Shown: one piece after another, positions 1-64,000 of the stretch
Position numbering within the stretch: the stretch's first letter is position 1
Layout of the letters: each line of letters opens with the position of its first letter
Assembly (NCBI RefSeq): GCF_003932955.1
Contig: NZ_QOVY01000010.1
Span: 1 to 64,000 of the forward strand
From: Chryseobacterium sp. SC28
GTDB taxonomy: Bacteria; Bacteroidota; Bacteroidia; Flavobacteriales; Weeksellaceae
Reading direction: 5' to 3'
DNA: 64,000 bases
Notes under the pieces: generated by a model
What the model saw: the letters and a program-made list of their open reading frames with translations, nothing else
The model's database searches: none
What the model was told of the DNA's origin: nothing
Translations under genes and position numbers: made by a program

Positions 1-7
1 TTTGAGT

Positions 8-84
8 AAGATTGTTCATTTATTTAATTATTTGATAATCAATTAAATATACGGATTTTTATCCAATTGAACAATCTTTTTTTT
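8..84 (+). terminator. Possible terminator or long-loop inverted repeat
   Basis: AAGATTGTTCA at 8-18 is the exact complement of TGAACAATCTT at 68-78, which is followed by a T-run at 79-86. The 49-nt loop is long for an intrinsic terminator. It would end a gene lying to the left of the window. Confidence 0.35.
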
Positions 85-124
85 ATTTAATTCCTAAATG
101 CACAACAGGTAAGAATAACAATTT

Positions 125-697
125 ATGAGTAAAATAGTATCGAATATTTTGGTGATGACGCTTCTTGCCTTAGCCGGTATTTTCATGGGCAGTTGCGACG
201 ATGGAGCAGATCTCGTTGATGATATTACGGTTCCTATTCCCTTTACAGTTCCTGTTAGTTTAGAAACAGATTTAGCTCTAACAACCGTAAGCACCGATGA
301 ATTTGTAAGCTATCCCGAGATCCCGGTCAACGTGGATATAGAAGCCAAAATAAAGGAAAAATACCCGGAGCTATCCATCAGCAATTTGAAATCGGGACAA
401 CTGGACAGTTTCAGTATCGAATATATTTCGTCAGCCGGCGGCACCCAGCTGAATGCCATCAAGGATGCAGAGCTGTACATCAAAACACCAGTGTTGCCGG
501 CCCTTCTCGTTGCAAAAAGTTTGGGCAATATCAATCCCACAGCCATCAGTTTCGTACCCGAACCAGAGGTAGAACTTCTGGAATATTTGAAATCCAAAGA
601 GAACTCCTATGTTCTCAGAATCAGAGGATCAGTCGTAGCATCGGATTCTATAAAAATTAAAGTGAATTCTGCATTCCAAACGGTCGTGGGATTATGA
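125..697 (+). CDS. Hypothetical lipoprotein
   Basis: A 190-residue protein of unknown function. The N-terminus is a lipoprotein signal: a hydrophobic stretch at residues 8-20 followed by FMGSC, with the lipidated Cys at about position 24. The residues after the Cys are strongly acidic (CDDGADLVDD). In Bacteroidota an acidic stretch directly after the Cys often marks surface-exposed lipoproteins, so surface display is plausible but inferred. The rest alternates short beta-like segments with no cysteine or recognisable catalytic motif. The gene stands alone between a terminator-like repeat and the convergent menF-like gene. I do not recognise the family. Confidence 0.7.
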   Translation: MSKIVSNILVMTLLALAGIFMGSCDDGADLVDDITVPIPFTVPVSLETDLALTTVSTDEFVSYPEIPVNVDIEAKIKEKYPELSISNLKSGQLDSFSIEYISSAGGTQLNAIKDAELYIKTPVLPALLVAKSLGNINPTAISFVPEPEVELLEYLKSKENSYVLRIRGSVVASDSIKIKVNSAFQTVVGL

Positions 698-725
698 TAG
701 ATTAAAGAAAAAAGCAACAGCTGCT

Positions 726-1703
726 TCATTCAAAAACCAGATTGTTTTGGATGGCCATAGATTTCAGCTCCGTTTCTTCCCATTCTTTTTCAGCATTACT
801 TTTCAACGTGATGCCGCCACCCACGAAAAGGAAAGCGTAATTTTTGAAAAAACTGGCGCAGCGCAAATTTACAAAATAGTAGACAAAATCATCCGTCTCC
901 ACCTTGATGTAGCCGGCATAAAATTCTCGGTTAAAATGCTCAATACTTTTGATTCCTTGCGCGCAAAGCTCCTTGGGGAAGCCGCAAACCGCCGGAGTGG
1001 GATGCAGTTCGGAGATGATCTTGTCCAAACTTTCCGGACTGATCTCTGCAGAAAAATCGGTTTTCAAATGTTTGAGATTGCCCGAAATTAAATCTTTAGT
1101 AGAAGAAATTTTCAGGTTTGAAGAGAATTTTCTCAAGATCGAGTGAATATAATCCGTCACTGCTTTTTGTTCCTCGATTTCTTTATCCGTCCACGTTTCG
1201 TCCAATGGTAGTGTTCCGGCGACGCTCATCGTTTCGAAAGTATTGGTTTTCTTGTCGAATTTGCCCAAGACCTCAGAAAATCCGCCCATCCAAATTTCGT
1301 TGTTTTTTTCGAAAAGATAGCAAAATGCAGTAGGGTAGCTATCGCAGAATTTTAGGAAACTTTTCGTCAAAGACAATTTCCGCTGAACATCGATATCCAA
1401 GTACATTAGTAATTTTCTCCTCGAAAGCACCAGTTTTTTTAGCTTATTTTTCTCAATGAAATCTTTTGCCTGAGCTATTTTTAAAGCATACGATTCCTGA
1501 TTTTCTTTCCCAATTTCTATCAAGGGACTTTTGTTTTTGGGGGAGATATTTTGTCCTTCGATCTCTTGACGAGTAACATTTTTGATGGAACCCTTGAAGT
1601 CCAAAACGGTTTTGCAATCAAAGCTCACGAAGGACACTTTCTGTTCCGAAGCGTTGTCCACGGTGTGAAAAACCTCAGAATCGGGCAGTCTGAATACGAG
1701 CAT
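726..1703 (-). CDS. menF: Isochorismate synthase (chorismate-binding enzyme)
   Basis: Converts chorismate to isochorismate, the entry step of menaquinone synthesis. The chorismate-binding fold fills residues 75-325. Visible family motifs are KLVLSRR (90-96), AGTLPL (162-167), LHPTPAVCG (233-241), FYAGY (261-265) and the C-terminal GGGIT with SNAEKEWEETE (296-312), which carries the Mg-binding acidic residues. At 325 aa it is shorter than the roughly 430-aa enterobacterial MenF, but the missing part is the poorly conserved N-terminus. The next gene downstream on the same strand in the upstream direction is a MenI-like thioesterase 17 bp away, which favours menaquinone over siderophore synthesis. 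Confidence 0.85.
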   Translation of the reverse strand: MLVFRLPDSEVFHTVDNASEQKVSFVSFDCKTVLDFKGSIKNVTRQEIEGQNISPKNKSPLIEIGKENQESYALKIAQAKDFIEKNKLKKLVLSRRKLLMYLDIDVQRKLSLTKSFLKFCDSYPTAFCYLFEKNNEIWMGGFSEVLGKFDKKTNTFETMSVAGTLPLDETWTDKEIEEQKAVTDYIHSILRKFSSNLKISSTKDLISGNLKHLKTDFSAEISPESLDKIISELHPTPAVCGFPKELCAQGIKSIEHFNREFYAGYIKVETDDFVYYFVNLRCASFFKNYAFLFVGGGITLKSNAEKEWEETELKSMAIQNNLVFE

Positions 1704-1720
1704 ATTTTTCGGAGAAATAA

Positions 1721-2152
1721 TTAGACTTTGCCGACGGGTATTATGTTGTTCGTCATCGTGGTATGGCTGATGAGATGGCCTTTTTCATCGCGGATTTCGA
1801 TTTGCGAAACGTGCAGTGTGCTGCCCTTGCGGATGAAAGTGGCCGTTCCCGTGACCACGCCTTCCCGTATTGCCCGAAGATGATTGCTGTTGATATTGAT
1901 GCCTACGGGGACAGATTTAGTAATGTCGAGATCGATCAGCGACAGACAGGAGCCTAAAGTCTCGGCCAAGACACACGTTGCTCCGCCGTGCATTATGCCA
2001 TAAGGCTGATGAACAGTGGGGGTTACCGGCATCGTGGCCGTAAGAGAATTTTCTGAGACATCGGTGTAAACGATGCTTACAGTTTCGGCTAAAGTGTTTT
2101 TATTGGCCTTGTTCAGGCGGTTTAGGATTTCGGTTTTTTTGGCATCGTCCAT
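1721..2152 (-). CDS. PaaI/MenI-type hotdog thioesterase
   Basis: A 143-residue single hotdog domain. The segment HGGATCVLAETLGS holds the conserved His-Gly-Gly and the catalytic acidic residue (Glu) on the central helix. ININSNHLRAIREG and the QIEI..EKGHLI strand closely follow the pattern of E. coli YdiI/MenI and EntH, which hydrolyse 1,4-dihydroxy-2-naphthoyl-CoA or aryl-thioesters. It is transcribed just ahead of the isochorismate synthase gene with a 17-bp gap, so a role as DHNA-CoA hydrolase in menaquinone synthesis is likely. A general phenylacetyl-CoA type thioesterase cannot be excluded from sequence alone. Confidence 0.78.
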   Translation of the reverse strand: MDDAKKTEILNRLNKANKNTLAETVSIVYTDVSENSLTATMPVTPTVHQPYGIMHGGATCVLAETLGSCLSLIDLDITKSVPVGININSNHLRAIREGVVTGTATFIRKGSTLHVSQIEIRDEKGHLISHTTMTNNIIPVGKV

Positions 2153-2208
2153 TACAATATGATTCTAAAATGTGAGATTGAAGTCGTGGGATTAGTATGA
2201 GTTTATAG

Positions 2209-2781
2209 CTAATAAATTTGCGGATTCCATTTTTCCGGATGTTTGGGCGTAATATCATAGTTGATGTAGAAATCCTGAATTTCCTGCATAATTTCTTCGT
2301 AGGAGTGCGTTTGCAATTTCTCGTAAGGAATGATATAACCCAAGTTGATGGTTTTCCTTTTGTAGTCGCCGCCGGACAAAACGATTGGTACTTTGGCTGC
2401 CAGTGCCATATTGTAAAATCCTTTTCGCCATTTCGGAACCCAACTGCGCGTTCCTTCGGGCGTGATGACAAGGCTGAAATCATCTTTTTTGAACTCGTTG
2501 GCGACAAAATTTACCAAATCATTTTTCTGCGACCTGTCGATCCCGATACCGCCAAGAGCTTTTACGATACCGCCATAGAACGCTTTGGTGTGCTCGTCTT
2601 TGATGATGACTTTCAGCTTTTTACCGAGAGCCCAGTACGCCAGATTGCCCAGAATATATTCGCTGTTGTCGGTATGAGGTGCCACCACGAGGACACATCT
2701 GTCGAGATTGTTCACGTCGCCTTGCAGTACGATTTTCCAACCGAGTAATTTTAGGATGGTTTTTCCCAAGAATTTTTTCAT
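2209..2781 (-). CDS. Lysophospholipid acyltransferase (PlsC-like, LPLAT family)
   Basis: A membrane-associated acyltransferase-like protein of about 190 aa. The internal ATG at 2781 is preferred because MKKFLGKTILKLLGW is the usual start of this subfamily; an ATG 24 bp upstream would add eight residues. Motifs visible are PHTDNSE near residue 40 (block I), GGIGIDRS near 85 (block II) and ITPEGTRS near 105 (block III). Block I normally reads HX4D; here the acidic residue is Glu. Likely transfers an acyl group to a lysophospholipid or another hydroxyl lipid at the inner membrane. It lies just upstream of the menI-like and menF genes on the same strand and may be co-transcribed with them. Confidence 0.8.
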   Translation of the reverse strand: MKKFLGKTILKLLGWKIVLQGDVNNLDRCVLVVAPHTDNSEYILGNLAYWALGKKLKVIIKDEHTKAFYGGIVKALGGIGIDRSQKNDLVNFVANEFKKDDFSLVITPEGTRSWVPKWRKGFYNMALAAKVPIVLSGGDYKRKTINLGYIIPYEKLQTHSYEEIMQEIQDFYINYDITPKHPEKWNPQIY

Positions 2782-2872
2782 AAACAAAAAATAAAGTACA
2801 GCCACAAAGCTATACTTTACAAATTTACAAAATATGTTTAGTTTCTAAGAAATATCGGGATATTCTTTACAC

Positions 2873-2935
2873 TTAAAAAAGACCGGTGAAAAAATCGACC
2901 AGCTTGATGGCGATGGCAATGATGACTTGTATCAT
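2873..2935 (-). CDS. Candidate 20-residue hydrophobic peptide
   Basis: In an otherwise empty 347-bp gap there is a short ORF reading MIQVIIAIAIKLVDFFTGLF from an ATG at 2935. The composition (Ile/Val-rich helix with one Lys and one Asp, no signal peptidase site) resembles small amphipathic membrane peptides. No good ribosome-binding site is visible, but such sites are weak in Bacteroidota generally. The short length means it could arise by chance, so this is a candidate only. The rest of the gap (2782-2872 and 2936-3128) holds nothing I can recognise. Confidence 0.25.
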   Translation of the reverse strand: MIQVIIAIAIKLVDFFTGLF

Positions 2936-3128
2936 TTTTTTGGAATTTATTTGGTTTTTAAAATTAATTTCCTCATACAAATTTAGAAATAATTTTGTGA
3001 AATTAATTGTATTGAAGTTAAAATTATATTAAGTCTTGAAACGCAGCGGGCTCATTTCTTAAAAAAGAATTATAGAAAAGCGGAAAGTTTATGTTTTTTT
3101 GTCCGTTTTCGCCGCCTTTATTGTCCGA

Positions 3129-4847
3129 TTATTTGGTTTTGATGTTGATTTCTTTCTTGCCATCTTTGATATTGATGTTGAGATCTTCGATGGATTTCTT
3201 CACTTTTTCGTCAACTTTCAATCGGTCCAGAACGGCATCTGCCGAATCTTGAGAATAGTATTTTCCGTTGATTTTCACGCTGTCGCTTTCGTCAGAATTG
3301 TACTCAATCGTCGTTCCGTTGATGTTGATTTTGTTTTTCTCCACTGTGATTCCGTTGTTGTTATCAGAATTGTTGTCATCATCGTCGCTCTCATTGTTTA
3401 CATAAACTTCATATTCTTTTTCATTAATGATTTTTGTGTTTTTGGGAACTACAAGTTCATAATTCACTCTATAATCTCTGAAACGGAATTCGTATGGATA
3501 TTCGAAATAATTTGGTAAAACGATTCTGTTCCCTACGATTTGCACCGGCACTTTCATTTTAAGAGGTTGGTTATAGCCGTCTGCTTCTTTTTTCACGATG
3601 AGATAAGGCGTTTTAATATTGTCTTTTCTCGTGATTTCCACACTTGGATGATCTCTTTTGAAAATGGTAATTTTATCCGAATAGATTTCATCAAAGTAAG
3701 TTTTAAAATTCTCAGGGATTTCTACTTTTTTGCTGTCCAGATATATGGTGTCGTTTGCATTGGGTGCGGTGATAGAGATGTTCTCATAATCCTCATTTTC
3801 TCCGCTGTAAGCAAAGTTGAATCGGGAGGCATTTGCTGCTAATACGCCTATTAAAATAATCCAAATGATTCCCAAAGTTCCCAAAACCGGGGCCACATAA
3901 TTGAACTTCGTTTTCGGCGAGAATAATTTGATCGATAATAATAAGAACGCAACGCCGAAAATAATGGTTGGCAAAGCCGCAATGGCTAATATTAAATAGC
4001 CCATATTATTTTCCTCAAGATAGAATCCCAAGTTGTTATCGATCCCGAATTTTCCTGTACCGTACGCAAACGTCATTGCGAAAAGTCCGATGAAACAGCC
4101 TGCGGCCATCATGGCCAGGCAGATTGCAAGAGCATATTTCAGGATTTTGAGGATGGTATCTCCGGCAGAATTTATTGTGGGTTTGTTGTCTTTATAGATT
4201 TCGCCCGCTCTCGTCGAGGTTTCGTTGGCAAACTGCACGATTTTCCCTGACTCTTCTTTCAGATTATCGAAGTTCAAAGGTTTCCCTTTCATTTTCAAAA
4301 AATCCGAAGCTGATTCTGCTTTTGGTAATACCGCCCAAAGAATAAAATAGAGGATCACAACTAAAAATGAAGAACCTGGCGCAACCCAAAGAAAAAGAAA
4401 AGCCGCTATCCAGATCAATCTCATCCAGCTGATTTCCATCCCAAAATACGCGGCCAAACCGGCACAGACCCCGGCAATCTTTTGTCTTTCCGGATCTCGG
4501 AACAACTGCTTTTGAGAATTTGTGCTGTAGGAAAAAGCACCGCCCGTTTTGGATTGTTTTTGTTTTCCTTCGGAGAAATAAGCTTCTTCCTGTTCGTCAA
4601 TCTGTTCCGGCGTTCCGATTTGAGCAATTACTTTTTCAACATCAGAATCATTGATGACTTCTCGCTTTCCAAGCGTTTCTTTGAAGATCTCCACCATTCT
4701 GATTTCGATGTCGTGCATCACTTCCTCTGCTTCCGAGGCGTCCAGAGAATTGCGAAGCGCGCTGAGATAATCGCTTAGTTTTATGTAAGCCAACTCGTCT
4801 ATCGTAAAGGAAAAACCGGCCAGCGCTATTGAAATTGTTTTGTTCAT
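3129..4847 (-). CDS. PspC-domain membrane protein
   Basis: A 572-residue envelope-stress type protein. Residues 1-90 form the small helical domain often found ahead of PspC in Bacteroidota (LSDYLSALRNSL, VEKVIAQIGTPEQIDEQ). The PspC domain lies at about 113-178 (LFRDPERQKIAGVCAGLAA, then two hydrophobic helices ending AVLP). Further membrane helices follow at about 230-260, 280-308 and 318-340. The C-terminal 220 residues are a soluble, Asn/Asp-rich beta domain probably facing the periplasm. The start codon is 4 bp after the stop of the PadR gene, so the two form an operon; PadR/PspC pairing is common in this group and suggests PadR controls it. Confidence 0.85.
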   Translation of the reverse strand: MNKTISIALAGFSFTIDELAYIKLSDYLSALRNSLDASEAEEVMHDIEIRMVEIFKETLGKREVINDSDVEKVIAQIGTPEQIDEQEEAYFSEGKQKQSKTGGAFSYSTNSQKQLFRDPERQKIAGVCAGLAAYFGMEISWMRLIWIAAFLFLWVAPGSSFLVVILYFILWAVLPKAESASDFLKMKGKPLNFDNLKEESGKIVQFANETSTRAGEIYKDNKPTINSAGDTILKILKYALAICLAMMAAGCFIGLFAMTFAYGTGKFGIDNNLGFYLEENNMGYLILAIAALPTIIFGVAFLLLSIKLFSPKTKFNYVAPVLGTLGIIWIILIGVLAANASRFNFAYSGENEDYENISITAPNANDTIYLDSKKVEIPENFKTYFDEIYSDKITIFKRDHPSVEITRKDNIKTPYLIVKKEADGYNQPLKMKVPVQIVGNRIVLPNYFEYPYEFRFRDYRVNYELVVPKNTKIINEKEYEVYVNNESDDDDNNSDNNNGITVEKNKININGTTIEYNSDESDSVKINGKYYSQDSADAVLDRLKVDEKVKKSIEDLNINIKDGKKEINIKTK

Positions 4848-4851
4848 AATA

Positions 4852-5187
4852 TTAGTTTTGAGCGTTTGAGATTATTTGGTTTACAGAATCTGTCAGTTCT
4901 TGCCACGTCGTTTTCAGTTCGTTGAGGAAGAGTGTCCCCTTTTCGGTAATCTGATAGTACTTTCTGGGTGGTCCGCTTGTAGATTCTTCCCATCTGTACG
5001 CGAGGAATTCGCCATTTTTCAATCGGGTTAGGAGCGGATAAAGTGTTCCCTCTACCACATCCAGTTTTCCTTTTTTGAGCGATTCTATGAGATCCGAAAC
5101 ATACATTTCGCGCTGTTGGATCAGGCTCAAAATACAGAATTCCAGAATTCCTTTGCGCATCTGCGCCTTTGTGTTCTCGGTATTCAT
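4852..5187 (-). CDS. PadR-family transcriptional regulator
   Basis: A 111-residue winged-helix regulator. The PadR core is clear: KGILEFCILSLIQQREMYVSDLIESLKK, then the wing VVEGTLYPLLTRLKNGEFLAYRWEES..GPPRKYYQITEKG. The C-terminal helix ending in SVNQIISN would form the dimer. It is the first gene of the padR-pspC operon, with 4 bp between the genes. A Bacteroidota -7 element (TATCTTTG) lies about 90 bp upstream on the minus strand. PadR proteins usually repress their own operon in response to a small molecule or envelope stress; the ligand here is unknown. Confidence 0.9.
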   Translation of the reverse strand: MNTENTKAQMRKGILEFCILSLIQQREMYVSDLIESLKKGKLDVVEGTLYPLLTRLKNGEFLAYRWEESTSGPPRKYYQITEKGTLFLNELKTTWQELTDSVNQIISNAQN

Positions 5188-5274
5188 ATTAATTGGTTTG
5201 GTTCAAATTTCAAGTTTTCGCAAATGTTTTTTTCAAATCTTACATCACAAACATCGTTCTCTAACTTTACATTG

Positions 5275-5305
5275 CAAAGATATGTAATCTAAAAGGTATT
5301 GTGCA
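5275..5305 (-). promoter_or_regulatory. Promoter of the padR-pspC operon
   Basis: On the minus strand TATCTTTG (5275-5282) is a perfect TAnnTTTG Bacteroidota -7 element, with a TTG about 21 nt upstream as the -33 element. Inferred from sequence only. Confidence 0.45.
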
Positions 5306-5449
5306 ATACAAAGTACCAAATATTTTTAAATTAAATAGTTAATAGGTTGATTTTCAGGATTAAAATTTTTTTTAAATTTTAACTAAACAAAACGTTTGCC
5401 TAAATAACCACTATATTTTAGAAGTATTCTCAAAAAAAAGCGTTTTAAA

Positions 5450-5480
5450 TTTGTCAATCTCAAATGTTTTCATATTTTCG
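5450..5480 (+). promoter_or_regulatory. Promoter of the threonine operon
   Basis: TTTG at 5450-5453, 19 nt, then TATTTTCG at 5473-5480, close to the Bacteroidota consensus TTTG-N19-TAnnTTTG. Transcription would start near 5487, just ahead of the leader peptide. Confidence 0.55.
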
Positions 5481-5501
5481 TAAAAGATTTATAAAAAAAA
5501 A

Positions 5502-5573
5502 ATGAATTTTACAACCACCACCACTTCTTCTACAACGACTCCAACCGCAGTTGGCAGAAAGGTGTGTATGTGA
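5502..5573 (+). CDS. thrL: Threonine operon leader peptide
   Basis: A 23-codon ORF starting MNF and continuing TTTTTSSTTTPT, so nine of the first 15 residues are Thr, then AVGRKVCM and a stop. It ends 84 bp before thrA and just ahead of a terminator hairpin. A run of codons for the end product of the downstream operon is the hallmark of a transcription-attenuation leader: scarce Thr-tRNA stalls the ribosome on these codons. The Ile codons seen in the E. coli thr leader are absent, so the signal appears to be threonine alone. Confidence 0.8.
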   Translation: MNFTTTTTSSTTTPTAVGRKVCM

Positions 5574-5633
5574 AAATTAAACATTGCAACAATACAAAAA
5601 GCCTTTCTGAACTTCCAGAAAGGCTTTTTTATG
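5555..5633 (+). terminator. Threonine operon attenuator
   Basis: A 14-bp stem (5596-5609 with 5616-5629) with a 6-nt loop followed by T6 is a strong intrinsic terminator 30 bp before thrA. CAGAAAGG at 5555-5562, at the end of the leader peptide, is exactly complementary to CCTTTCTG (5602-5609) in the left arm of the terminator. It can act as antiterminator when the ribosome stalls upstream on the Thr codons and leaves it free. Confidence 0.75.
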
Positions 5634-5657
5634 TGAAACTATCACTAAAAAACACAA

Positions 5658-8102
5658 ATGAAAGTATTAAAATTTGGAGGAACTTCCATCGGAAGTTTGG
5701 ACGCTGTAAACAATGTAAAACTAATCGTTGAAAAGGAATTCAGTAAAAAAGAACCTTTACTCGTGGTTTGCTCGGCTTTTTCCGGAGTTACAAATGCTCT
5801 TTTATCGGCTGCCGAAGCGGCTTTAGCGCAAAATGACTTTGCAGAGATTCTTAAAAAGGCAGAAGATAAGCATTATCAAATCATCTCGGGATTATTGCCA
5901 AGAACTTTGCAAAATCCCTTATTAATGATGGTAAAAGTGAGTTTCAACGAGGTAGAAGATATTCTTTTCAGCATCAAAAATCTCGAAGAATTGTCTGATA
6001 GAATCAAGGACAGACTGCTGGCGTACGGCGAACAATTGTCTAATAAAATCATTGCGACTTATCTGCAATCGGGGGATTTCCCGGCGAGTTACCAAGATGC
6101 AAGAGAACTGATTATCACCGATTCCAACTTCGGAAATGCCGCAGTAGATTTTATTAAAACTAATGAAAATCTAAGAAATTGGAACTTGGAAAATCAAATT
6201 TATGTCGTCACAGGTTTTATTGCAAAAGATAAAAATAACGATACCACAACCCTTGGCAGAGGCGGCTCCGATTACACGGCCGCAGTTTTGGCAGCGGGTT
6301 TGCAAGCTGAGGAAATTCAAATATGGACCGACGTCGATGGTTTTATGACGGCCGATCCGCGGTTGGTCAAAAATGCTTTTTCCCAGCCCGAACTCAGCTA
6401 TCAGGAAGCGATGGAAATGTCCTATTTTGGCGCCAAAGTCATCTATCCGCCCACAATGATTCCGGCAATCGAAAGCCAAATTCCAATTTATATCAAGAAT
6501 ACTTTCAATCCGGAAAATCCAGGCACCTTGATTCATCAAAAATCCGAAGTTTCCAAAGGTTTAATCAAAGGAATCGTCTCCATCGAGAAAACTTGTCTCA
6601 TTAATATCACCGGAAACGGAATGATTGGGATGAAGGGTTTCAGCGGCAGATTGTTCAACGCGCTGGCGAGATATGATGTCAATGTAATCTTGATTACACA
6701 AGCAAGTTCGGAACACAGCATCTCGTTTGTGGTCAATTTTGACGATGAGAAAAAAGCGGAAAAAGCCATCCAAGAGGAATTTTATTTTGAAATGAATGCC
6801 AATAAAATCGACCCGCCACAAATCGATAACGAGCTCAGTATTTTGTCCGTCGTTGGCGAGAATATGAAAAAAACGCGCGGCATCAGCGGTAAATTTTTCA
6901 GTGCTTTGGGTAAAAATGGCATCAATATTATCGCCATCGCGCAAGGATCATCGGAGATAAATATTTCGGCCGTAATTGAACGAAATGAACTTTCAAAAGC
7001 CTTGAATGTGGTTCACGATTCGCTTTTGCTTTCACCTGTGAAAACCTTCAATGTGATGTTTGCCGGAACCGGAAATATCGGTAAAGCCTTATTCCGTCAG
7101 TTGGAAAGAGAAGCAGAGAATCTTGAGAAAAATCATCAGATTAAAATCAATGTGGTTGGCGTTACCAATAGTCGGAAAATGATCATTTCCGAAAATGAAA
7201 GTCTGAATTTTAATTTGAATGAAATTTTAGATAAAAACTTACAAGATGCTAATCTTGAATTGTTTATAAGTTTGGTTTCTGAAAAAAATCTACCCAATCT
7301 GGTCTTCGTGGACAATACCTCAAGCGACGAGGTGGTGCAGCTTTATCCGCGGTTGTTTAACAACAATATTTCAGTCGTAACTTGTAATAAAAAAGGAAAT
7401 TCTTCCGGCTACCAGCAGTACAGCCAATTCAAAAAACTTGCGAAAAAAAACAACGTTAGTTTTTTGTACGAAACCAATGTGGGCGCAGGCCTTCCGATCA
7501 TCAAAACACTCAACGACCTTTGGATTTCAGGAGACGAAATCCTGAAAATCGAAGCCATTCTTTCCGGAACGATTTCCTATATTTTTAATAATTATGTGGG
7601 CGAAAAAACTTTTGCAGAAGTCGTGAAGACGGCGCAAGAATTAGGCTTTACAGAACCCGATCCGAGAGATGACCTCAACGGAATGGATTTCTCCAGAAAA
7701 ATGCTGATTCTGGGGAGAGAAATTGGCTTACCTTTGGAAATGTCCGATGTAGAGATCCAAGATTTTCTGCCGAAAGCTTGCCTCAACGCAGGTTCGATTC
7801 CAAGTTTTTATGAAGAGCTGGAAAAGAACGAAACTTACTTTTTATCATTGAAAAATGAAGCAGAAAGTTCTGGCAAAAAACTCAGATTAATTGGCGTTTT
7901 GGAAGAAGGAAAAATCAGCATCGAAGTGAAAATGGTAGATGCCAAGCATCCTTTTTTTAGCCTATCGGGCAGCGATAATATTATTTCGTTCACCACGTCA
8001 CGATACCGAAATACACCGTTGGTCGTGAAAGGTCCGGGTGCAGGAGCAGAAGTTACCGCAGCTGGTGTTTTTGCAGATTTGGTACGAGTTACAGCTCAGT
8101 AA
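5658..8102 (+). CDS. thrA: Bifunctional aspartate kinase / homoserine dehydrogenase
   Basis: An 814-residue fusion of the first and third enzymes of threonine synthesis: phosphorylation of aspartate and NAD(P)H-dependent reduction of aspartate semialdehyde to homoserine. The kinase domain starts with KFGGTSIGS (residues 4-12) and includes TTLGRGGSDYTA and WTDVDGFMTADPR. Two ACT domains follow at about 310-460 (for example ITGNGMIGMKGFSGRLF), the usual site of threonine feedback. The dehydrogenase begins near 468 with the nucleotide-binding FAGTGNIGKALFRQ and contains GTISYIFN and the Lys/Asp catalytic region around FTEPDPRDDLNGMD. Length matches the family. First structural gene after the thr attenuator. 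Confidence 0.96.
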   Translation: MKVLKFGGTSIGSLDAVNNVKLIVEKEFSKKEPLLVVCSAFSGVTNALLSAAEAALAQNDFAEILKKAEDKHYQIISGLLPRTLQNPLLMMVKVSFNEVEDILFSIKNLEELSDRIKDRLLAYGEQLSNKIIATYLQSGDFPASYQDARELIITDSNFGNAAVDFIKTNENLRNWNLENQIYVVTGFIAKDKNNDTTTLGRGGSDYTAAVLAAGLQAEEIQIWTDVDGFMTADPRLVKNAFSQPELSYQEAMEMSYFGAKVIYPPTMIPAIESQIPIYIKNTFNPENPGTLIHQKSEVSKGLIKGIVSIEKTCLINITGNGMIGMKGFSGRLFNALARYDVNVILITQASSEHSISFVVNFDDEKKAEKAIQEEFYFEMNANKIDPPQIDNELSILSVVGENMKKTRGISGKFFSALGKNGINIIAIAQGSSEINISAVIERNELSKALNVVHDSLLLSPVKTFNVMFAGTGNIGKALFRQLEREAENLEKNHQIKINVVGVTNSRKMIISENESLNFNLNEILDKNLQDANLELFISLVSEKNLPNLVFVDNTSSDEVVQLYPRLFNNNISVVTCNKKGNSSGYQQYSQFKKLAKKNNVSFLYETNVGAGLPIIKTLNDLWISGDEILKIEAILSGTISYIFNNYVGEKTFAEVVKTAQELGFTEPDPRDDLNGMDFSRKMLILGREIGLPLEMSDVEIQDFLPKACLNAGSIPSFYEELEKNETYFLSLKNEAESSGKKLRLIGVLEEGKISIEVKMVDAKHPFFSLSGSDNIISFTTSRYRNTPLVVKGPGAGAEVTAAGVFADLVRVTAQ

Positions 8103-8170
8103 TTTTAATTTTTATTCAAACCTTCAAGGTTTCAAAAACCTTGAAGGTTTAACTAATACAAAAGAAAAAT

Positions 8171-8278
8171 ATGTCTATAAATACCATAAAAGTTTTCGCT
8201 CCGGCAACAGTTGCCAACGTCGTTTGTGGTTATGATATTCTCGGTTTAACTAAATACAAAAGAAAAATATGTCTATAA
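8171..8278 (+). pseudogene. Truncated thrB 5' copy 1
   Basis: The first 25 codons match the start of thrB (MSINTIKVFAPATV..., through YDILG). The frame then runs through the junction sequence LTKYKRKICL to a stop. It lacks the hairpin that follows the other copies, because a deletion joined the GGTTT of codon 25 to the GGTTT at the end of the hairpin. It overlaps the start of copy 2. It cannot encode a working kinase. Confidence 0.8.
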
Positions 8279-8412
8279 ATACCATCAAAGTTTTCGCTCC
8301 GGCAACCGTTGCCAACGTCGTTTGTGGTTATGATATTCTCGGTTTCGCCATCGATAAACCGTGCGACGAAATCATTCAAACCTTCAAGGTTTCAAAAACC
8401 TTGAAGGTTTAA
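8269..8412 (+). pseudogene. Truncated thrB 5' copy 2
   Basis: A 47-codon ORF: 35 thrB-like codons with changes DKPCDE where the real gene has DEPGDE. The hairpin sequence is then translated as QTFKVSKTLKV and stop. It keeps the same upstream sequence (ACAAAAGAAAAAT) as the true start, so it is probably translated if the mRNA is made. Confidence 0.8.
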
Positions 8413-8430
8413 CTAGTACAAAAGAAAAAT

Positions 8431-8574
8431 ATGTCTGTAAATACCATCAAAGTTTTCGCTCCGGCAACCGTTGCCAACGTCGTTTGTGGTTATGATATTC
8501 TCGGTTTCGCCATAGATGAACTAGGCGACGAAATCGTTCAAACCTTCAAGGTTTCAAAAACCTTGAAGGTTTAA
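8431..8574 (+). pseudogene. Truncated thrB 5' copy 3
   Basis: A 47-codon copy with I3V and DELGDEIV differences from the thrB start, ending in the same hairpin-encoded tail QTFKVSKTLKV. Spacing to the next copy is 162 bp. Confidence 0.8.
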
Positions 8575-8592
8575 CTAATACAAAAGAAAAAT

Positions 8593-8736
8593 ATGTCTAT
8601 AAATACCATAAAAGTTTTCGCTCCGGCAACCGTTGCCAACGTCGTTTGTGGTTATGATATTCTCGGTTTTGCCATCGATGAACCGGGCGATGAAATCATT
8701 CAAACCTTCAAGGTTTCAAAAACCTTGAAGGTTTAA
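8593..8736 (+). pseudogene. Truncated thrB 5' copy 4
   Basis: A 47-codon copy whose protein matches the thrB start through DEPGDEII before entering the hairpin-encoded tail. It differs from the real gene by a few silent bases. It ends 19 bp before the thrB ATG. Confidence 0.8.
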
Positions 8737-8755
8737 CTAAATACAAAAGAAAAAT

Positions 8756-9691
8756 ATGTCTATAAATACCATCAAAGTTTTCGCTCCGGCAACCGTTGCC
8801 AATGTCGTTTGTGGTTATGATATTCTCGGTTTCGCCATAGATGAACCGGGCGACGAAATCATCTTAAGCAAAAATAATTCCCACCAAATCGCTATTACCA
8901 AAATCGAAGGCGATGGCGGGAAACTGCCGAAGAACCCGGACAAAAATGTAGTTTCGCACGTTATCAGATTATTTCTGAAAAAAATAAATTCAGATCAAGG
9001 AATTGACATCGAACTCTACAAAAAAATGCCACTCAACAGCGGAATGGGTTCCAGCGCAGCGAGTAGCGTGGCCGCTTTGGTCGCTATCAACGAGCTAATG
9101 GGAGCACCATTTTCCAGACAAGAATTGCTTCCGCTCGCAATGGAAGGAGAACGCATCGCCTGTGGCAATGCCCACGCCGATAATGTCGCGCCGGCACTGT
9201 TGGGCGGATTGGTTTTAGTCAGAAGTTATGAGCCGTTGGATGCCCTCAGACTCCCTTATCCAAAGGATTTATCGGTAGTTTGTGTCCATCCATACGTGGA
9301 TGTTCCCACGGGCGAGGCACGGAAAATTATCAAAGAGAGAATCAGCTTGAAATCTGCCGTTCAGCAATGGGGAAATATCGCCGGCTTGGTTGCCGGATGT
9401 TGCACCAACGATCTCGGTTTGGTTGGCCGAAGTCTCGAAGATGTCATCATAGAGCCGGTTCGCGCGATGTTGATTCCGTATTTTTACGAGATGAAGCAGT
9501 TCGCTTTGGACAGCGGCGCAATTGGATTTGGAATTTCGGGTTCGGGTCCGTCGGTTTTTGCTTTGTGTGGAAATATGGAAATTGCAGAAGTTATTTCACA
9601 AAAAATCAAAGAATTACTCAGCCAAAAAAATATAGAAAGCGAATCTTTCGTTACAAAAATCAACGAAGACGGCGCAAGAGTCATTAGTTAA
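8756..9691 (+). CDS. thrB: Homoserine kinase
   Basis: Phosphorylates homoserine with ATP, the fourth step of threonine synthesis. It is a 311-residue GHMP-family kinase with the phosphate loop PLNSGMGSSAASSVAA at about 91-106 and a C-terminal GHMP domain containing GIGFGISGSGPSVFAL. The ATG at 8756 is the only start leading into the full frame. Four truncated copies of its own first 35 codons lie immediately upstream, which must lengthen the thrA-thrB intergenic mRNA and may lower expression of thrB relative to thrA. It is followed by thrC after a repeat-rich 390-bp gap. Confidence 0.95.
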   Translation: MSINTIKVFAPATVANVVCGYDILGFAIDEPGDEIILSKNNSHQIAITKIEGDGGKLPKNPDKNVVSHVIRLFLKKINSDQGIDIELYKKMPLNSGMGSSAASSVAALVAINELMGAPFSRQELLPLAMEGERIACGNAHADNVAPALLGGLVLVRSYEPLDALRLPYPKDLSVVCVHPYVDVPTGEARKIIKERISLKSAVQQWGNIAGLVAGCCTNDLGLVGRSLEDVIIEPVRAMLIPYFYEMKQFALDSGAIGFGISGSGPSVFALCGNMEIAEVISQKIKELLSQKNIESESFVTKINEDGARVIS

Positions 9692-9693
9692 AA

Positions 9694-9733
9694 TTTGGGC
9701 AGCTTTTTCCGCCTTCCGTACCCAAACTTTTTT
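9694..9733 (+). terminator. Hairpin after thrB
   Basis: TTTGGG (9694-9699) pairs with CCCAAA (9721-9726), followed by CTTTTTTG. The loop contains a second GC-rich element (GGCAG...CCGCC). It could act as a weak terminator between thrB and thrC or be a dispersed intergenic repeat. Confidence 0.35.
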
Positions 9734-10081
9734 GCACAAGATTTTAGTTTAATAAGAAATTAAGTATAAGCATAAAAGGATTTCCACTCAAACCTAACGA
9801 AGTGGTTCATCGATTCAAATAAATAAAATAAAAAAGATGAGATAAGTCCGGCTGCAGATTCAACGTAAAACAAGTTTTGTTATTAAACCCAAGAGAGCTT
9901 AAAATTTAATTTCTTTGCTGAGCTTAAGCGCCTTTGCGAGCCTTAAAAATATTTTCAATAAGATTAAAAAAAATCTTTGCGGACTTTGCGTTAATTTTTT
10001 TTGTTAATCATAAGCAATCATTAATTTTTAATCAATTATCAATTATCAATTATCAATTATCCATCATCCATCATTCAGAAA
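9734..10081 (+). repeat. Repeat-rich thrB-thrC gap with a heptad array
   Basis: No gene seen. Decayed short motifs related to CTTTGCG recur between 9909 and 9990. At 10029-10077 there is a 7-bp periodic array, units TATCAAT three or four times followed by TATCCAT and CATCCAT, ending five bases before thrC. A promoter for thrC is not obvious. An ORF covering this region translates the array as NYQLSII repeats and is not credible. Confidence 0.6.
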
Positions 10082-11404
10082 ATGAAATATATATCAACAA
10101 GAAAACAGGAAGAAACCAATATAAAAACTGCCATCCTAAAAGGTTTAGCCGATGACGGTGGACTTTTTATGCCGGAATATATTCCGCAATTGGATGCTGA
10201 GTTTTTTGAAAATTTGCCCAATCTAAGTTTGCAGGAAATCGGTTTCCGAGTAGCAAAAGAATTTCTCGGCGAATCAATTTCCGATGAAAACTTAAAAGAA
10301 ATCATCGATGAAGTTTTAAACTTCGAAATTCCGGCGGTGAAAATTTCGGATAATATTTATGCACTGGAATTATTTCACGGTCCAACGATGGCTTTCAAAG
10401 ATGTCGGCGCGAGATTTATGGCCCGAATGATGGCTTATTTCTCCGAAGGAAAACCGATGAAAGTGATTGCTGCAACTTCCGGCGACACGGGAAGTGCGGT
10501 GGCATCGGGGTTTTTCAATGTTTTTGGAATTGAGGTTTACATTCTTTATCCGAAAGGAAAAGTGAGCCCGTTGCAAGAAAAACAACTCACGACTTGGGGC
10601 GGAAATATCAAAGCTCTGGAAATCGATGGCACTTTTGATGATTGTCAGACCTTAGCAAAACAAATTTTGTCCGACGAAGAACTGAATCAAAAATTCACTT
10701 TGACATCGGCGAACAGCATTAATATCGCGCGTTTGATTCCGCAATCGTTTTATTATTTCTGGGCATTTGCTCAACTTCAGAATTTAGGAAAACCAATCGT
10801 TTTCTCAGTTCCGAGTGGGAATTTTGGAAATTTGACCGCCGGACTTTTTGCTAAGAAAATGGGCTTGCCAATTCAGCAATTCATCGCTTCAACCAATGCA
10901 AATGATGTGGTTCCAAAGTTTTTAGAAAGCGGGCATTACGAAGCAAAACTATCAAAACAAACCATCAGTAATGCAATGGACGTTGGCAATCCGAGCAATT
11001 TTGAAAGAATGAAAAGTCTCTTTAATAATGATGTTTCGGAATTCAGAAAAGAGATTGAAGCTTATTCTTTTTCGGATGACGAAACGAAAAAGGCGATGAT
11101 AAAGGTGAAAAAGGATTTCGGTTATACTTTGGATCCGCACGGCGCGGTTGCTTATTTGGGACTGGAAACTTTTAGGAAGTCCTTCGACTCCGCTCCGGAT
11201 GACAAAAATGCCTTATTAGATAAAGATTTTATTGGGGTTTTATTGGAAACGGCTCATCCTGCAAAGTTTGTAGAAGTAGTAGAAAATGTTTTGAAGGAGA
11301 AAATCGAAATACCGGAAAAGCTGGAAGCGTTCCGTAAAAAGGAGAAACGATCGGTGGAATTTGCTGTGGATTTTGAGTTGGTGAAAGAATTTTTGATGGA
11401 ATAG
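10082..11404 (+). CDS. thrC: Threonine synthase
   Basis: Converts O-phosphohomoserine to threonine with pyridoxal phosphate, the last step of the pathway. The 440-residue protein shows the PLP lysine in TMAFKDVGAR (Lys about 106), the Ser/Thr-rich phosphate site ATSGDTGSAVASGF at about 130-143, and LDPHGAVAYLG near the C-terminus. Length and motif order match the bacterial class without an N-terminal extension. It completes thrA-thrB-thrC on the plus strand. The 390-bp gap after thrB with a possible terminator means it may also have its own promoter. Confidence 0.95.
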   Translation: MKYISTRKQEETNIKTAILKGLADDGGLFMPEYIPQLDAEFFENLPNLSLQEIGFRVAKEFLGESISDENLKEIIDEVLNFEIPAVKISDNIYALELFHGPTMAFKDVGARFMARMMAYFSEGKPMKVIAATSGDTGSAVASGFFNVFGIEVYILYPKGKVSPLQEKQLTTWGGNIKALEIDGTFDDCQTLAKQILSDEELNQKFTLTSANSINIARLIPQSFYYFWAFAQLQNLGKPIVFSVPSGNFGNLTAGLFAKKMGLPIQQFIASTNANDVVPKFLESGHYEAKLSKQTISNAMDVGNPSNFERMKSLFNNDVSEFRKEIEAYSFSDDETKKAMIKVKKDFGYTLDPHGAVAYLGLETFRKSFDSAPDDKNALLDKDFIGVLLETAHPAKFVEVVENVLKEKIEIPEKLEAFRKKEKRSVEFAVDFELVKEFLME

Positions 11405-11450
11405 AAATAGGTTTAAAAGTGATTTCTACTAAAAATTGTTTGACATACCG

Positions 11451-11480
11451 TTTCTAATCCCAAATAAAATCCTATCTTTG
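11451..11480 (+). promoter_or_regulatory. Promoter of rpsO
   Basis: TATCTTTG at 11473-11480 is a perfect -7 element, 39 bp before the rpsO ATG. A weak -33 (TTTC at 11451-11454) lies 18 nt upstream. Confidence 0.5.
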
Positions 11481-11518
11481 CACCCGAATTACATAATAAT
11501 CATTTAAATAATATTGGA

Positions 11519-11788
11519 ATGTATCTAACACCGGAAAAAAAGTCAGAAATTTTCGCAAAGCACGGAAAATCTGCAAACGACACAGGAAGCGCTGAAGGAC
11601 AAGTGGCTCTATTCACTTACAGAATCAACCACCTTTCGGAACATTTGAAAGCCAATCGCCACGATTTCGCAACAGAGAGATCATTGGTAAAATTGGTAGG
11701 AAAGAGAAAGTCTCTTCTCGATTATTTGAAACAGAAAGATATTTCCAGATACAGAGCGATCATCGCTGAATTGGGAATCAGAAAATAA
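11519..11788 (+). CDS. rpsO: 30S ribosomal protein S15
   Basis: An 89-residue primary 16S rRNA-binding protein of the small-subunit central domain. Diagnostic segments are NDTGSAEGQVALFTYRINHLSEHL, HDFATERSLVKLVGKRKSLLDYL and the C-terminal RYRAIIAELGIRK. It is a single-gene transcription unit with its own promoter upstream and a good terminator downstream. The 5' UTR of about 35 nt could allow the S15 autoregulation known in other bacteria, but no structure was worked out here. Confidence 0.97.
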   Translation: MYLTPEKKSEIFAKHGKSANDTGSAEGQVALFTYRINHLSEHLKANRHDFATERSLVKLVGKRKSLLDYLKQKDISRYRAIIAELGIRK

Positions 11789-11826
11789 AATACGCTTTCA
11801 AACGCACAAGGTTGAGATAAATTAAG

Positions 11827-11857
11827 AAGAGTTCGGCATCTGCCGGACTCTTTCTTT
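11827..11857 (+). terminator. Terminator of rpsO
   Basis: AAGAGTTCGGCA (11827-11838) pairs with TGCCGGACTCTT (11841-11852), with one GU pair, and is followed by TCTTTTTG. Strong intrinsic terminator, also usable by the convergent gene. Confidence 0.75.
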
Positions 11858-11876
11858 TTGTGGATTTTTTCTCTTC

Positions 11877-12704
11877 TTATTTCTTGATAAATTTCACAAT
11901 ATAAGTTTCGTTGCCCAGGATCTTTAGTCTAATAAAATAAACGCCGGCTGCAAGGCTTGAAATGTCAATTTTATCGCCTTCCCAATTATTTTTTGAAATA
12001 GTTTTCCCGGATTGATCAATCACTTCGTAGGCCGTGAAATTCTTGTCGGATTCGATATTAATATAATCCTGAACCGGATTTGGAAAAATCTTCACGACGG
12101 TTATTTTCTTCGTAGGATCATTTACTGCCAAGAGACAAGCCGGCGGATTGGAAATTAATCCGGCGCTAAAATCATAAAATAATGTATTTTCTGTTTCTAA
12201 ATACGGTGTACTTTGATAAAGAGGATCTAAATAAGAAAATCTACAATTATCAAACACAAAGCCGGACTTGTAATACCCGTAAGTGTATTTATACCATCCT
12301 TCACAATTAGCATCGGTCATGGGTAGTCCATATAAATAATCCACCATTGTTGAAGGATCAATTCTCATTGGAAAAACACAAGCAGTGGTCCAAGTTGAGG
12401 GTGGTTTGAAGTAAACCGTTTGTTGGGGTAACGGTCCATAATAAAAAGTTCTGGTGAAAATTGCGCTATTTCCAATTTTAGCTTTCAAAACTGTATTTTG
12501 GATAATGGTTACATTCATAATGTTAACTCCCGACGGCGAGTTGATGGTAGGATCCGTGCCATCGGTGGTATAATAGATGGTGCCACTTCCGGAGATCGTG
12601 GCGGTATAAGGCGTCAGACCGTGGTTTTCATAAGGTTCAAAAGTGATTTGAGCAAAAATTGGTTGGAAGACGGTCAACAAATAAAAAAGTAGCAATTTTT
12701 TCAT
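11877..12704 (-). CDS. Secreted protein with chitobiase-type C-terminal domain and T9SS sorting signal
   Basis: The ATG at 12704 is chosen because it begins a clean signal peptide, MKKLLLFYLLTVFQPIFAQ; a start 27 bp upstream would add nine polar residues. Residues 20-90 resemble the CHB_HEX_C Ig-like domain (GSGTIYYTTDGTDPT), found in hexosaminidases and many adhesins. The centre has aromatic- and Cys-rich sequence of unknown role that may bind carbohydrate. The last 75 residues are a type A T9SS sorting domain (IFPNPVQDYINIESD, ending GNETYIVKFIKK). Export through the type IX system to the surface or medium is expected. No catalytic domain is visible. Confidence 0.8.
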   Translation of the reverse strand: MKKLLLFYLLTVFQPIFAQITFEPYENHGLTPYTATISGSGTIYYTTDGTDPTINSPSGVNIMNVTIIQNTVLKAKIGNSAIFTRTFYYGPLPQQTVYFKPPSTWTTACVFPMRIDPSTMVDYLYGLPMTDANCEGWYKYTYGYYKSGFVFDNCRFSYLDPLYQSTPYLETENTLFYDFSAGLISNPPACLLAVNDPTKKITVVKIFPNPVQDYINIESDKNFTAYEVIDQSGKTISKNNWEGDKIDISSLAAGVYFIRLKILGNETYIVKFIKK

Positions 12705-12834
12705 ATAATTAATTTTATTTGGTTCGGTCAAATTTAAGTAATTTTAATAATCGGGCTTGTATTTTTCGAATAATTTAATAAATTGGTTCCATATTACCAA
12801 AATTCATTTTCCACTGAGGTCAAGTGCGAGGAAC

Positions 12835-13698
12835 TCAAATTTCTATCGCCCAATCAGCTGTCCATTGTTCATTAATTTCCAACTTCAATATCCCAAATTT
12901 CTCCGTCAATTCCTGATTATGATCTTCAAAATCTGCAATTCCATGCCAAGGTTCCAGGCAAACAAAATCTGCATTTTTCGCTGCCCAGATTCCGAAATAA
13001 GGAAAGTTTGAAAAGGTGAAAATAACCTTGTGATCGTTCTGATTATTTCTCAACATCAATTCTTTACTTTTCATATTCGTCATTACCAAAGCATCTTGGT
13101 AGAATAAGTCGTAAGAAAGCGAAAGCGTTTTATTTTTGAGTTCGATCGTTTTTGTTTTTTTACTAATTAGATTATTAACCAAAGGATGAATTTCCAACTT
13201 GTCATCATCAGAGAAAGCGATTTCGTAATCATCATATTTCAATCCATTCTTTGTATCAATCGCAAATCCCGGATGCGCGCCCAGCGAAAAATACAGTTCT
13301 TTTTCGGACTTGTTTTTCACATTGTAAGAAACCGTCAACTTGTTTTCAAATAATGTATATTTAATTTCCAAACTGAAATTGAAAGGATATAATTTCAAAG
13401 TTTCATCATCAGATTTTAATTGAAAAATCGCTTCATTTTCAGAAGAGTTTTTCACTTCGAAGATTTTTCTTCGGGCAAAACCGTGCCTCGGCATTTCGTA
13501 AGTTTGGCCATCAAATAGATATTGATCGTCTTTCAGCGCGCCCACTATCGGAAACAGCACAGGACTTTGCCCGCTCCAAAAATTGGGATTTCCTTCCCAG
13601 ATGATTTCTTTTTCGGTTTCAAGATCGATAAGCGAAACGAGTTCTGCACCCAGTTCGTTGAAGGTGGCTTTAAGTTTTTCGTTTTGAATGATAATCAT
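12835..13698 (-). CDS. Aldose 1-epimerase family protein
   Basis: A 287-residue galactose-mutarotase-like beta-sandwich enzyme. Likely catalytic residues are visible: His in MPRHGFARR (about 70), His in LGAHPGFAI (about 146) and Glu in VCLEPWHGIAD (about 256). The family interconverts alpha and beta anomers of aldoses or of hexose 6-phosphates (LacX/YeaD branch). Substrate cannot be told from the sequence. The gene lies alone between the T9SS protein and the divergent histidine kinase. No signal peptide, so cytoplasmic. Confidence 0.82.
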   Translation of the reverse strand: MIIIQNEKLKATFNELGAELVSLIDLETEKEIIWEGNPNFWSGQSPVLFPIVGALKDDQYLFDGQTYEMPRHGFARRKIFEVKNSSENEAIFQLKSDDETLKLYPFNFSLEIKYTLFENKLTVSYNVKNKSEKELYFSLGAHPGFAIDTKNGLKYDDYEIAFSDDDKLEIHPLVNNLISKKTKTIELKNKTLSLSYDLFYQDALVMTNMKSKELMLRNNQNDHKVIFTFSNFPYFGIWAAKNADFVCLEPWHGIADFEDHNQELTEKFGILKLEINEQWTADWAIEI

Positions 13699-13824
13699 TG
13701 TCCTTTATTTATTGAATTACAAATATCTAAATTAATCTTGATTTCTGATTTAAAACAAAGTCTAAAATCCAAGTTCTAATTTTATAATATAATAAATTCC
13801 TAAATTGCCGTTTTATAAGCAATA

Positions 13825-14994
13825 ATGAAAGGTTTCAATTTTCTGAAAAGGATCAACAGTTGGGTGGTATATTTTATACTCACGGCTATCGTTTTTGGGA
13901 TTGCAATCTCGTCTTTCATTTTGATCGATCAATTACGAAAACAGGAAATCAAAAAAGTAGAACTGATTGCCACCGCTCTCAAAGTCTACACCGACGACGA
14001 AATCTCCGCCGATCCCAGGATTCAGGAGTTGTATCTGGCTGTGATGCAAGACAATACGAACATCCCGATTATCGTAACCGACGAAAATAAGACCCCGGTT
14101 TTCCAAGCCAACGTTCCCGCACATATAGAACAGGATCCTGCAAAACTGAAAAGTTTCATCGCGAAAATGGAAAATTCCTATGAGCCTTTTGTGGTAGAGT
14201 TGCCGTCGGGGCAGAAGCAATATATCTATTACGACAACTCGGATTTGCTCAATTATTTTCGATTTTATCCTTATGTCATCGCGTTGTTCATCGGTGCTTA
14301 TTTGATTTTTTCTTTCTGGTTCCTTAGAACTTTGAAAAAAACCGACGAAGGTTTTCTCTGGGCAGGTTTGGCCAAGGAAACAGCGCATCAGATCGGGACG
14401 CCGTTGTCATCGATGATTGGCTGGGTCGAGATGATGAAGCTGGAAGACGAAAACGGGCTCGGCGTCAAAGAACTTGAGAAAGATGTGGATCGGCTGAAAA
14501 CCATCTCCGAAAGATTCTCAAAAATCGGCTCTGTGCCGGAACTCAACGACCTCGATATTAATGAAACCGTGCAACAGAATTTTGATTATTTGAAATCCAG
14601 AATTTCTACCAAAGTCGTCTTCACTTTGAAAAAAACCTACGAGCCGGTTCTGATTCCGCACAGCAGGATCCTTATGAGTTGGGTGATTGAAAACTTAATA
14701 AAAAACGCGGTAGATGCGATGAAAGGCGAAGGAAAACTGGAGTTGGCGCTTTACAAGAAAAACAGAAATGTCTATATTGATGTCACCGATACCGGAAGCG
14801 GAATGACCAAGCAGCAAGTCCGAAATGCCTTCAAACCAGGATTTTCCACCAAAAAACGCGGGTGGGGATTGGGACTTTCATTGACCAAGAGGGTTATCAC
14901 TGAATATCACAAAGGCGAAGTGAAAATTGCCAGTTCTGAAGTGGGGAAAGGAACAACTTTCAGGATTGTTTTGAGGGAGAAACAGAAAGGGTAA
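13825..14994 (+). CDS. Sensor histidine kinase
   Basis: A 389-residue membrane kinase. Transmembrane helices at about 14-36 and 147-168 enclose a roughly 110-residue periplasmic sensor. The dimerisation helix carries the phospho-acceptor His188 in KETAHQIGTPLSSMIGW. The ATPase domain has the N box (NLIKNAVDAM), G1 box (DTGSGM), and GWGLGLSLTKRVI. There is no HAMP or PAS domain. No response regulator gene is adjacent, so it is an orphan here and its partner is elsewhere. The HQIGTPLSS form of the H-box is typical of a Bacteroidota subgroup. Confidence 0.9.
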   Translation: MKGFNFLKRINSWVVYFILTAIVFGIAISSFILIDQLRKQEIKKVELIATALKVYTDDEISADPRIQELYLAVMQDNTNIPIIVTDENKTPVFQANVPAHIEQDPAKLKSFIAKMENSYEPFVVELPSGQKQYIYYDNSDLLNYFRFYPYVIALFIGAYLIFSFWFLRTLKKTDEGFLWAGLAKETAHQIGTPLSSMIGWVEMMKLEDENGLGVKELEKDVDRLKTISERFSKIGSVPELNDLDINETVQQNFDYLKSRISTKVVFTLKKTYEPVLIPHSRILMSWVIENLIKNAVDAMKGEGKLELALYKKNRNVYIDVTDTGSGMTKQQVRNAFKPGFSTKKRGWGLGLSLTKRVITEYHKGEVKIASSEVGKGTTFRIVLREKQKG

Positions 14995-15026
14995 TCGTTC
15001 CAAATTCATCTTGATTTCAAAATCCT

Positions 15027-15034
15027 TATCTTTG
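15027..15034 (+). promoter_or_regulatory. Possible promoter of the helicase gene
   Basis: TATCTTTG matches the -7 element. It would leave a 5' UTR of about 160 nt before the helicase ATG at 15202, which is long for this genome and might be regulatory, as in cold-induced helicase mRNAs. No clear -33 element. Confidence 0.35.
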
Positions 15035-15201
15035 CCGATTGAAACCGGAAAATGAGCCGAAACTCAAATTAAATTTCAATTTTCCCAGCCTATACTTAAA
15101 TAAATTTTCCCAAATGAACCATCCAGATTCCAAATGTTTGTATCATATAACCAGAACATTATGGATGCACCATCAGACCTTAAAAAAATAATTAAATTCA
15201 G

Positions 15202-16551
15202 ATGAAAACCACTTTTGCAGACTTCGATTTACCGGAAAAGATTCTGGATGTATTGGCCGATCTCAACCTTTTCGAACCCACGCCGATTCAAGAAAAAAGT
15301 TTTGGACCGATACTTTCCGGGCGCGACGTGATGGGAATTGCCCAAACAGGAACCGGTAAAACTTTGGCCTACACGCTTCCCGTGCTGAAAACCTGGAAAT
15401 ACAACAAGAGCGGCAATCCCACAGTGTTGGTTTTGGTGCCAACCAGAGAATTGGTGGTTCAGGTAACGGAAGTGATCGCAAAAATGACAGAGAATCTGAC
15501 CGCAAGAGTCATCGGAATTTATGGTGGGAAAAACATCAACACGCAGAAATTATTGTTCAATGACGGATGCGACATCTTGGTGGGAACGCCGGGCCGGGTA
15601 ATGGACTTGGCAATTGACAATGCGATTTCTCTGAAAGAAGTAAACAAACTGATCATCGATGAATTTGATGAAATGCTCAATCTCGGTTTCCGTCCTCAGC
15701 TGACGCACATTTTCGAAATGATGAAAGAGAAAAGACAAAACATTCTTTTTTCTGCGACTATGACCGATGCAGTAGATGCTTTACTGAACGAATATTTCGC
15801 CAGCCCAATCGAGATTTCGCTCGCAAGATCTGGAACGCCGTTGGAAAAGATTGCACAATCTGCAGTTCCGGTTGAGAATTTCAATACCAAACTGAATTTG
15901 TTAATTCATCTCCTTAAAACGGAAACAGACCTTGAAAAAATTCTAATTTTCGCAAATAATAAAAAACACGCCGACTTAATTTTTGAAAAACTGAATGTAG
16001 AATTTCCGGATCAATTTGGTGTCATCCATTCGAACAAATCTCAGAATTTCAGGTTGAGAGTAATGCAGGACTTCACCAATGAAAAATTGCGAGGCGTTAT
16101 CACCACAGATATAATGGCGCGAGGTCTGGATATTCCGGACGTTTCGCACGTTTTCAACTTCGAGATTCCGGAAGTTCCGGAGCAATATATTCACAGAATT
16201 GGCAGAACGGGTAGGGCAGACAAAGATGGGATTGCGATCAGCTTTTTCACCAAAAAAGAAGAAGCTCGGCTTCTGGATATCGAGCTTTTGATGGACAGAG
16301 AAATCCAAAAAACCGAGTTTCCGGAAGCAGTTACAATTTCAAAAGTAAAAATCGCATCGGAACAAGAAGAAGTGAAAATGAAATTCTTGACAACTGCCAA
16401 ACTCAACGAAGGCGACTCTGCATTTCACGAGAAAAAGGACAAAAACAAAAAAGTCAATATGGGCGGGCCGAGCAAAAGAAAAGCACCGAAGAAATTCGGC
16501 GCGAACAGAGCTCAGCAAAAGCAAAAGTCCATTGCCAAGAGAAAGAAGTAA
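15202..16551 (+). CDS. DEAD-box ATP-dependent RNA helicase
   Basis: A 449-residue RNA helicase that unwinds RNA duplexes using ATP. The core motifs are in order: Q motif (PTPIQEKSF, 27-35), Walker A AQTGTGKT (47-54), PTREL (80-84), TPGR (129-132), motif II DEFD (153-156), SAT (184-186), and motif VI HRIGRTGRADKDG near 331. Motif II reads DEFD instead of the canonical DEAD; Asp and Glu that coordinate Mg-ATP are kept. The last 60 residues are Lys-rich and disordered, typical for RNA binding. Likely works in ribosome assembly or mRNA decay; the exact RhlE/CsdA-type role is not clear. Confidence 0.92.
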   Translation: MKTTFADFDLPEKILDVLADLNLFEPTPIQEKSFGPILSGRDVMGIAQTGTGKTLAYTLPVLKTWKYNKSGNPTVLVLVPTRELVVQVTEVIAKMTENLTARVIGIYGGKNINTQKLLFNDGCDILVGTPGRVMDLAIDNAISLKEVNKLIIDEFDEMLNLGFRPQLTHIFEMMKEKRQNILFSATMTDAVDALLNEYFASPIEISLARSGTPLEKIAQSAVPVENFNTKLNLLIHLLKTETDLEKILIFANNKKHADLIFEKLNVEFPDQFGVIHSNKSQNFRLRVMQDFTNEKLRGVITTDIMARGLDIPDVSHVFNFEIPEVPEQYIHRIGRTGRADKDGIAISFFTKKEEARLLDIELLMDREIQKTEFPEAVTISKVKIASEQEEVKMKFLTTAKLNEGDSAFHEKKDKNKKVNMGGPSKRKAPKKFGANRAQQKQKSIAKRKK

Positions 16552-16622
16552 ATTTTGCTTGCCGGTTTTGCTTCTGAAATTAAACTAATTGTCCGGTAAA
16601 ATTTGATTTTAAAATCTGATTT

Positions 16623-18230
16623 TTAATCCTTTATAAATTGTTCAACTGTTTCCTGATTTCCCGCTTTTATTTTGATGAGATAACTACCTTTTGCAAGATC
16701 TGAGATATTAAGCTTGCTTTCACTGTCACTTTTAATTAATCTTCCCAAGAAATCATAGATTTCGACTGATGTAATGCGCTGGCCGGTCGAAATATTTATA
16801 AAATCTTTCGCCGGATTCGGATAGATTTTTACCCGGATCCTCCGGCCGTCGTTTACCGTAAGCGTTTGATACGTTTTGTAGAAGTTGAGGATGCCGTATC
16901 CCTGCTGGTTATTGGGATTTGGATACAGGGAAGCATCCTGTCTCAGCTTTTGTTTCAGTTGGTTGATAGAAGTCGTATTGGGTAGCGACTGCATAAAACA
17001 AGCCACGCCTCCGGCTGCCAATGGCGTTGCGAATGAAGTGCCGCTACCGTATCCAGAAGAATTGTTGTAGGCATAATACGTATTGGTTCCTCTTGCGGCG
17101 GCGTCCGGTTTTATCACACCCGCAGAGTTAGGTCCATACGACGAAAACCCCGATGAAGCGCCACTGGAGGTCACCGCGCCAATGGTAAATACGCCCGGCG
17201 CATCTGCAGGTGCAGAAATATAATGCCAACTGCTCTGACCTTCGTTTCCGGCTGCAATCAAAACAAAAATTCCTTTCTCAGACGCTATTTGTGCGCCTCT
17301 GGAGATGAAGGTAGTAGCGCCGTTCATATCAGCATAAGTATAATCATATCGGCTGTCATCAAATTCTGTATAACCCAAAGAAGTGGAGATGATGTCTACG
17401 CCTTTTCTGTCGGCCTGTTCTGCTGCTTCTATCCAATAAAGTTGCTCCTCGGGGATTTCTACATCATCATTTTCCGAGGCATAAAGATAAAAGTCGGCGT
17501 TGGGAGCCGAGCCCACAAAAGTTCCGTCGATATATCCGCCAATGATTCCCAGGCACATTGCGCCGTGGGAATTGAGCGATGTACTGTAAACATCTGTATG
17601 TTTCGAAACAAAGTTGTAGGTATCTTTGATACGGCTCTTCGTGCGTATCCGCCTAAAGGCACTGCCAGTATCCACATAAGGGAAACCAGTATCGATGACT
17701 GCAATGGATATTCCGCTGCCCGCAAAACCTGCAATATGCAATTGGCGGAGATTAATTTGCTCAATCTGAGCCAGACTATTTCCATAATTGAAATCATTCA
17801 TAGGTTCACGATTCGAAAATTCCTCATCAAATTCCTTGAATTTTTCGATCTTTTGAGCTCTTTTGCCGCCATTTGGATTTCTTACAAAACTTTCCACATG
17901 ATCTACGTAGCTCTGTTGCGATAGAATTTGGATTTGAGCCGGTGTAGCATTCACGGCAACGCCATTCAGCCATTTGGAATAATCTGTCACTGTGAACCCG
18001 AGGTTCTGAATATTAGAAATATAAGCGGGTTCGATGGGAGCGTCCTGATCCGTAAGAGCGATGCCGAGGCGCGTTCTCCGGTCAAGAGATTTCTGGGTAA
18101 GCTCCGATAGAGGATTAGAAAAGAACGCTGCTTTGTTGGGTTTATCTTTGAAGAAAACGAAAACCAATTCGGTCTGAGCCGCAACTATCAGCGAAAAACT
18201 AAGGGTTAAAATTGTAAAGATTTTTCTCAC
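16623..18230 (-). CDS. Secreted S8 (subtilisin-like) serine protease with T9SS sorting domain
   Basis: A 535-residue secreted protease. A signal peptide (residues 1-19, ending VAAQ) is followed by a prodomain to about 150. The catalytic triad is visible as Asp180 (IAVIDTGFP), His222 (NSHGAMCLG) and Ser399 (GSGTSFATPLAAGG), with the oxyanion Asn in IAAGNEGQSS. Residues 455-535 are a type A T9SS C-terminal sorting domain (IYPNPAKDFINIS, then GSYLIKIKAGNQETVEQF). The protease is therefore exported by the type IX system and attached or released at the surface. Typical of the exoenzyme repertoire of the group. Confidence 0.93.
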   Translation of the reverse strand: MRKIFTILTLSFSLIVAAQTELVFVFFKDKPNKAAFFSNPLSELTQKSLDRRTRLGIALTDQDAPIEPAYISNIQNLGFTVTDYSKWLNGVAVNATPAQIQILSQQSYVDHVESFVRNPNGGKRAQKIEKFKEFDEEFSNREPMNDFNYGNSLAQIEQINLRQLHIAGFAGSGISIAVIDTGFPYVDTGSAFRRIRTKSRIKDTYNFVSKHTDVYSTSLNSHGAMCLGIIGGYIDGTFVGSAPNADFYLYASENDDVEIPEEQLYWIEAAEQADRKGVDIISTSLGYTEFDDSRYDYTYADMNGATTFISRGAQIASEKGIFVLIAAGNEGQSSWHYISAPADAPGVFTIGAVTSSGASSGFSSYGPNSAGVIKPDAAARGTNTYYAYNNSSGYGSGTSFATPLAAGGVACFMQSLPNTTSINQLKQKLRQDASLYPNPNNQQGYGILNFYKTYQTLTVNDGRRIRVKIYPNPAKDFINISTGQRITSVEIYDFLGRLIKSDSESKLNISDLAKGSYLIKIKAGNQETVEQFIKD

Positions 18231-18364
18231 GTTTTGGTAATTTGGATTTTTTTAAACTCATAAATAAATGTAAATTTACAAAATAATGTTTTTGCATTTG
18301 AAATCGAGGGTTCAAAAATTTTTGAAAACCGATTTTAAAGTTTTTTAACAATAAATTTTTGAAT

Positions 18365-19492
18365 ATGAAGAAAATCCAGATGGTTGATCTACAAAGCCAA
18401 TACTACAAAATAAAAAGCGAAGTGGATCATGCGGTTTTGAATGTGATGGATTCGGCAGCATTTATCAACGGACCGGAAGTCCACTCTTTCCAGGCAGATT
18501 TGCAACAGTATTTGAACGTAAAATACGTTGTCCCATGTGCCAACGGAACCGATGCGCTGCAGATTGCCCTGATGGCGTTGGATTTGCAACCCGACGATGA
18601 AGTCATTACCGCAGATTTTACTTTTGCTGCAACGGTAGAAGTGATCCATTTGCTAAAATTGAAATCCGTTTTGGTAGATGTAGATTACGACACCTTTACC
18701 ATCAGTACCGAAGCCATTAAAAAAGCCATTACACCCAAAACTAAAGCGATCATCCCCGTGCATCTGTTTGGTCAATGCGCGAATATGGAAGAAATTCTGA
18801 AAATCGCAAAAGAACATCATCTCTATGTGATCGAGGATAATGCGCAGGCCATTGGGGCTGATTTTCACTTCTCCGACGGCACCTCAAAAAAATCCGGCAC
18901 GATGGGAACTATTGGAACCACATCTTTTTTCCCATCCAAAAATCTCGGTTGCTACGGCGATGGAGGAGCCATTTTTACTGATGATGATCAGCTTGCTCAC
19001 AGACTGAGAGGTATTGTAAACCACGGCATGTACGAGCGTTATTACCACGATGAGGTGGGAGTCAATTCCAGATTGGACAGCATTCAGGCGGCGGTTTTGA
19101 GGAAGAAACTGCCCAACCTCGATTCTTATAACGAAGCCAGACGAAAAGCAGCAGATTATTACGACGACGCTTTTGCCGGAAACGAAAATATCCTCACGCC
19201 AAAAAGAGCCGACTATTCCACACACGTTTTTCATCAATATACTTTGAGAATTACCAACGGAAAACGCAACGAATTACAAAAATATCTGGCCGAAAAAGAA
19301 ATCCCGGCGATGATCTACTATCCTGTGGCACTCCGAAAGCAAAAAGCCTATTATCAGGAAAGTGATCCTAAAAATTTTGTGAATACTGATAAATTATTGG
19401 ACGAAGTAATTTCTCTGCCGATGCATACAGAACTGGATGAGGAGCAGATGAAGTATATTACAGAAGGCGTTTTGGAGTTTATCACTTCCTAA
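18365..19492 (+). CDS. DegT/DnrJ/EryC1/StrS sugar aminotransferase
   Basis: A PLP-dependent aminotransferase of 375 aa acting on nucleotide-linked keto-sugars. The ATG at 18365 is preferred over a TTG six bases upstream. The PLP lysine is Lys192 in TTSFFPSKNLGCYGDGGA. Other family marks are CANGTDALQIAL (58-69), HLFGQCANME (133-142) and EDNAQAIGA (157-165). It probably makes an amino-deoxysugar for surface polysaccharide or lipopolysaccharide. A galE gene lies about 600 bp downstream on the same strand, which fits a sugar-nucleotide theme, but this window has no complete polysaccharide cluster. Confidence 0.9.
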   Translation: MKKIQMVDLQSQYYKIKSEVDHAVLNVMDSAAFINGPEVHSFQADLQQYLNVKYVVPCANGTDALQIALMALDLQPDDEVITADFTFAATVEVIHLLKLKSVLVDVDYDTFTISTEAIKKAITPKTKAIIPVHLFGQCANMEEILKIAKEHHLYVIEDNAQAIGADFHFSDGTSKKSGTMGTIGTTSFFPSKNLGCYGDGGAIFTDDDQLAHRLRGIVNHGMYERYYHDEVGVNSRLDSIQAAVLRKKLPNLDSYNEARRKAADYYDDAFAGNENILTPKRADYSTHVFHQYTLRITNGKRNELQKYLAEKEIPAMIYYPVALRKQKAYYQESDPKNFVNTDKLLDEVISLPMHTELDEEQMKYITEGVLEFITS

Positions 19493-19590
19493 GGTTTTTT
19501 AAAATGGCATAGTGGTTGCAGTAAGGTACTTGATTTAACTTTTGATCATTTAACTAATCATACCTCATACAAACCATAAAAAATAATATT

Positions 19591-19878
19591 ATGAAAAATT
19601 TAGTAATAGTAGCGGCATTATTAACCTCAGCGTTTAGTTTTGCACAAAGAGCCGAAAACAGAAATCAAGTGGGTGAAAGACACAGAGTAGCACAAGGCGT
19701 AAAATCCGGAGAAATTAATAAAACCGAAGCTGCAACCATTCACCAAGAATCTAAAGACGTAAAACAAGCCAAAAGAGCAGCAGTCTCCGACGGACAAGTG
19801 ACTCCAAAAGAAAGAGCAGCCGTGGCAAAACAAGACAGGGAGCTCGACAAAACCATCTACGAAACCAAAAGTAATTAA
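19591..19878 (+). CDS. Small secreted helical protein
   Basis: A 95-residue protein with a signal peptide (MKNLVIVAALLTSAFSFAQ). The mature part is highly charged and Ala/Lys/Glu-rich, with two repeats of a similar pattern (VKSGEINKTEAATIHQE and VSDGQVTPKERAAVAKQ). Each has the look of a degenerate EF-hand-like or helical-hairpin unit, so it may be a small periplasmic helical protein. No catalytic residue is visible and I do not recognise a named function. It has its own terminator downstream. Confidence 0.7.
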   Translation: MKNLVIVAALLTSAFSFAQRAENRNQVGERHRVAQGVKSGEINKTEAATIHQESKDVKQAKRAAVSDGQVTPKERAAVAKQDRELDKTIYETKSN

Positions 19879-19920
19879 TGAATTTCTTAACGTTCGTAAG
19901 ATATTTTTTAGTACAATATT

Positions 19921-19953
19921 GAAGAGAGGAAAACATTTATCCTCTCTTTTTGT
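19921..19953 (+). terminator. Terminator of the small secreted protein gene
   Basis: AAGAGAGGA (19922-19930) pairs with TCCTCTCTT (near 19940-19948) and is followed by a T-run. Confidence 0.65.
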
Positions 19954-20066
19954 TATTAAACTCGCAAAATCTGTATAAAAACATTTATAACTTTGCAGAG
20001 TGTCAAGGTGCAATTTTACAACAACAAAACCGAGCAAAAATTGCAGATAAAGACTTAACCTGAAAA

Positions 20067-20074
20067 TAACTTTG
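20067..20074 (+). promoter_or_regulatory. Possible galE promoter -7 element
   Basis: TAACTTTG matches TAnnTTTG, 39 bp before the galE ATG. A TTG at 20041-20043 is a possible -33 element with slightly long spacing. Confidence 0.4.
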
Positions 20075-20112
20075 TAAAAATAACTTCGACAAAGTAAAAA
20101 AAGAAAAAAACT

Positions 20113-21132
20113 ATGTCCATACTCGTAACAGGCGGTCTCGGCTACATCGGGTCGCACACCGTTGTAGAACTCATCAATAATAATTTTGAAGTCGTCATTG
20201 TAGATGATCTTTCAAATTCAGAAAAATTTATCCTAAATAATATTGAAGAAATTACCGGCAAGCGTCCGATTTTTTATCCGTTCGATCTCAAAAGAAAGGA
20301 ATTATTAAGCCAAGTTTTTGAGGCGCATATCATCAGCGGATGCATCCATTTTGCCGCTTCCAAAGCAGTGGGAGAGAGTATGCTAAAGCCCTTGGATTAT
20401 TACGAAAACAACCTTTTTTCTTTGATCAATGTGCTTCAGGAATTCAGAAAAAGAGAAATTTCCAATTTTATTTTCAGCTCCTCTTGCACAGTTTACGGGC
20501 AGGCAGACCAGATGCCGATTGATGAAAATACACCTCTCAAAGAAGCCGAATCGTCCTACGGAAAAACCAAACAAATGGGCGAAGACATCCTGAAGGATTT
20601 CTCCAGAGCATACCAGAAAAAAGTTTCTTTACTTAGATATTTCAACCCCATCGGCGCCCATCCCACGGCACTGTTAGGAGAACTACCGGCCGGGATTCCT
20701 AATAATCTCGTTCCGTACGTCACGCAGACGGCAGCAGGAATTAGAGAAAAATTGAACATTTGGGGCGATGATTATCCCACAGAAGATGGCACGGCCATTC
20801 GAGATTACATCTACGTGGTAGATCTCGCAAAAGCACACGTTGCGGCGCTCAAAAAGTTGATGAACTCTGAAGAAGAAACCGTTTTGGATATTTATAATCT
20901 GGGGACAGGAAAAGGATCGTCTGTTTTGGAAGTCGTAAAAGCTTTTGAATTGGCCACAGGCGTAAAGGTGCCGTACCAAATTTGCCCGAGACGCGAAGGA
21001 GATATCACGATCGCTTATGCCAACGCCGATAAAGCAGAAAGAGAACTCGGCTGGAAATCCGAAACCTCTTTGGAAGAGGCCTTGAAAACGACTTGGGAAT
21101 GGCAAAAATATCTGAACGAAAAATCCCAATAA
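20113..21132 (+). CDS. galE: UDP-glucose 4-epimerase
   Basis: A 339-residue short-chain dehydrogenase/reductase that interconverts UDP-glucose and UDP-galactose with bound NAD. The Rossmann motif is GGLGYIGSH (residues 7-15). The catalytic Ser-Tyr-Lys set is SSSC (122-125) and YGKTK (Tyr149, Lys153). RYFNPIGAHP and the C-terminal NLGTGKGSSVLEV and RREGDITIAYANADKAEREL are GalE-specific. Length is exactly that of the family. It supplies UDP-galactose for surface glycans or galactose use. Confidence 0.95.
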   Translation: MSILVTGGLGYIGSHTVVELINNNFEVVIVDDLSNSEKFILNNIEEITGKRPIFYPFDLKRKELLSQVFEAHIISGCIHFAASKAVGESMLKPLDYYENNLFSLINVLQEFRKREISNFIFSSSCTVYGQADQMPIDENTPLKEAESSYGKTKQMGEDILKDFSRAYQKKVSLLRYFNPIGAHPTALLGELPAGIPNNLVPYVTQTAAGIREKLNIWGDDYPTEDGTAIRDYIYVVDLAKAHVAALKKLMNSEEETVLDIYNLGTGKGSSVLEVVKAFELATGVKVPYQICPRREGDITIAYANADKAERELGWKSETSLEEALKTTWEWQKYLNEKSQ

Positions 21133-21199
21133 TAGCCGAAGTCCCGAAAGGACGATTTGTTAAAGATAGGGACAATCCTATTCAATTGTGATCGATTCT

Positions 21200-21847
21200 T
21201 CATTTCTCGGCAAAACTGAAAATACTGTGCAGTTTAATTTCAGAAAAACCTTTGGATTTGATTTTCGACGCATTAATCATCGCTTTAGCCAAAACCTCAG
21301 TTGGTAAAGGTTGCTGACTTTTCAAAAGTCCCAGTTTATTGATGAACTTAAGAATTTTCAGTCCCAGAACCTCGCTGCCTCTATCTGAGTTTTTGCGTTC
21401 CAACATTCCAGGCTTGAAGATGCTTGTTTTCTCGAATTTCAGATTCTTGATCGCTTCTTCCAGCTCGCCCTTCATTCGGGAATAAAAAATTTTTGAATTT
21501 GGACTTGCGCCGTAAGCCGAGACCAAAACGAAATCTTCCACCCCGTTTTCCTTCGCTGCTTTGGCAAAATTATATTGATAATCGTAGTCGATTTTCCATT
21601 GATTGTCTTTGCTGCCGGCAGATTTTAAGGTCGTTCCGAGGCAGGCAAATGCCACATCGCCCCTTACCAGATGTTTCCAATCTTCGGGATGGTCAAAGTC
21701 TACCAAGTGTTCGTGGACTTTATTATGATGAAAGTCTGAATGCCTTCTTACAAAAATATCGATTTGCTCAAACTCAGGATCTTGCGAAAGCTGATTCACA
21801 AGATCTTTTCCCGTCGCACCCGTTGCACCAATTACCAAAGCTTTCAT
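21200..21847 (-). CDS. NAD(P)H-binding oxidoreductase-like protein (Htatip2/atypical SDR)
   Basis: A 215-residue atypical short-chain dehydrogenase. The N-terminus is a Rossmann motif, MKALVIGATGATGKDLV. The segment FACLGTTLKSAGSKDNQWKIDYDY is characteristic of the YwnB/Htatip2-like branch. The catalytic Tyr-Lys is replaced by YSRMKGELE. Members bind NADP(H), and substrates are mostly unknown. The gene is convergent with galE and separated by 67 bp. No clear pathway context. Confidence 0.8.
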   Translation of the reverse strand: MKALVIGATGATGKDLVNQLSQDPEFEQIDIFVRRHSDFHHNKVHEHLVDFDHPEDWKHLVRGDVAFACLGTTLKSAGSKDNQWKIDYDYQYNFAKAAKENGVEDFVLVSAYGASPNSKIFYSRMKGELEEAIKNLKFEKTSIFKPGMLERKNSDRGSEVLGLKILKFINKLGLLKSQQPLPTEVLAKAMINASKIKSKGFSEIKLHSIFSFAEK

Positions 21848-22053
21848 AATTCAAAGATTGATAATAAAGTTAAGCAAAATTTCCGGCATTAAGTTTTGTA
21901 ATTAAAAAAAATCAGAAAAGCGGAGACATTCATCTGTTGTAAACTTTGCTTCTGAAACCACAAAAGTCACAAAAACTTTAATTTTAATTTTAATTTAAGA
22001 TTTTCAAAACTCCAAAAAATGATAATGTTCTTTTGTGTCATTTTGGTTAGTTT

Positions 22054-22563
22054 TTAACTCAGCTTATTGCGGTATTCCGCCCAAATAATCTTGAACCATT
22101 CCGTAAAATCATTAGGATTCTCAGCAATTTCCTTTTGCAAATCTTCAATAGAAATATATCGTATTTCAGAAACTTCATCAGAATTCAAATTAAATGATCC
22201 GGAAAAATCGCCCGTGAAAACATAGTCCAACTCGTGCTCCCAAAGCCCGTCTCCGACGTCCGCTTTGTAAATAAAATGGAATTTCTCGGTCAGCTCACAA
22301 TCGATTCCCAACTCTTCCTTGATGCGTCGTTTCGCAGCTTCCAAATAAGATTCGTCAAGTCTTGGATGCGAGCAGCAGGCATTGGTCCATTGGTTTGGCG
22401 AGTGGTATTTTTCGTGGGCTCGCTTCTGCAAAAGCATTTCGCCTTCCGCATTGAACAGAAACACCGAAAATGCACGATGCAATAGCCCATTTTGGTGTGC
22501 TTGCAATTTTTCCATTTGCCCCAAAACTTCATCGTTTGGAGTTACCAATACCACTTTTTCCAT
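22054..22563 (-). CDS. idi: Isopentenyl-diphosphate delta-isomerase (type I)
   Basis: Interconverts IPP and DMAPP for isoprenoid synthesis. The 169-residue Nudix-fold enzyme shows HRAFSVFLFN, the active-site Cys in WTNACCSHPRL (about 62-66) and the Nudix-like helix YLEAAKRRIKEELGI with metal ligands. The glutamate region WEHELDYVF (about 109-117) provides the second catalytic residue. Length fits the bacterial type I enzyme. It lies 187 bp downstream of rsmA on the same strand; the gap holds no gene. Confidence 0.93.
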   Translation of the reverse strand: MEKVVLVTPNDEVLGQMEKLQAHQNGLLHRAFSVFLFNAEGEMLLQKRAHEKYHSPNQWTNACCSHPRLDESYLEAAKRRIKEELGIDCELTEKFHFIYKADVGDGLWEHELDYVFTGDFSGSFNLNSDEVSEIRYISIEDLQKEIAENPNDFTEWFKIIWAEYRNKLS

Positions 22564-22750
22564 AGCACAAAAATAGGTTTTTTAAAATAAATTTTTAGGA
22601 GCTAATCCCGCTTTCCACTATATCTTTTTTGTTTCATCACGTTTTATTATAAAATCGAAATTTAATCAAAAACAAAAAAGGATGCCGTTGCAATCGGGGC
22701 TATGGGATTTGTGAAAATAGGAAATTTTCTGCCTCAAGTTAAGGTTTTAA

Positions 22751-23539
22751 CTAAGACTTCGAAACTTCAAAACTCTGCTTCCATTCATTCGTAAAATCAA
22801 TAAAATCCGCAACAGACAATTCTTCCGCACGAATGTCAAGAAAACGGTGCGAATTCATAGCTTCAGGAATGCCAAGAACTTTCAGAGAATTGCTCATTTT
22901 TTTTCGTCTTTGCCCAAATCCGGCTTTCACGATTTGCTTGAAAAGAACTTCATTTCCGGCCAAGCCTGGTTTTAGATTTCGCTTCATTCGGATAACGCCC
23001 GATTTCACTTTTGGTGGCGGATTAAACACATTTTCGTGAACCGTGAAAAGATATTCCACATCGTAATAAGCCTGAACCAAAACCGACAAAATTCCGTATT
23101 CTTTAGTTCGTGGAATTCCGGATGTTCTCTCGGCAACTTCTTTCTGAAACATCCCGATCATTTCGGGAACATGCTGGAAATTATCAATGATTTTAAACAA
23201 AATATGAGACGAAATGTTATAAGGGAAATTACCAATCACAGCCACTTCTTCGCCACCAAAAACCGCCGGAAAATCAATCTTGAGGAAATCGCCTACGAAG
23301 TGCTGCTCCTTTAATTTCGGGTAATGTTTTTTAAGATAATCGATGGACTCGTTATCGATCTCCGCAACATAGAGCTCAACATCTTTTTCCAAAAGAAATT
23401 TCGTGAGAACGCCCATTCCCGGACCTACTTCCAAAACCTTTTTGTAACCCTCCAAAGAAAGCGAATCTACAATGTTTCGTGCGATGTTTTGGTCTGTGAG
23501 AAAATGCTGACCAAGGTGTTTTTTTGCTCTAACGTCCAA
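22751..23539 (-). CDS. rsmA: 16S rRNA (adenine-N6,N6)-dimethyltransferase
   Basis: Dimethylates two adjacent adenines in the 3' terminal helix of 16S rRNA during 30S maturation, using S-adenosylmethionine. The 262-residue protein starts with AKKHLGQHFLTDQNIARNIV. The SAM-binding motif is LEVGPGMGVLTKFLL (36-50), the acidic residue is in AEIDNESI, and the catalytic NFPYNISS is at about 104-111. The C-terminal domain contains FNPPPKVKSGVIRM. This is the full family length. It follows the DUF5686 gene on the same strand by 47 bp. Confidence 0.96.
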   Translation of the reverse strand: MDVRAKKHLGQHFLTDQNIARNIVDSLSLEGYKKVLEVGPGMGVLTKFLLEKDVELYVAEIDNESIDYLKKHYPKLKEQHFVGDFLKIDFPAVFGGEEVAVIGNFPYNISSHILFKIIDNFQHVPEMIGMFQKEVAERTSGIPRTKEYGILSVLVQAYYDVEYLFTVHENVFNPPPKVKSGVIRMKRNLKPGLAGNEVLFKQIVKAGFGQRRKKMSNSLKVLGIPEAMNSHRFLDIRAEELSVADFIDFTNEWKQSFEVSKS

Positions 23540-23586
23540 TTCCGATTTTTTGCAAAGATAGAATTATATTCGGTTGTCCCAATGTT

Positions 23587-25890
23587 CTAAAAACTCATCT
23601 GAAATCCAAACTGAACGCCAAACTTCCGAACGTCGGAAGTGGAATTGGTATTGTGGTTCAGATAATTTCCTCGCCAGTTGAAATCAAATCGCAGCAATCT
23701 GAAGTTTCCCCAACCAATGTTTTCTATTCCAAATCCATATTCGTAATACGGTCTTTCCGGAGCGCTCAGGCTCAGACTTCCGGCATTAATATTCACACTG
23801 CCGTCTCTTAAACTTCCCACGCCTGAACGGAAAAAAGCTACCTCCCGCAATTTTAGTTTTTTGATTAATGGAATCTGAGACAAAATCTTTCCGTTGAAAT
23901 GGTGCTCCAAAAACAAAACGGCGTAAGAATCTGCCACGAATTCGTAGTAATTCATCAACGAAAAAACCCCTCGTACCAAGCCATAAGACTGGTTGGCAGG
24001 CAGCACATTCTGCAAAGCGACGGGGAGCGAGTCGAAGTTTTTACCAACTTCCAGATTGGTAAACAAGCGTCCCCAGTTGCCGATAATAAAAGGCTGATAA
24101 TAGTAAAATTGTAATTTGTTATAATTAAAATCAGAATTGAAAACGCCGCCAACGCCTTTGGTATATTTCAGAATAATCGTAGGATTGGTCGCCAAAGCTG
24201 TCATTTCGTAGCGGTCCACACCGTAGGTGGAAAATTTCATTCCTGGTCTGGCGATGATCGTTGTGGTCAATCTGGTATCGTTCAAATCCGTTCTCAGGAC
24301 ATCGCCTCGGTAAAAATCGATATTAAAGAAATTGGAATTAGCGGATTTTATATTCTGTGTGGTAGCATCCAATCTGATTTGAAAATTTTTCCACGGTTCT
24401 ATGCTGGTGAATAGATTGGTTTGCTTTACAGAGCTCATTGAGGTCGTTTCGCCACTATTGAGAACGGAAGAAGACGCAAATGATCTGGTCATAATTCCCT
24501 CATCTGTAGTGAGTTGAACCCCGAGTTGCAGCACATCTTTTCGATATCCTGCACCAATCATAAAGCGGTTTTCTTTGTTGAACATATATTTGGCCTCGCC
24601 CCCAAATTTCCATTTATCATCGCGAAAACCGTACGCCGTATAGGCTTGGATTCGCCACATATCGTGCCGCGTCCGGTATGTTCGGAAGCCGGCTCTCAGT
24701 CTGTTTCCTTCGATATCGTTGTATCCGAAAGTCTGAAAGATATTCCCAATATCGATGCTGCGCCCCACGTGGACGTAGCCCGAGTTTCCGATTTCCACTA
24801 TTTTAATAATGGCTTTGTATTTCCGATTATTGGCTAATTCGTCATACATTTTATAGATGTTTTGCTCTCGTTCTGTCAGAGCCTCGGTTCGGTTGGCTTG
24901 CCAATATGCCTCATCTTTCGCTACCAATTCATCTTCAGGCACCACTATTTTATTCAAAAATTCGTCAGATATGCCTTTATCGAATTCATAGTCGGAATAA
25001 TTGGCGATCCGCCTCGCAATGACGGATTTTGCTTTCTCCCGATCCGTCAGAACCAGATGCAGTACTGTTTCGTTCCGAACGGGAATAAATGTGGAATCGT
25101 CCGGATTGTCAAACTCAATATCTGTGGATATCTTCTTTACAAAATTGATGTTGATGTTTTTGTTGGTCTGCATTTCCACCTTCGTCACATTATATTTGTC
25201 CATAGAAATATAAAGTCGGCCTTTCAGAGCGAGCGCTGCAGCATTTTTGGGTGTGAATCTGATCTCATAACTTCTTACGGTATTGACCTCCACGGTATCG
25301 GTAATATTATAATCAAAGACTCCAAAACCATCCGTAGAAACCGGACTTACAAAACCAATATTCAGATAATTAATCGTATTATCATAAATATTAATATCCT
25401 TGTACATACTTTCGACGGTCTTGGTGACGATTTGATTGTTTTGCAGACCGGAAACCCTGGTTGCTAAAAGATCGGTGCGCTCTTTCTTAGGATTGTTCTT
25501 GCCATAGGTTTGGAAGACGCTCTCAGTCAGGAAAAGAGGCAACACGGCTTTGCCCGCTATTTCCGACGAGTCATTGTATTTGAAAATGATAGAATCCAAT
25601 CCGCGGAAAATTTTCTTTTTGGTAAAAGCACTATCGATGTTATCCAGCCGGAAATCTATTTTTTCGTAGGTTTTATATTTGTAATCTTTGTGAAGAAGCA
25701 GCCCGTTGGACTTTTTTCTCTTCCACACTTCGCGCATAATGGCATATGCGGGGTTTTCTTTCTTATTTTTATATTTCTTAACCCCTTGAATAACAACGCT
25801 TTCTATTTCGTTTTCCTTTTCCACTTGGGAAAACAAAAAACTAGTAATGAAAATCAGCAAAAAAGAGAGAATAAATTTTTTATCAGGCAT
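23587..25890 (-). CDS. DUF5686-family outer-membrane protein
   Basis: A protein of about 767 aa typical of Bacteroidota. The start is ambiguous between ATG at 25899 and 25890; the latter gives MPDKKFILSFLLIFITSFLFSQ as signal peptide. The N-terminal part has the AYAIMREVWKRKKSN segment usual for DUF5686. The C-terminal half (from about 400) is a series of alternating aromatic/polar beta strands ending in a phenylalanine (QFGFQMSF), the signature of an outer-membrane beta-barrel. The carboxypeptidase-like regulatory domain that often precedes this family is absent. Function unknown; it may be a surface assembly or transport barrel. Confidence 0.8.
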   Translation of the reverse strand: MPDKKFILSFLLIFITSFLFSQVEKENEIESVVIQGVKKYKNKKENPAYAIMREVWKRKKSNGLLLHKDYKYKTYEKIDFRLDNIDSAFTKKKIFRGLDSIIFKYNDSSEIAGKAVLPLFLTESVFQTYGKNNPKKERTDLLATRVSGLQNNQIVTKTVESMYKDINIYDNTINYLNIGFVSPVSTDGFGVFDYNITDTVEVNTVRSYEIRFTPKNAAALALKGRLYISMDKYNVTKVEMQTNKNININFVKKISTDIEFDNPDDSTFIPVRNETVLHLVLTDREKAKSVIARRIANYSDYEFDKGISDEFLNKIVVPEDELVAKDEAYWQANRTEALTEREQNIYKMYDELANNRKYKAIIKIVEIGNSGYVHVGRSIDIGNIFQTFGYNDIEGNRLRAGFRTYRTRHDMWRIQAYTAYGFRDDKWKFGGEAKYMFNKENRFMIGAGYRKDVLQLGVQLTTDEGIMTRSFASSSVLNSGETTSMSSVKQTNLFTSIEPWKNFQIRLDATTQNIKSANSNFFNIDFYRGDVLRTDLNDTRLTTTIIARPGMKFSTYGVDRYEMTALATNPTIILKYTKGVGGVFNSDFNYNKLQFYYYQPFIIGNWGRLFTNLEVGKNFDSLPVALQNVLPANQSYGLVRGVFSLMNYYEFVADSYAVLFLEHHFNGKILSQIPLIKKLKLREVAFFRSGVGSLRDGSVNINAGSLSLSAPERPYYEYGFGIENIGWGNFRLLRFDFNWRGNYLNHNTNSTSDVRKFGVQFGFQMSF

Positions 25891-25954
25891 CGAGGTCATC
25901 TGGCATTAAATATAATAACGGTTTATCACTGCAAATATTATTTCGAGGACGAGA

Positions 25955-27067
25955 TTACTTTCCTTTTTCATAAAAGATCACATTTGCAGGACTGCAGACA
26001 GGAATAGACTTTCCCGTTGCCGAGAGCATTCCATTTTTGAGATTTCTGGTGAAAATATTGATGCGATTGGTATCCTGATTGGCAATCAAAACCAGTTTGT
26101 TGTTCGGGCTGATGGTGAAGTTTCTTGGATTTCTGCCCACGGTTTTGATCTGCTGTATTTTTTTGATGGTGCCGTTTTTCCTTCGTTTGAAAACCGTAAT
26201 ATCGTCTGCCTCATCCCGATTGGTGACGTAAACAAATTTCTCATTATTGGAAAGATGAATATCTGCTGCGCGGAAGTGAAATCTGACTTTCCGAGACAGC
26301 AGTGTTTCTTCCTGAATCAAACGAATTTTCCCTTCTTCAAAACTCAAAACGGAAACATCGCCGCTGAGTTCCTGCACCAGATAGACTAATTTTCCCGACT
26401 GGGCGAAAGCAAGATGCCGCGGTCCCGAACCCTTTTTTGCGTTATATTCGCCCACTTGTTCCAGAACCGGATCGCCCGTTTTATGATATTTGAAGACGTA
26501 AATCTTGTCCAGTCCCAGATCTGTCGCCAAAACGTATTGATGATCCGGCGAAAACTGTACTTGGTGGATGTGCGACTTCTCCTGACGTTTGGGATCTACG
26601 CCAACGCCTTCGAACTTGATATTCTGAAAAACTTCGGATAATTTCCCATCAACATATCGTTTGAAAACATTGATGCTGCCGCCGGAGTAATTGGCGGAGA
26701 TCACATTCTGGTCGTCCGAAATCAGGAAAGCAGGATCTTCGCCCAGGGTTTTTCTTTCGTCTTTTTTGATTAATCTGCCATCGGATTCCTCAATAGAAAA
26801 GGAACTCACGGCGCTTTCAACTCCATTTTCGTTTACCGAAAAGAGGAATTTTTTATCCGGACTTAGGCTTACAAAACTAGGGTTGACGACATTTTCTGTA
26901 TGAAATTTGAGATTGTATTTGTACGTATTTTCATCAAAGTCAAAAATGTATATGCCACCGCTGCTGCACTTGCCGCTATTGGTATAAGTTCCCACGATGA
27001 TCGTATTTTGCGCAGACAAATTAATCATAAGAAATATTGAAAATAATAAAGTGCTCCAGATTTTCAT
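25955..27067 (-). CDS. Secreted beta-propeller lactonase-family protein
   Basis: About 370 aa after choosing the ATG at 27067, which starts the signal peptide MKIWSTLLFSIFLMINLSAQ; the longer frame would put polar residues in front. The mature protein is a seven-bladed propeller of the 6-phosphogluconolactonase (Pgl/YbhE) type, with repeating FLFSVNE, YVLATDLGLDKIYVFKY and FVYVTNRDEADDITVFKR blades. HIHQVQFSPD and GPRHLAFAQSG are conserved in the family. The signal peptide makes a role in the cytoplasmic pentose phosphate pathway unlikely; a periplasmic or surface lactonase is inferred. Confidence 0.82.
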   Translation of the reverse strand: MKIWSTLLFSIFLMINLSAQNTIIVGTYTNSGKCSSGGIYIFDFDENTYKYNLKFHTENVVNPSFVSLSPDKKFLFSVNENGVESAVSSFSIEESDGRLIKKDERKTLGEDPAFLISDDQNVISANYSGGSINVFKRYVDGKLSEVFQNIKFEGVGVDPKRQEKSHIHQVQFSPDHQYVLATDLGLDKIYVFKYHKTGDPVLEQVGEYNAKKGSGPRHLAFAQSGKLVYLVQELSGDVSVLSFEEGKIRLIQEETLLSRKVRFHFRAADIHLSNNEKFVYVTNRDEADDITVFKRRKNGTIKKIQQIKTVGRNPRNFTISPNNKLVLIANQDTNRINIFTRNLKNGMLSATGKSIPVCSPANVIFYEKGK

Positions 27068-27237
27068 TGTGATTTTAAAACGATTTGTAGGGTAAAATCT
27101 CAAATTTTGCCCGAATTTATCACATAAAAAATTAAGCCAAAGACCATTTAAGATAAATTAACTTTTATTTTATGAGAAAAGTCTGCCAACTTGCGCAAAT
27201 CGATTTCTAAATATAATTTTGTCTCAAAATTTTTGCT

Positions 27238-27882
27238 ATGACTTGGTCTGACATTCTAAAACCTATAAAAGAAAGTACATACTTCAAGGATTTGTGGACC
27301 GAGGTGAAACTCCAATATCAATCTTACCGCTGTTTTCCGCCAAAAAATGAGATTTTCCGCGCCTTGGAATTAACGGATTTTGAAGATGTTAAAGTCGTCA
27401 TCATTGGTCAAGACCCGTATCATAACGATGGGCAAGCCAATGGACTTTGCTTCTCGGTTTCCGAAAATGTGGCCGCACCGCCATCCCTGAAGAACATTTT
27501 CCTCGAACTGAAAAATGATGTGGGAACCGAACGAATAAATAACGATTTGCAGGATTGGGCCAAGCAGGGCGTTCTCCTTCTCAATGCAACCTTAACCGTT
27601 CAGGCGCACCAAGCAAATTCTCACCGGAACCTGGGCTGGGAGCCGTTCACCGATTTTATTATCAAGCAAATTTCGGATCAGAAAGACAAGGTCGTCTTTG
27701 TACTCTGGGGCGCATTTGCCCAAAAAAAAGCTGCGTTGATAGACGAGACTAAGCATTTTATCATTCAATCTGCCCATCCATCGCCGTTTTCGGTTTACAG
27801 AGGATTTTTTGAAAGCCGACCGTTTTCCAAGATCAATAATTATCTTTTGGAAAACGGGAAAAAACCAATTGTTTGGGGATAA
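27238..27882 (+). CDS. ung: Uracil-DNA glycosylase
   Basis: Removes uracil from DNA as the first step of base-excision repair. The 214-residue family 1 enzyme shows the water-activating loop GQDPYHNDGQANGLCFSV (catalytic Asp59), LLNATLTVQAHQANSH and the minor-groove loop HPSPFSVYRGFFESRPFS with the catalytic His (about 181). Length is that of E. coli Ung. Flanked by convergent and divergent genes, so a single-gene unit. No UGI-like gene nearby. Confidence 0.97.
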   Translation: MTWSDILKPIKESTYFKDLWTEVKLQYQSYRCFPPKNEIFRALELTDFEDVKVVIIGQDPYHNDGQANGLCFSVSENVAAPPSLKNIFLELKNDVGTERINNDLQDWAKQGVLLLNATLTVQAHQANSHRNLGWEPFTDFIIKQISDQKDKVVFVLWGAFAQKKAALIDETKHFIIQSAHPSPFSVYRGFFESRPFSKINNYLLENGKKPIVWG

Positions 27883-27907
27883 TTTCGTTGGCTCGTTTTA
27901 GTGAAAA

Positions 27908-28330
27908 TTAATTCTCTTTTTCATATTTAAAAGTGACGGTTGTGGCTTCTTGTTTTCCACCGGGATGCGGTTTCAAAGCCGTCAAAGTAAATTTATAACC
28001 GGCAAAAACGAACGATTTTTTAACATTTTGGGGTACAAAATCTCGCGTTCCCACTTGGAAATTGCTTTTTTGATTTCCGGAAAAAGCATCGATATCGGCG
28101 ATCGCAAGGCCTTCCCAAACGCAGGTGACGCCCGCCGGGCAACGGTTGTCTTCCATCACGGCGTTGAATTGGAGATTGACATTGGAATTGGGAATTTTCA
28201 CTTCTTTTCTCAGCCCGATTGTTACCAAATTATTTGTACCCGAGGAACTGGAATCGGTGGTCTGCGGCCGTGTTTTGCAATTGCAGAGGGCTAATAAAAG
28301 TGCTGTGCAAAAAAGAAGTCTCTGAATCAT
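27908..28330 (-). CDS. Hypothetical lipoprotein
   Basis: A 140-residue lipoprotein: hydrophobic signal followed by LCNC at residues 15-18. A Ser/Thr-rich linker leads to a small beta domain with the pair DNRCPAGVTCVWEGLA (about 68-83), in which two cysteines probably form a disulfide. This CPxGVxCVWEG pattern recurs in small Bacteroidota lipoproteins of unknown function. It starts 12 bp downstream of the DUF456 gene, so the two are probably co-transcribed. Function unknown. Confidence 0.75.
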   Translation of the reverse strand: MIQRLLFCTALLLALCNCKTRPQTTDSSSSGTNNLVTIGLRKEVKIPNSNVNLQFNAVMEDNRCPAGVTCVWEGLAIADIDAFSGNQKSNFQVGTRDFVPQNVKKSFVFAGYKFTLTALKPHPGGKQEATTVTFKYEKEN

Positions 28331-28342
28331 TCTTTAAGATTT

Positions 28343-28831
28343 TTAAAAGAAAATATAATAACCCACCACCAATAGCATAGCTAATCCGACCATCATGTTG
28401 AAGCCGGTTCCATAAATAAATCCTACAAAAGCACCTTTCACCGAATTAAAAGCTTTGGTAGTGTCGGTCAAGTCGTGCAACAGTTCGCCCAGAAAAACGC
28501 CGATCAACATCCCAATCAGGAAGCCAAAAGGAATGGGAATAAACATCAAGCCCAAGACGGTTCCCACAAGAGAACCGATGCTTCCGTAGCGGGTTCCGCC
28601 ATATTTTTTGTTGGTTTGTGCAGGAATGATGTAGTTCAAAACCGTGGAAATAGCGGTCAACAGGGCAAATATCCAGACGTAAGCCATCGGCATCTCGTTT
28701 TCTGTCCCGAATTTGAAAATCAAGAGCCCACAAATACTGAGTAAAAGGCCCGGCAAAACGGGTATAATCGTCCCTACGAGTCCGACGAAAAGCAGCGCCA
28801 AAGCGATAATGTTTATGAGTGTGGAATCCAA
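28343..28831 (-). CDS. DUF456-family membrane protein
   Basis: A 162-residue inner-membrane protein with about four to five hydrophobic helices (residues 5-38, 48-68, 84-115, 128-160). The segment GLVGTIIPVLPGLLLSICG near the N-terminus and KYGGTRYGSIGSLVGTVLG in the middle are typical of DUF456. The glycine-zipper-like repeats (GFLIGMLIGVFLGELL) suggest tight helix packing. Biological role unknown. Probably an operon with the following lipoprotein gene. Confidence 0.82.
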   Translation of the reverse strand: MDSTLINIIALALLFVGLVGTIIPVLPGLLLSICGLLIFKFGTENEMPMAYVWIFALLTAISTVLNYIIPAQTNKKYGGTRYGSIGSLVGTVLGLMFIPIPFGFLIGMLIGVFLGELLHDLTDTTKAFNSVKGAFVGFIYGTGFNMMVGLAMLLVVGYYIFF

Positions 28832-28915
28832 TTTTTATAATTTGATTAAAAATACAATTTTCGGGCGGAAGCGGAAAATTTATTATCCTTAAATTTGCGA
28901 ATTATTACAGAAGCT

Positions 28916-30178
28916 ATGAAAGACGAATTGAATGACTACAAAGATTTTCTCCAGCAAATCAGCGACGAGATTCATTTTTTTTGTAAGGACTATTTCCCCG
29001 ACGAGTTTGTTTTGGCTGGGCAGATTTTCTTTAAATTTCTTTTTCTGATCGGATTAATTTTCATTCTCGCATTTATTCTAAGAAATCTCACCAATCTTAT
29101 TTTTAAATTCTTCTTCGATAAGGACAAATATCCGGTGATGAAATCCATCTACCAGGCTAAAGTTACCAATTCTGTTGCTAACTTGTTGGCTCTGGCATTT
29201 GGAAATTATGCGCTTTTTTCGATTTTTTACAGGCATCCGAAGAGTTTCGTTTTTTTGGAGCGGCTTATCGGGATTCTGATCGTTTTTGTCCTCGCCAATA
29301 TGGCTTTCAAATTCATCAAAGTTCTGCAGAATTACTATCTCATTCAAAAGGATTATTACAAGATTATTGCCATCAATTCTATAACGCAGACGGTTCGGAT
29401 TTTTGGAACATTTATCTTTAGTGTCATCGCCATCTGCGTTCTTTTTGGCATCAGCAGCACTACAGTTTTGGGGAGTCTGGGAGCGATAACTGCGATGCTG
29501 GTTTTGGTTTTCAGGGATACGATTTTGGGATTTGTCACCGGGATCCACGTTGCAACTTCCAAAAATCTGAAGGTGGGCGATTGGGTGGCGATCCCCAAAT
29601 ATTCTATCGAGGGAAACATTGAGGATATAGATCTGCTGACGACCAAAATCAGAAATTTTGACAAAACACTTTCTACGATTCCGACTTACGATTTGCTGAG
29701 CACAGAGATTAAAAACCTACAGGTGATGAGCGAAAGCAATACACGGCGGATCAAGAAATCGATCATTTTCAACATCAATTCCTTTAAATTTTTGAATGAC
29801 GACGATATCGAGAAATTGAAGCAAATTAATATGATAAAGGTTTATCTCACCGAGAAACAGAAAGAAATTTTGAATTCTAAAATCGGTACAGATGCTTCTG
29901 AAAAGAATATCAACGGCATCCAACTCACCAACATCGGAACCTTCCGGAAATATGCGTACGAATATCTAAAGCACAATCCGCACATCAACCAAAAAGAGAC
30001 TATTCTCGTGCGCCAGCTGGAGATTACGCCGCAGGGTCTGCCTTTGGAACTGTATTGTTTCACAACAGATTCCAACTGGGAGCGTTTCGAAAAAATCCAA
30101 TCCGATATTTTCGATCATCTGCTGGTGGCGTCCAAAGAATTCGATTTGGAAATCAGCCAGATCAGTTTAAAAATTTAA
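28916..30178 (+). CDS. Mechanosensitive ion channel, MscS family
   Basis: About 420 aa. The ATG at 28916 is preferred to a TTG 21 bp upstream; a TAAATTTG -7 element at about 28890 fits either. Four to five membrane helices occupy residues 38-190. The MscS pore helix region reads LGSLGAITAMLVLVFRDTILGFVTGI, followed by the beta domain (NLKVGDWVAIPKYSIEGNIEDIDLLTTKIRNFD) and a cytoplasmic C-terminal domain. Belongs to the YbdG/YnaI-like larger channels rather than the 286-residue MscS. Releases solutes at hypo-osmotic shock. pdxJ starts 15 bp downstream. Confidence 0.9.
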   Translation: MKDELNDYKDFLQQISDEIHFFCKDYFPDEFVLAGQIFFKFLFLIGLIFILAFILRNLTNLIFKFFFDKDKYPVMKSIYQAKVTNSVANLLALAFGNYALFSIFYRHPKSFVFLERLIGILIVFVLANMAFKFIKVLQNYYLIQKDYYKIIAINSITQTVRIFGTFIFSVIAICVLFGISSTTVLGSLGAITAMLVLVFRDTILGFVTGIHVATSKNLKVGDWVAIPKYSIEGNIEDIDLLTTKIRNFDKTLSTIPTYDLLSTEIKNLQVMSESNTRRIKKSIIFNINSFKFLNDDDIEKLKQINMIKVYLTEKQKEILNSKIGTDASEKNINGIQLTNIGTFRKYAYEYLKHNPHINQKETILVRQLEITPQGLPLELYCFTTDSNWERFEKIQSDIFDHLLVASKEFDLEISQISLKI

Positions 30179-30193
30179 TTCAAAATTCAGTAA

Positions 30194-30913
30194 ATGACAA
30201 AATTAAGTGTCAATATCAACAAAATCGCAACACTCCGAAATGCCCGAGGCGGCAATGTCCCAAGTGTGACGCAAGTGGCGATGGATCTGGAAAGATTCGG
30301 TGCGCAAGGCATCACCATCCATCCCAGGCCGGACCAGCGACATATCACGAGGAAAGATGTTTATGATCTGAAACCGCTTGTAAAAACCGAATTCAACATA
30401 GAAGGCAATCCGCAGAGCGCATTTGTGGAGATGGTTTTGGAGGTGAAGCCCGAGCAAGTCACGTTGGTTCCGGATGCAGACGATGCCATTACCTCCAACG
30501 CCGGCTGGGATTGCGAGAAAAATCTGACTTTTTTGAAATCCGTCATTTCAAAATTTAAAAATGAAGGCATCAGAACGTCGATTTTTTTGGATCCCAATCC
30601 CGAAATGGTGAAATTTGCTGCAGAAACAGGAACCGACAGAATCGAACTTTACACCGAATTTTACGCGAAAAATTATCCAAAAGATAAAGAAGAAGCTATA
30701 AAGTCTTATATAGAAACCGCGATTGAAGCGGAGAAATACGGTTTAGGCATCAACGCCGGCCACGATCTGAGTCTTGATAATTTAAAATATTTTTCCGACC
30801 ACATCCCCAATCTTCTGGAGGTTTCCATCGGACACGCTTTGATATCGGAAGCGCTTTATTTGGGCTTGGAAAATACCGTGCAGATCTATCTGAAACGGTT
30901 GGCAAAGTGGTAG
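30194..30913 (+). CDS. pdxJ: Pyridoxine 5'-phosphate synthase
   Basis: Condenses 1-deoxyxylulose 5-phosphate with 3-amino-2-oxopropyl phosphate in the DXP-dependent B6 pathway. The 239-residue TIM barrel shows [18 protein letters not shown], the phosphate-binding HPRPDQRHI (about 38-46), [12 protein letters not shown] and [10 protein letters not shown] (about 191-200). Full length for the family. It lies 15 bp after the mscS-type gene and is probably co-transcribed with it. PLP made here serves threonine synthase, TrpB, GcvP and the sugar aminotransferase in this window. Confidence 0.96.
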
Positions 30914-30933
30914 AAATTGTTTAAATTTGAAAT

Positions 30934-31239
30934 ATGAATTCCGAAATTACAATCAACGATTTCTCACAACATCTTTTTTGGGATGTAAACCTCAAGTCTT
31001 TTGACCTCGAGAAACATAAGGAACAAATGGTATTCAAAGTACTGGAATATGGACTTTTGGAAGATTGGAATTTATTAAAAAAACTTTATGGTAAGGATGA
31101 AATCAAAAGAATTTCACTCAACATTAGAAGTTTAGATGCAGTTACCTTATCGTTTTTATCTACAATTTTCAATGTTGACAAATCAGAATTCAGATGTTAC
31201 AAACACAGACAATTAGTCCAGAATGTCTGGAACTCTTAG
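30934..31239 (+). CDS. Candidate antitoxin partner of the AbiEii-like protein
   Basis: A 101-residue protein with no signal or membrane segment. Its sequence (FSQHLFWDVNLKSFDLEKHKEQMVFKVLEYGLLEDWNLLKKLYG) is that of a small conserved family that regularly precedes nucleotidyltransferase toxins in Bacteroidota; I believe this is the DUF6922 type, though I cannot check. It overlaps the next gene by 46 bp, which points to coupled translation. The role as antitoxin or regulator is inferred from position only. Confidence 0.65.
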   Translation: MNSEITINDFSQHLFWDVNLKSFDLEKHKEQMVFKVLEYGLLEDWNLLKKLYGKDEIKRISLNIRSLDAVTLSFLSTIFNVDKSEFRCYKHRQLVQNVWNS

Positions 31240-31811
31240 AACGAATTTCTAATTTTGAGTTTTTCAATGGGTTTGTTTTAGTTGGCGGGACGGCCTTAGC
31301 TTTGCAAATAGGACATCGCAATTCTATTGATTTAGATTTTTTTGGAAATAAGAAAATTGATGAAGAACTTTTTATACAAAATTTGGAAAAATTTGGGAGC
31401 GTAAAGATCCTTAAAGTTTCCAAGAACATTCTGATCACTTCGATCAATAATATAAAAACTGATTTTGTGAATTATAATTATTCGTGGATATCGGAAAGAA
31501 AATACAGCGGAAAAATCTGTCTTGCATCGAAAGAAGATATTGCGGCAATGAAATTAAATGCAATTTCCGGAAGAGGAAGCAAAAAGGATTTTATTGACTT
31601 ATTTTTTTTGCTTAAAGAATTTTCATTGGAAGAAATGATAAATTTTTATCGTCAAAAATACACACAACATTCTGAATTTGGAATGTTAAAATCAATCACT
31701 TATTTCGAAGATGCAGATCAAGAAAATGAGCCTGAAATGTTAGTAGAATTCGACTGGGAACACGCCAAAGAAAAAATTAAAGAAGAATATTTTAAATTGG
31801 GACTGTGGTAA
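31194..31811 (+). CDS. Nucleotidyltransferase, AbiEii/AbiGii toxin family
   Basis: A 205-residue protein of the DNA-polymerase-beta-like nucleotidyltransferase superfamily. The GGTALAL motif (about 28-34) and the acidic pair in SIDLDFFG (about 43-50) are the metal-binding signature, and KLNAISGRGSKKDFIDLFFL (about 121-140) is the conserved KxxA..R..KDxxDL region of AbiEii. AbiE toxins act as NTP transferases in type IV toxin-antitoxin and phage abortive-infection modules. The partner is the overlapping upstream gene, not the usual AbiEi winged-helix antitoxin. The pair is AT-richer than pdxJ next to it. Confidence 0.85.
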   Translation: MLQTQTISPECLELLERISNFEFFNGFVLVGGTALALQIGHRNSIDLDFFGNKKIDEELFIQNLEKFGSVKILKVSKNILITSINNIKTDFVNYNYSWISERKYSGKICLASKEDIAAMKLNAISGRGSKKDFIDLFFLLKEFSLEEMINFYRQKYTQHSEFGMLKSITYFEDADQENEPEMLVEFDWEHAKEKIKEEYFKLGLW

Positions 31812-31958
31812 ATTTTCATTCAATCCCAAGTTAATCGCAAACTTTGCTATCCCAACCGTACTTTTGGAAACTTTTTTTAAGCCATCTGATGACTTTTAAC
31901 TATTTGATAATTAGTTAATAAAAAAGGTTTAAATCTTCAATTTTAATATGTTTAATTA

Positions 31959-32735
31959 ATGGAAATCTTACACTCAAAAATATACGGAGAAGAAAGAACC
32001 GAAATGCCGCTTTTGGTTTTCCACGGCTTGTTCGGAATGCTCGACAATTGGGGAAGCTTTGGGAAAGAATTTGGAGCATTGATGCCGACGCATCTAATTG
32101 ATTTGAGAAATCACGGGCGCAGTTTTCATTCCGATTCGATGTCGCACGACGATCTGGCCAATGACATTCTCCATTATATGCAGTTTCACAACATCGAAAA
32201 AGCCAATCTGCTGGGGCATTCTTTAGGCGGAAAAGCGGTGATGCAATTCGCCATCAATTTTCCGGAAAAAGTCCATAAACTCATCGTGGTCGATATCTCG
32301 CCAAAAGCCTATCCTCCTCATCATCAAGGAATTATAAAAGCCTTGCAAAGCGTCGATTTTGAAGCCGTGCAGACGAGGCAAGATGTAGAAAAAGTTCTGG
32401 AAAACTATATTCACGAGAAATCTGTGATTCAGTTTTTGATGAAAAATCTCTATTGGACCGACGACAAAAAACTGGCTTGGCGATTCAATCTCAAAACTTT
32501 GGCCGAAAAATACACCGAATTTGTTTCCAAAGCCATCCGCTTTGGCATATTCAGCGGTCCCACTATGTTTGTTGCCGGCGCCAATTCCAATTATATTTTG
32601 CCGCAGGACGAATTTCTCATCAAGCAACAATTTCCTAATTCCAAAATCATTAAAATCGCCAACGCCGGTCATTGGGTTCATGCTGATAACCCGGCAGATT
32701 TCAATGCGGCGGTCCGAGATTTTCTTTTATCCTAA
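31959..32735 (+). CDS. Alpha/beta hydrolase (YbfF-type esterase)
   Basis: A 258-residue cytoplasmic hydrolase. The nucleophile elbow is LLGHSLGGKAVMQFA (Ser about 91), the acid is probably in the VVDISPKAYPPHHQ region or near ILPQDE, and the catalytic His lies in NAGHWVHADNPADF (about 239). The oxyanion region reads LVFHGLFGMLDNWG. This pattern matches the YbfF-like esterase branch, which hydrolyses short acyl esters or thioesters. Physiological substrate unknown. Preceded by a 147-bp gap with nothing recognisable. Confidence 0.88.
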   Translation: MEILHSKIYGEERTEMPLLVFHGLFGMLDNWGSFGKEFGALMPTHLIDLRNHGRSFHSDSMSHDDLANDILHYMQFHNIEKANLLGHSLGGKAVMQFAINFPEKVHKLIVVDISPKAYPPHHQGIIKALQSVDFEAVQTRQDVEKVLENYIHEKSVIQFLMKNLYWTDDKKLAWRFNLKTLAEKYTEFVSKAIRFGIFSGPTMFVAGANSNYILPQDEFLIKQQFPNSKIIKIANAGHWVHADNPADFNAAVRDFLLS

Positions 32736-32801
32736 AAATTTTTGTTGATAATTTTATGGCAGATTTCCTCGTCAGGAACGGTGTTTTTTACCGAATTAAA
32801 T

Positions 32802-32809
32802 TATCTTTG
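32802..32809 (+). promoter_or_regulatory. Promoter -7 element of the membrane protein-epimerase-ligase operon
   Basis: TATCTTTG is a perfect TAnnTTTG. The following ATG is only 13 bp away, so the mRNA would have a very short leader. Confidence 0.45.
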
Positions 32810-32821
32810 TAAAAATCATTA

Positions 32822-33076
32822 ATGAAAAAATATCAAGAGACCGTTTATAAACTCATTTTGTTTTTTTCGGTTCTTATCAATCTTTTTTTGGTGGGACTTT
32901 TATTTTTCGTCGTCAGAGATTCTGTTTCCGAAACTGGCGCTTATTTTTTTGAAGGACAACGCTTTTGGTATTTCGTGGAAATCATCACAACCTATACTTT
33001 GTTGAATTTTTATTTTCTATTTAATATTCTGAAAAAATCAGCGAAACATCAACCTGAAAAATCCATCCGAGAATGA
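32822..33076 (+). CDS. Small two-helix membrane protein
   Basis: An 84-residue protein with hydrophobic helices at about 9-30 and 48-69, separated by a short polar loop, and a basic C-terminus (KKSAKHQPEKSIRE). No motif of known function. Its stop codon overlaps the start of the epimerase gene by 4 bp (ATGA), and that gene overlaps the next by 4 bp, so the three are translationally coupled. A role as membrane anchor or partner for the two enzymes is possible but not shown. Confidence 0.75.
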   Translation: MKKYQETVYKLILFFSVLINLFLVGLLFFVVRDSVSETGAYFFEGQRFWYFVEIITTYTLLNFYFLFNILKKSAKHQPEKSIRE

Positions 33077-34086
33077 TTTTAATTACAGGAGCTACCGGTA
33101 TTTTGGGACGCGTGATCGCACTGGAACTCCTGAAAAAAGGGCAGAAAGTGCGTGCCGCCAAACGCCCGACCAGCAACATAGAGGAGGTTCGGGAATCTTT
33201 CCGGTTTTATACCGGCAAGCCCGATTTTTATTTTGAGCAGATCGAGTGGGTGGATATTGATTTTGAGGATTTAATGTCGTTGGAAGCGGTTTTGAAAGAT
33301 GTTGAGGAGGTCTATCATTGTGCCGCGAAAGTGAGCTTCAATCCTATGGCACAAAAAGAATTGTACAAAAATAACTCCGAGTTCACCGAGAGGCTGCTTT
33401 TTGCAATAGATCCGGCGAAAGTGAAGAAGTTCCTCTTTGTGAGTTCTGTCGCCGTTCTGGATGGTTTTAATGACCAAGGCGAAATGGATGAAAATTCTGA
33501 TTTCAACGCCAAACTGGATCATTCGGACTATGCGATTTCCAAATATATTTCCGAAATGGCGGTTTGGAGAGCTTCTGCGGAAGGCCTCAATACCATTATT
33601 ATAAATCCGGGATTAATCATCGGTTCGGGAAACTGGCAGCACAGCAGCGGAACACTCTTCAGGCAGATGTCGAATGCTTTTACTTTTCCCGGATCTACGG
33701 CTTATGTAGATGTGCGAGATGTTGCTAAGATTGCTGTGGAATTAATGGAGAGAAATATCTTCGGACAACGGTTTATCGTCACTTCCGAAAATGTAAAATA
33801 CAAACATATTGCAGACAAAGTTCGGCGGCATTTTGGGAAAAAACCGGCAAAATTGGTTCCCAATTTCATTCTCGATGTCTTGCCCATTGTCTCAACAATC
33901 TTCGGCTGGATTATTCCGATTTTTAAATTGGCGAGCAAAGCCAACATCGAAACCGTCCGATCGGACTCGAAAATTACAAATAAAAAAATCCGCGAAACTT
34001 TGAATTATCAATTCATTCCCATCGACGAAAGTGTAGATTTTCACCTGAAAAATTATGCCGAAAGCATCGCCAAATCTAAGTCATGA
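33073..34086 (+). CDS. NAD-dependent epimerase/dehydratase family protein
   Basis: A 337-residue extended short-chain dehydrogenase. The cofactor site is LITGATGILGRVIALEL (residues 3-19). The active-site Ser is in FVSSVAVLDG and the Tyr-Lys in SDYAISKYISE (about 152-162). A hydrophobic stretch near 265-290 (ILDVLPIVSTIFGWIIPIF) could associate with the membrane. Related proteins are often called 3-beta-HSD-like or dihydroflavonol reductase-like. It is fused by 4-bp overlaps to a small membrane protein gene and an acyl-CoA ligase gene, so a lipid-modifying reaction is likely. Confidence 0.87.
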   Translation: MILITGATGILGRVIALELLKKGQKVRAAKRPTSNIEEVRESFRFYTGKPDFYFEQIEWVDIDFEDLMSLEAVLKDVEEVYHCAAKVSFNPMAQKELYKNNSEFTERLLFAIDPAKVKKFLFVSSVAVLDGFNDQGEMDENSDFNAKLDHSDYAISKYISEMAVWRASAEGLNTIIINPGLIIGSGNWQHSSGTLFRQMSNAFTFPGSTAYVDVRDVAKIAVELMERNIFGQRFIVTSENVKYKHIADKVRRHFGKKPAKLVPNFILDVLPIVSTIFGWIIPIFKLASKANIETVRSDSKITNKKIRETLNYQFIPIDESVDFHLKNYAESIAKSKS

Positions 34087-35843
34087 ACATCACGGAATTT
34101 CTGAATACCAATACGAAAAGATTTCCGCAGAAAGCCGCTGTCGGATTCAAAAAAGACAACGAATGGAAGGAACTGACTTGGATGCGCTTCAAGCAGATGG
34201 TTTTCAAAACGGCAAATGCATTGCTGGAAGCAGGGGTTCGAGAAAACGATAAAGTGGCGATCTATGCCGACAATTGTCCCGAATGGATGCTTATGGACGT
34301 CGCCACGCTGGCCATCGGTGCGGTGACTGTTCCGATCTATGCTACGAATGGCGCAGACCAAGTGGAGTATATCCTGAATCACGCAGAACCCAAAATCCTC
34401 TTGACCGGCAATCAGGAGCAGTACGAAATCTGCCACAATTTGCTACAAAAAACTGCCAGCGTAGAACTGATAATTTCCGCAAAGCAGAATTTTGCTTTGA
34501 AAGAAAAATCTTCATTTTTGTCGGATTTTATTGCAGCAAGTTCGGATCAATTGCGCCTTGCAGAAAAGTCGGATGATGATCTGGCGACCATCATTTATAC
34601 TTCGGGAACTTCCGGCACGCCAAAAGGCGTGATGCTCACGCACGGCAACTTTCGGAAAGCTTTCGAAGCGCACATTAATTTTTTCGGTTTTAAGGATTTT
34701 GAAAAGGAACAGTCCTTAGCATTTCTGCCCTTAAGCCACGTTTTCGAAAGAAGCTGGACCTTGTTCTGCTTCTCCGTCGGTGCAAAAGTGAGTTTTCTGG
34801 AGAATCCCAAACTCATCGCCACCGCTTTGCAGGAAGTGAAACCGACAACGATGTGTTCCGTTCCTCGGTTCTACCAAAAAATTTATGCTGGCATCCAAGA
34901 AAACGTGGAAAATGGCTCTCCAATCAAGAAAAAAATCTTCGACTGGGCCATTGCCACAGGTTCGAAAGTTTCGGAAAGAAAAAGAAATGAGCAGACCGTT
35001 CCATTTTTACTCTGTCAAAAATATAAACTTGCAGACGCCTTGGTTTTCAATCAAATTAAGAAAAAACTGGGCGGCAGACTCTGGTTTCTGCCTTGCGGTG
35101 GCGCCTCGATTTCTGCGGAAGTCACAGCCTTTTTTGATGCAATGGGAATCCACCTGACCGTCGGATACGGAATGACTGAAACCACTGCAACTATCACCGC
35201 ATTTCCTTTCACAAAATATAAATATGGAACTGCGGGAAAAATGCTTGGAGATTCTCAAATCAAAATCGGGGAGAATGATGAAATCCTCGTGAAAGGCAGT
35301 GGCGTTATGAAAGGCTATTACAAAAATCCGGATGAAAACGACAAAATCTTTACCCAAGATGGCTGGATGAAAACCGGTGATGCAGGCGTTTTGGACAGCG
35401 AAGGAAACTTGACGATAACGGACAGAATCAAAGACTTGATGAAAACCTCCAATGGGAAATATATCGCACCGCAACCCATTGAAAATCTGTTTTCCAACAA
35501 CCATTTCATCAATCACATTATGCTGGTTGCAGAGGACCGACCATTTGTTTCTGCCGTGATTGTTCCCAATTTTGAAACTCTAAAAGAGAAATTAAAGACA
35601 ATGAATATCCCATTCACAAACTGGGCAGACGTTGTTGAAAATGAAGAAGTAAAAGCATTTTATCACAAGCTGATCGATGAGATACAAACCAAGTTGCCGG
35701 GCTTCGAGAAAATTAAAAAATTTGTATTGATGCCGGCAGATTTTGAAATTGAGAGTGGCGAAATTACACCGACTTTAAAAATTAAGCGAAATATCGTAAT
35801 CGAAAAATATGCAGACAAAATTAAATCGCTTTATGGTAAATAG
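34083..35843 (+). CDS. Long-chain fatty acid-CoA ligase (AMP-forming)
   Basis: A 586-residue acyl-activating enzyme. The AMP-binding P-loop is IIYTSGTSGTPKGVMLTH (about 172-189). YGMTETTATI, the DGWMKTGDAGVLDSEGNLTITDRIKD block and the C-terminal lysine region (GEITPTLKIKRNIV) are all present. Length and motifs fit the long-chain FACS group that activates fatty acids to acyl-CoA, supplying beta-oxidation or lipid synthesis. Translationally coupled to the epimerase gene. The separate fad operon at 55.7-62.5 kb may use its product. Confidence 0.92.
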   Translation: MNITEFLNTNTKRFPQKAAVGFKKDNEWKELTWMRFKQMVFKTANALLEAGVRENDKVAIYADNCPEWMLMDVATLAIGAVTVPIYATNGADQVEYILNHAEPKILLTGNQEQYEICHNLLQKTASVELIISAKQNFALKEKSSFLSDFIAASSDQLRLAEKSDDDLATIIYTSGTSGTPKGVMLTHGNFRKAFEAHINFFGFKDFEKEQSLAFLPLSHVFERSWTLFCFSVGAKVSFLENPKLIATALQEVKPTTMCSVPRFYQKIYAGIQENVENGSPIKKKIFDWAIATGSKVSERKRNEQTVPFLLCQKYKLADALVFNQIKKKLGGRLWFLPCGGASISAEVTAFFDAMGIHLTVGYGMTETTATITAFPFTKYKYGTAGKMLGDSQIKIGENDEILVKGSGVMKGYYKNPDENDKIFTQDGWMKTGDAGVLDSEGNLTITDRIKDLMKTSNGKYIAPQPIENLFSNNHFINHIMLVAEDRPFVSAVIVPNFETLKEKLKTMNIPFTNWADVVENEEVKAFYHKLIDEIQTKLPGFEKIKKFVLMPADFEIESGEITPTLKIKRNIVIEKYADKIKSLYGK

Positions 35844-35975
35844 ATCCAGAAATTGAATTTTTTGTAACGAAATGTGCTGTACCGATGCTATTTTTAAAAT
35901 TTAGAACCAAAAACTATTTTTAAAATTGATTAATTTTACGAACCTTATAATAAAATCTAATTCGAAGTTTTATAA

Positions 35976-38834
35976 ATGAATACACAACAATTCGTGAATC
36001 GCCACATCAGCCTCAACGAGTCTGATAAAGCGGAAATGCTGAAGAAAGTAAAAGCAGTGAGTATTGAAGAATTAATCTCGCAAACCATTCCCGATGCCAT
36101 CAGGCTAACGAAAGATCTGGAAATTTCGGAACCGCTTTCCGAGTACGAGATGCTCTTGCACTCCAAGGAATTGGCTGCCAAAAATCTGAATTTCGATAGT
36201 TATATCGGTTTCGGATATCACGATACCATTTTGCCTTCACCGATTCAGAGAAATATTCTCGAAAATCCAAGTTGGTACACTGCTTACACACCCTATCAGG
36301 CAGAGATTGCGCAGGGAAGGTTAGAAGCTTTGCTCAATTTCCAAACGGTGGTGGCGGATCTGACGGGTTTTCCACTTGCCAATGCCTCTCTCCTTGACGA
36401 ATCGACGGCAGCTGCAGAAGCCATGCACATGTTCTTCAACAACAGAACGAAAGATCAAAAGAAAAATAATGCTTCCAAGTTTTTCATCTCAGATTTAGTC
36501 TTTCCTCAAACTATTTCTGTTATTAAAACAAAGGCCGAAGGTCTTGGTATTGATGTGATTGTGGGGAATCACCTCCATCATCAGTTTAATGAATCTTACT
36601 TCGGTGTTTTGTTGCAATATCCCGGCAAAAACGGAATTGTATTGGACTATACAGAAAACATTAGTTATTATAAAAAATTTGATTTGCAAGTCGTAGTAGC
36701 TTGTGATCCGATGGCTTTGGTGAAGCTGAAATCTCCGGCGGATATGGGTGCAGATTGTGCCATCGGAACGACTCAAAGATTTGGGATTCCAATGGGTTAC
36801 GGCGGTCCTCACGCGGCGTTTTTCGCTTGCAAGGACGATTATAAAAGAGATATGCCGGGCAGAATTATTGGTGTTTCTCAAGATATGTACGGCAATCGGG
36901 CGTTGAGAATGGCTTTGCAAACCAGAGAGCAGCATATCAAAAGAGAAAGAGCAACGTCCAACATTTGTACAGCTCAAGTTCTTCTTGCGGTAATGGCCGG
37001 TATGTATGCTGTATATCACGGCCCTAAAGGTTTGGAATTTATAGCAGATCAGATTCATTATAAAACCAATGCTCTAGCTGATGCGTTGAAAGTTTTAGGT
37101 TATGACATTGTGAACGAACCGGTTTTCGATACGGTAAAATTCAGATTGCACGAGGAGGAAAAAGCGTCTTTGAGAATGAAAATGAGAGATTTGAAAATCA
37201 ATCTTAATTATTTCTCCCACGGCATTGTCAGTATTTCTATCAATGAAACCACAACTTTGGACAAATTGAATACTTTGGTCGAGGCTTTTGCGCAGTTCAA
37301 GGGAAAACAAGGCTATAAAGTAATTTTGAAAGAAGAATATTCCGTACCGGCAGAATTATTGAGAAAAGATCAAATATTAAAAGAAGAAGTTTTCAACAAA
37401 TACCACACAGAAACCGAATTGATGCGCTACATCAAGCGATTGGAGAGAAAAGATTTGTCTTTGACCCATTCTATGATTTCTCTTGGCTCTTGCACGATGA
37501 AACTGAATGCCGCTACTCAAATGATCCCTTTATCTTGGGTAGAATGGGGAAGTGTTCATCCATTTGTGCCCACAGAACAGGCAGGCGGCTATCAGGAAAT
37601 GATTAAAGAGTTGGAGAAAGACTTGGCTGAGATCACTGGTTTTGCTGGAACATCACTTCAGCCAAACTCCGGAGCGCAAGGGGAATATTCTGGACTTATG
37701 GTCATCAGAAAATATCACAAAAGCCGAGGCGAAGGCCACAGAAATATCGTTCTGATACCGCAATCGGCGCACGGCACCAATCCCGCTTCCGCCGCAATGG
37801 CCGGGATGAACATCATCGTCGTCAAGAATCTTGAGAGTGGCGAAATCGATTTCGAAGATTTCAAAACAAAAACGGAGCAACATTCTGAAAATCTGGCGGC
37901 AGTGATGATTACCTATCCTTCGACTTACGGATTTTTCGATGCCAATATCAAAGAAATTACCAACCTGGTTCACCAGCACGGCGGGCAAGTCTATATGGAC
38001 GGCGCGAATATGAATGCACAAGTGGGCTATACCAGTCCGGGAAACATCGGTGCAGACGTTTGTCACCTCAATCTTCACAAGACTTTCGCAATCCCTCACG
38101 GCGGTGGCGGACCCGGCGTCGGTCCGATTTGCGTGGCAGAACATTTGGTGCCGTTTTTACCAACCAATGCAAATTTACCAATCGGCGGTAAAGAAGCAAT
38201 AGAAGGGATTTCTGCAGCGCCTTACGGTTCCGGATTGATTTTGAATATTTCTTACGCTTATATCAAAATGTTGGGAACTTCCGGATTGAAAAAAGCAACG
38301 GAACACGCCATTTTGAATGCTAACTATCTTAAAGAAATTTTGGCGGAACATTTCCCGATCCTTTATGCAAACTCAAAAGGCCGAGTGGCGCACGAGTGTA
38401 TCGTAGATTTTCGCCAGTTCAAATCTTTGGGAATCGAGGTGGCAGATGTTGCCAAACGACTGATGGACTATGGTTTCCACGCGCCAACTGTGAGTTTCCC
38501 GGTTGCAGGAACATTGATGATAGAACCGACGGAGTCTGAAAGCAAAGCCGAAATCGACCGCTTTGCAGAAGCGCTGATCAACATCAAAAAGGAAATCGAA
38601 GAAATAGCCAATGGCAACGCAGACCGAGAAAATAACGTTCTGAAAAATGCGCCGCATACCGAGCAATTGGTAATCTCAGATTCTTGGGATAAGCCTTACG
38701 GCAGAGAGAAAGCAGCTTATCCGCTGGAGTGGGTGAGGACTCATAAATTCTTTGCAACCGTAGCGAGAATCGATGAAGCATTTGGCGACAGAAACTTGAT
38801 TTGCACTTGCGAGCCGATTGAAGCTTACATGTAA
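35976..38834 (+). CDS. gcvP: Glycine dehydrogenase (decarboxylating), P-protein
   Basis: The PLP-dependent P-protein of the glycine cleavage system, which decarboxylates glycine and passes aminomethyl to lipoyl-H-protein. The 952-residue single chain combines the alpha and beta halves. Signature regions are GYHDTILPSPIQRNILENP (about 78-96), SLLDESTAAAEAM, CTMKLNAATQM in the second half, and the PLP lysine in CHLNLHKTFAIPHGGGGPG (about 700-718). Full length. No gcvT, gcvH or glycine riboswitch is next to it. The lipB gene nearby makes the lipoyl group that GcvH needs. Confidence 0.97.
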   Translation: MNTQQFVNRHISLNESDKAEMLKKVKAVSIEELISQTIPDAIRLTKDLEISEPLSEYEMLLHSKELAAKNLNFDSYIGFGYHDTILPSPIQRNILENPSWYTAYTPYQAEIAQGRLEALLNFQTVVADLTGFPLANASLLDESTAAAEAMHMFFNNRTKDQKKNNASKFFISDLVFPQTISVIKTKAEGLGIDVIVGNHLHHQFNESYFGVLLQYPGKNGIVLDYTENISYYKKFDLQVVVACDPMALVKLKSPADMGADCAIGTTQRFGIPMGYGGPHAAFFACKDDYKRDMPGRIIGVSQDMYGNRALRMALQTREQHIKRERATSNICTAQVLLAVMAGMYAVYHGPKGLEFIADQIHYKTNALADALKVLGYDIVNEPVFDTVKFRLHEEEKASLRMKMRDLKINLNYFSHGIVSISINETTTLDKLNTLVEAFAQFKGKQGYKVILKEEYSVPAELLRKDQILKEEVFNKYHTETELMRYIKRLERKDLSLTHSMISLGSCTMKLNAATQMIPLSWVEWGSVHPFVPTEQAGGYQEMIKELEKDLAEITGFAGTSLQPNSGAQGEYSGLMVIRKYHKSRGEGHRNIVLIPQSAHGTNPASAAMAGMNIIVVKNLESGEIDFEDFKTKTEQHSENLAAVMITYPSTYGFFDANIKEITNLVHQHGGQVYMDGANMNAQVGYTSPGNIGADVCHLNLHKTFAIPHGGGGPGVGPICVAEHLVPFLPTNANLPIGGKEAIEGISAAPYGSGLILNISYAYIKMLGTSGLKKATEHAILNANYLKEILAEHFPILYANSKGRVAHECIVDFRQFKSLGIEVADVAKRLMDYGFHAPTVSFPVAGTLMIEPTESESKAEIDRFAEALINIKKEIEEIANGNADRENNVLKNAPHTEQLVISDSWDKPYGREKAAYPLEWVRTHKFFATVARIDEAFGDRNLICTCEPIEAYM

Positions 38835-38881
38835 ATTTGGATTCCAATAGTATATTTTTTTTTACAGAAAGACTGCATACA

Positions 38882-38928
38882 GACAACTAACCGAAGCAAA
38901 TCATTTACTTTGGTTGTTGTTTTTTTGA
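38882..38928 (+). terminator. Terminator after gcvP
   Basis: An imperfect stem formed by CAACTAACCGAAG and CTTTGGTTGTTG, followed by T7. The rest of the 228-bp gap to dgt holds only the dgt promoter. Confidence 0.5.
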
Positions 38929-39046
38929 GGCTTATATTTTTAAATGTTGCTTAACGTAAATGCTGAGAATGATTGAATCTCCTAGTTTCGTTTATCATTC
39001 TGGGACAAATTATCAATATATAAATCCGTTAAAATAAAATATGCCT

Positions 39047-39054
39047 TATTTTTG
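39047..39054 (+). promoter_or_regulatory. Promoter -7 element of dgt
   Basis: TATTTTTG matches TAnnTTTG, 8 bp before the ATG at 39063, implying a leaderless or nearly leaderless mRNA. Confidence 0.4.
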
Positions 39055-39062
39055 AAACTATT

Positions 39063-40421
39063 ATGGATCTGAATTCGCTTTATACTACCGTGCGCACCGG
39101 CGATCATCGGCCCAATGTGGTTTCCAGAACGGATTTCCAGAGAGATTTTGACCGGATTATTTTCTCGTCTGCCTTCCGAAGACTGCAAAACAAAACCCAA
39201 GTTTTTCCGTTGCCAGGCAGTGTTTTTGTGCATAATAGATTGACGCATTCTTTGGAAGTTGCCTCTGTCGGTCGCAGTTTGGGAAGTTTGGCGGGCGACT
39301 ATATTTCAGCAACATATCCGAATGATATTAATGAGCTTTCCAAAGATTTTTACAAGCATCAGTTGCATAATGTGATCGCATCCGCTTGTCTTTGCCACGA
39401 TATTGGAAATCCGGCTTTCGGACATTCCGGCGAAGATGCAATTGCCAGCTATTTTGAAAAAAACGAATCGCAACTTAAATCGAAATTCACAGAAAAAGAA
39501 TGGGCAGATTTACTGAATTTTGAAGGCAATGCCAACGCCATCCGGGTTCTCACACAGCAGCAGCAAGGGAAAGATAAGGGCGGCGCACAGCTCACTTGCA
39601 CCACTTTGGCGAGCATCGCAAAATATCCTTGTGAATCTTTAGCAAAGAAGAAAGGTATCATCAACCGCAAGAAATTTGGTTTTTTTCAAAACGAAAAACA
39701 GCAGTTCCTAGACATTGCAAAATCTACCGGAATGCTGATGGAAAGCGAGGATCCTGTTATTTTTAAAAGACATCCTTTCGTCTGGCTGGTGGAAGCGGCG
39801 GACGACATCTGCTACAACATCATCGATATGGAGGATGCGCACCGGCTCGGAATCGTGAATTCTAATGATTGTGAAAACCTTTTTGTTGATTTGATATCAT
39901 CCGTAAACGCTGATGAAATCAAGAAAGTAGAAGCCAAGCTCGGCATCATTACAAACAGAAATGAAAGAATCTCGTACCTGCGTGCAAAAGTCATCAATTC
40001 TCTCATCAACAAAACCATTGCGCTCTACAAAGCGAATTTTCATAAAATTCTGGGCGGAAGTTTGGACAAAGGCATATTGGATCTTTTCAAATCAGAAAGC
40101 TCTTCTCTCGCAGAAATAGAACGTTTTTCCATCGAAAAAATCTACAATCACAAAGCCGTCATCGAGATCGAAAATGCGGGTTATAATGTGATGTATGAGC
40201 TGTTGGATCACTTTGTTCCATCCATTATTAAAGAAAAGGAAGACAGAAAATCCTATGACAAAATGGCGCTGAAACTCATTCCGCAGCAATTCATCTACGA
40301 GGAGGCTACCATTTATCAAAAAACCTTGGGCGTGCTGGATTTTGTAACCGGAATGACGGACAATTTTGCCACCGATCTTTACCGAAAAATCAAAGGGATT
40401 GATATTGGGATGACGATGTAG
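39063..40421 (+). CDS. dgt: Deoxyguanosinetriphosphate triphosphohydrolase
   Basis: A 452-residue HD-domain enzyme that hydrolyses dGTP to deoxyguanosine and triphosphate. It shows the N-terminal FQRDFDRIIFSSAFRRLQNKTQVFP, the first metal His in NRLTHSLEVASVGRSLG (about 59-75), the HD pair in CLCHDIGNPAFGHSGEDAI (about 108-126) and the distal Asp in EAADDICYNIIDMEDAHRLG. The NEGNANAIR-like FEGNANAIRVL is typical of Dgt. Activity controls dNTP pools and can limit phage replication. It lies convergent to lipB. Confidence 0.93.
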   Translation: MDLNSLYTTVRTGDHRPNVVSRTDFQRDFDRIIFSSAFRRLQNKTQVFPLPGSVFVHNRLTHSLEVASVGRSLGSLAGDYISATYPNDINELSKDFYKHQLHNVIASACLCHDIGNPAFGHSGEDAIASYFEKNESQLKSKFTEKEWADLLNFEGNANAIRVLTQQQQGKDKGGAQLTCTTLASIAKYPCESLAKKKGIINRKKFGFFQNEKQQFLDIAKSTGMLMESEDPVIFKRHPFVWLVEAADDICYNIIDMEDAHRLGIVNSNDCENLFVDLISSVNADEIKKVEAKLGIITNRNERISYLRAKVINSLINKTIALYKANFHKILGGSLDKGILDLFKSESSSLAEIERFSIEKIYNHKAVIEIENAGYNVMYELLDHFVPSIIKEKEDRKSYDKMALKLIPQQFIYEEATIYQKTLGVLDFVTGMTDNFATDLYRKIKGIDIGMTM

Positions 40422-40453
40422 CGATCATTCAACATCCTTAGCAGCAGTATTTT

Positions 40454-41167
40454 TTACGAAATAATTTCGCATTCAAAAACATCGGCGAAGTGCTTTTTGA
40501 TTTTACGCTTCACAGCTTCCACATCCACTTCCTGCTCCAGCTCTCTTTTCATAGAAGTCACTTGTTTATCAGCGATTCCGCACGGAATAATATAATCGAA
40601 ATAGCGCATATCGGTGTTTACATTCAGCGCAAAACCGTGAATGGTGACCCAGCGCGAGGCCTTCACGCCCATTGCGCAAATTTTTCTCGCATAAGGTTTC
40701 CCAACGTCTAACCAAACGCCGGTTTCGCCGGCAGATCGTTCTCCTTTGAGGCCATATTCTGCAATCGTTCGGATGATAACTTCCTCAAGATCACGCATAT
40801 ACCGGTGGATATCGGTATAGAAATTTTCCAAATCCAGAATCGGATAGCCCACAATTTGTCCAAAGCCGTGGTAAGTAATGTCGCCGCCACGATTGACTTT
40901 CACGTACGTGGCGTTGATTTCCTTCAGCTTATTTTCGTTGGCCAGAAGGTTGGATTCGTGGCCGCTTTTTCCTAAGGTATAGACGTGCGGATGCTCCACA
41001 AAAAGCAGATGATTCTCCGTTGTTTTCAGATCATCCGGATGTTCGCGGTTGTGGATTTTGAGGTCGAGATTTTGTTTGAGCAATTCCTCCTGATAGTCCC
41101 AGCTGGGCATATAATCTTTGGTTCCGAGATCCTGAAATTTTACTTTTTTATTGATGAGCGCATTCAC
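40454..41167 (-). CDS. lipB: Octanoyl-[acyl-carrier-protein] protein N-octanoyltransferase
   Basis: Transfers octanoate from ACP to lipoyl domains of E2 subunits and GcvH, the first step of lipoate assembly. The 237-residue enzyme has the conserved RGGDITYHGFGQIVGYPILDL (about 92-112), GVWLD..KICAMGVKASRWVTIHGFALNV with the catalytic Lys, and the catalytic Cys in IIPCGI (about 201). The stop and terminator region faces dgt. A good promoter lies upstream (CTTG-N19-TAAATTTG on the minus strand). Confidence 0.95.
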   Translation of the reverse strand: MNALINKKVKFQDLGTKDYMPSWDYQEELLKQNLDLKIHNREHPDDLKTTENHLLFVEHPHVYTLGKSGHESNLLANENKLKEINATYVKVNRGGDITYHGFGQIVGYPILDLENFYTDIHRYMRDLEEVIIRTIAEYGLKGERSAGETGVWLDVGKPYARKICAMGVKASRWVTIHGFALNVNTDMRYFDYIIPCGIADKQVTSMKRELEQEVDVEAVKRKIKKHFADVFECEIIS

Positions 41168-41189
41168 GTTTTGATGGGAAATGTTGCTA

Positions 41190-41220
41190 CAAATTTACTT
41201 ATTATTCGCCGAACGGCAAG
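41190..41220 (-). promoter_or_regulatory. Promoter of lipB
   Basis: On the minus strand TAAATTTG (41190-41197) is a perfect -7 element with a TTG -33 exactly 19 nt upstream. Confidence 0.55.
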
Positions 41221-41306
41221 TTGCCAGAGAAACTTCATTGTGTTCAGAATTTTTGGTGAAAGTGGGGTTTCATTCATTTTAAAACGATTTTTTCATAAAT
41301 TTGAAA

Positions 41307-42179
41307 ATGAAAAAATTAGCATTTCTTGTTTTCTTGTTGACTCTGAGCGCTTTTCCGGCGCAAGATTTTCGTTCTTATCAGTTTTTTGATAAAATATCGA
41401 AGCCTGCTTCTCCGGAAATAATGGTTTCGGAATTGGCAAAATATGATGTCATATTAATCGGCGAATACCACGACAATTCCATCAATCATTGGCTGGAAAA
41501 GAAAATATCGGAGGCCCTTTTCGAGCGAAAAAAAGGAGCAATCATTCTGGGCGCCGAAATGTTTGAAAGAGACAACCAAAAGGCGCTTGATTCTTATTTA
41601 GCTGGAAAATTAGATCCCAAAAATCTGAAAGATTCCGTGCGACTTTGGAAAAATTACGAAACCGATTACAAGCCTTTGCTGGATTTCGCAAAAGACAAAA
41701 AATTAAAATTCATTGCGACCAATGTTCCAAGAAAGTATGCTTCTCAAACGTCGAAAAACGGCATTGAAAGCCTGAGTCAATTGCCGGAAAACGAAAAAAA
41801 ATATATGGCTCAATTACCGATAGAAGTCACTTTGGAAACGCCCGGATACAAGGAAATGAAAACCTTGATGGGCGATCACGTGGACGAACTCAAACTGATG
41901 AATTTCGTCTCTGCACAAGCATTGAAAGATGCAACAATGGCCGAATCTATCATCGAAAATTTGAAAGCCGGCGCCACTTTTATCCATTTCAACGGCGACT
42001 ATCACAGCAAGCAATATGGTGGCATCTATTGGTACTTGAAAAAGAAAAACCCTGAATTGAAAATCGCCGTCATCTCTGTTTTTGAGTCTGATAAACCCGA
42101 ATTGGTTTTGCCGGAAAAAGATTTCGTACCAACGGAATTCAATCTCGTGATCCCAAATGATATGACCAAAACTTATTAA
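41307..42179 (+). CDS. ChaN-family haem-binding-like exported protein
   Basis: About 290 aa from the ATG at 41307 (a TTG six bases earlier is less likely). A signal peptide (MKKLAFLVFLLTLSAFPAQ) leads into a COG3016/ChaN domain with IGEYHDNSINHWLEKKI and AEMFERDNQKALDSYL. ATFIHFNGDYHSKQYGG near the C-terminus holds the second conserved His region. ChaN of Campylobacter binds stacked haems at the outer membrane and helps iron uptake. A TAAATTTG -7 element ends only 3 bp before the ATG, so the mRNA may be leaderless. The deformylase-like gene follows after 130 bp. Confidence 0.82.
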   Translation: MKKLAFLVFLLTLSAFPAQDFRSYQFFDKISKPASPEIMVSELAKYDVILIGEYHDNSINHWLEKKISEALFERKKGAIILGAEMFERDNQKALDSYLAGKLDPKNLKDSVRLWKNYETDYKPLLDFAKDKKLKFIATNVPRKYASQTSKNGIESLSQLPENEKKYMAQLPIEVTLETPGYKEMKTLMGDHVDELKLMNFVSAQALKDATMAESIIENLKAGATFIHFNGDYHSKQYGGIYWYLKKKNPELKIAVISVFESDKPELVLPEKDFVPTEFNLVIPNDMTKTY

Positions 42180-42225
42180 GATTAGGTTGGGGGTTAAACC
42201 TATTAAATTTTTTATGTTTTTCATT

Positions 42226-42237
42226 GGGCTAAAGCCC
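42226..42237 (+). repeat. Short GC-rich hairpin (GGGCTAAAGCCC)
   Basis: A perfect 5-bp stem with a 2-base centre in the ChaN-deformylase gap, of the kind dispersed between genes in this group. Only one copy lies in this window. Confidence 0.4.
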
Positions 42238-42309
42238 GAGACTTTTTGAACCTTATTTTTTTTAGCTGTTTGTTCTTCGCAAATTCTTATATTTGAAAGA
42301 AAATAGACG

Positions 42310-42933
42310 ATGCGTAATTTTATTGTCTTCACTTTATTATTTGTAAGCTGTTTTGGATTCTCGCAGAAATTCTCAAAAGCGGAAAAGGAATTGATACATT
42401 CCGGAGACGATAAAACGGCTTTGCCAATCTACCAAACCGACAATGAGGATCAGCACAAAGTCTTGTTGAAACCTTGCGAAAAGATTTCGCCCAAAGACAA
42501 AAATCTGCCCATCCTGATCGAGAGAATGAGGCTGGCGCTCGCAGCAACGGACGGCGGCGTGGGTATTGCCGCACCTCAAGTCGGGATCAATCGCCGTCTG
42601 GTTTTGGTTCAGCGCTTCGATAAACCCAATGCTCCCGTGGAATATTTCATCAATCCTGAAATCATTTGGCGCTCTGAGCTTTTAGACAAAGGTCCGGAAG
42701 GCGATCTTTCGATTGAGAATTTCCAAGGCGATTTCTACAGAAGTCACAGCATCCGAGTGCGATACAATGACTTGGAAAATGAGAAGCACGACGAGATGGT
42801 GGAAGGTTTCTCAGCCGTGATTTTGCAGCACGAGATCGATCATTTATTTGGTATTTTAATTTCGGATAAGCAGCAAAGCGAGAAAGATTGGCAATACAAA
42901 GAAGTGAAAGTTTATCAGAAATCCAAATATTAG
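42310..42933 (+). CDS. Exported peptide-deformylase-like protein, metal-ligand variant
   Basis: A 207-residue protein with the deformylase fold motifs but unusual features. Motif 1 is GGVGIAAPQVG (82-92) and motif 3 is QHEIDH (173-178), both intact. Motif 2, EGCLS in active deformylases, reads EGDLS (130-134), so the metal-binding Cys is replaced by Asp132. The N-terminus MRNFIVFTLLFVSCFGFSQ is a signal peptide (SFSQ-type cleavage or lipidation at Cys14), so the protein should be outside the cytoplasm where no nascent formyl-Met peptide occurs. It is unlikely to be the housekeeping deformylase; an extracytoplasmic metallo-amidase or inactive homologue is inferred. Confidence 0.8.
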   Translation: MRNFIVFTLLFVSCFGFSQKFSKAEKELIHSGDDKTALPIYQTDNEDQHKVLLKPCEKISPKDKNLPILIERMRLALAATDGGVGIAAPQVGINRRLVLVQRFDKPNAPVEYFINPEIIWRSELLDKGPEGDLSIENFQGDFYRSHSIRVRYNDLENEKHDEMVEGFSAVILQHEIDHLFGILISDKQQSEKDWQYKEVKVYQKSKY

Positions 42934-43007
42934 AGTAAGAGTATCAGAGAACGCCACTTAGGTCTGGTTTTTGAAGAGAAAGAAAGAACCCATAAAATAA
43001 TAAAACT

Positions 43008-43352
43008 ATGAACTTCATTATCCGCTTGCTGATTACAGCGATTTCAGCATTTTTGCTTAGCAAAATCCTTTCTGGCGTTCACTTCGAGGACTTTTGGTCC
43101 ACGATAATTTTCGCCTTCGTTTTGGGAATCCTAAACGTTTTTGTGAGACCGATACTTTCGATCTTGTCTTTGCCGATTACCATCCTCACCTTGGGATTAT
43201 TTTCACTGGTAATCAACGCCGTCATCATTCTATTGGCAGATTCGTTGATGGACAGTTTGACGGTAGCCAACTTCTGGTGGGCGCTGTTGTTCAGTATTTT
43301 GCTGTCATTGGTCACATCGGCCTTTTCGATGATTTTTGAAAGTGATGAGTAA
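43008..43352 (+). CDS. Holin-like (superfamily IV / YvlD-type) membrane protein
   Basis: A 114-residue protein made almost wholly of four membrane helices (about 2-22, 28-50, 54-78, 86-110) with the pattern NVFVRPILSILSLPITILTLGLFSLVINA, typical of the four-TMS 'phage holin family IV' membrane proteins. Despite the name these are widespread chromosomal proteins, and no phage gene is present here. Function unknown, probably envelope-related. Followed by a bidirectional terminator shared with trpA. Confidence 0.85.
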   Translation: MNFIIRLLITAISAFLLSKILSGVHFEDFWSTIIFAFVLGILNVFVRPILSILSLPITILTLGLFSLVINAVIILLADSLMDSLTVANFWWALLFSILLSLVTSAFSMIFESDE

Positions 43353-43358
43353 AAATCA

Positions 43359-43392
43359 AAAGAGTTTCAGACCACCTGAAACTCTTTTTTTT
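43359..43392 (+). terminator. Bidirectional terminator between the holin-like gene and trpA
   Basis: AAAGAGTTTCAG (43359-43370) pairs with CTGAAACTCTTT (43376-43387), A-rich on one side and T-rich on the other. It ends the trp operon on the minus strand as well. Confidence 0.8.
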
Positions 43393-44168
43393 TAATTTTT
43401 AATTCCTTCGATAAAGTCTTTTCCTTTGCTTTCCCAATCTTTATTTTCTAAAAGAATTTTCACAAAAGCAGTTCCAATAATTCCGCCCGCCGCTTTTTCG
43501 GTCAATTGTTCGAAATCAGATTTGGTCTTGATGCCAAACCCGATGAACACAGGATTTTTTAGATTCAAAGAGGCTAATCTATTCAGATAGTCTTCGTTTT
43601 TTACTTCCTTTTTTTCGGTTCCGGTGGTGGATGAGCTAGAAACGGCGTACAAAAATCCCGAACTCAAAGAATCTAAATACTGAATGCGCTCTACCGAAGT
43701 TTCGGGTGTAACCAAAAAAGTAAAATTTAAACCGTATTTTTTTAAAATAGATTGGTAATTATTCTCGAATTCTATAGGAGGAAGGTCGGGAATAATCAAA
43801 CCCGAAACTCCCGAATGGGCACACTCTTCGCAGAATTTTTCAAAACCAAAAATCAAAACGGGATTGATGTATCCCATCAAGATCACCGGAACTTTGATTT
43901 CATTTTTTACCGATTTCAGTTGAGAAAAAAGTTTGGCAATCGTCATTCCGTTTTTCAGAGCCAGATTGTGGGCTTCTTGGATTACGGGTCCATCGGCCAC
44001 AGGATCAGAATACGGCATCCCGATTTCCATCATATCGGCGCCGGAATTTTGGATGATTTTCATAATTTCTGCAGTATCTTCTAAGTTGGGAATTCCGGCA
44101 GTAAAGTAGATGTTGAGTTTTTTTTGTTGCATTTCGGATGCTGAAGCTTGGGAGTTATTTTGGTTCAT
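43392..44168 (-). CDS. trpA: Tryptophan synthase alpha chain
   Basis: Cleaves indole-3-glycerol phosphate to indole, which channels to TrpB. The 258-residue TIM barrel shows the catalytic Glu and Asp in MMEIGMPYSDPVADGPVIQ (about 46-64), ILMGYINPVL, GLIIPDLPPIE and the phosphate-binding GFGIKTKSD and GIIGTAFV. Last gene of the trp operon, 8 bp after trpB, and followed by a terminator. Confidence 0.97.
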   Translation of the reverse strand: MNQNNSQASASEMQQKKLNIYFTAGIPNLEDTAEIMKIIQNSGADMMEIGMPYSDPVADGPVIQEAHNLALKNGMTIAKLFSQLKSVKNEIKVPVILMGYINPVLIFGFEKFCEECAHSGVSGLIIPDLPPIEFENNYQSILKKYGLNFTFLVTPETSVERIQYLDSLSSGFLYAVSSSSTTGTEKKEVKNEDYLNRLASLNLKNPVFIGFGIKTKSDFEQLTEKAAGGIIGTAFVKILLENKDWESKGKDFIEGIKN

Positions 44169-44175
44169 TTTTTTA

Positions 44176-45393
44176 TTAATTAATTTTAAAATCCTCAGTT
44201 TTCAAAATTCCCGTTTCCATATTGGCAAGATAAGTTTCCATATCCTTGTCGCCACGTCCGCTGAGACAAATCACCACCACTTCATCTTTTTGGAATTTCT
44301 TTTTGCCCAAAATAGACAAAGCGTGCGCGCTTTCCAAAGCCGGAATAATGCCTTCCATTTTTGTCAATTCAAAGGCTGAGTTTAGCGCTTCATCATCATC
44401 AATGCTAAAAAATTCTGCCCGATTGTTTTTAAATAAATTGGCGTGAAAAGGACCAATCCCGGGATAATCTAAACCGGCGGAAATAGAATGGGGTTCTATC
44501 ACTTGTCCGTCTTTGGTTTGCATCACAATGCTTTTACTACCGTGCAAAACGCCCGTAGTTCCCAGAAAAGTGGTGGCTGCAGATTTCCCAGAATTTACAC
44601 CAAAACCGCCCGCTTCGGCAGCGATGATTTGCACGCCCGGTTCATCTACAAAATGGTAAAAAGTGCCTGCAGCATTGCTTCCGCCGCCTACGCAAGCGAT
44701 GACGTAATCAGGATTTTCTCTTCCAATTTTTTCTTTCAATTGCCATTTAATTTCCTGCGAAATCACACTTTGAAATCGCGCCACCAAATCTGGAAAAGGG
44801 TGCGGACCTACCACACTTCCGATGATGTAATGCGTGGTGGTAGCATTGTTGATCCAATCTCGCAAAGCCTCATTCACCGCATCTTTCAAGGTTTTGGAAC
44901 CTGAGGTTGCGGGAACCACTTTGGCGCCAAGCATTTGCATTCGGGCTACATTTGGGGCTTGTCTTGCAATGTCGATTTCGCCCATATAAACGATGCATTC
45001 CAAATTCATCAAAGCGCAGGCGGTAGCGGTGGCAACGCCGTGCTGGCCGGCTCCGGTTTCCGCGATAATTCTCTTTTTTCCTAATTTTTTGGCGAGCAAC
45101 ACTTGCCCCAAAGCGTTATTGATTTTGTGCGCACCCGTGTGGTTCAAATCTTCGCGTTTGAGATAAATTTGCGTTTGGTATTTTTTGCTGAGATTCTTAG
45201 CAAAATAGAGTGGAGTAGCGCGTCCGACATAATTCTTAAGCAAATCCTGAAATTCGGTTTGGAATTCTTCGGATTCGATGATCTGGATATATTTTTCTTG
45301 TAATTCGGCAACGTTTGGATAGAGCATTTCAGGAACGAAAGCGCCTCCGAAATCTCCGTAATATCCGTTTTGGTCGGGATTTTTATAGGTCAT
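44176..45393 (-). CDS. trpB: Tryptophan synthase beta chain
   Basis: PLP-dependent condensation of indole with serine. The 405-residue protein begins with [14 protein letters not shown], carries the PLP lysine in [15 protein letters not shown] (Lys about 89), the substrate loop [14 protein letters not shown] and the phosphate-binding [11 protein letters not shown]. Full length for TrpB1. It is separated from trpF by a 940-bp block with five 74-bp repeats and a REP-associated transposase gene, so its co-transcription with trpE-F depends on read-through. Confidence 0.98.
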
Positions 45394-45411
45394 TTTATTA
45401 ATCTTTTTTAA

Positions 45412-45765
45412 ATTTTATTTTGATGAGCCACGAAGTGGCGATTTATTAAAGAATAGGACGTAAACAATATTTTTTTTCATTTTTGATTTTATTTTGATGA
45501 GCCGCGAAGTGGCGATTTATTAAAGAATAGGACGTAAACAATATTTTTTTTCGTTTTTAAATTTTATTTTGATGAGCCACGAAGTGGCGATTTATTAAAG
45601 AATAGGACGTAAACAATATTTTTTTCGTTTTTAAATTTTATTTTGATGAGCCACGAAGTGGCGATTTATTAAAGAATAGGACGTAAACAATATTTTTTTC
45701 ATTTTTAAATTTTATTTTGATGAGCCACGAAGTGGCGATTTATTAAAGAATAGGACGTAAGTCCT
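45412..45765 (-). repeat. Five tandem 74-bp repeats
   Basis: Units begin with GATGAGCC at 45422, 45496, 45571, 45645 and 45719 (period 74-75). Each holds the palindrome GCCACGAAGTGGC, then CGATTTATTAAAGAATAGG, ACGTAAACAATA and a T-rich linker. Copies are nearly identical (one GCCGCG variant, T-run length changes). The last copy runs into the hairpins next to the transposase gene, so the array probably grew from the transposase-side end. There are no spacers, so not CRISPR. Confidence 0.92.
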
Positions 45766-45840
45766 ATATGTATAAAAATATAAATTCATCCGATAGGATT
45801 TGCATCCTATCCTGTATTAATCCGTCACTTCGTGACTGAA
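45752..45840. repeat. Cluster of REP-like hairpins
   Basis: Three hairpins lie side by side: AGGACGTAAGTCCT, GATAGGATTTGCATCCTATC and GTCACTTCGTGAC. CACTTCGTG is the inverted form of CACGAAGTG in the 74-bp units. Such imperfect hairpins next to a Y1 transposase gene are its likely recognition ends. Confidence 0.65.
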
Positions 45841-45848
45841 TGACAGTT

Positions 45849-46301
45849 TTAATCCCAAAGATATTTTTCATCATAATCTATTTTATATTGATCTAAAATA
45901 TTGATTAGTTCGGTTTTGAAAGTTTGATTTTGGTGATGTTCCTTTTGATTTTTAATATAATTAATGGTTGCAAAAATATGATTCTGACTTACTGAAAATG
46001 CACCATAACCATCTTGCCAAAAGAAATTTTCATATCTTTTTCCTTTCGTTTTGATCCACTTTGATGAGTGTGCTTTTATTTCTTGTATCAGTTTCATCAA
46101 AGCGATTTTCCTTGAGAGCGCACAAAGAATGTGAATATGGTTTTCTGTGCCTCCAATTTTTAAAGCTGGACTGTCAAAATCTTTACAAATAGAAGCAATG
46201 TAGGCAAAAAGTTCGTATTCGATATTTTCATCAATAAAATCGTTTCTATACTTGGTACTAAAAATGATATGGACGTAATTTTTAACTAAAGATTGAGCCA
46301 T
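45849..46301 (-). mobile_element. REP-associated / IS200-like Y1 transposase
   Basis: A 150-residue single-domain HUH (Y1) transposase. The HUH pair is His55/His57 in TENHIHILCAL and the catalytic tyrosine is Tyr115 in TINYIKNQKEHH. VKNYVHIIFSTKYRND is the usual N-terminus. WQDGYGAFSVS is a family hallmark. It is intact and full length. It stands between trpF and trpB in the operon direction, with hairpins and five 74-bp repeats on its 3' side. No accessory tnpB gene is present, so it is either an IS200-type element or a domesticated RAYT serving the hairpins. Confidence 0.9.
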
Positions 46302-46330
46302 TTTATTTCAATTTTATTTTACGAAGCTGT

Positions 46331-46984
46331 TCATTTGGAATCAATTATTAATCTTTTAAATATTTTTATTTTCTCTAAATCTTTATTTCCTGGTTCAATC
46401 TCGAATTTCGAATTAATATCTAGCGCGATTGGTTGTTGGTTGATGGTTGATAGTTGATGGATATTTTCCAAAGAAATTCCGCCGCTTAAAAAATAAGGAA
46501 GTGGAATCTTGATGTCATTTAAAATATTCCAATCGAAAGTTTTCCCTGTTCCGCCAAAAACTTGGGAATCGGTGTCGAAAAGGATATACTCGATGGTTGA
46601 TGGTTGATGGTTGATGGTTTTTTGTAACTCTTCCAATGTTTGATTTCCGATTCTGATGCCTTTGATAATTCCAATTTTTGGGTTTAGTTTTTCTCTTAAT
46701 TCCAAAATAAAATCCTCATTTTCGTGGCCGTGAAGTTGGATGAAATTTAAATCTGACTTTTCCGAAATTTCAACAATTCTTTCCATATTTTCATTCACAA
46801 AAACCCCCACTTTTCCTCGATGGTCGATTTCCGAAATTTGTTTTAAAGTCAAGTGATTCAAAACAAATCTTGGTGATTTTTCATAAAAAATAAAGCCTAG
46901 AAAATCGACGTTCAGAGAAATTAATTCCTGAATTTGACTCGCTCTTGTCAATCCGCAGACTTTGAGTTTTAGTTCGTTTTCCAT
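46331..46984 (-). CDS. trpF: Phosphoribosylanthranilate isomerase with heptad-repeat insertions
   Basis: Third-step enzyme of tryptophan synthesis, an Amadori isomerisation on a TIM barrel. The 217-residue protein starts with LKVCGLTRASQIQELI (catalytic Cys about 10), and has GFIFYEKSPRFV, QLHGHE, the catalytic Asp in FDTDSQVFGGTGKTFDW and FLSGGISLENI. Two stretches, TINHQPSTIEY (about 121-131) and IHQLSTINQQPIA (about 175-187), are encoded by 7-bp repeats and look inserted into surface loops. The reading frame remains open and the active-site residues are intact, so the enzyme is probably functional. Confidence 0.93.
   Translation of the reverse strand: MENELKLKVCGLTRASQIQELISLNVDFLGFIFYEKSPRFVLNHLTLKQISEIDHRGKVGVFVNENMERIVEISEKSDLNFIQLHGHENEDFILELREKLNPKIGIIKGIRIGNQTLEELQKTINHQPSTIEYILFDTDSQVFGGTGKTFDWNILNDIKIPLPYFLSGGISLENIHQLSTINQQPIALDINSKFEIEPGNKDLEKIKIFKRLIIDSK
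46428..46460 (-). repeat. Heptad array inside trpF (C-terminal)
   Basis: Degenerate 7-bp repeats on the GGTTGTT/GGTTGAT/GGTTGAT/AGTTGAT theme, read on the minus strand as codons for HQLSTINQQP. The same motif family flanks the four-helix-bundle genes further along the operon. Confidence 0.8.
46592..46619 (-). repeat. Heptad array inside trpF (central)
   Basis: Four perfect copies of GATGGTT (28 bp), in frame as TINHQPSTIE. Because 7 is not a multiple of 3, the array is open only in certain frames and copy changes would shift the frame unless three units change together. Confidence 0.88.
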
Positions 46985-46993
46985 TTCTAATTT

Positions 46994-47773
46994 CTAAAAT
47001 CTAATTTCTCTAATAAATTCTCCGAATGCTTTGCCTGGATTTTCATTTTTCATAAAATATTCGCCCATCAAAAACCCGTCGAAGCCTTTTTCTTTCAAAA
47101 ATTTAAAATCTTTCACGCTGTAAATTCCACTTTCGGCAACCGATAAAATTCCTTCTGGGAGCTGATTTTTCAAATTGACCGAGTGCTGCAAATCCACTTT
47201 GAAATCCTTCAAATTTCGGTTGTTAATTCCCACAAAATCTACTGCCGAAGTGATGTGTTTCAACTCTTCTTCGGAATGAATTTCCAGCAAAACCTCCAAC
47301 TCTAATGTATGTGCTAAATCTGTAAATTCCAAAACCTGAGTGGGCGACAGGCAGCTTGCAATCAGCAAAACCACATCGGCTCCCATCGATTTGGCTTCGT
47401 AGATTTGATAGCCGTCTATCATAAAATCTTTCCTCAAAATGGGAATATTGATTTGATTTCTGACATTTAAAATATCTCTAAAACTTCCTCCAAAAAAATC
47501 TTTATCCGTCAAAATAGAAACCGCACTTGCCCCAAAATTTTCGTATGTTGAAACTACTTCCAGCGAAGAAACCTTGTCGTTAATGATTCCTTTGCTGGGC
47601 GATTGTCTTTTGAATTCGGCGATGATTCCGGATTGGGTTTTGAGGGTTTCCTTCAAAGAAATGGTTTTTCTTGCAAAAAATTCGGAATTTCGAAGTTCAT
47701 CAATTGAAATTTTACTTTTCGAGAAAGCGATTTCTTCTTTTTTTCTACTTATTATTTTGTCTAATATATTCAT
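46994..47773 (-). CDS. trpC: Indole-3-glycerol-phosphate synthase
   Basis: Closes the indole ring from CdRP. The ATG at 47773 is chosen because MNILDKIISRKKEEI is the standard TrpC start; a longer frame would overlap trpD by 44 bp. Conserved features are IAEFKRQSPSKGIIN (about 51-65), SILTDKDFFGGS, ILRKDFMIDGYQIYEAKSMGAD, NNRNLKDFKVD and AESGIYSVKD. About 260 residues, normal length. It follows trpD by 31 bp and precedes trpF by 9 bp. Confidence 0.96.
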   Translation of the reverse strand: MNILDKIISRKKEEIAFSKSKISIDELRNSEFFARKTISLKETLKTQSGIIAEFKRQSPSKGIINDKVSSLEVVSTYENFGASAVSILTDKDFFGGSFRDILNVRNQINIPILRKDFMIDGYQIYEAKSMGADVVLLIASCLSPTQVLEFTDLAHTLELEVLLEIHSEEELKHITSAVDFVGINNRNLKDFKVDLQHSVNLKNQLPEGILSVAESGIYSVKDFKFLKEKGFDGFLMGEYFMKNENPGKAFGEFIREIRF

Positions 47774-47804
47774 TGGCTTGATGGATTTATTGGTGAAAAA
47801 ACAA

Positions 47805-48794
47805 TCAATTCTGGACCAAAAGTTGCAAACAATGTAAGGCTTTTCCACTTTCTAAACTTTCTTTTGCGGCAGCCATACTCGCTCCGTAATTGGTATATTT
47901 CCCTGTATTTTGCAGGGCTTTTGCTGCATTGGCAAGGACTACGGCGTTCTGCTCGCTGCTGCCGTTTCCTTGTAAAATATTTCTAAAAATATCGGCCGCA
48001 TCTTTTTTGGTATTTCCTCCGAAAATGCTTTCTGGAGCTACATTTCTAAAGCCTAATTCTTCGGCGGAGAAAATTTCTTCTCCATTTTTGTTGAAAATTT
48101 TGGTGTCTCCCGTCAATGAAATTTCGTCGTAACCGTCCAAAGCGTGAACCAACATAAAATCTTCGTTGTTTTTCTGCAAAAGATATTGATAAAGTCTTGC
48201 AATTTCTAAACTATAAACGCCAATCATCGAAAATTTGGGTTTGGCAGGATTGACGATGGGTCCCAGAAGATTAAAAAAAGTTTTCAAACCCAGACTTTTT
48301 CTCAGTGGTGCCACCGTTTTCAAAGCTGGATGAAAATAGGGCGCGTGTAGAAAACAAATGTTGGCTTTTTCTAAATCATTTTTCAAATCCGCCGCTTGGG
48401 TTTTGAATTGATAGCCCAATTCTTCCAAAACATTGGAGGCTCCCGAAATAGAAGACGCTCCGTAATTGCCTTGCTTGGCTACTTTTTGACCCGTTCCCGC
48501 CACGATGAAACTCGCCAAAGTAGAAATATTGAACGTGTTTTTGCCATCGCCACCCGTTCCTACAATGTCCACCAAATCGTGGGTGCCTAAATCTACTTTC
48601 ACTGCCAAGTCCATCAAGGCCTCGCGGAAACCCTGTAACTCTGGCAATGTAATGCTGCGCATCATAAAAACGGTGATAAAAGCCGAAACCTCCGTTTCGT
48701 TGAATTTATTTTGTGCAATTTCAATCATAATCGCCTTGGCTTCGGGCTTGGTAAGCGTCTGATGATTGAAAAGGTATTGCAGTATTTGTTTCAT
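47805..48794 (-). CDS. trpD: Anthranilate phosphoribosyltransferase
   Basis: Couples anthranilate to PRPP. The 329-residue enzyme has the PRPP-binding GTGGDGKNTFNISTLASF (about 80-97), KQGNYGASSISGASNVLEELG, HPALKTVAPLRKSLGLKTFFNLLGPIVNPA and the acidic metal site in YDEISL. Full length, not fused to trpG. Upstream lies a four-helix-bundle element in the trpG-trpD junction. Confidence 0.97.
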   Translation of the reverse strand: MKQILQYLFNHQTLTKPEAKAIMIEIAQNKFNETEVSAFITVFMMRSITLPELQGFREALMDLAVKVDLGTHDLVDIVGTGGDGKNTFNISTLASFIVAGTGQKVAKQGNYGASSISGASNVLEELGYQFKTQAADLKNDLEKANICFLHAPYFHPALKTVAPLRKSLGLKTFFNLLGPIVNPAKPKFSMIGVYSLEIARLYQYLLQKNNEDFMLVHALDGYDEISLTGDTKIFNKNGEEIFSAEELGFRNVAPESIFGGNTKKDAADIFRNILQGNGSSEQNAVVLANAAKALQNTGKYTNYGASMAAAKESLESGKALHCLQLLVQN

Positions 48795-48810
48795 AAAACA
48801 GTTTTAATTG

Positions 48811-49224
48811 TTAATTGTTAATGGTTAAGATTAATTTTGGAAGTTTTTAAAATGCTGGTAATCAATTTTATAATTTCCACAGCATCTTCATTTAAACTTG
48901 TAAATTCTTGTATGGAAAGATAATTAGTGGCGTGAAAAAAGTTCTAGCCAATAAATGGTTTCGTTGATTTCTTTCTGTGCGACTGATAATTTATGTATGA
49001 AATCTGCTTTGCTTTGGGCGTGCTCACTCTCTCTTATCATTGCTCCTACACTTGTTCCGCTGCGCAGTATTTGTTTGCTTAGAACAAATTCTTTTTTATC
49101 ATTGGTTAAATATTGATTGAGTTTTACAATGCGAACTGCAAAATCAAAGCTTTTTTGTTTTATGATATTATTTATCTTCATATTTATAAAAATTATTTAT
49201 CAATTATTAACCATTAACAATTAA
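48811..49224 (-). repeat. IVS-like element A: inverted heptad arms around a four-helix-bundle gene
   Basis: TTAATTGTTAATGGTTAA (48811-48828) and TTAACCATTAACAATTAA (49207-49224) are perfect 18-bp inverted repeats, both with 7-bp periodicity. The region between them (378 bp) is filled by the four-helix-bundle gene. In the trp mRNA the arms can pair and place that gene in a hairpin loop. Confidence 0.8.
48818..49181 (-). pseudogene. Four-helix-bundle (S23/Avd-like) protein, frameshifted
   Basis: The open frame from 49181 stops after 85 codons (...ETIYWLELFSRH). A T6 run at 48935-48940 read as T5 restores a normal C-terminus (HATNYLSIQEFTSLNEDAV, then EIIKLITSILKT) that ends at a stop codon in the left heptad arm (48818-48820). 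The gene is therefore one base out of frame, by mutation or sequencing error in a homopolymer. QILRSGTSVGAMIRESE is the family motif. It sits between trpG and trpD in operon orientation. The family forms small pentameric four-helix bundles related to the Avd protein of diversity-generating retroelements and to ORFs in 23S rRNA intervening sequences. Confidence 0.8.
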
Positions 49225-49294
49225 CCATTAACAATTAACCATTAACAATTAACCATTAACAATTAACCATTAACCATTAACCATTAACCATTAA
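49207..49294 (-). repeat. Heptad array at the 3' end of trpG
   Basis: About twelve 7-bp units (TTAACCA, TTAACAA and variants) in tandem. The array supplies the last codons and stop of trpG (ENFFNG then TAA at 49284-49286) and forms the right arm of element A. Confidence 0.9.
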
Positions 49295-49895
49295 AAAAGT
49301 TTTCCAAAATTTGTCGTCCATTGGGGGTTAAGATGCTTTCGGGATGGTACTGTACGGCGTGAACGTCATAAGTTTTGTGTTTCAGGCTCATAATCATTCC
49401 CGAACGATCTACCGATGTAATTTCTAATTCTTCTGGAAAATCTTCGGGATTGACTGCCCAAGAGTGATACCGCCCAACTTCTATGATTTTGGGTAAATTT
49501 TTAAAAATATGGTGTTCTTTGATTTGCTTGGATTCTGTGGCTACGCCGTGGTAGATCTCGGAAAGATTGATGAGGCTGCCGCCGAAGGCTTCGGCAATCG
49601 CCTGTTGGCCGAGACAAACTCCAAAAATAGATTTTGTAGGCGCATATTTTTTAATCACGTCCAAAAGGATTCCTGCTTCTTCCGGAATTCCAGGACCTGG
49701 GGAAAGGATGATTTTGTCATATTTTTCGATGTCTTCCAATGCAATCTGGTCGTTGCGAAAAACATCTACCTTTTCCCCGACAATTTGTTCGATGATTTGA
49801 ACCAAATTGTAAGTGAAACTGTCGTAATTGTCGAAAACTAAAATCTTAGTGGCTGGTTGACAGTTGCTGGTTGATGGTTTTAAAATATTTTTCAT
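49284..49895 (-). CDS. trpG: Anthranilate synthase glutaminase component
   Basis: Class I glutamine amidotransferase that feeds ammonia to TrpE. The body is standard: ILVFDNYDSFTYNLVQ, ILSPGPGIPEEAG, the nucleophile Cys in FGVCLGQQAIAEAFGG, and the His/Glu pair in VQYHPESI. The start is unusual. TrpG normally begins directly with M(K)ILVFDNYDSF, but here the ATG at 49895 adds MKNILKPSTSNCQPATK, encoded by 7-bp repeats that are the left arm of element B. A further in-frame ATG at 49928 overlaps the neighbouring gene and is less likely. Its stop codon lies in another heptad array. Confidence 0.94.
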   Translation of the reverse strand: MKNILKPSTSNCQPATKILVFDNYDSFTYNLVQIIEQIVGEKVDVFRNDQIALEDIEKYDKIILSPGPGIPEEAGILLDVIKKYAPTKSIFGVCLGQQAIAEAFGGSLINLSEIYHGVATESKQIKEHHIFKNLPKIIEVGRYHSWAVNPEDFPEELEITSVDRSGMIMSLKHKTYDVHAVQYHPESILTPNGRQILENFFNG

Positions 49896-50301
49896 TTTAT
49901 TTGTTTCTGTAGTAGTTAATAAATCCATTCAATAATTTCTTACAAATCATAATTTGATTAGCGATGGATAGCAATTGTTCTTCATCAATATAATTTTGAT
50001 CTCGCGAAATATAAAGTTGGGTTTCAAGTTCGTAAAGAGAGCCTCTTGCGATAAATAAAAAGTTTGCCGTATCTTTTGAGGTGCTTCTTCCGCAACCTTC
50101 TGCAATATTGGAAGGAATAGAAACCGCACATCTTCTGATTTGATTGACTAATCCAAAAGATTCCTCTTTAGGATAATTTTTTGATAAATCGTAAACAAGA
50201 TTGGCGAGTTTTCTTGCTTCTCTCCAAACATCAAGATTTATATATTCCATATTTTTAATTTTAATTTTTATCAATCAACCAACAACCATTAACCATCAAC
50301 C
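49869..50301 (-). repeat. IVS-like element B: inverted heptad arms around a four-helix-bundle gene
   Basis: GGTTGATGGTT (49869-49879, inside trpG) and AACCATCAACC (50291-50301, at the trpE stop) are perfect 11-bp inverted repeats. Both lie in wider 7-bp periodic arrays (TGGCTGG-TTGACAG-TTGCTGG-TTGATGG on the left; ACCAACA-ACCATTA-ACCATCA on the right). They bracket the four-helix-bundle gene at 49897-50250. Confidence 0.75.
49897..50250 (-). CDS. Four-helix-bundle (S23/Avd-like) protein
   Basis: A 117-residue protein from ATG 50250 (MEYINLDVWREARKLANLVY); an upstream ATG adds eight Lys/Ile-rich residues unlike the family. The core motif NQIRRCAVSIPSNIAEGCGRS (about 46-66, here given in part) is diagnostic for the four-helix-bundle family seen in 23S rRNA intervening sequences and next to diversity-generating retroelements. 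It is intact. It lies between trpE and trpG in operon orientation and ends 1 bp before the trpG start codon. Proteins of this type are basic and may bind RNA; their role is unproven. Confidence 0.85.
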   Translation of the reverse strand: MEYINLDVWREARKLANLVYDLSKNYPKEESFGLVNQIRRCAVSIPSNIAEGCGRSTSKDTANFLFIARGSLYELETQLYISRDQNYIDEEQLLSIANQIMICKKLLNGFINYYRNK

Positions 50302-51720
50302 TCCAATTTTCCCTGCTTTTAAAACGGCTTTTTTCAAAGCGCCGAGTTTGTTGTTTACTTCTTGCAATTCGCTTTCTGCGTGGGATTTTGCGGTGATTCC
50401 TGCACCGGCTTGGTAAAATAAAGAGTTGTTTTTGCTCAAGAAAGTTCTTATCATTATGGCTTGATTACAGCTTCCATCGAAGCCCACAAAACCGATGCAG
50501 CCGCCATAGTAGCTTCGGGAAGTTTTTTCGTATTCATCAATGAGCTGGAGGGCTCGATATTTGGGTGCGCCACTCAAAGTGCCTTGTGGAAACGTGGAGG
50601 CAATCATCTCGAAAGGATTCTGGTTTTCTTTGACATCCGCATCAACTTCGGAAACCATATGAATCACGTGCGAAAAAAAATGAATCTCTTTGAGTTTGGC
50701 AACTCTCGTATTTTTTCCGTGAATGCTGAGGTCGTTTCTCGCAAGGTCTACCAGCATCGTGTGTTCCGCATTTTCTTTGGGGTCTTTTTTAAGTTCTTCA
50801 GCAGATTCCAGATCTTTTTCGAGGTTTCCGCTCCGTTTAAAAGTTCCAGCGATGGGATGGATTATCGCTTTTCCGTTTTTGATAATCAATTGACTTTCTG
50901 GGCTGGATCCCATTAATCTGTAATCGCCATAATCAAAGAAAAATAGATAAGGCGAAGGATTGATGTTCCGCAAAGCCCGATAAACATTGAATTCGTCGCC
51001 TCGAAACTTTTGCTCAAATCTTCGGCTCAGCACCAATTGGAAAACGTCTCCACGGAAACAGTGTTTCTTGGCGAACTCGACAGAGTCCAAAAATTCTTCA
51101 TCTCTAAGGTTAGAAATTTCCTCGCCCATCCTCTCGAAAGGAAAAACAGGCGCATTTTTTTGGTTGATGAAGTTTTCGATGGACAAAAATTCAGATTTGA
51201 GACCCTCGATGTGGTTTTCTATCAAGTACATTTCGTCGTTGTGATGGTTGATGGCGATGACGTATTGGTACAGCCGGTAACGCAGCAGTGGGACTTTATT
51301 GTCCTCAGATTGTGCCTTAAATTTGATATTTTCGAAGAACGGAATGGCGTCATAGCTTGTATATCCGAAAAATCCTTGCGCACTCTTTCCTATTTCGTGG
51401 TTTGGAGTTTCGCACTCAAAGCAGGTTGAAAATTCCTGCAACACATCGGTCAGTTTTTCGTTTTCCAATTTTATTTTTTGTGGATTTTCGAGCGGAAATT
51501 TGAATTCTGCTTCCTCATAATTTCGGATCTCGATGCCGGCAATCGCATTGACAGCAATGAATGAAAAAGAGTTTTCCGAATTTTGATTTCCGGCATTTTC
51601 CAATAGGATGGTATCGCGGAAGTTGTCTCGCAACCGGAGATAGATACCGATTGGCGTGAAAAGGTCTGCCAGTTGAGCTTTGACCGTGGTTTTAACTTTT
51701 ATGGTTTTACAGAATTTCAT
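50296..51720 (-). CDS. trpE: Anthranilate synthase component I
   Basis: Makes anthranilate from chorismate and ammonia, the committed step. The ATG at 51720 (MKFCKTIKVKTTVKAQL) is chosen because the longer frame would run through the attenuator stem. The roughly 474-residue protein carries the N-terminal regulatory LLENAG (tryptophan feedback site), HPIAGTFKRSG, FPQGTLSGAPKYRALQLIDE, YYGGCIGFVG and GAGITAKSHAESE with the Mg-binding residues. Its final codons (GKIGG, TGA) lie in the right arm of element B. First structural gene of the operon. Confidence 0.96.
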   Translation of the reverse strand: MKFCKTIKVKTTVKAQLADLFTPIGIYLRLRDNFRDTILLENAGNQNSENSFSFIAVNAIAGIEIRNYEEAEFKFPLENPQKIKLENEKLTDVLQEFSTCFECETPNHEIGKSAQGFFGYTSYDAIPFFENIKFKAQSEDNKVPLLRYRLYQYVIAINHHNDEMYLIENHIEGLKSEFLSIENFINQKNAPVFPFERMGEEISNLRDEEFLDSVEFAKKHCFRGDVFQLVLSRRFEQKFRGDEFNVYRALRNINPSPYLFFFDYGDYRLMGSSPESQLIIKNGKAIIHPIAGTFKRSGNLEKDLESAEELKKDPKENAEHTMLVDLARNDLSIHGKNTRVAKLKEIHFFSHVIHMVSEVDADVKENQNPFEMIASTFPQGTLSGAPKYRALQLIDEYEKTSRSYYGGCIGFVGFDGSCNQAIMIRTFLSKNNSLFYQAGAGITAKSHAESELQEVNNKLGALKKAVLKAGKIGG

Positions 51721-51740
51721 CAGATTAATTTTAAAATTTA

Positions 51741-51840
51741 AATAAAAAAAGACTTCAACAAAAATTGTCAAAGTCTTATGATGATTGAGATATAGCAAGT
51801 TCAAAATTTAGAACACCGATAATCCTTTCAGACCCGACAA
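51741..51840 (-). terminator. Tryptophan operon attenuator
   Basis: On the minus strand AAGACTTTGACAA (51777-51765) pairs with TTGTTGAAGTCTT (51761-51749), 13 bp with two GU pairs, followed by T7, 20 bp before trpE. TTGTCGGGTCT within the leader coding region (51840-51830) can pair with the left arm as antiterminator using GU pairs and one bulge. Confidence 0.7.
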
Positions 51841-51885
51841 CGAGTAAGAAAGCCACCACCAGTTATTTGTGTTCATTGATTTCAT
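51808..51885 (-). CDS. trpL: Tryptophan operon leader peptide
   Basis: A 25-codon ORF reading MKSMNTNNWWWLSYS and ending GLKGLSVF, with three consecutive Trp codons at positions 9-11. An internal ATG at codon 4 could also serve as start. It ends 31 bp before the terminator stem and about 88 bp before trpE. Ribosome stalling at the Trp codons under tryptophan shortage would expose the antiterminator region just downstream. The gene is too short for automatic gene callers but fits the classic attenuation layout. Confidence 0.82.
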   Translation of the reverse strand: MKSMNTNNWWWLSYSLSGLKGLSVF

Positions 51886-51939
51886 CGGTTGATTAAATTC
51901 TTTTTAAAATGACAGATAGAACTGTCGTTTTGATGGTAG

Positions 51940-51970
51940 CAAATATAAAGATGATTTTGATAAATGCAAA
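51940..51970 (-). promoter_or_regulatory. Promoter of the tryptophan operon
   Basis: On the minus strand TTTG (51970-51967), 19 nt, then TATATTTG (51947-51940): an exact match to the Bacteroidota promoter consensus. Transcription would start about 50 nt before trpL. Confidence 0.7.
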
Positions 51971-52012
51971 TGTTTTTTGAGTTTTTTATCAGGATTTAGT
52001 TGATTTTCCGAG

Positions 52013-52480
52013 TTACAAGAAGGGTTTCATCTCGTCTTCGATGTTGCGGCGCAGATTCATCAGTTTGATGGCATATTCCTGCATTTGAACTTCATTTTCT
52101 GTGCTTGGGATCCATTTTGGAACTTGCACAGACTTTCCATTTTCATCAACTGCTACAAAAACAATGATGCAGTGCGTTTTCTTTTCGTAGGTCTTTTCAT
52201 TTATTTTTCGGGAATAGACGTCGATGGCGATGTGCATACTCGTGTTTCCAGTGTAGATCACGTGCGATTCCAGCTTCACAATTTCACCAATTTTGATGGG
52301 TTGATAAAAACGGATGCCTCCTACATACACGGTAACGCAATAACTTGAAGACCAGGTACTTGCACACGCGTAGCCCACTTGGTCTATCCATTTCATAACG
52401 CTTCCGCCGTGGACATTGCCGCCGAAATTGACATCTGTAGGCTCCGAAATAAATTGGAAAGTAATTGGTTTATTGTCCAT
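52013..52480 (-). CDS. Acyl-CoA thioesterase (YciA/BACH-type hotdog)
   Basis: A 155-residue hotdog thioesterase hydrolysing acyl-CoA. The active-site helix reads NFGGNVHGGSVMKWIDQVGYACAS, with the conserved Asn and Asp of the YciA/cytosolic acyl-CoA hydrolase group. GGIRFYQPIKIGEIVKLESHVIYTGNTSM and the AVDENGKSVQVPKW segment fit the same family. No signal peptide. It lies alone downstream of the trp promoter on the same strand and is not part of the trp operon, since transcription of trp starts after it. Confidence 0.9.
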   Translation of the reverse strand: MDNKPITFQFISEPTDVNFGGNVHGGSVMKWIDQVGYACASTWSSSYCVTVYVGGIRFYQPIKIGEIVKLESHVIYTGNTSMHIAIDVYSRKINEKTYEKKTHCIIVFVAVDENGKSVQVPKWIPSTENEVQMQEYAIKLMNLRRNIEDEMKPFL

Positions 52481-52829
52481 TTTTTAAAATTTTATCAAAT
52501 GTAAGGTTTTCAAATGTTTTTTGGGTATTCTGCAGCATTTCGATTTCGCGATGTCCAATTTCAAATCCCGTAGATTCTTACTAATCCCGATAATAAATTT
52601 TATAAAAATCTAATCGATAATTGAGATTTTAGATTAAAACTCTGTAACAATTTCCGGTTCATTGCCGCTCCGAATTTCAAATGTTATAAATGCCAATGTG
52701 GATGCTGTAAAGAAAAAAACATTGCTTTGAGCCTTAAAAATCAATGAAATGAGACAGTTACCGTGGTTGCAATAGAGGAAAAGACGACGACATACGCTCC
52801 ATGTGAAAAAAAATCCGTATTTATGCAAA
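52481..52829. other. Intergenic region with nothing recognisable
   Basis: 349 bp, AT-rich, between two diverging genes. Neither strand has a credible ORF, a clear hairpin or a repeat shared with the rest of the window. It presumably contains the promoters of both flanking genes, but no good TTTG-N19-TAnnTTTG match was found. Confidence 0.5.
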
Positions 52830-53192
52830 ATGAAAAAAGTATTTTATCTTAAAACTTGCGATACTTGTAGAAAAATATTGGGTCAATATGATACAAGAGA
52901 TTGGGAAATGCGAGAAATCAAAATCAACCCCATCACAGAGCAGGAAGTAGAAGATATGTACAAATTAGCGGGTTCTTACGAAGCGCTTTTCAACAAAAAA
53001 TCCAATCAGATCAAATTACAGGAACTAGATCCAAAAGCCCTTCAGGAAAAGGATTACAAAGAATTGCTGTTGGATCATTACACCTATTTGAAGCGCCCGG
53101 TCTTCCTCACCGAAGATGAAATTTTCATAGGCAGCGACAAAATCAATCTCGGCAAATTAAAAGAATATTTCTTATCCAAGAAAGAAAATTAA
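52830..53192 (+). CDS. ArsC/Spx-family thioredoxin-fold protein
   Basis: About 120 aa from ATG 52830; a GTG 27 bp upstream would add nine residues. The N-terminal YLKTCDTCRKILG holds a CxxC pair, the catalytic Cys in the ArsC/Spx family. LLDHYTYLKRPVFLTEDEIFIG contains the conserved RP motif with the arginine that binds oxyanions. It may be an arsenate reductase or one of the YffB/Spx-like relatives without arsenate activity; no ars genes are nearby. A weak terminator lies near 53217-53248. Confidence 0.82.
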   Translation: MKKVFYLKTCDTCRKILGQYDTRDWEMREIKINPITEQEVEDMYKLAGSYEALFNKKSNQIKLQELDPKALQEKDYKELLLDHYTYLKRPVFLTEDEIFIGSDKINLGKLKEYFLSKKEN

Positions 53193-53449
53193 GACATCAA
53201 ATTTGTACAATAAATCATCCGGAGCGCGCATCGTTTCGGATTTTTTTTAGTTTAAAACCATTTTGATTTACGCAATAACTACAAAAGCCAATGTTTTTTG
53301 CGTTTTAAGAAAAGTTAAAAAAAAAACAAGATGTCCTACAAAAGTGAGTTTTTCGTAATCCCAAAGATCTCTTTTTTTAGGATTTACTTTTGTGACTTTT
53401 GTGGTTTAACGATTTTTCCAACACAGAAAATTAATTGTAATTTCACACA

Positions 53450-54660
53450 ATGAAACGTTCCGGAACTGCAGATCTCCCGCTACATTATGGCCACGTTCCG
53501 GCTTGGCTTTATGAGCGTATGTCGAAACTCGGGCTCGCCATCGTGGAAGTGATTCTGACCGATTATGGCAAGATGAAGTTCTGAGAAGACTGGCAGACCC
53601 GTTTTGGTTCCAAAGTTTTGGTGCGGTGATGGGGATGGATTGGCATTCCTCCGGCATCACGACTTCTGTGATGGGTGCTTTGAAACGTGCCATCAATCCG
53701 AATTCTAAATCGCTCGGAATCTACATTGCCGGCGGAAAAGGAAAATTTTCTAAAGAAACGCCCAGCGAGCTTCTGAAAATTGCAGATTCCACGGGACTTG
53801 ACGGCACGGAACTCGTCCGATGCAGTAAACTTTCTGCGAAAGTTGATAACACGGCTATCCAAGATGGTTATCAGCTTTATCTTCATAATTTTATTTTGTC
53901 CGACGAAGGAAATTGGGCGGTTGTTCAGCAAGGGATGCACGATTCCGATGGCACGGCGAGGCGTTATCATTGGCTTTCTGAGAATGTGAGTTCTTTTGTG
54001 AATGAGCCTCATACCGGGATTTCAGGTGTGAATCGTGGAAATATTCTCAATCTGACTTCTTCCCAAGCAGAACAAAGCAGAAACGGCATTGTTGACATCA
54101 CAAAAACCGATTCCGACAAATGGATGCAGGATTTCCAAAGGTTGATTTTGCCGGCGCATCACGAGGTTTTGGCCAACGATGTGGATATGAAAAAACTGGG
54201 GAATATTCTTTGGTTGGCGAGAGAAAATCAGCCCGAGAATTTTGAGGAATTGCTGATGCTGAAAGGCGTTGGTCCCAGAACGATGCAGTCTTTGGCGCTT
54301 GTAAGTGAAGTGATTCACGGTGCGCCCTCCCGATTTGCAGACCCTGCGCGATATTCTTTTGCACACGGCGGGAAAGACGGACATCCGTTTCCTGTGCCTA
54401 CAAAAACCTACGACGAAACCATTGCTATCCTAAGAACCGGCATCGAGAAATCTAAGTTGGGAAATATGGATAAGAGCCAAGCCATCAAAAAACTTCACGA
54501 GATCGCGTTGAGAACAGAAGCGGACTTTACGCCGGATTTTAATCTTGAAAAAGTGATAGAAGAGGAGCGACAAAACTCTTGGCAATACGGCGGAAAAACA
54601 GTTTTTGGTGATGCGAAGCCGCTGAAACCAAATGGTGGGATACAGTTGAGTTTGTTTTGA
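53450..54660 (+). pseudogene. DUF763-family protein, frameshifted near the 5' end
   Basis: Starts at ATG 53450 with MKRSGTADLPLHYGHVPAWL and would run about 403 aa. At 53570-53571 GGCAAG should read GGCAAAG: adding one A turns DYGKMKF-stop into DYGKDEVLRRLADPFWFQSFGAV, which joins the main open frame (next ATG 53626). So one A is missing from a short A-run, either a real mutation or a sequencing error. The body contains HxH-like SSGITTSVMGALKRAI and a helix-hairpin-helix-type LLMLKGVGPRTMQSLALVSE. DUF763 is an uncharacterised family of bacteria and archaea; nucleic-acid binding is suggested by the HhH motif only. Confidence 0.82.
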
Positions 54661-54685
54661 TTAATTAGTTTGAAATTGAATAATT

Positions 54686-55675
54686 ATGGAAAAATATTTA
54701 CTTAAGATTGATAAATTGATAATGACTGGTTTTATTGACCAAACTGAGATTTTTACTGATTTTGAATTCTCAGATTATTTCTCTGATTTTGAGTATATAT
54801 ACAATGAACTTTTTAAAATTTTTGAGTTCGAAGCTAATAAATATTCTTTAATAAATTTTTATCTAATTTATAAAAATGCCTTTAATAATAATGCTTATGC
54901 TGGATTTAATAAAAACACATATATAATAAAATTCACATCGGGATTAGTTGTCAATGTAGTCAATAGGACATTAAAAAATGATGAATTAATAGAATACAAT
55001 AAAAGACACGAAAAATTTTCAAAATATCTTGATATTCCAGTTGAAAGATTAATTTATCAATTCTGCTTTTTATTTACATTTTATCACGAGTTTGCACATC
55101 TATTACAATTCACAAAAAGTGATAAATTTTACGAATTAGATGAAGAATCAGTTTTAAATACATATGAAAAAGAAAAACATTATCAAGAGATTGACGCTGA
55201 TACATTTAGTTCGATTCAATTAGCAAGACATATTAGTCAATATTGTAGACAGCATTTTAGTGACTCTATGTTGGAGATTTCTGTGGAATATTTTACTCAA
55301 ATAATTTGTTCAAACTTGTACTATTATATTTCAAATTTTGAACATAGTGAGAGCGAAATTTATTACTATGAAAGAAAACACCCACATCCTTTTATCAGAA
55401 TAGTTAATATATTAAATACTATAAATAGTTATCTTAAAATCGATATTAATCTAGTCGATAAAAATGTAAAACCAAAAAACCAATTATTACCAATATTTTC
55501 AGAAATAGAAGCCTTAAAATTGAATCAAGTTTATTCAAATTACAATTTTATAAATTATAAATTTGAATTACCAGCAAACATTGAAAAAATTGTAGAATAT
55601 TTGAATAATATTAAATCATATAAATCTCAAAATTTTAATTCTGCGTTGGAAATTTATAACAAAAATATTATTTAG
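54686..55675 (+). CDS. Putative zincin-like protein, unknown family
   Basis: A 329-residue protein that I do not recognise. It has HEFAH at 134-138 inside FLFTFYHEFAHLLQF and, 30 residues on, YQEIDADTFS (Glu168, Asp170, Asp172). This HExxH plus downstream acidic/AD pattern is that of zinc metallopeptidases of the IrrE/M48-like sort, so a zinc site is likely. No signal peptide or membrane helix. The gene is clearly more AT-rich than its neighbours (Ile, Asn, Tyr, Lys-rich; many AAT/TTA codons), which suggests recent acquisition. It has its own terminator. A cytoplasmic protease role, perhaps in stress or phage response, is speculative. Confidence 0.7.
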   Translation: MEKYLLKIDKLIMTGFIDQTEIFTDFEFSDYFSDFEYIYNELFKIFEFEANKYSLINFYLIYKNAFNNNAYAGFNKNTYIIKFTSGLVVNVVNRTLKNDELIEYNKRHEKFSKYLDIPVERLIYQFCFLFTFYHEFAHLLQFTKSDKFYELDEESVLNTYEKEKHYQEIDADTFSSIQLARHISQYCRQHFSDSMLEISVEYFTQIICSNLYYYISNFEHSESEIYYYERKHPHPFIRIVNILNTINSYLKIDINLVDKNVKPKNQLLPIFSEIEALKLNQVYSNYNFINYKFELPANIEKIVEYLNNIKSYKSQNFNSALEIYNKNII

Positions 55676-55681
55676 CATCAA

Positions 55682-55716
55682 AAAACGCCTCAGAAATTTC
55701 TTAGGCGTTTTCGGTT
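55682..55716 (+). terminator. Terminator between the zincin-like gene and fadE
   Basis: AAAACGCCT (55682-55690) pairs with AGGCGTTTT (near 55703-55711) with an inner AGAAATTTCT palindrome, T-rich on one side and A-rich on the other, so it can serve both converging genes. Confidence 0.75.
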
Positions 55717-55732
55717 ATTTTAAATTGATAAT

Positions 55733-57520
55733 TTAGTAAGACCCTTTCCCAATAAAATGAGCGGCAACTTTTTCTGTCAAGGCAATCGGATTTGGCGTGT
55801 TGACGTACTTTGTAAAACGTCTAAGTCCTGCCAGCATCATTCTTTGTTCGTCGCCTTCGGAGAAAGATACGATGCCTTCTTTGGCGCTGGTTGAGACGAT
55901 TTCCACCGCTTTATAAAGATTCAGTCTTGCCATCGCAGCTTCCACAGAGTCGGTATCGAAATGTTTCTCAGCTCTCAGGATGGCCGATTCTGCCATATAA
56001 ATTTGGTTGAGGATTTCGGAAGCATTCAGAAGCAGATGTTGTTGCTGCTCGATTTCCGTCATATATTTTTGAAGGGCAGATCCGGAAACCATCAGGAATA
56101 CTTTTTTCAGATTTTTGATGACTTCTTTTTCCTCAGACATATATTCTGAATAATCCGGAAGGTCGAAAGAAGGTATTCCCATCAATTCTTTAGCTACATT
56201 TTTTGCAGGCGTCAAAAGGTCGATTTTGCCTTGCATTGCCCGTTTGATGAGCATTCCCACGGCAAGAAGTCGGTTGATTTCGTTAGTTCCCTCGTAGATT
56301 CTGGATATTCTGGAATCTCTCCAGGCAGCCTCCATCGGCGTATCTTCGGAGAAGCCCATTCCGCCAAAGATTTGGATGCCCTCGTCTGCGGTGTGCTGCG
56401 CCAAATCGGAAACGTAAACTTTCAGGATAGAACATTCTACCGCAAATTCCTCCACACCTTTCAGCTCTGCTTGCTCGTGCTGCATTCCTCCTGAAACGAA
56501 TTCCTCAATTTTGTTTTCGATATCTTTTGCGCCTCGGTAGGTGCCTGCTTCGCTCACGAAAATGCCGGTTGCCATCTCCGCCAGCTTCTTGCGAATGGCT
56601 CCGAACGTGTTGATAGAAACGCCAAATTGCTTCCTCTCTGCCGCATAATTCAAAGAATGGTTAAAGATTCTTCTTTGTGCATCAAGACAAGCGGCTGCCA
56701 GCTTGATTCGGCCAACATTCAGTGCATTCAGCGCAATTTTGAAACCGTTATTTCTTTCGCCTAAAAGATTCTCTACCGGAACTTTCAGATCATTGAAGAA
56801 AACCTGACGGGTAGAAGATGCGCGAATGCCCAATTTGTGTTCTTCCTCGCCGAAGGTCAAACTATCCGGATTTTCCAGCTCCGAACGGTTGATGACAAAA
56901 CCGGTGATGTTTTTGTCGTCGTCTATCTTGGCAAAAAAAGTGAAAGTGTCTGCAAAACCGGCGTTGGAGATCCACATTTTCTGTCCGTTGATGATGTAAT
57001 GCTTGCCATCGTCCGACAATCTGGCTTTTGTTTTTCCGCTGTTGGCATCAGATCCTGCTTCGGGCTCTGTCAAACAATAAGAACCGAATTTGTTTCCTAC
57101 AGCCAAGTCCGGGAGGTATTTGTTTTTCAAGTATTCGGTACCGTAAAGCAAGATGGGCAAAGTACCGATTCCGGTATGGGCGCCGTAAGCAGTTGCTAAA
57201 GAACCCGTTGCACCGGACAGATAATCGCAAGCCAGCGTGGTAGAGACGAAGCTCATTCCCAGTCCGCCATATGCTTCCGGAACGGCGAGACCTAAGAATC
57301 CCATTTCTCCGATTTTCCGCATCACTTCTTCCGTGTAAGCATAGTCTTTTTTCTCAAATCTTTCCTTGTTGGGAACGACTTCTTTATCGATGAATTCTTT
57401 TGCAGAATCCCGTAGCATTTTTTGTTCTTCAGAAAGTTCTTCGATGCTGAAGATGTCTTGGGCAGTGATATCTTTTACGAGAAATTCGCCGCCGTTCAGT
57501 GTTTTGGTTTCGGTACTCAT
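55733..57520 (-). CDS. fadE: Acyl-CoA dehydrogenase
   Basis: FAD-dependent first step of beta-oxidation. The 595-residue protein is the long type with a C-terminal extension. Signature segments are GLGMSFVSTTLACDYLSGATGS, YCLTEPEAGSDANSGKT (FAD-binding, about 152-168), MWISNAGFADTFTFFAKI and the catalytic-loop RIYEGTNEINRLLAVGML (about 414-431). Last gene of the marR-fadN-fadA-fadE operon; a four-helix-bundle element separates it from fadA. Symbol used by function, not by orthology to E. coli FadE. Confidence 0.92.
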   Translation of the reverse strand: MSTETKTLNGGEFLVKDITAQDIFSIEELSEEQKMLRDSAKEFIDKEVVPNKERFEKKDYAYTEEVMRKIGEMGFLGLAVPEAYGGLGMSFVSTTLACDYLSGATGSLATAYGAHTGIGTLPILLYGTEYLKNKYLPDLAVGNKFGSYCLTEPEAGSDANSGKTKARLSDDGKHYIINGQKMWISNAGFADTFTFFAKIDDDKNITGFVINRSELENPDSLTFGEEEHKLGIRASSTRQVFFNDLKVPVENLLGERNNGFKIALNALNVGRIKLAAACLDAQRRIFNHSLNYAAERKQFGVSINTFGAIRKKLAEMATGIFVSEAGTYRGAKDIENKIEEFVSGGMQHEQAELKGVEEFAVECSILKVYVSDLAQHTADEGIQIFGGMGFSEDTPMEAAWRDSRISRIYEGTNEINRLLAVGMLIKRAMQGKIDLLTPAKNVAKELMGIPSFDLPDYSEYMSEEKEVIKNLKKVFLMVSGSALQKYMTEIEQQQHLLLNASEILNQIYMAESAILRAEKHFDTDSVEAAMARLNLYKAVEIVSTSAKEGIVSFSEGDEQRMMLAGLRRFTKYVNTPNPIALTEKVAAHFIGKGSY

Positions 57521-57541
57521 TTATAATATTTTTTTTGATTG

Positions 57542-57951
57542 AAGAATAAAGAGAAAAGATTAAAGACTTACCAATGCAATGTTTTTTGGAAGCCTGAAAT
57601 CATTCTCTGTAATTCGGTGATTTTATTTTCTATTAATTCAAATTTCGATTGTTCGATATAATCTCTTCTTGAAGAAATTATTATCTGCGTTTGTAATTCA
57701 TAAAGAGAGCCCAAACTGATTTCTAAAAATCTATTAAAGTCCTTTTGTGAAGTTCTGCTTGAACCTTCTGCAATATTGGAAGCAACCGAAATTGTACATC
57801 TTCTTATTTGAGATTTCAAACCGAATTCTTCATTTTTAGGAAAACTTTCTGTAATTGCATAAATTTCATCTGCTAATTCGAGGGATAATTTCCAAACATT
57901 CAGATTCTTAAAGTTATGTTTCATTAATAAAAGTCTTTTCTCTTTATTCTT
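57542..57951 (-). repeat. IVS-like element C: inverted heptad arms around a four-helix-bundle gene
   Basis: AAGAATAAAGAGAAAAGA (57542-57559) and its exact complement (57934-57951) form an 18-bp perfect inverted repeat. The left side continues with 7-bp periodicity (AAGAATA-AAGAGAA-AAGATTA-AAGACTT). The four-helix-bundle gene at 57568-57924 fills the 374-bp loop. It spans the whole fadA-fadE junction. Confidence 0.82.
57568..57924 (-). CDS. Four-helix-bundle (S23/Avd-like) protein
   Basis: A 118-residue intact member of the family: MKHNFKNLNVWKLSLELADE, the diagnostic SQIRRCTISVASNIAEGSSR (about 43-62), then FLEISLGSLYELQTQIIIS. It lies between fadA and fadE in operon orientation, 39 bp after fadA and 47 bp before fadE, enclosed by 18-bp inverted repeats. 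It has no link to fatty-acid oxidation by family. Probably the protein of a mobile or formerly mobile intervening element. Confidence 0.88.
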   Translation of the reverse strand: MKHNFKNLNVWKLSLELADEIYAITESFPKNEEFGLKSQIRRCTISVASNIAEGSSRTSQKDFNRFLEISLGSLYELQTQIIISSRRDYIEQSKFELIENKITELQRMISGFQKTLHW

Positions 57952-57963
57952 TTTTCTCCTTGT

Positions 57964-59139
57964 CTATAGCAACTCAAACACACTCGCCGCTCCCTGACCT
58001 GTTCCCACGCACATTGTCACGACGCCGTATTTGCTGTTTCTGCGTTTCATTTCGTCGAGAAGTTGGACGGTTAATTTTGTGCCGGTGCAGCCAAGTGGAT
58101 GCCCAAGTGCGATGGCGCCGCCGTTCACGTTCACGATGTCCGGATTCAATCCTAATTCTCGTACGATAGCTACAGATTGAGAAGCAAAAGCTTCATTCAA
58201 TTCAAACAAATCGATGTCGGATTGTTTGAGCCCAGCTTGTTCCAACGCTTTTGGAATGGCGTACATCGGTCCGATTCCCATAATTCTTGGCGGAACGCCA
58301 ACGGTGGAATAGGAGACCAGCCGCGCTACCGGTGTCAGGTTTAATTCTTTTACCATTTTTTCGGACATTATCATCGTAAAAGCAGCGCCGTCGGAAGTTT
58401 GAGAAGAATTTCCTGCCGTCACAGAGCCATTGGCTGCAAACACAGGCCGCAATTTCGCCAAAGCTTCCAAGGAAGTATCCGCTCTTGGGCCTTCATCTTG
58501 CTCAAACGCATATTCCTTGGTCTGCACTTTTTCCTTGTCGTCCAGGAAATTATATTTTACATCAATTGGAACAATCTGACGCTCAAATTTTCCTTCTTTA
58601 ATGGCTTTAATGGCTTTTTGATGAGAGTTGAAGGAGAACTGATCTTGCTCCTCTCGGCTGACTTTGAATTCGTTGGCTACGGCTTCTGCCGTCAGTCCCA
58701 TTCCCCAATAATAATCGGGATGTTTCTTTGCCAAATCGGTGTCAGGAATTGGTTTGTAGCCGCCCATTGGGATGTACGACATACTTTCTGCACCACCAGC
58801 GATGATGCATTCTGCCATTCCGGCTTTGATTTTCGCTGATGCAATCGCAATCGATTCCGATCCTGATGCGCAATATCTGTTTACCGTCACGCCCGGCACT
58901 TTGTCGGTGTCCAATCCCATTAATGAAATCAGCCTTGCGACGTTGAGTCCTTGTTCTGCCTCCGGCATCGCGCAACCGACAATCAAATCGTCGATGCGGG
59001 CGGGGTCTAGGTTTGGAACATCTTTCATCAGACGTTCTATCACAGTTGCCGCCATATCATCGGGGCGGGTAAAACGCAAAGAACCTTTCGGCGCTTTGCC
59101 CACTGCTGTTCTGTATCCTGTTACTATGTATGCTTCCAT
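57964..59139 (-). CDS. fadA: Acetyl-CoA C-acyltransferase (3-ketoacyl-CoA thiolase)
   Basis: Cleaves 3-ketoacyl-CoA with CoA to acetyl-CoA, the last step of beta-oxidation. The 391-residue thiolase has the nucleophile Cys90 in VNRYCASGSESIAIA, NGGAIALGHPLGCTG with the catalytic His (about 350), and the second Cys in CVGTGQGAASVFELL (about 380). Full length. It lies between two four-helix-bundle elements in the fad operon. Probably works in a complex with the multifunctional FadN-like protein upstream. Confidence 0.95.
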   Translation of the reverse strand: MEAYIVTGYRTAVGKAPKGSLRFTRPDDMAATVIERLMKDVPNLDPARIDDLIVGCAMPEAEQGLNVARLISLMGLDTDKVPGVTVNRYCASGSESIAIASAKIKAGMAECIIAGGAESMSYIPMGGYKPIPDTDLAKKHPDYYWGMGLTAEAVANEFKVSREEQDQFSFNSHQKAIKAIKEGKFERQIVPIDVKYNFLDDKEKVQTKEYAFEQDEGPRADTSLEALAKLRPVFAANGSVTAGNSSQTSDGAAFTMIMSEKMVKELNLTPVARLVSYSTVGVPPRIMGIGPMYAIPKALEQAGLKQSDIDLFELNEAFASQSVAIVRELGLNPDIVNVNGGAIALGHPLGCTGTKLTVQLLDEMKRRNSKYGVVTMCVGTGQGAASVFELL

Positions 59140-59159
59140 TTTTATTTTGTTGTATTTAG

Positions 59160-59580
59160 GTATTAATGTAAAATGTATTTACGATTTTAAAATGTTTGAG
59201 TATTAAAATTCTGCTTCAATTTTGCTAACATATTTTGTATGTGTTTGATTTCGGAGTAAATGATATTAAAATCATCATTTTTAAAGAATTGCAAATCTTT
59301 AGCAATTAATATTTGGGTTTCAAATTCGAATGATGAGCCTAATGCAATATTCAGAAAATGAGAAAATTGAGCATTTGTATCACGACCAGCACCTTCAGCA
59401 AAATTAGACGGAATTGAAATTACACTTCTTCTTGCCTGAGAAGTCAATCCGAACAATTCTTCTTGTGGAAAATTATTAGAAGACAAGTAAAAGGTTTTAC
59501 AAAGTTTCATCGATTTTGTCCAAACTTCTAAATCTCTAAAATTGTGCATCGTTAATACATTAATACTTTTTACATTTTAC
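59160..59580 (-). repeat. IVS-like element D: inverted arms around a four-helix-bundle gene
   Basis: GTATTAATGTA (59160-59170) and TACATTAATAC (59556-59566) are 11-bp perfect inverted repeats. A second pair, TGTAAAATGTA (59168-59178) and TACATTTTAC (59571-59580), adds to the complementarity. The motifs again show 7-nt spacing. The four-helix-bundle gene fills the loop. Confidence 0.65.
59187..59549 (-). CDS. Four-helix-bundle (S23/Avd-like) protein
   Basis: A 120-residue intact member: MHNFRDLEVWTKSMKLCKTF, the diagnostic SQARRSVISIPSNFAEGAGR (about 43-62), then FLNIALGSSFEFETQILIAK. It sits between the fadN-like gene and fadA, 38 bp after the first and 47 bp before the second, in operon orientation. 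It differs strongly from the copy in the next junction, so the two are not a recent duplication. Confidence 0.87.
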   Translation of the reverse strand: MHNFRDLEVWTKSMKLCKTFYLSSNNFPQEELFGLTSQARRSVISIPSNFAEGAGRDTNAQFSHFLNIALGSSFEFETQILIAKDLQFFKNDDFNIIYSEIKHIQNMLAKLKQNFNTQTF

Positions 59581-59587
59581 AAAACAT

Positions 59588-61987
59588 CTAGTTTCTCACC
59601 GGCTTACCTGTCTTCAGCATTCCGGCGATTCTTTCCAAAGTTTTTTTCTCGCCGCAAAGGGAGAGAAAGGCTTCTCTTTCCAAATCCAAAAGATATTGTT
59701 CTGAAACTTCCGTTGGTTCGGAAAGATTTCCGCCCGTCATCACGTAGCCGATTTTGTTTGCGATGAGTCGGTCGTGTTCTGAGGCATAACCGCCGGCAAC
59801 CATTTGGTCGGTTCCAACGTAGAACATTCCCATTGCTTCGCTGCCGAGCACTTTTACCTTCTCCGGAACTGGCGGTGTATATCCCAATTCGTCCAACACA
59901 ATTGCTTGACGTTTCGCTTCGGCTATCTGACGATCTCTATTGACAACAATGATGTCTTTGTCGGTCAAAATCCCCATTTGCCGGGCTTCGTGCGCAGAAG
60001 TCGCTACTTTTGCGGTTGCAATGTTCATAAAGTAATTTCTCAAATGATTGGTTTTGACATCGTCTGGAAGGGTTCCTTTCAAAGCCCTTAGGGCAAACTC
60101 TTTGGTACCGCCGCCGCCCGGAATGAGACCAACGCCAACTTCTACCAAACCGATGTACGTCTCCGCTGCTGCTACGATTTTGTCTGAATGCATTGAGAAT
60201 TCGCAGCCGCCGCCCAGCGTCATACCGAACGGTGCTGCTATTACCGGAATGGATGAATATCTCAGTTTCATAGAAGTTGATTGGAACAGAGCAACGGCCA
60301 TATTGAGCTCATACCAATCCTGCTCAGCGGCCATCATCATAATCATCGCAAGATTGGCGCCCACTGAGAAATTCTCGGCTTGATTGCCAATGACCAAACC
60401 GCGATAATCCTTCTCTGCGATCTCTATAGATTTGCTAATGCCTTCCAAAACACCGCCGCCCAACGTGTTCATTTTTGAACGGAATTCGAAGTTCAAAATG
60501 CCGTCACCAAGGTCAATCAATGCAGATTCAGAATTGGACCAAACGGTCTTTTCTTTTCTGATATAATCTAGAATTATAAAGGTATCTTTCCCGGGAATAG
60601 GTTCGTATGCTTTTGAATTTTGGTTATAGAATAGTTGGTTTCCGTTTTCCAATTTGTAGAAAGAGTCATTGCCGTTTGCCAGCATCTCTTTCACCCAATC
60701 GGCCACTTTGTAACCTTCGCTTTCCACCAAGTCGATTCCTTTCTGCACGCCTAGAAAATCCCAGTTTTCGAAAGGTCCGTATTTCCACGCATAGCCGGTT
60801 TTCATCGCATCATCGATGGAGTAGAATACGTCGGTGATTTCCGGAACGCGTTGCGAAACGTAGGCAAAAAGCGAAGCATAATGTTTTCTAATCAGTTCGC
60901 CTGCTTTGGTTTCATCTTTCAGCAAAATCGGCAAACGGTTTTTCAGACTTCCGGCTTCCTTAGCTGCTTGCACGATAGGAAGTTTCGGTTGTTTCGTAGG
61001 TTCGTAGCCAAGTGTCTGATAATTAAGCACAAAACGATTGACGTTTCCGCCGGCATCTTTTTCTTTATAATAGAATCCTTTTTTACTTTTATCTCCAAAG
61101 AATTTATTTTCGATCAGATAATTCAGAGTTTTAGAATCCTTAAGCGCCTGCACCATTTCGTCATCTTTTAGATTGGCTTGCAAGCCTTTTGTAACACTGA
61201 CGGCGGTGTCGAGACCAACCAAATCTCCCAATTTGAAAGTTCCGGTTTTTGGGCGGTTCAGCAAATCGCCCGTCAGAGCATCGGCTTCCTCAATGGTCAA
61301 GCCGATTTCCTCCGTGAGTTCCATAATTTTGGCCATAGAGTAAACGCCGATTCGGTTTCCGATGAAGCCCGGCGTGTCTTTGCAAAGCACCGTGGTTTTC
61401 CCAAGGAATTTTTCCGCATACGACATCAAGAAATCAACGACCGATTTGTCGGTTTTCGGTCCCGGAATCACTTCGAATAATTTCAAATATCGTGGCGGAT
61501 TGAAGAAATGCGTTCCGCAGAAATACTTCTGAAAATCTTCTGACCTTCCTTCCGACATCAGGTGAATCGGAATTCCAGAGGTGTTGGAGGTGATCAAAGT
61601 GCCGGGTTTGCGAAGCTTGTCCACTTTCTCGAACATCGATTGCTTGATGTCCAATCTTTCCACGATAACCTCGATTACCCAATCCGAATTTTTGATTTTT
61701 TCCAAATCATCTTCGAAGTTTCCAACCGTAATTCGGGAAGCGAAGGATTTGTCGTAGATCGGCGAGGGGTTGCTTTTCAGGGCGTTATCAAGATGCCCTT
61801 GCGCCACGCTGTTTCTGAACTTTTTACTTTCTGGATTTGCGCCCGCTGCTTTGTCTTTGTCCGACAATTCTTTGGGAGGCATATCCAACATCAAAACCTG
61901 AATCCCGTTGCCAGCTAAGTGGCAGGCAATTCCGGAGCCCATCACGCCGGAGCCGAGAACCGTTACGTGTTTTATTTTTCTGTTCAT
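59588..61987 (-). CDS. fadN: 3-hydroxyacyl-CoA dehydrogenase / enoyl-CoA hydratase
   Basis: A 799-residue bifunctional beta-oxidation enzyme. The N-terminal NAD domain starts HVTVLGSGVMGSGIACHLAG. The HAD domain shows STNTSGIPI-like TSNTSGIPIHLM, CGTHFFNPPRYLKL and CKDTPGFIGNRIG. The C-terminal crotonase domain (about 490-700) contains NFSVGANLAMIMM, LGGGCEFSMHSDKIVA and GLVEVGVGLIPGGGGTKE. Domain order (dehydrogenase first) matches FadN of Bacillus rather than FadB of E. coli. It follows marR by 13 bp. Confidence 0.94.
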   Translation of the reverse strand: MNRKIKHVTVLGSGVMGSGIACHLAGNGIQVLMLDMPPKELSDKDKAAGANPESKKFRNSVAQGHLDNALKSNPSPIYDKSFASRITVGNFEDDLEKIKNSDWVIEVIVERLDIKQSMFEKVDKLRKPGTLITSNTSGIPIHLMSEGRSEDFQKYFCGTHFFNPPRYLKLFEVIPGPKTDKSVVDFLMSYAEKFLGKTTVLCKDTPGFIGNRIGVYSMAKIMELTEEIGLTIEEADALTGDLLNRPKTGTFKLGDLVGLDTAVSVTKGLQANLKDDEMVQALKDSKTLNYLIENKFFGDKSKKGFYYKEKDAGGNVNRFVLNYQTLGYEPTKQPKLPIVQAAKEAGSLKNRLPILLKDETKAGELIRKHYASLFAYVSQRVPEITDVFYSIDDAMKTGYAWKYGPFENWDFLGVQKGIDLVESEGYKVADWVKEMLANGNDSFYKLENGNQLFYNQNSKAYEPIPGKDTFIILDYIRKEKTVWSNSESALIDLGDGILNFEFRSKMNTLGGGVLEGISKSIEIAEKDYRGLVIGNQAENFSVGANLAMIMMMAAEQDWYELNMAVALFQSTSMKLRYSSIPVIAAPFGMTLGGGCEFSMHSDKIVAAAETYIGLVEVGVGLIPGGGGTKEFALRALKGTLPDDVKTNHLRNYFMNIATAKVATSAHEARQMGILTDKDIIVVNRDRQIAEAKRQAIVLDELGYTPPVPEKVKVLGSEAMGMFYVGTDQMVAGGYASEHDRLIANKIGYVMTGGNLSEPTEVSEQYLLDLEREAFLSLCGEKKTLERIAGMLKTGKPVRN

Positions 61988-62000
61988 TTATTGAGATTTA

Positions 62001-62465
62001 TTATTTGTTTCTATAATTACGTTCATTAGCAATTTTGAGAATTTCGTTCATCACTTCTTTGAAGATCTCGTATTTCTCCGGCTGAACCCTTTCCAGCACT
62101 TTTTTATTAAAATTGAGCACCACTTCCTTTGATAAGTTTCTGGAATGGATTCCCTTTTCCGTCAACTTGATGATAACTTCACGTTTATCAGTGGTGGTTT
62201 TTTCTTTGTAGATGTAGCCGTTGTCTTCCAGAAGTTTGATGATTCTTGTGAGAGAAGTAGGTTCGATCGCCATTTTAGGACCCAGATTGGTACTTCTCGT
62301 TCCTTCTTTCGGATCGATTTTTAGTAATGTAAGTGCCTGAACCGCAGTGGAATTGTACAATGAGGCCTGATCGGAATACATTTTCGAGACTGCCAACCAA
62401 GCAGACTTGAGCATCAAGTCCACGCTTTCGACTTTTTCGGAAGTTTTCTTTTCCATAGTGATCAT
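62001..62465 (-). CDS. MarR-family transcriptional regulator
   Basis: A 154-residue winged-helix regulator and first gene of the beta-oxidation operon. The DNA-binding part reads ALTLLKIDPKEGTRSTNLGPKMAIEPTSLTRIIKLLEDNGYI followed by the wing EKTTTDKREVIIKLTEKG. A perfect palindrome overlapping the promoter lies just upstream, the likely operator, so it probably represses its own operon and is released by a fatty acyl-CoA or similar ligand. An internal ATG at codon 4 could be the real start. Confidence 0.92.
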   Translation of the reverse strand: MITMEKKTSEKVESVDLMLKSAWLAVSKMYSDQASLYNSTAVQALTLLKIDPKEGTRSTNLGPKMAIEPTSLTRIIKLLEDNGYIYKEKTTTDKREVIIKLTEKGIHSRNLSKEVVLNFNKKVLERVQPEKYEIFKEVMNEILKIANERNYRNK

Positions 62466-62480
62466 ATTGAGTGCTTTTTA

Positions 62481-62516
62481 CAAATATAAAAAAAATACTA
62501 TGCATGCATAGTATTT
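62481..62516 (-). promoter_or_regulatory. Promoter and MarR operator of the fad operon
   Basis: On the minus strand TATATTTG (62488-62481) is a perfect -7 element. Immediately upstream lies a perfect 24-bp palindrome (62493-62516) with half-site AAATACTATGCA, occupying the spacer and the -33 region. A protein bound there would block polymerase. Confidence 0.72.
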
Positions 62517-62597
62517 CCGTGATAGAATATGTAACTATTTGATTTGTTGCGACTTAATTGTTATGCAAAACTTAATAATTAAAAAATTGTAATTCTT

Positions 62598-63545
62598 TCA
62601 ATGTTCGGTATCGCCACTATTGATAAGGAATTGTAGCGATTGTTTCACATCTGAGAAAGTATGATAATTGTCACAAAAATTACCCATTTTCAGTTCCCAT
62701 TGATCATTTTGGAAGGTCAGTTTGAATTTTTGCAGATCTGCAGAAAAGTTTTTTTGAAGAAACGAAAACATCATTTCTTTTTCCAAATTTGGCGCATCTA
62801 TTTCCGGCGGTCGAAAATTTGGGTTGAATTCGAGGATTTTTGGGGTTATTAATTCAGGATTGCTGAGGATGACTTCTTCCGCAATGCCGCTGGTGAGTTT
62901 TCTGTTTTTCAACCACCAGATTTTATCCGAAAATTCCTTTGCCAATCGCCAATCGTGGGACGAAAAAAGAATCAGTTTATTTTCATTTTTTGCTAAATTT
63001 CGAATTAAAGAAAGAATCATCAATTTGTTTTCTTCGTCCAAATGCGTGGTGGGTTCGTCCAAAATAATGAAAGGAGAATTTTGCGCCAAAGCTCTTCCAA
63101 TAAAAGCTTTTTGAAGATTTCCATCCGAAAGTTCTGCTAATTTTTTACTTCTAAATTGGGTAAGATTTAGCTGATCAATTATTTCATCGATTTCAGTTTT
63201 ATCCTTTTCATTCAATTTAAAATAATAAGGATAGTGAATGTATTTTCCAAGTGAAATTAAATCTGTAACGGTATAATTTTCAGGTATTTCGGATTTTGAA
63301 AAGACGATGGCAATTTTGGAAGCTATTTCGTTTGGATTTAGTGTTTGAATTGATTTTCCGTTGATTGAAATTTCGCCGTTCAAAAGTTTATTCTGTCCGA
63401 GAATTGATTTGATTAAAGTCGTTTTTCCAATGCCGTTATTGCCCATCAAAAGACAGACTTCGCCTAATTCTAAGGAAGTATTGATGTCAGAAATTAATGG
63501 TTCTGAATATCCGATGGATGCGTTAATTATTTTGAGAAAATTCAT
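62598..63545 (-). CDS. ABC transporter ATP-binding protein (FecE/BtuD-type)
   Basis: A roughly 315-residue ATPase for an iron-siderophore, haem or cobalamin importer. Walker A is LMGNNGIGKTTLIKS (about 34-48), the signature is LSDGNLQKAFIGRAL, Walker B is FIILDEPTTHLDEEN and the switch His is in LILFSSHDW. The last 70 residues are an extra C-terminal region seen in some Bacteroidota members. The start ATG at 63545 (MNFLKIINASIGYS) is preferred over codons upstream, which overlap the permease gene. It follows the FecCD permease gene directly. Confidence 0.9.
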   Translation of the reverse strand: MNFLKIINASIGYSEPLISDINTSLELGEVCLLMGNNGIGKTTLIKSILGQNKLLNGEISINGKSIQTLNPNEIASKIAIVFSKSEIPENYTVTDLISLGKYIHYPYYFKLNEKDKTEIDEIIDQLNLTQFRSKKLAELSDGNLQKAFIGRALAQNSPFIILDEPTTHLDEENKLMILSLIRNLAKNENKLILFSSHDWRLAKEFSDKIWWLKNRKLTSGIAEEVILSNPELITPKILEFNPNFRPPEIDAPNLEKEMMFSFLQKNFSADLQKFKLTFQNDQWELKMGNFCDNYHTFSDVKQSLQFLINSGDTEH

Positions 63546-63547
63546 CA

Positions 63548-64000
63548 TCATTTCTTTTTAATTAGCATCAACAATATCACCGGAATCCCAAAAAACGTCG
63601 TAATAATATTAATCGGAAACTGACTGAGTTCTGAAATAATCGAAAAAACCTGCATTATCAAAATTCCCAAAACGATATTCAAAATCCATTGATGCCAAAG
63701 CTGAGCGGGATTCCAAAGCATTCTGCAAAAATGCGGCACCACAACGCCAATGAATAAAATCGGCCCCAAAAAAGCCGTCACAGAAGCCGATAGAATAGAA
63801 GAAGCGAGAATAATACTGATTTTCAATTTCGATTGGCTGACACCAAAACTCTGAGCATAAGCCGATCCCAAAGCATTACCAATCAACGGTTTGATAGATT
63901 TGAAAGTGAAAAAGAATCCGATAATTATTAAAATGGTTAAGATGGAAATTTGAGAAAAATTGGCTTGGTTATTCGCTCCGAAAGTCCATAAAATATAGTT
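63548..64000 (-). CDS. FecCD-family ABC transporter permease (partial)
   Basis: The 3' part of a permease gene that continues beyond the window edge. The open frame runs to base 64000 with no in-frame stop (NYILWTFGANNQ... at the edge). GNALGSAYAQSFGVSQSKL and FLGPILFIGVVVPHFCRMLW are typical of the BtuC/FecD/FhuB transmembrane subunit, with several hydrophobic helices. About 150 codons are visible. It forms the import channel for the adjacent ATPase; the binding protein and receptor are presumably further upstream. Confidence 0.88.
   Translation of the reverse strand, partial: NYILWTFGANNQANFSQISILTILIIIGFFFTFKSIKPLIGNALGSAYAQSFGVSQSKLKISIILASSILSASVTAFLGPILFIGVVVPHFCRMLWNPAQLWHQWILNIVLGILIMQVFSIISELSQFPINIITTFFGIPVILLMLIKKK

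What the first reader, a model, noticed from the sequence alone, without database searches (positions are those of the whole stretch)
48811..59580. Four IVS-like elements: four-helix-bundle genes in the loops of inverted heptad repeats at operon junctions
Seen: four small four-helix-bundle genes (48818-49181, 49897-50250, 57568-57924, 59187-59549) each lie exactly in a junction of the trp or fad operon, in operon orientation. Each is bracketed by inverted repeats of 11-18 bp with 7-nt periodicity. Arm sequence differs between elements (TTAACCATTAACAATTAA; AACCATCAACC; AAGAATAAAGAGAAAAGA; GTATTAATGTA) but matches within each, which implies pairing matters or that both arms arise together. Known: S23-type four-helix-bundle ORFs sit in hairpin loops of 23S rRNA intervening sequences that are cut out of the rRNA, and the family is related to Avd of diversity-generating retroelements. 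Inference: these are protein-coding-operon counterparts of rRNA IVS, possibly mobile, whose hairpins may be processed and so separate the neighbouring cistrons.
Basis: partly seen in the sequence, partly recalled or inferred. Interest (0 to 1): 0.88.

Follow-up and report, generated by a model that had tools for sequence, protein, structure and literature searches.

The report
Operon-junction cassettes with inverted seven-base repeats
A small bacterial gene family, known mainly as a passenger inside ribosomal RNA genes, is usually found in a cassette bounded by mirror-image seven-base repeats that sits between the genes of ordinary operons, which may tie together two old puzzles of bacterial genomes.

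Summary
Four PF05635 (S23/four-helix-bundle) genes lie in trp/fad junctions, in operon direction, between complementary arms of 7-nt repeats; one gene (48818-49181) is frameshifted. The same arm test is passed by 196 of 262 loci (91/110 genus, 33/52 order and phylum, 56/77 named genomes, 16/23 cyanobacterial plasmids), against 2-10% of mismatched arm pairs and 10/184 other genes. Arms repeat at 7 nt, most often with AGW in each unit and G on the upstream side. Relatives have empty junctions; one cassette sits at different junctions in two species, 97.4% identical, likeness ending at the arms. Copies at the fad junctions are under purifying selection. An S23 gene inside a real 23S rRNA (Azospirillum lipoferum 4B) has heptad arms too: one case, but it makes rRNA intervening sequences a likely habitat of the same cassette. 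RNA cleavage was not testable; arm mismatches show no G-U preference, which speaks against selection on an RNA stem. I propose that the ring-shaped protein recognises the arms. No paper I saw links S23 genes with heptad repeats.

The parts
48818..49181 (-). Element 1: fhb (PF05635) gene, frameshifted; open frame 48924-49181 (85 aa) only
   Evidence: PF05635 E 4.2e-23, stop inside, 1-nt difference from the G014 copy
49206..49303 (-). Element 1 upstream arm: 12.7 copies of a 7-nt unit (49206-49294); best arm alignment 49261-49303
48795..48836 (-). Element 1 downstream arm (7-nt repeats 48804-48828)
49897..50250 (-). Element 2: fhb gene in the trpE-trpG junction
   Evidence: PF05635 E 1.1e-38
50274..50301 (-). 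Element 2 upstream arm, GGTTGAT-type heptads
49848..49879 (-). Element 2 downstream arm, inside the open frame of the trpG-like gene as an N-terminal extension
57568..57924 (-). Element 3: fhb gene in the fadA-fadE junction
   Evidence: PF05635 E 1.5e-39; dN/dS 0.066 over 9 species
57934..57951 (-). Element 3 upstream arm AAGAATAAAGAGAAAAGA (sense strand)
   Evidence: perfect 18-nt match to the other arm; identical in 9 species
57542..57559 (-). Element 3 downstream arm
59187..59549 (-). Element 4: fhb gene in the fadB-fadA junction
   Evidence: PF05635 E 3.5e-36; dN/dS 0.198 over 6 species
59562..59576 (-). Element 4 upstream arm AATGTAAAAAGTATT (sense strand)
   Evidence: identical in 6 species
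59165..59179 (-).

Best explanation
These are self-contained cassettes of the intervening-sequence (IVS) class: one S23-family four-helix-bundle gene between two inverted arrays of 7-nt (in some families 8-nt) units, each array most often carrying AGW once per unit when read inward. They are gained where a break in the transcript does no harm: between two co-directional cistrons, and in loops of 23S rRNA. They are then mostly inherited in place, and occasionally move or are swapped as a unit bounded by the arms. The most likely working: the pentameric ring protein recognises the heptad arms of its own cassette, one unit per contact, and the paired arms form a stem around the gene that can be processed as rRNA IVS stems are, so the host cistrons (or rRNA pieces) work on as separate molecules. 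Shown here: architecture, generality, empty sites, unit boundaries, purifying selection at the fad junctions, the same arm design in one real rRNA IVS. Inferred: protein-arm recognition. Not shown: RNA cleavage and the mode of movement.
For: Arm match in 196 of 262 loci against 1.6-10.1% of mismatched pairs and 10/184 other genes. Period 7; among 121 distinct upstream arms chosen for periodicity, one column with G at 74% flanked by A (69%) and W (86%). Upstream arm G>C in 114 elements, C>G in 1 (genus, order, phylum), 48:4 in named genomes, 16:0 in cyanobacteria. Heptad arms around an S23 ORF inside a 23S rRNA. trpE-trpG junction bare (ATGA-type overlap) in 9 of 23 genomes, fhb in 6; trpG-trpD bare (1-10 nt) in 4, fhb in 1; fadB-fadA bare (29-30 nt) in 4, fhb in 11. 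G014 trpE-trpG cassette 97.4% identical over 470 nt to the G000 trpG-trpD cassette, likeness ending at the outer arm ends. dN/dS 0.07-0.20 in five ortholog groups at the fad junctions; arm cores of group A identical in nine species while 72 of 118 third codon positions are. Arms pair with each other over more than half of the arm in the predicted RNA ensemble of 69/91, 28/33 and 46/56 arm-positive elements (expected from complementarity, no shuffled control). Closest solved structures 2gsc and 2rld; a family member is described as a homopentamer of four-helix bundles in PMC4990558 (passages read).
Against: No G-U excess in arm mismatches, so RNA pairing is not visibly selected. Only one rRNA IVS was in reach. 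Arm sequence follows protein identity only above about 70% (mean 5-mer overlap 0.58 in 25 pairs, against about 0.1 below 50%; overall rank correlation -0.03), so recognition, if real, is of the shared frame or evolves fast. 66 of 262 loci fail the arm test. Site labels are nearly static on the tree. The cassette carries no domain known to move DNA. The share of co-directional neighbours was not compared with a baseline for ordinary genes.
Confidence: 0.6

Rival explanations
1. A DNA-level foldback-type mobile element: the arms are terminal inverted repeats recognised at both DNA ends, by the fhb protein or by an enzyme in trans, and the RNA hairpin is incidental. Gene-less heptad inserts are its miniature derivatives.
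For: Arms read the same inward from both ends with a strong G polarity; no G-U bias; likeness of a displaced cassette ends at the arms; gene-less inserts of 63-88 nt with inverted heptad halves at trpG-trpD in 10 of 23 genomes.
Against: No recombinase or transposase domain is carried; no clear target duplication could be defined; the sense-orientation bias (103/110 genus, 69/77 named) is not expected of free DNA insertion without selection; movement is rare; only 2 of the 10 gene-less inserts reach the arm threshold of 24 (scores 18-39).
Confidence: 0.3
2. A host-serving regulatory module: the protein binds the arms in the operon transcript and adjusts expression of neighbouring cistrons or of itself (as ring-shaped TRAP does with spaced triplets, recalled).
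For: dN/dS 0.07-0.20 and arm conservation at the fad junctions over 4-9 species; presence beside groEL, FtsZ, Mur ligase, NADH dehydrogenase, SufB/D-type and carbamoyl-phosphate synthase genes.
Against: Absent from the same junctions in many relatives; the 30 neighbour proteins scanned show no common theme; different elements occupy one junction in different species.
Confidence: 0.25
3. The arms are byproducts: heptad slippage tracts made to match by template-switch repair across a hairpin, with no role.
For: Heptad tracts also occur alone (window 10031-10079 and inside the trpF-like gene); gene-less inverted heptad inserts exist.
Against: Arms flank this gene family far more than neighbours, in two phyla and in one rRNA; arm cores of group A are identical in 9 species; strong G polarity.
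Confidence: 0.08

Closest known systems
23S rRNA intervening sequences (IVS) with S23 ORF, e.g. Coxiella burnetii helix 45 (PMC4990558, passages read) and the Azospirillum lipoferum 4B copy found here
   Same: S23-family gene in the loop of complementary arms; in Azospirillum also 7-nt arm units with the same polarity
   Different: Host is a protein-coding operon junction, not rRNA; RNase III excision is published for rRNA IVS and untested here
Heptanucleotide tandem repeats: GGGAATC in Xanthomonas and GGGGA(C/T)T in Anabaena/Nostoc (PMC4692102, passages read), Calothrix heptanucleotides (cited there), TAACTGA in Beggiatoaceae (PMC4679880, passages read)
   Same: 7-nt units, mostly intergenic; 70 and 75 inverted pairs reported in two Xanthomonas genomes; cyanobacterial fhb arms found here are such G-rich heptads
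   Different: S23 does not occur in the main text of either paper; in Anabaena only a few inverted pairs were seen and none of the repeats on plasmids; the authors generally found no link to mobile elements; of 170 Beggiatoaceae sets 1 is inverted
Avd of diversity-generating retroelements (bAvd, PF22296; NF033474)
   Same: Weak matches of two window proteins; related four-helix-bundle fold (recalled)
   Different: Scores below cut-offs; 0 of 4 tested bAvd loci have such arms; 15 of 23 genus genomes have no RVT_1 match at E 1e-6 yet all 23 carry PF05635 genes
REP/RAYT and IS200-type elements
   Same: Hairpin-forming inserts in junctions of the same operons
   Different: Y1 transposase gene, palindromic repeats instead of heptad arms

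Membership tests
S23 / 23S_rRNA_IVP protein family (PF05635, TIGR02436) | Profile match over the curated cut-off | tested here: met
   All four proteins, 82-135 bits against 33.8; TIGR02436
rRNA intervening sequence (IVS) | Lies inside a ribosomal RNA gene | tested here: not met
   Window elements lie between protein genes; no Rfam match in 43000-62500
rRNA intervening sequence (IVS) | S23-family ORF between complementary arms | tested here: met
rRNA intervening sequence (IVS) | Arm design shared with a real rRNA IVS (7-nt units, G side upstream) | tested here: met
   L301, one case only
rRNA intervening sequence (IVS) | Excision from the transcript by RNase III | not testable with these tools
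   No RNA data
Diversity-generating retroelement accessory protein Avd | Match to the Avd model over its cut-off | tested here: not met
   34.5 bits at best against 80 (NF033474); bAvd 37.4 against 40
Diversity-generating retroelement accessory protein Avd | Reverse transcriptase and template/variable repeats beside the gene | not tested
   Only presence of RVT_1 per genome was searched: 8 of 23 genus genomes
DNA transposon / MITE | Inverted terminal repeats and presence/absence at a site | tested here: met
DNA transposon / MITE | Target-site duplication | tested here: inconclusive
   AATT at both ends of the G006 trpE-trpG insert can equally be arm sequence; other junctions are not clean
Anti-phage defence protein (PADLOC) | Profile match | tested here: not met
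   No match at E 0.01 for the three window proteins tried

The most novel reading that the evidence does not exclude
S23 IVS of rRNA, operon-junction four-helix-bundle genes and many of the unexplained heptanucleotide repeats of bacterial genomes (cyanobacterial STRRs, Xanthomonas GGGAATC pairs, Bacteroidota ACCATTA-type arrays) are one class of cassette and its relics. A ring-shaped pentamer reads a simple code, one AGW every seven nucleotides, and uses it to maintain, process or move the cassette in any transcript that tolerates a break; rRNA IVS are only the best-known habitat.
Probability: 0.35. Interest if true: 0.92.

Novelty: new variant of a known kind. Interest (0 to 1): 0.83.

Why it matters
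S23 proteins have no known function and the origin of rRNA IVS is unclear (PMC4990558, passages); heptanucleotide repeats are over-represented in many bacterial genomes without an explanation (PMC4692102, PMC4679880, passages). A cassette that joins the two gives both a testable mechanism: does the protein bind its own arms, and are the stems cut? It also explains why such genes turn up inside unrelated operons, for example in cas loci (18 genes noted in PMC3936711, passage read; here between cas6 and cas4 in L296, arm score 50 with 150-nt flanks, and between Cmr2 and Cmr3 genes in L298, score 29; another cas6-cas4 copy, L288, has no arms, score 10), so they should not be read as pathway members.

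Tried and rejected
RNA-stem selection by G-U bias: not found (116:121, 32:52, 13:14). Protein-arm coevolution over all pairs: no overall correlation (rho -0.03, 158 of 200 permutations at least as high), only near relatives share arms. Reverse transcriptase as partner: RVT_1 in 8 of 23 genus genomes at E 1e-6. Defence function by PADLOC: no match of three proteins. Rfam: no match in 43000-62500. Arm likeness as a general feature of genes: rejected, 10 of 184; my first version of this control (13% of 449) still included genes next to other cassettes and some mis-oriented loci, which searches corrected. Phage carriage: one window protein, no match at E 1e-3. Further rRNA IVS: only L301 found; L302 and 20 named loci gave no rRNA match. 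Gene-less heptad hairpins as an abundant miniature element: 5 periodic hairpins among 275 intergenic gaps in 504 kb, some of them parts of fhb cassettes; and of the 10 gene-less inserts at trpG-trpD only 2 reach 24 (likeness of their arms to fhb arms, best scores 28-53, had no control).

Rows dropped and dependence: one search listed 118 genus matches; 110 were analysed (8 fragments left out: two over the cut-off, G005:C36 and G004:C45, and six below it). One contig-edge copy (G006:C15) was mis-mapped, was still counted among the 110 and was removed from then on; only the newly fetched loci were tested (28, and 24 of 25). One search kept 80 of 587 confirmed loci; 3 had too short flanks (77 tested). 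One search used 100 of 109 rows, quick method. Searches found 24 and 46 plasmid records; 25 regions were fetched, 23 of them cyanobacterial; the other two are L301 and L302 (scores 47 and 19). Group C rests on 35 shared codons. The 262 loci are not independent: the genus set falls into 33 neighbour clusters, 28 of them with a median score of at least 24 (two clusters join two sites each). The motif comes from arms chosen for lag-7 self-match of at least 0.45 (270 of 360 arms; 121 distinct upstream arms used). PLSDB gene tables, used for cyanobacterial neighbours, are incomplete.
Full report
What is in the window. The genome has five copies in all. The trpG-trpD copy is frameshifted. Each is bracketed by complementary arms: scores 53, 25, 36, 25 against a median of 17.5 for 48 other window ORFs, of which 1 reaches 24. 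In element 2 the downstream arm is part of the open frame of the trpG-like gene.

Is it more than chance? I took 110 of the 118 matches that 23 genomes of the same genus hold (loci) and aligned the upstream against the reverse-complemented downstream flank. 91 of 110 reach 24. Mismatched arms from the same genome do so in 4.0% of 520 pairs, from any genome in 7.5% of 600, other genes in 10 of 184. The copies form 33 neighbour clusters, 28 with a median of at least 24. The same test on more distant loci: order 17 of 28 (mismatched 3.6%), phylum 16 of 24 (1.6%); 77 loci of named genomes, most titled Bacteroidota with a few other phyla, 56 of 77 (4.9% of 800); cyanobacterial plasmids 16 of 23 (10.1% of 506; annotated neighbour genes 3 of 42).

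What the arms are. They repeat at 7 nt: self-match 0.50 in the genus (other lags up to 13: 0.29-0.35, lag 8 0.42), 0.55 in named genomes (0.26-0.32), 0.57 in cyanobacteria (0.29-0.37, lag 8 0.42). Folding 121 distinct upstream arms, chosen for periodicity, on seven columns gives A-G-W-T-N-N-N with G at 74% in the second column; information 1.55 bits against 1.29-1.36 in ten column-shuffled sets. Read inward the arms carry more G than C in 114 elements against 1, 48 against 4, 16 against 0; the upstream flanks as a whole also have more G than C (3193:1595). The rest of the unit differs from cassette to cassette but agrees between the two arms.

Where they sit. Both neighbours point the same way as the fhb gene in 103 of 110 genus loci, 38 of 52 order and phylum loci, 69 of 77 named loci and, by the annotation tables, 17 of 23 cyanobacterial loci; both point the other way in 2, 5, 0 and 4. 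I did not compute the baseline for ordinary genes. Thirty neighbour proteins were scanned; they include a chaperonin (GroEL family), FtsZ with YqeY, a Mur ligase with a family-4 glycosyltransferase, an NADH dehydrogenase subunit, a SufB/D protein, the carbamoyl-phosphate synthase small chain, MoxR-type ATPase with DUF58, and response regulator-histidine kinase pairs.

Gain, movement and loss. At trpE-trpG 9 of 23 genomes have the bare ATGA-type overlap, 6 an fhb cassette (two unrelated clades), 6 other inserts, 2 could not be placed. At trpG-trpD only G000 has fhb; 4 are bare (1-10 nt), 10 have gene-less inserts of 63-88 nt with inverted heptad-like halves (scores 18-39, 2 of 10 at 24 or more), 8 have longer inserts that I did not identify. 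At fadB-fadA 11 have fhb, 4 are bare (29-30 nt), 8 hold other inserts. At fadA-fadE 19 have fhb. Precise loss that restores an ATGA overlap is unlikely, so I read these as gains (inference). The G014 trpE-trpG cassette and the G000 trpG-trpD cassette are 97.4% identical over 470 nt, and the likeness stops at the outer ends of the heptad arrays on both sides; transposition and exchange by recombination between arrays are both open. On the protein tree (quick method, 100 rows) 32 site labels need 34 changes (least possible 31), so most copies are inherited in place. At fadA-fadE three arm types occur; types A and B form one clade (SH-aLRT 99) yet have unrelated arms, so both arms changed together or a related cassette took the place.

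Selection. dN/dS is 0.066, 0.083, 0.092, 0.198 and 0.088 in five ortholog groups (9, 5, 5, 6 and 4 species) at the fad junctions; other sites were not measured. In group A the arm cores are identical in nine species while 72 of 118 third codon positions are; in group B my arm alignment failed to register and says nothing.

Link to rRNA IVS. A plasmid search brought a copy in Azospirillum lipoferum 4B in a stretch without listed features; it lies inside a 23S rRNA (RF02541, 2537 bits), as an insert after about model position 1218 (I recall this as the helix-45 region). Its arms score 47 (150-nt flanks) and are heptads with the same polarity. Published rRNA IVS have complementary ends and are cut by RNase III (PMC4990558, passages read).

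How it may work. Solved relatives are 2gsc and 2rld, and a family member is described as a homopentameric ring (PMC4990558). A ring facing a repeat with one fixed AGW per seven bases suggests one contact per unit; this is inference. The arms can pair in RNA (more than half of the arm in 69 of 91, 28 of 33 and 46 of 56 elements), but their mismatches show no G-U preference, which favours recognition of each arm, perhaps in DNA, over selection on the stem. I hold IVS-like processing as likely by likeness to rRNA IVS and unproven.

What is known. PMC4692102 and PMC4679880 (passages read) describe heptanucleotide repeats in Xanthomonas, Anabaena/Nostoc and Beggiatoaceae; the term S23 does not occur in their main texts. 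Against a sweeping unification, PMC4692102 saw only a few inverted pairs in Anabaena and none of its repeats on the plasmids, and PMC4679880 lists 1 inverted case among 170 sets. PMC3936711 reports 18 IVP-family genes in cas loci (passage read); here cyanobacterial copies with arms lie between cas6 and cas4 (L296) and between Cmr2 and Cmr3 genes (L298), and one without arms between cas6 and cas4 (L288). Ten library searches listed no paper that links S23 or four-helix-bundle genes with heptad repeats as far as titles and abstracts show; four papers were opened for passages. The library lacks most subscription papers, so older IVS and repeat literature may hold more.

Noticed in passing
45405-46301: IS200/REP-type Y1 transposase gene (PF01797) between trpB- and trpF-like genes, beside 4.8 copies of a 74-bp repeat with the palindrome GCCACGAAGTGGC: a second kind of hairpin element in the same operon.
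   Followed up: partly
46430-46460 and 46592-46619: Two direct heptad arrays (TGGTTGA type) inside the trpF-like coding sequence, translated as NHQPSTI-like peptides.
   Followed up: no
10031-10079: One-sided heptad array (ATCAATT x4, then ATCCATC) directly upstream of a threonine synthase-like gene, with no fhb gene.
   Followed up: no
8146-8862: A 162-bp unit repeated 3.8 times (94% matches) over the start of a homoserine kinase-like gene; duplication or assembly artefact.
   Followed up: no
L301:1420-1910: S23 ORF within the 23S rRNA of Azospirillum lipoferum 4B, not listed in the plasmid gene table.
   Followed up: yes
L111, L113 (trpE-trpG junction); fadB-fadA junction of seven genomes: Another short inverted element (GTCATTC...GAATGAC) fills trpE-trpG in two genomes; REP-like AGCTCCGTAGGAGC repeats fill fadB-fadA in seven.
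   Followed up: no
L296, L298, L288: fhb genes between cas genes on cyanobacterial plasmids, two with arms and one without.
   Followed up: partly
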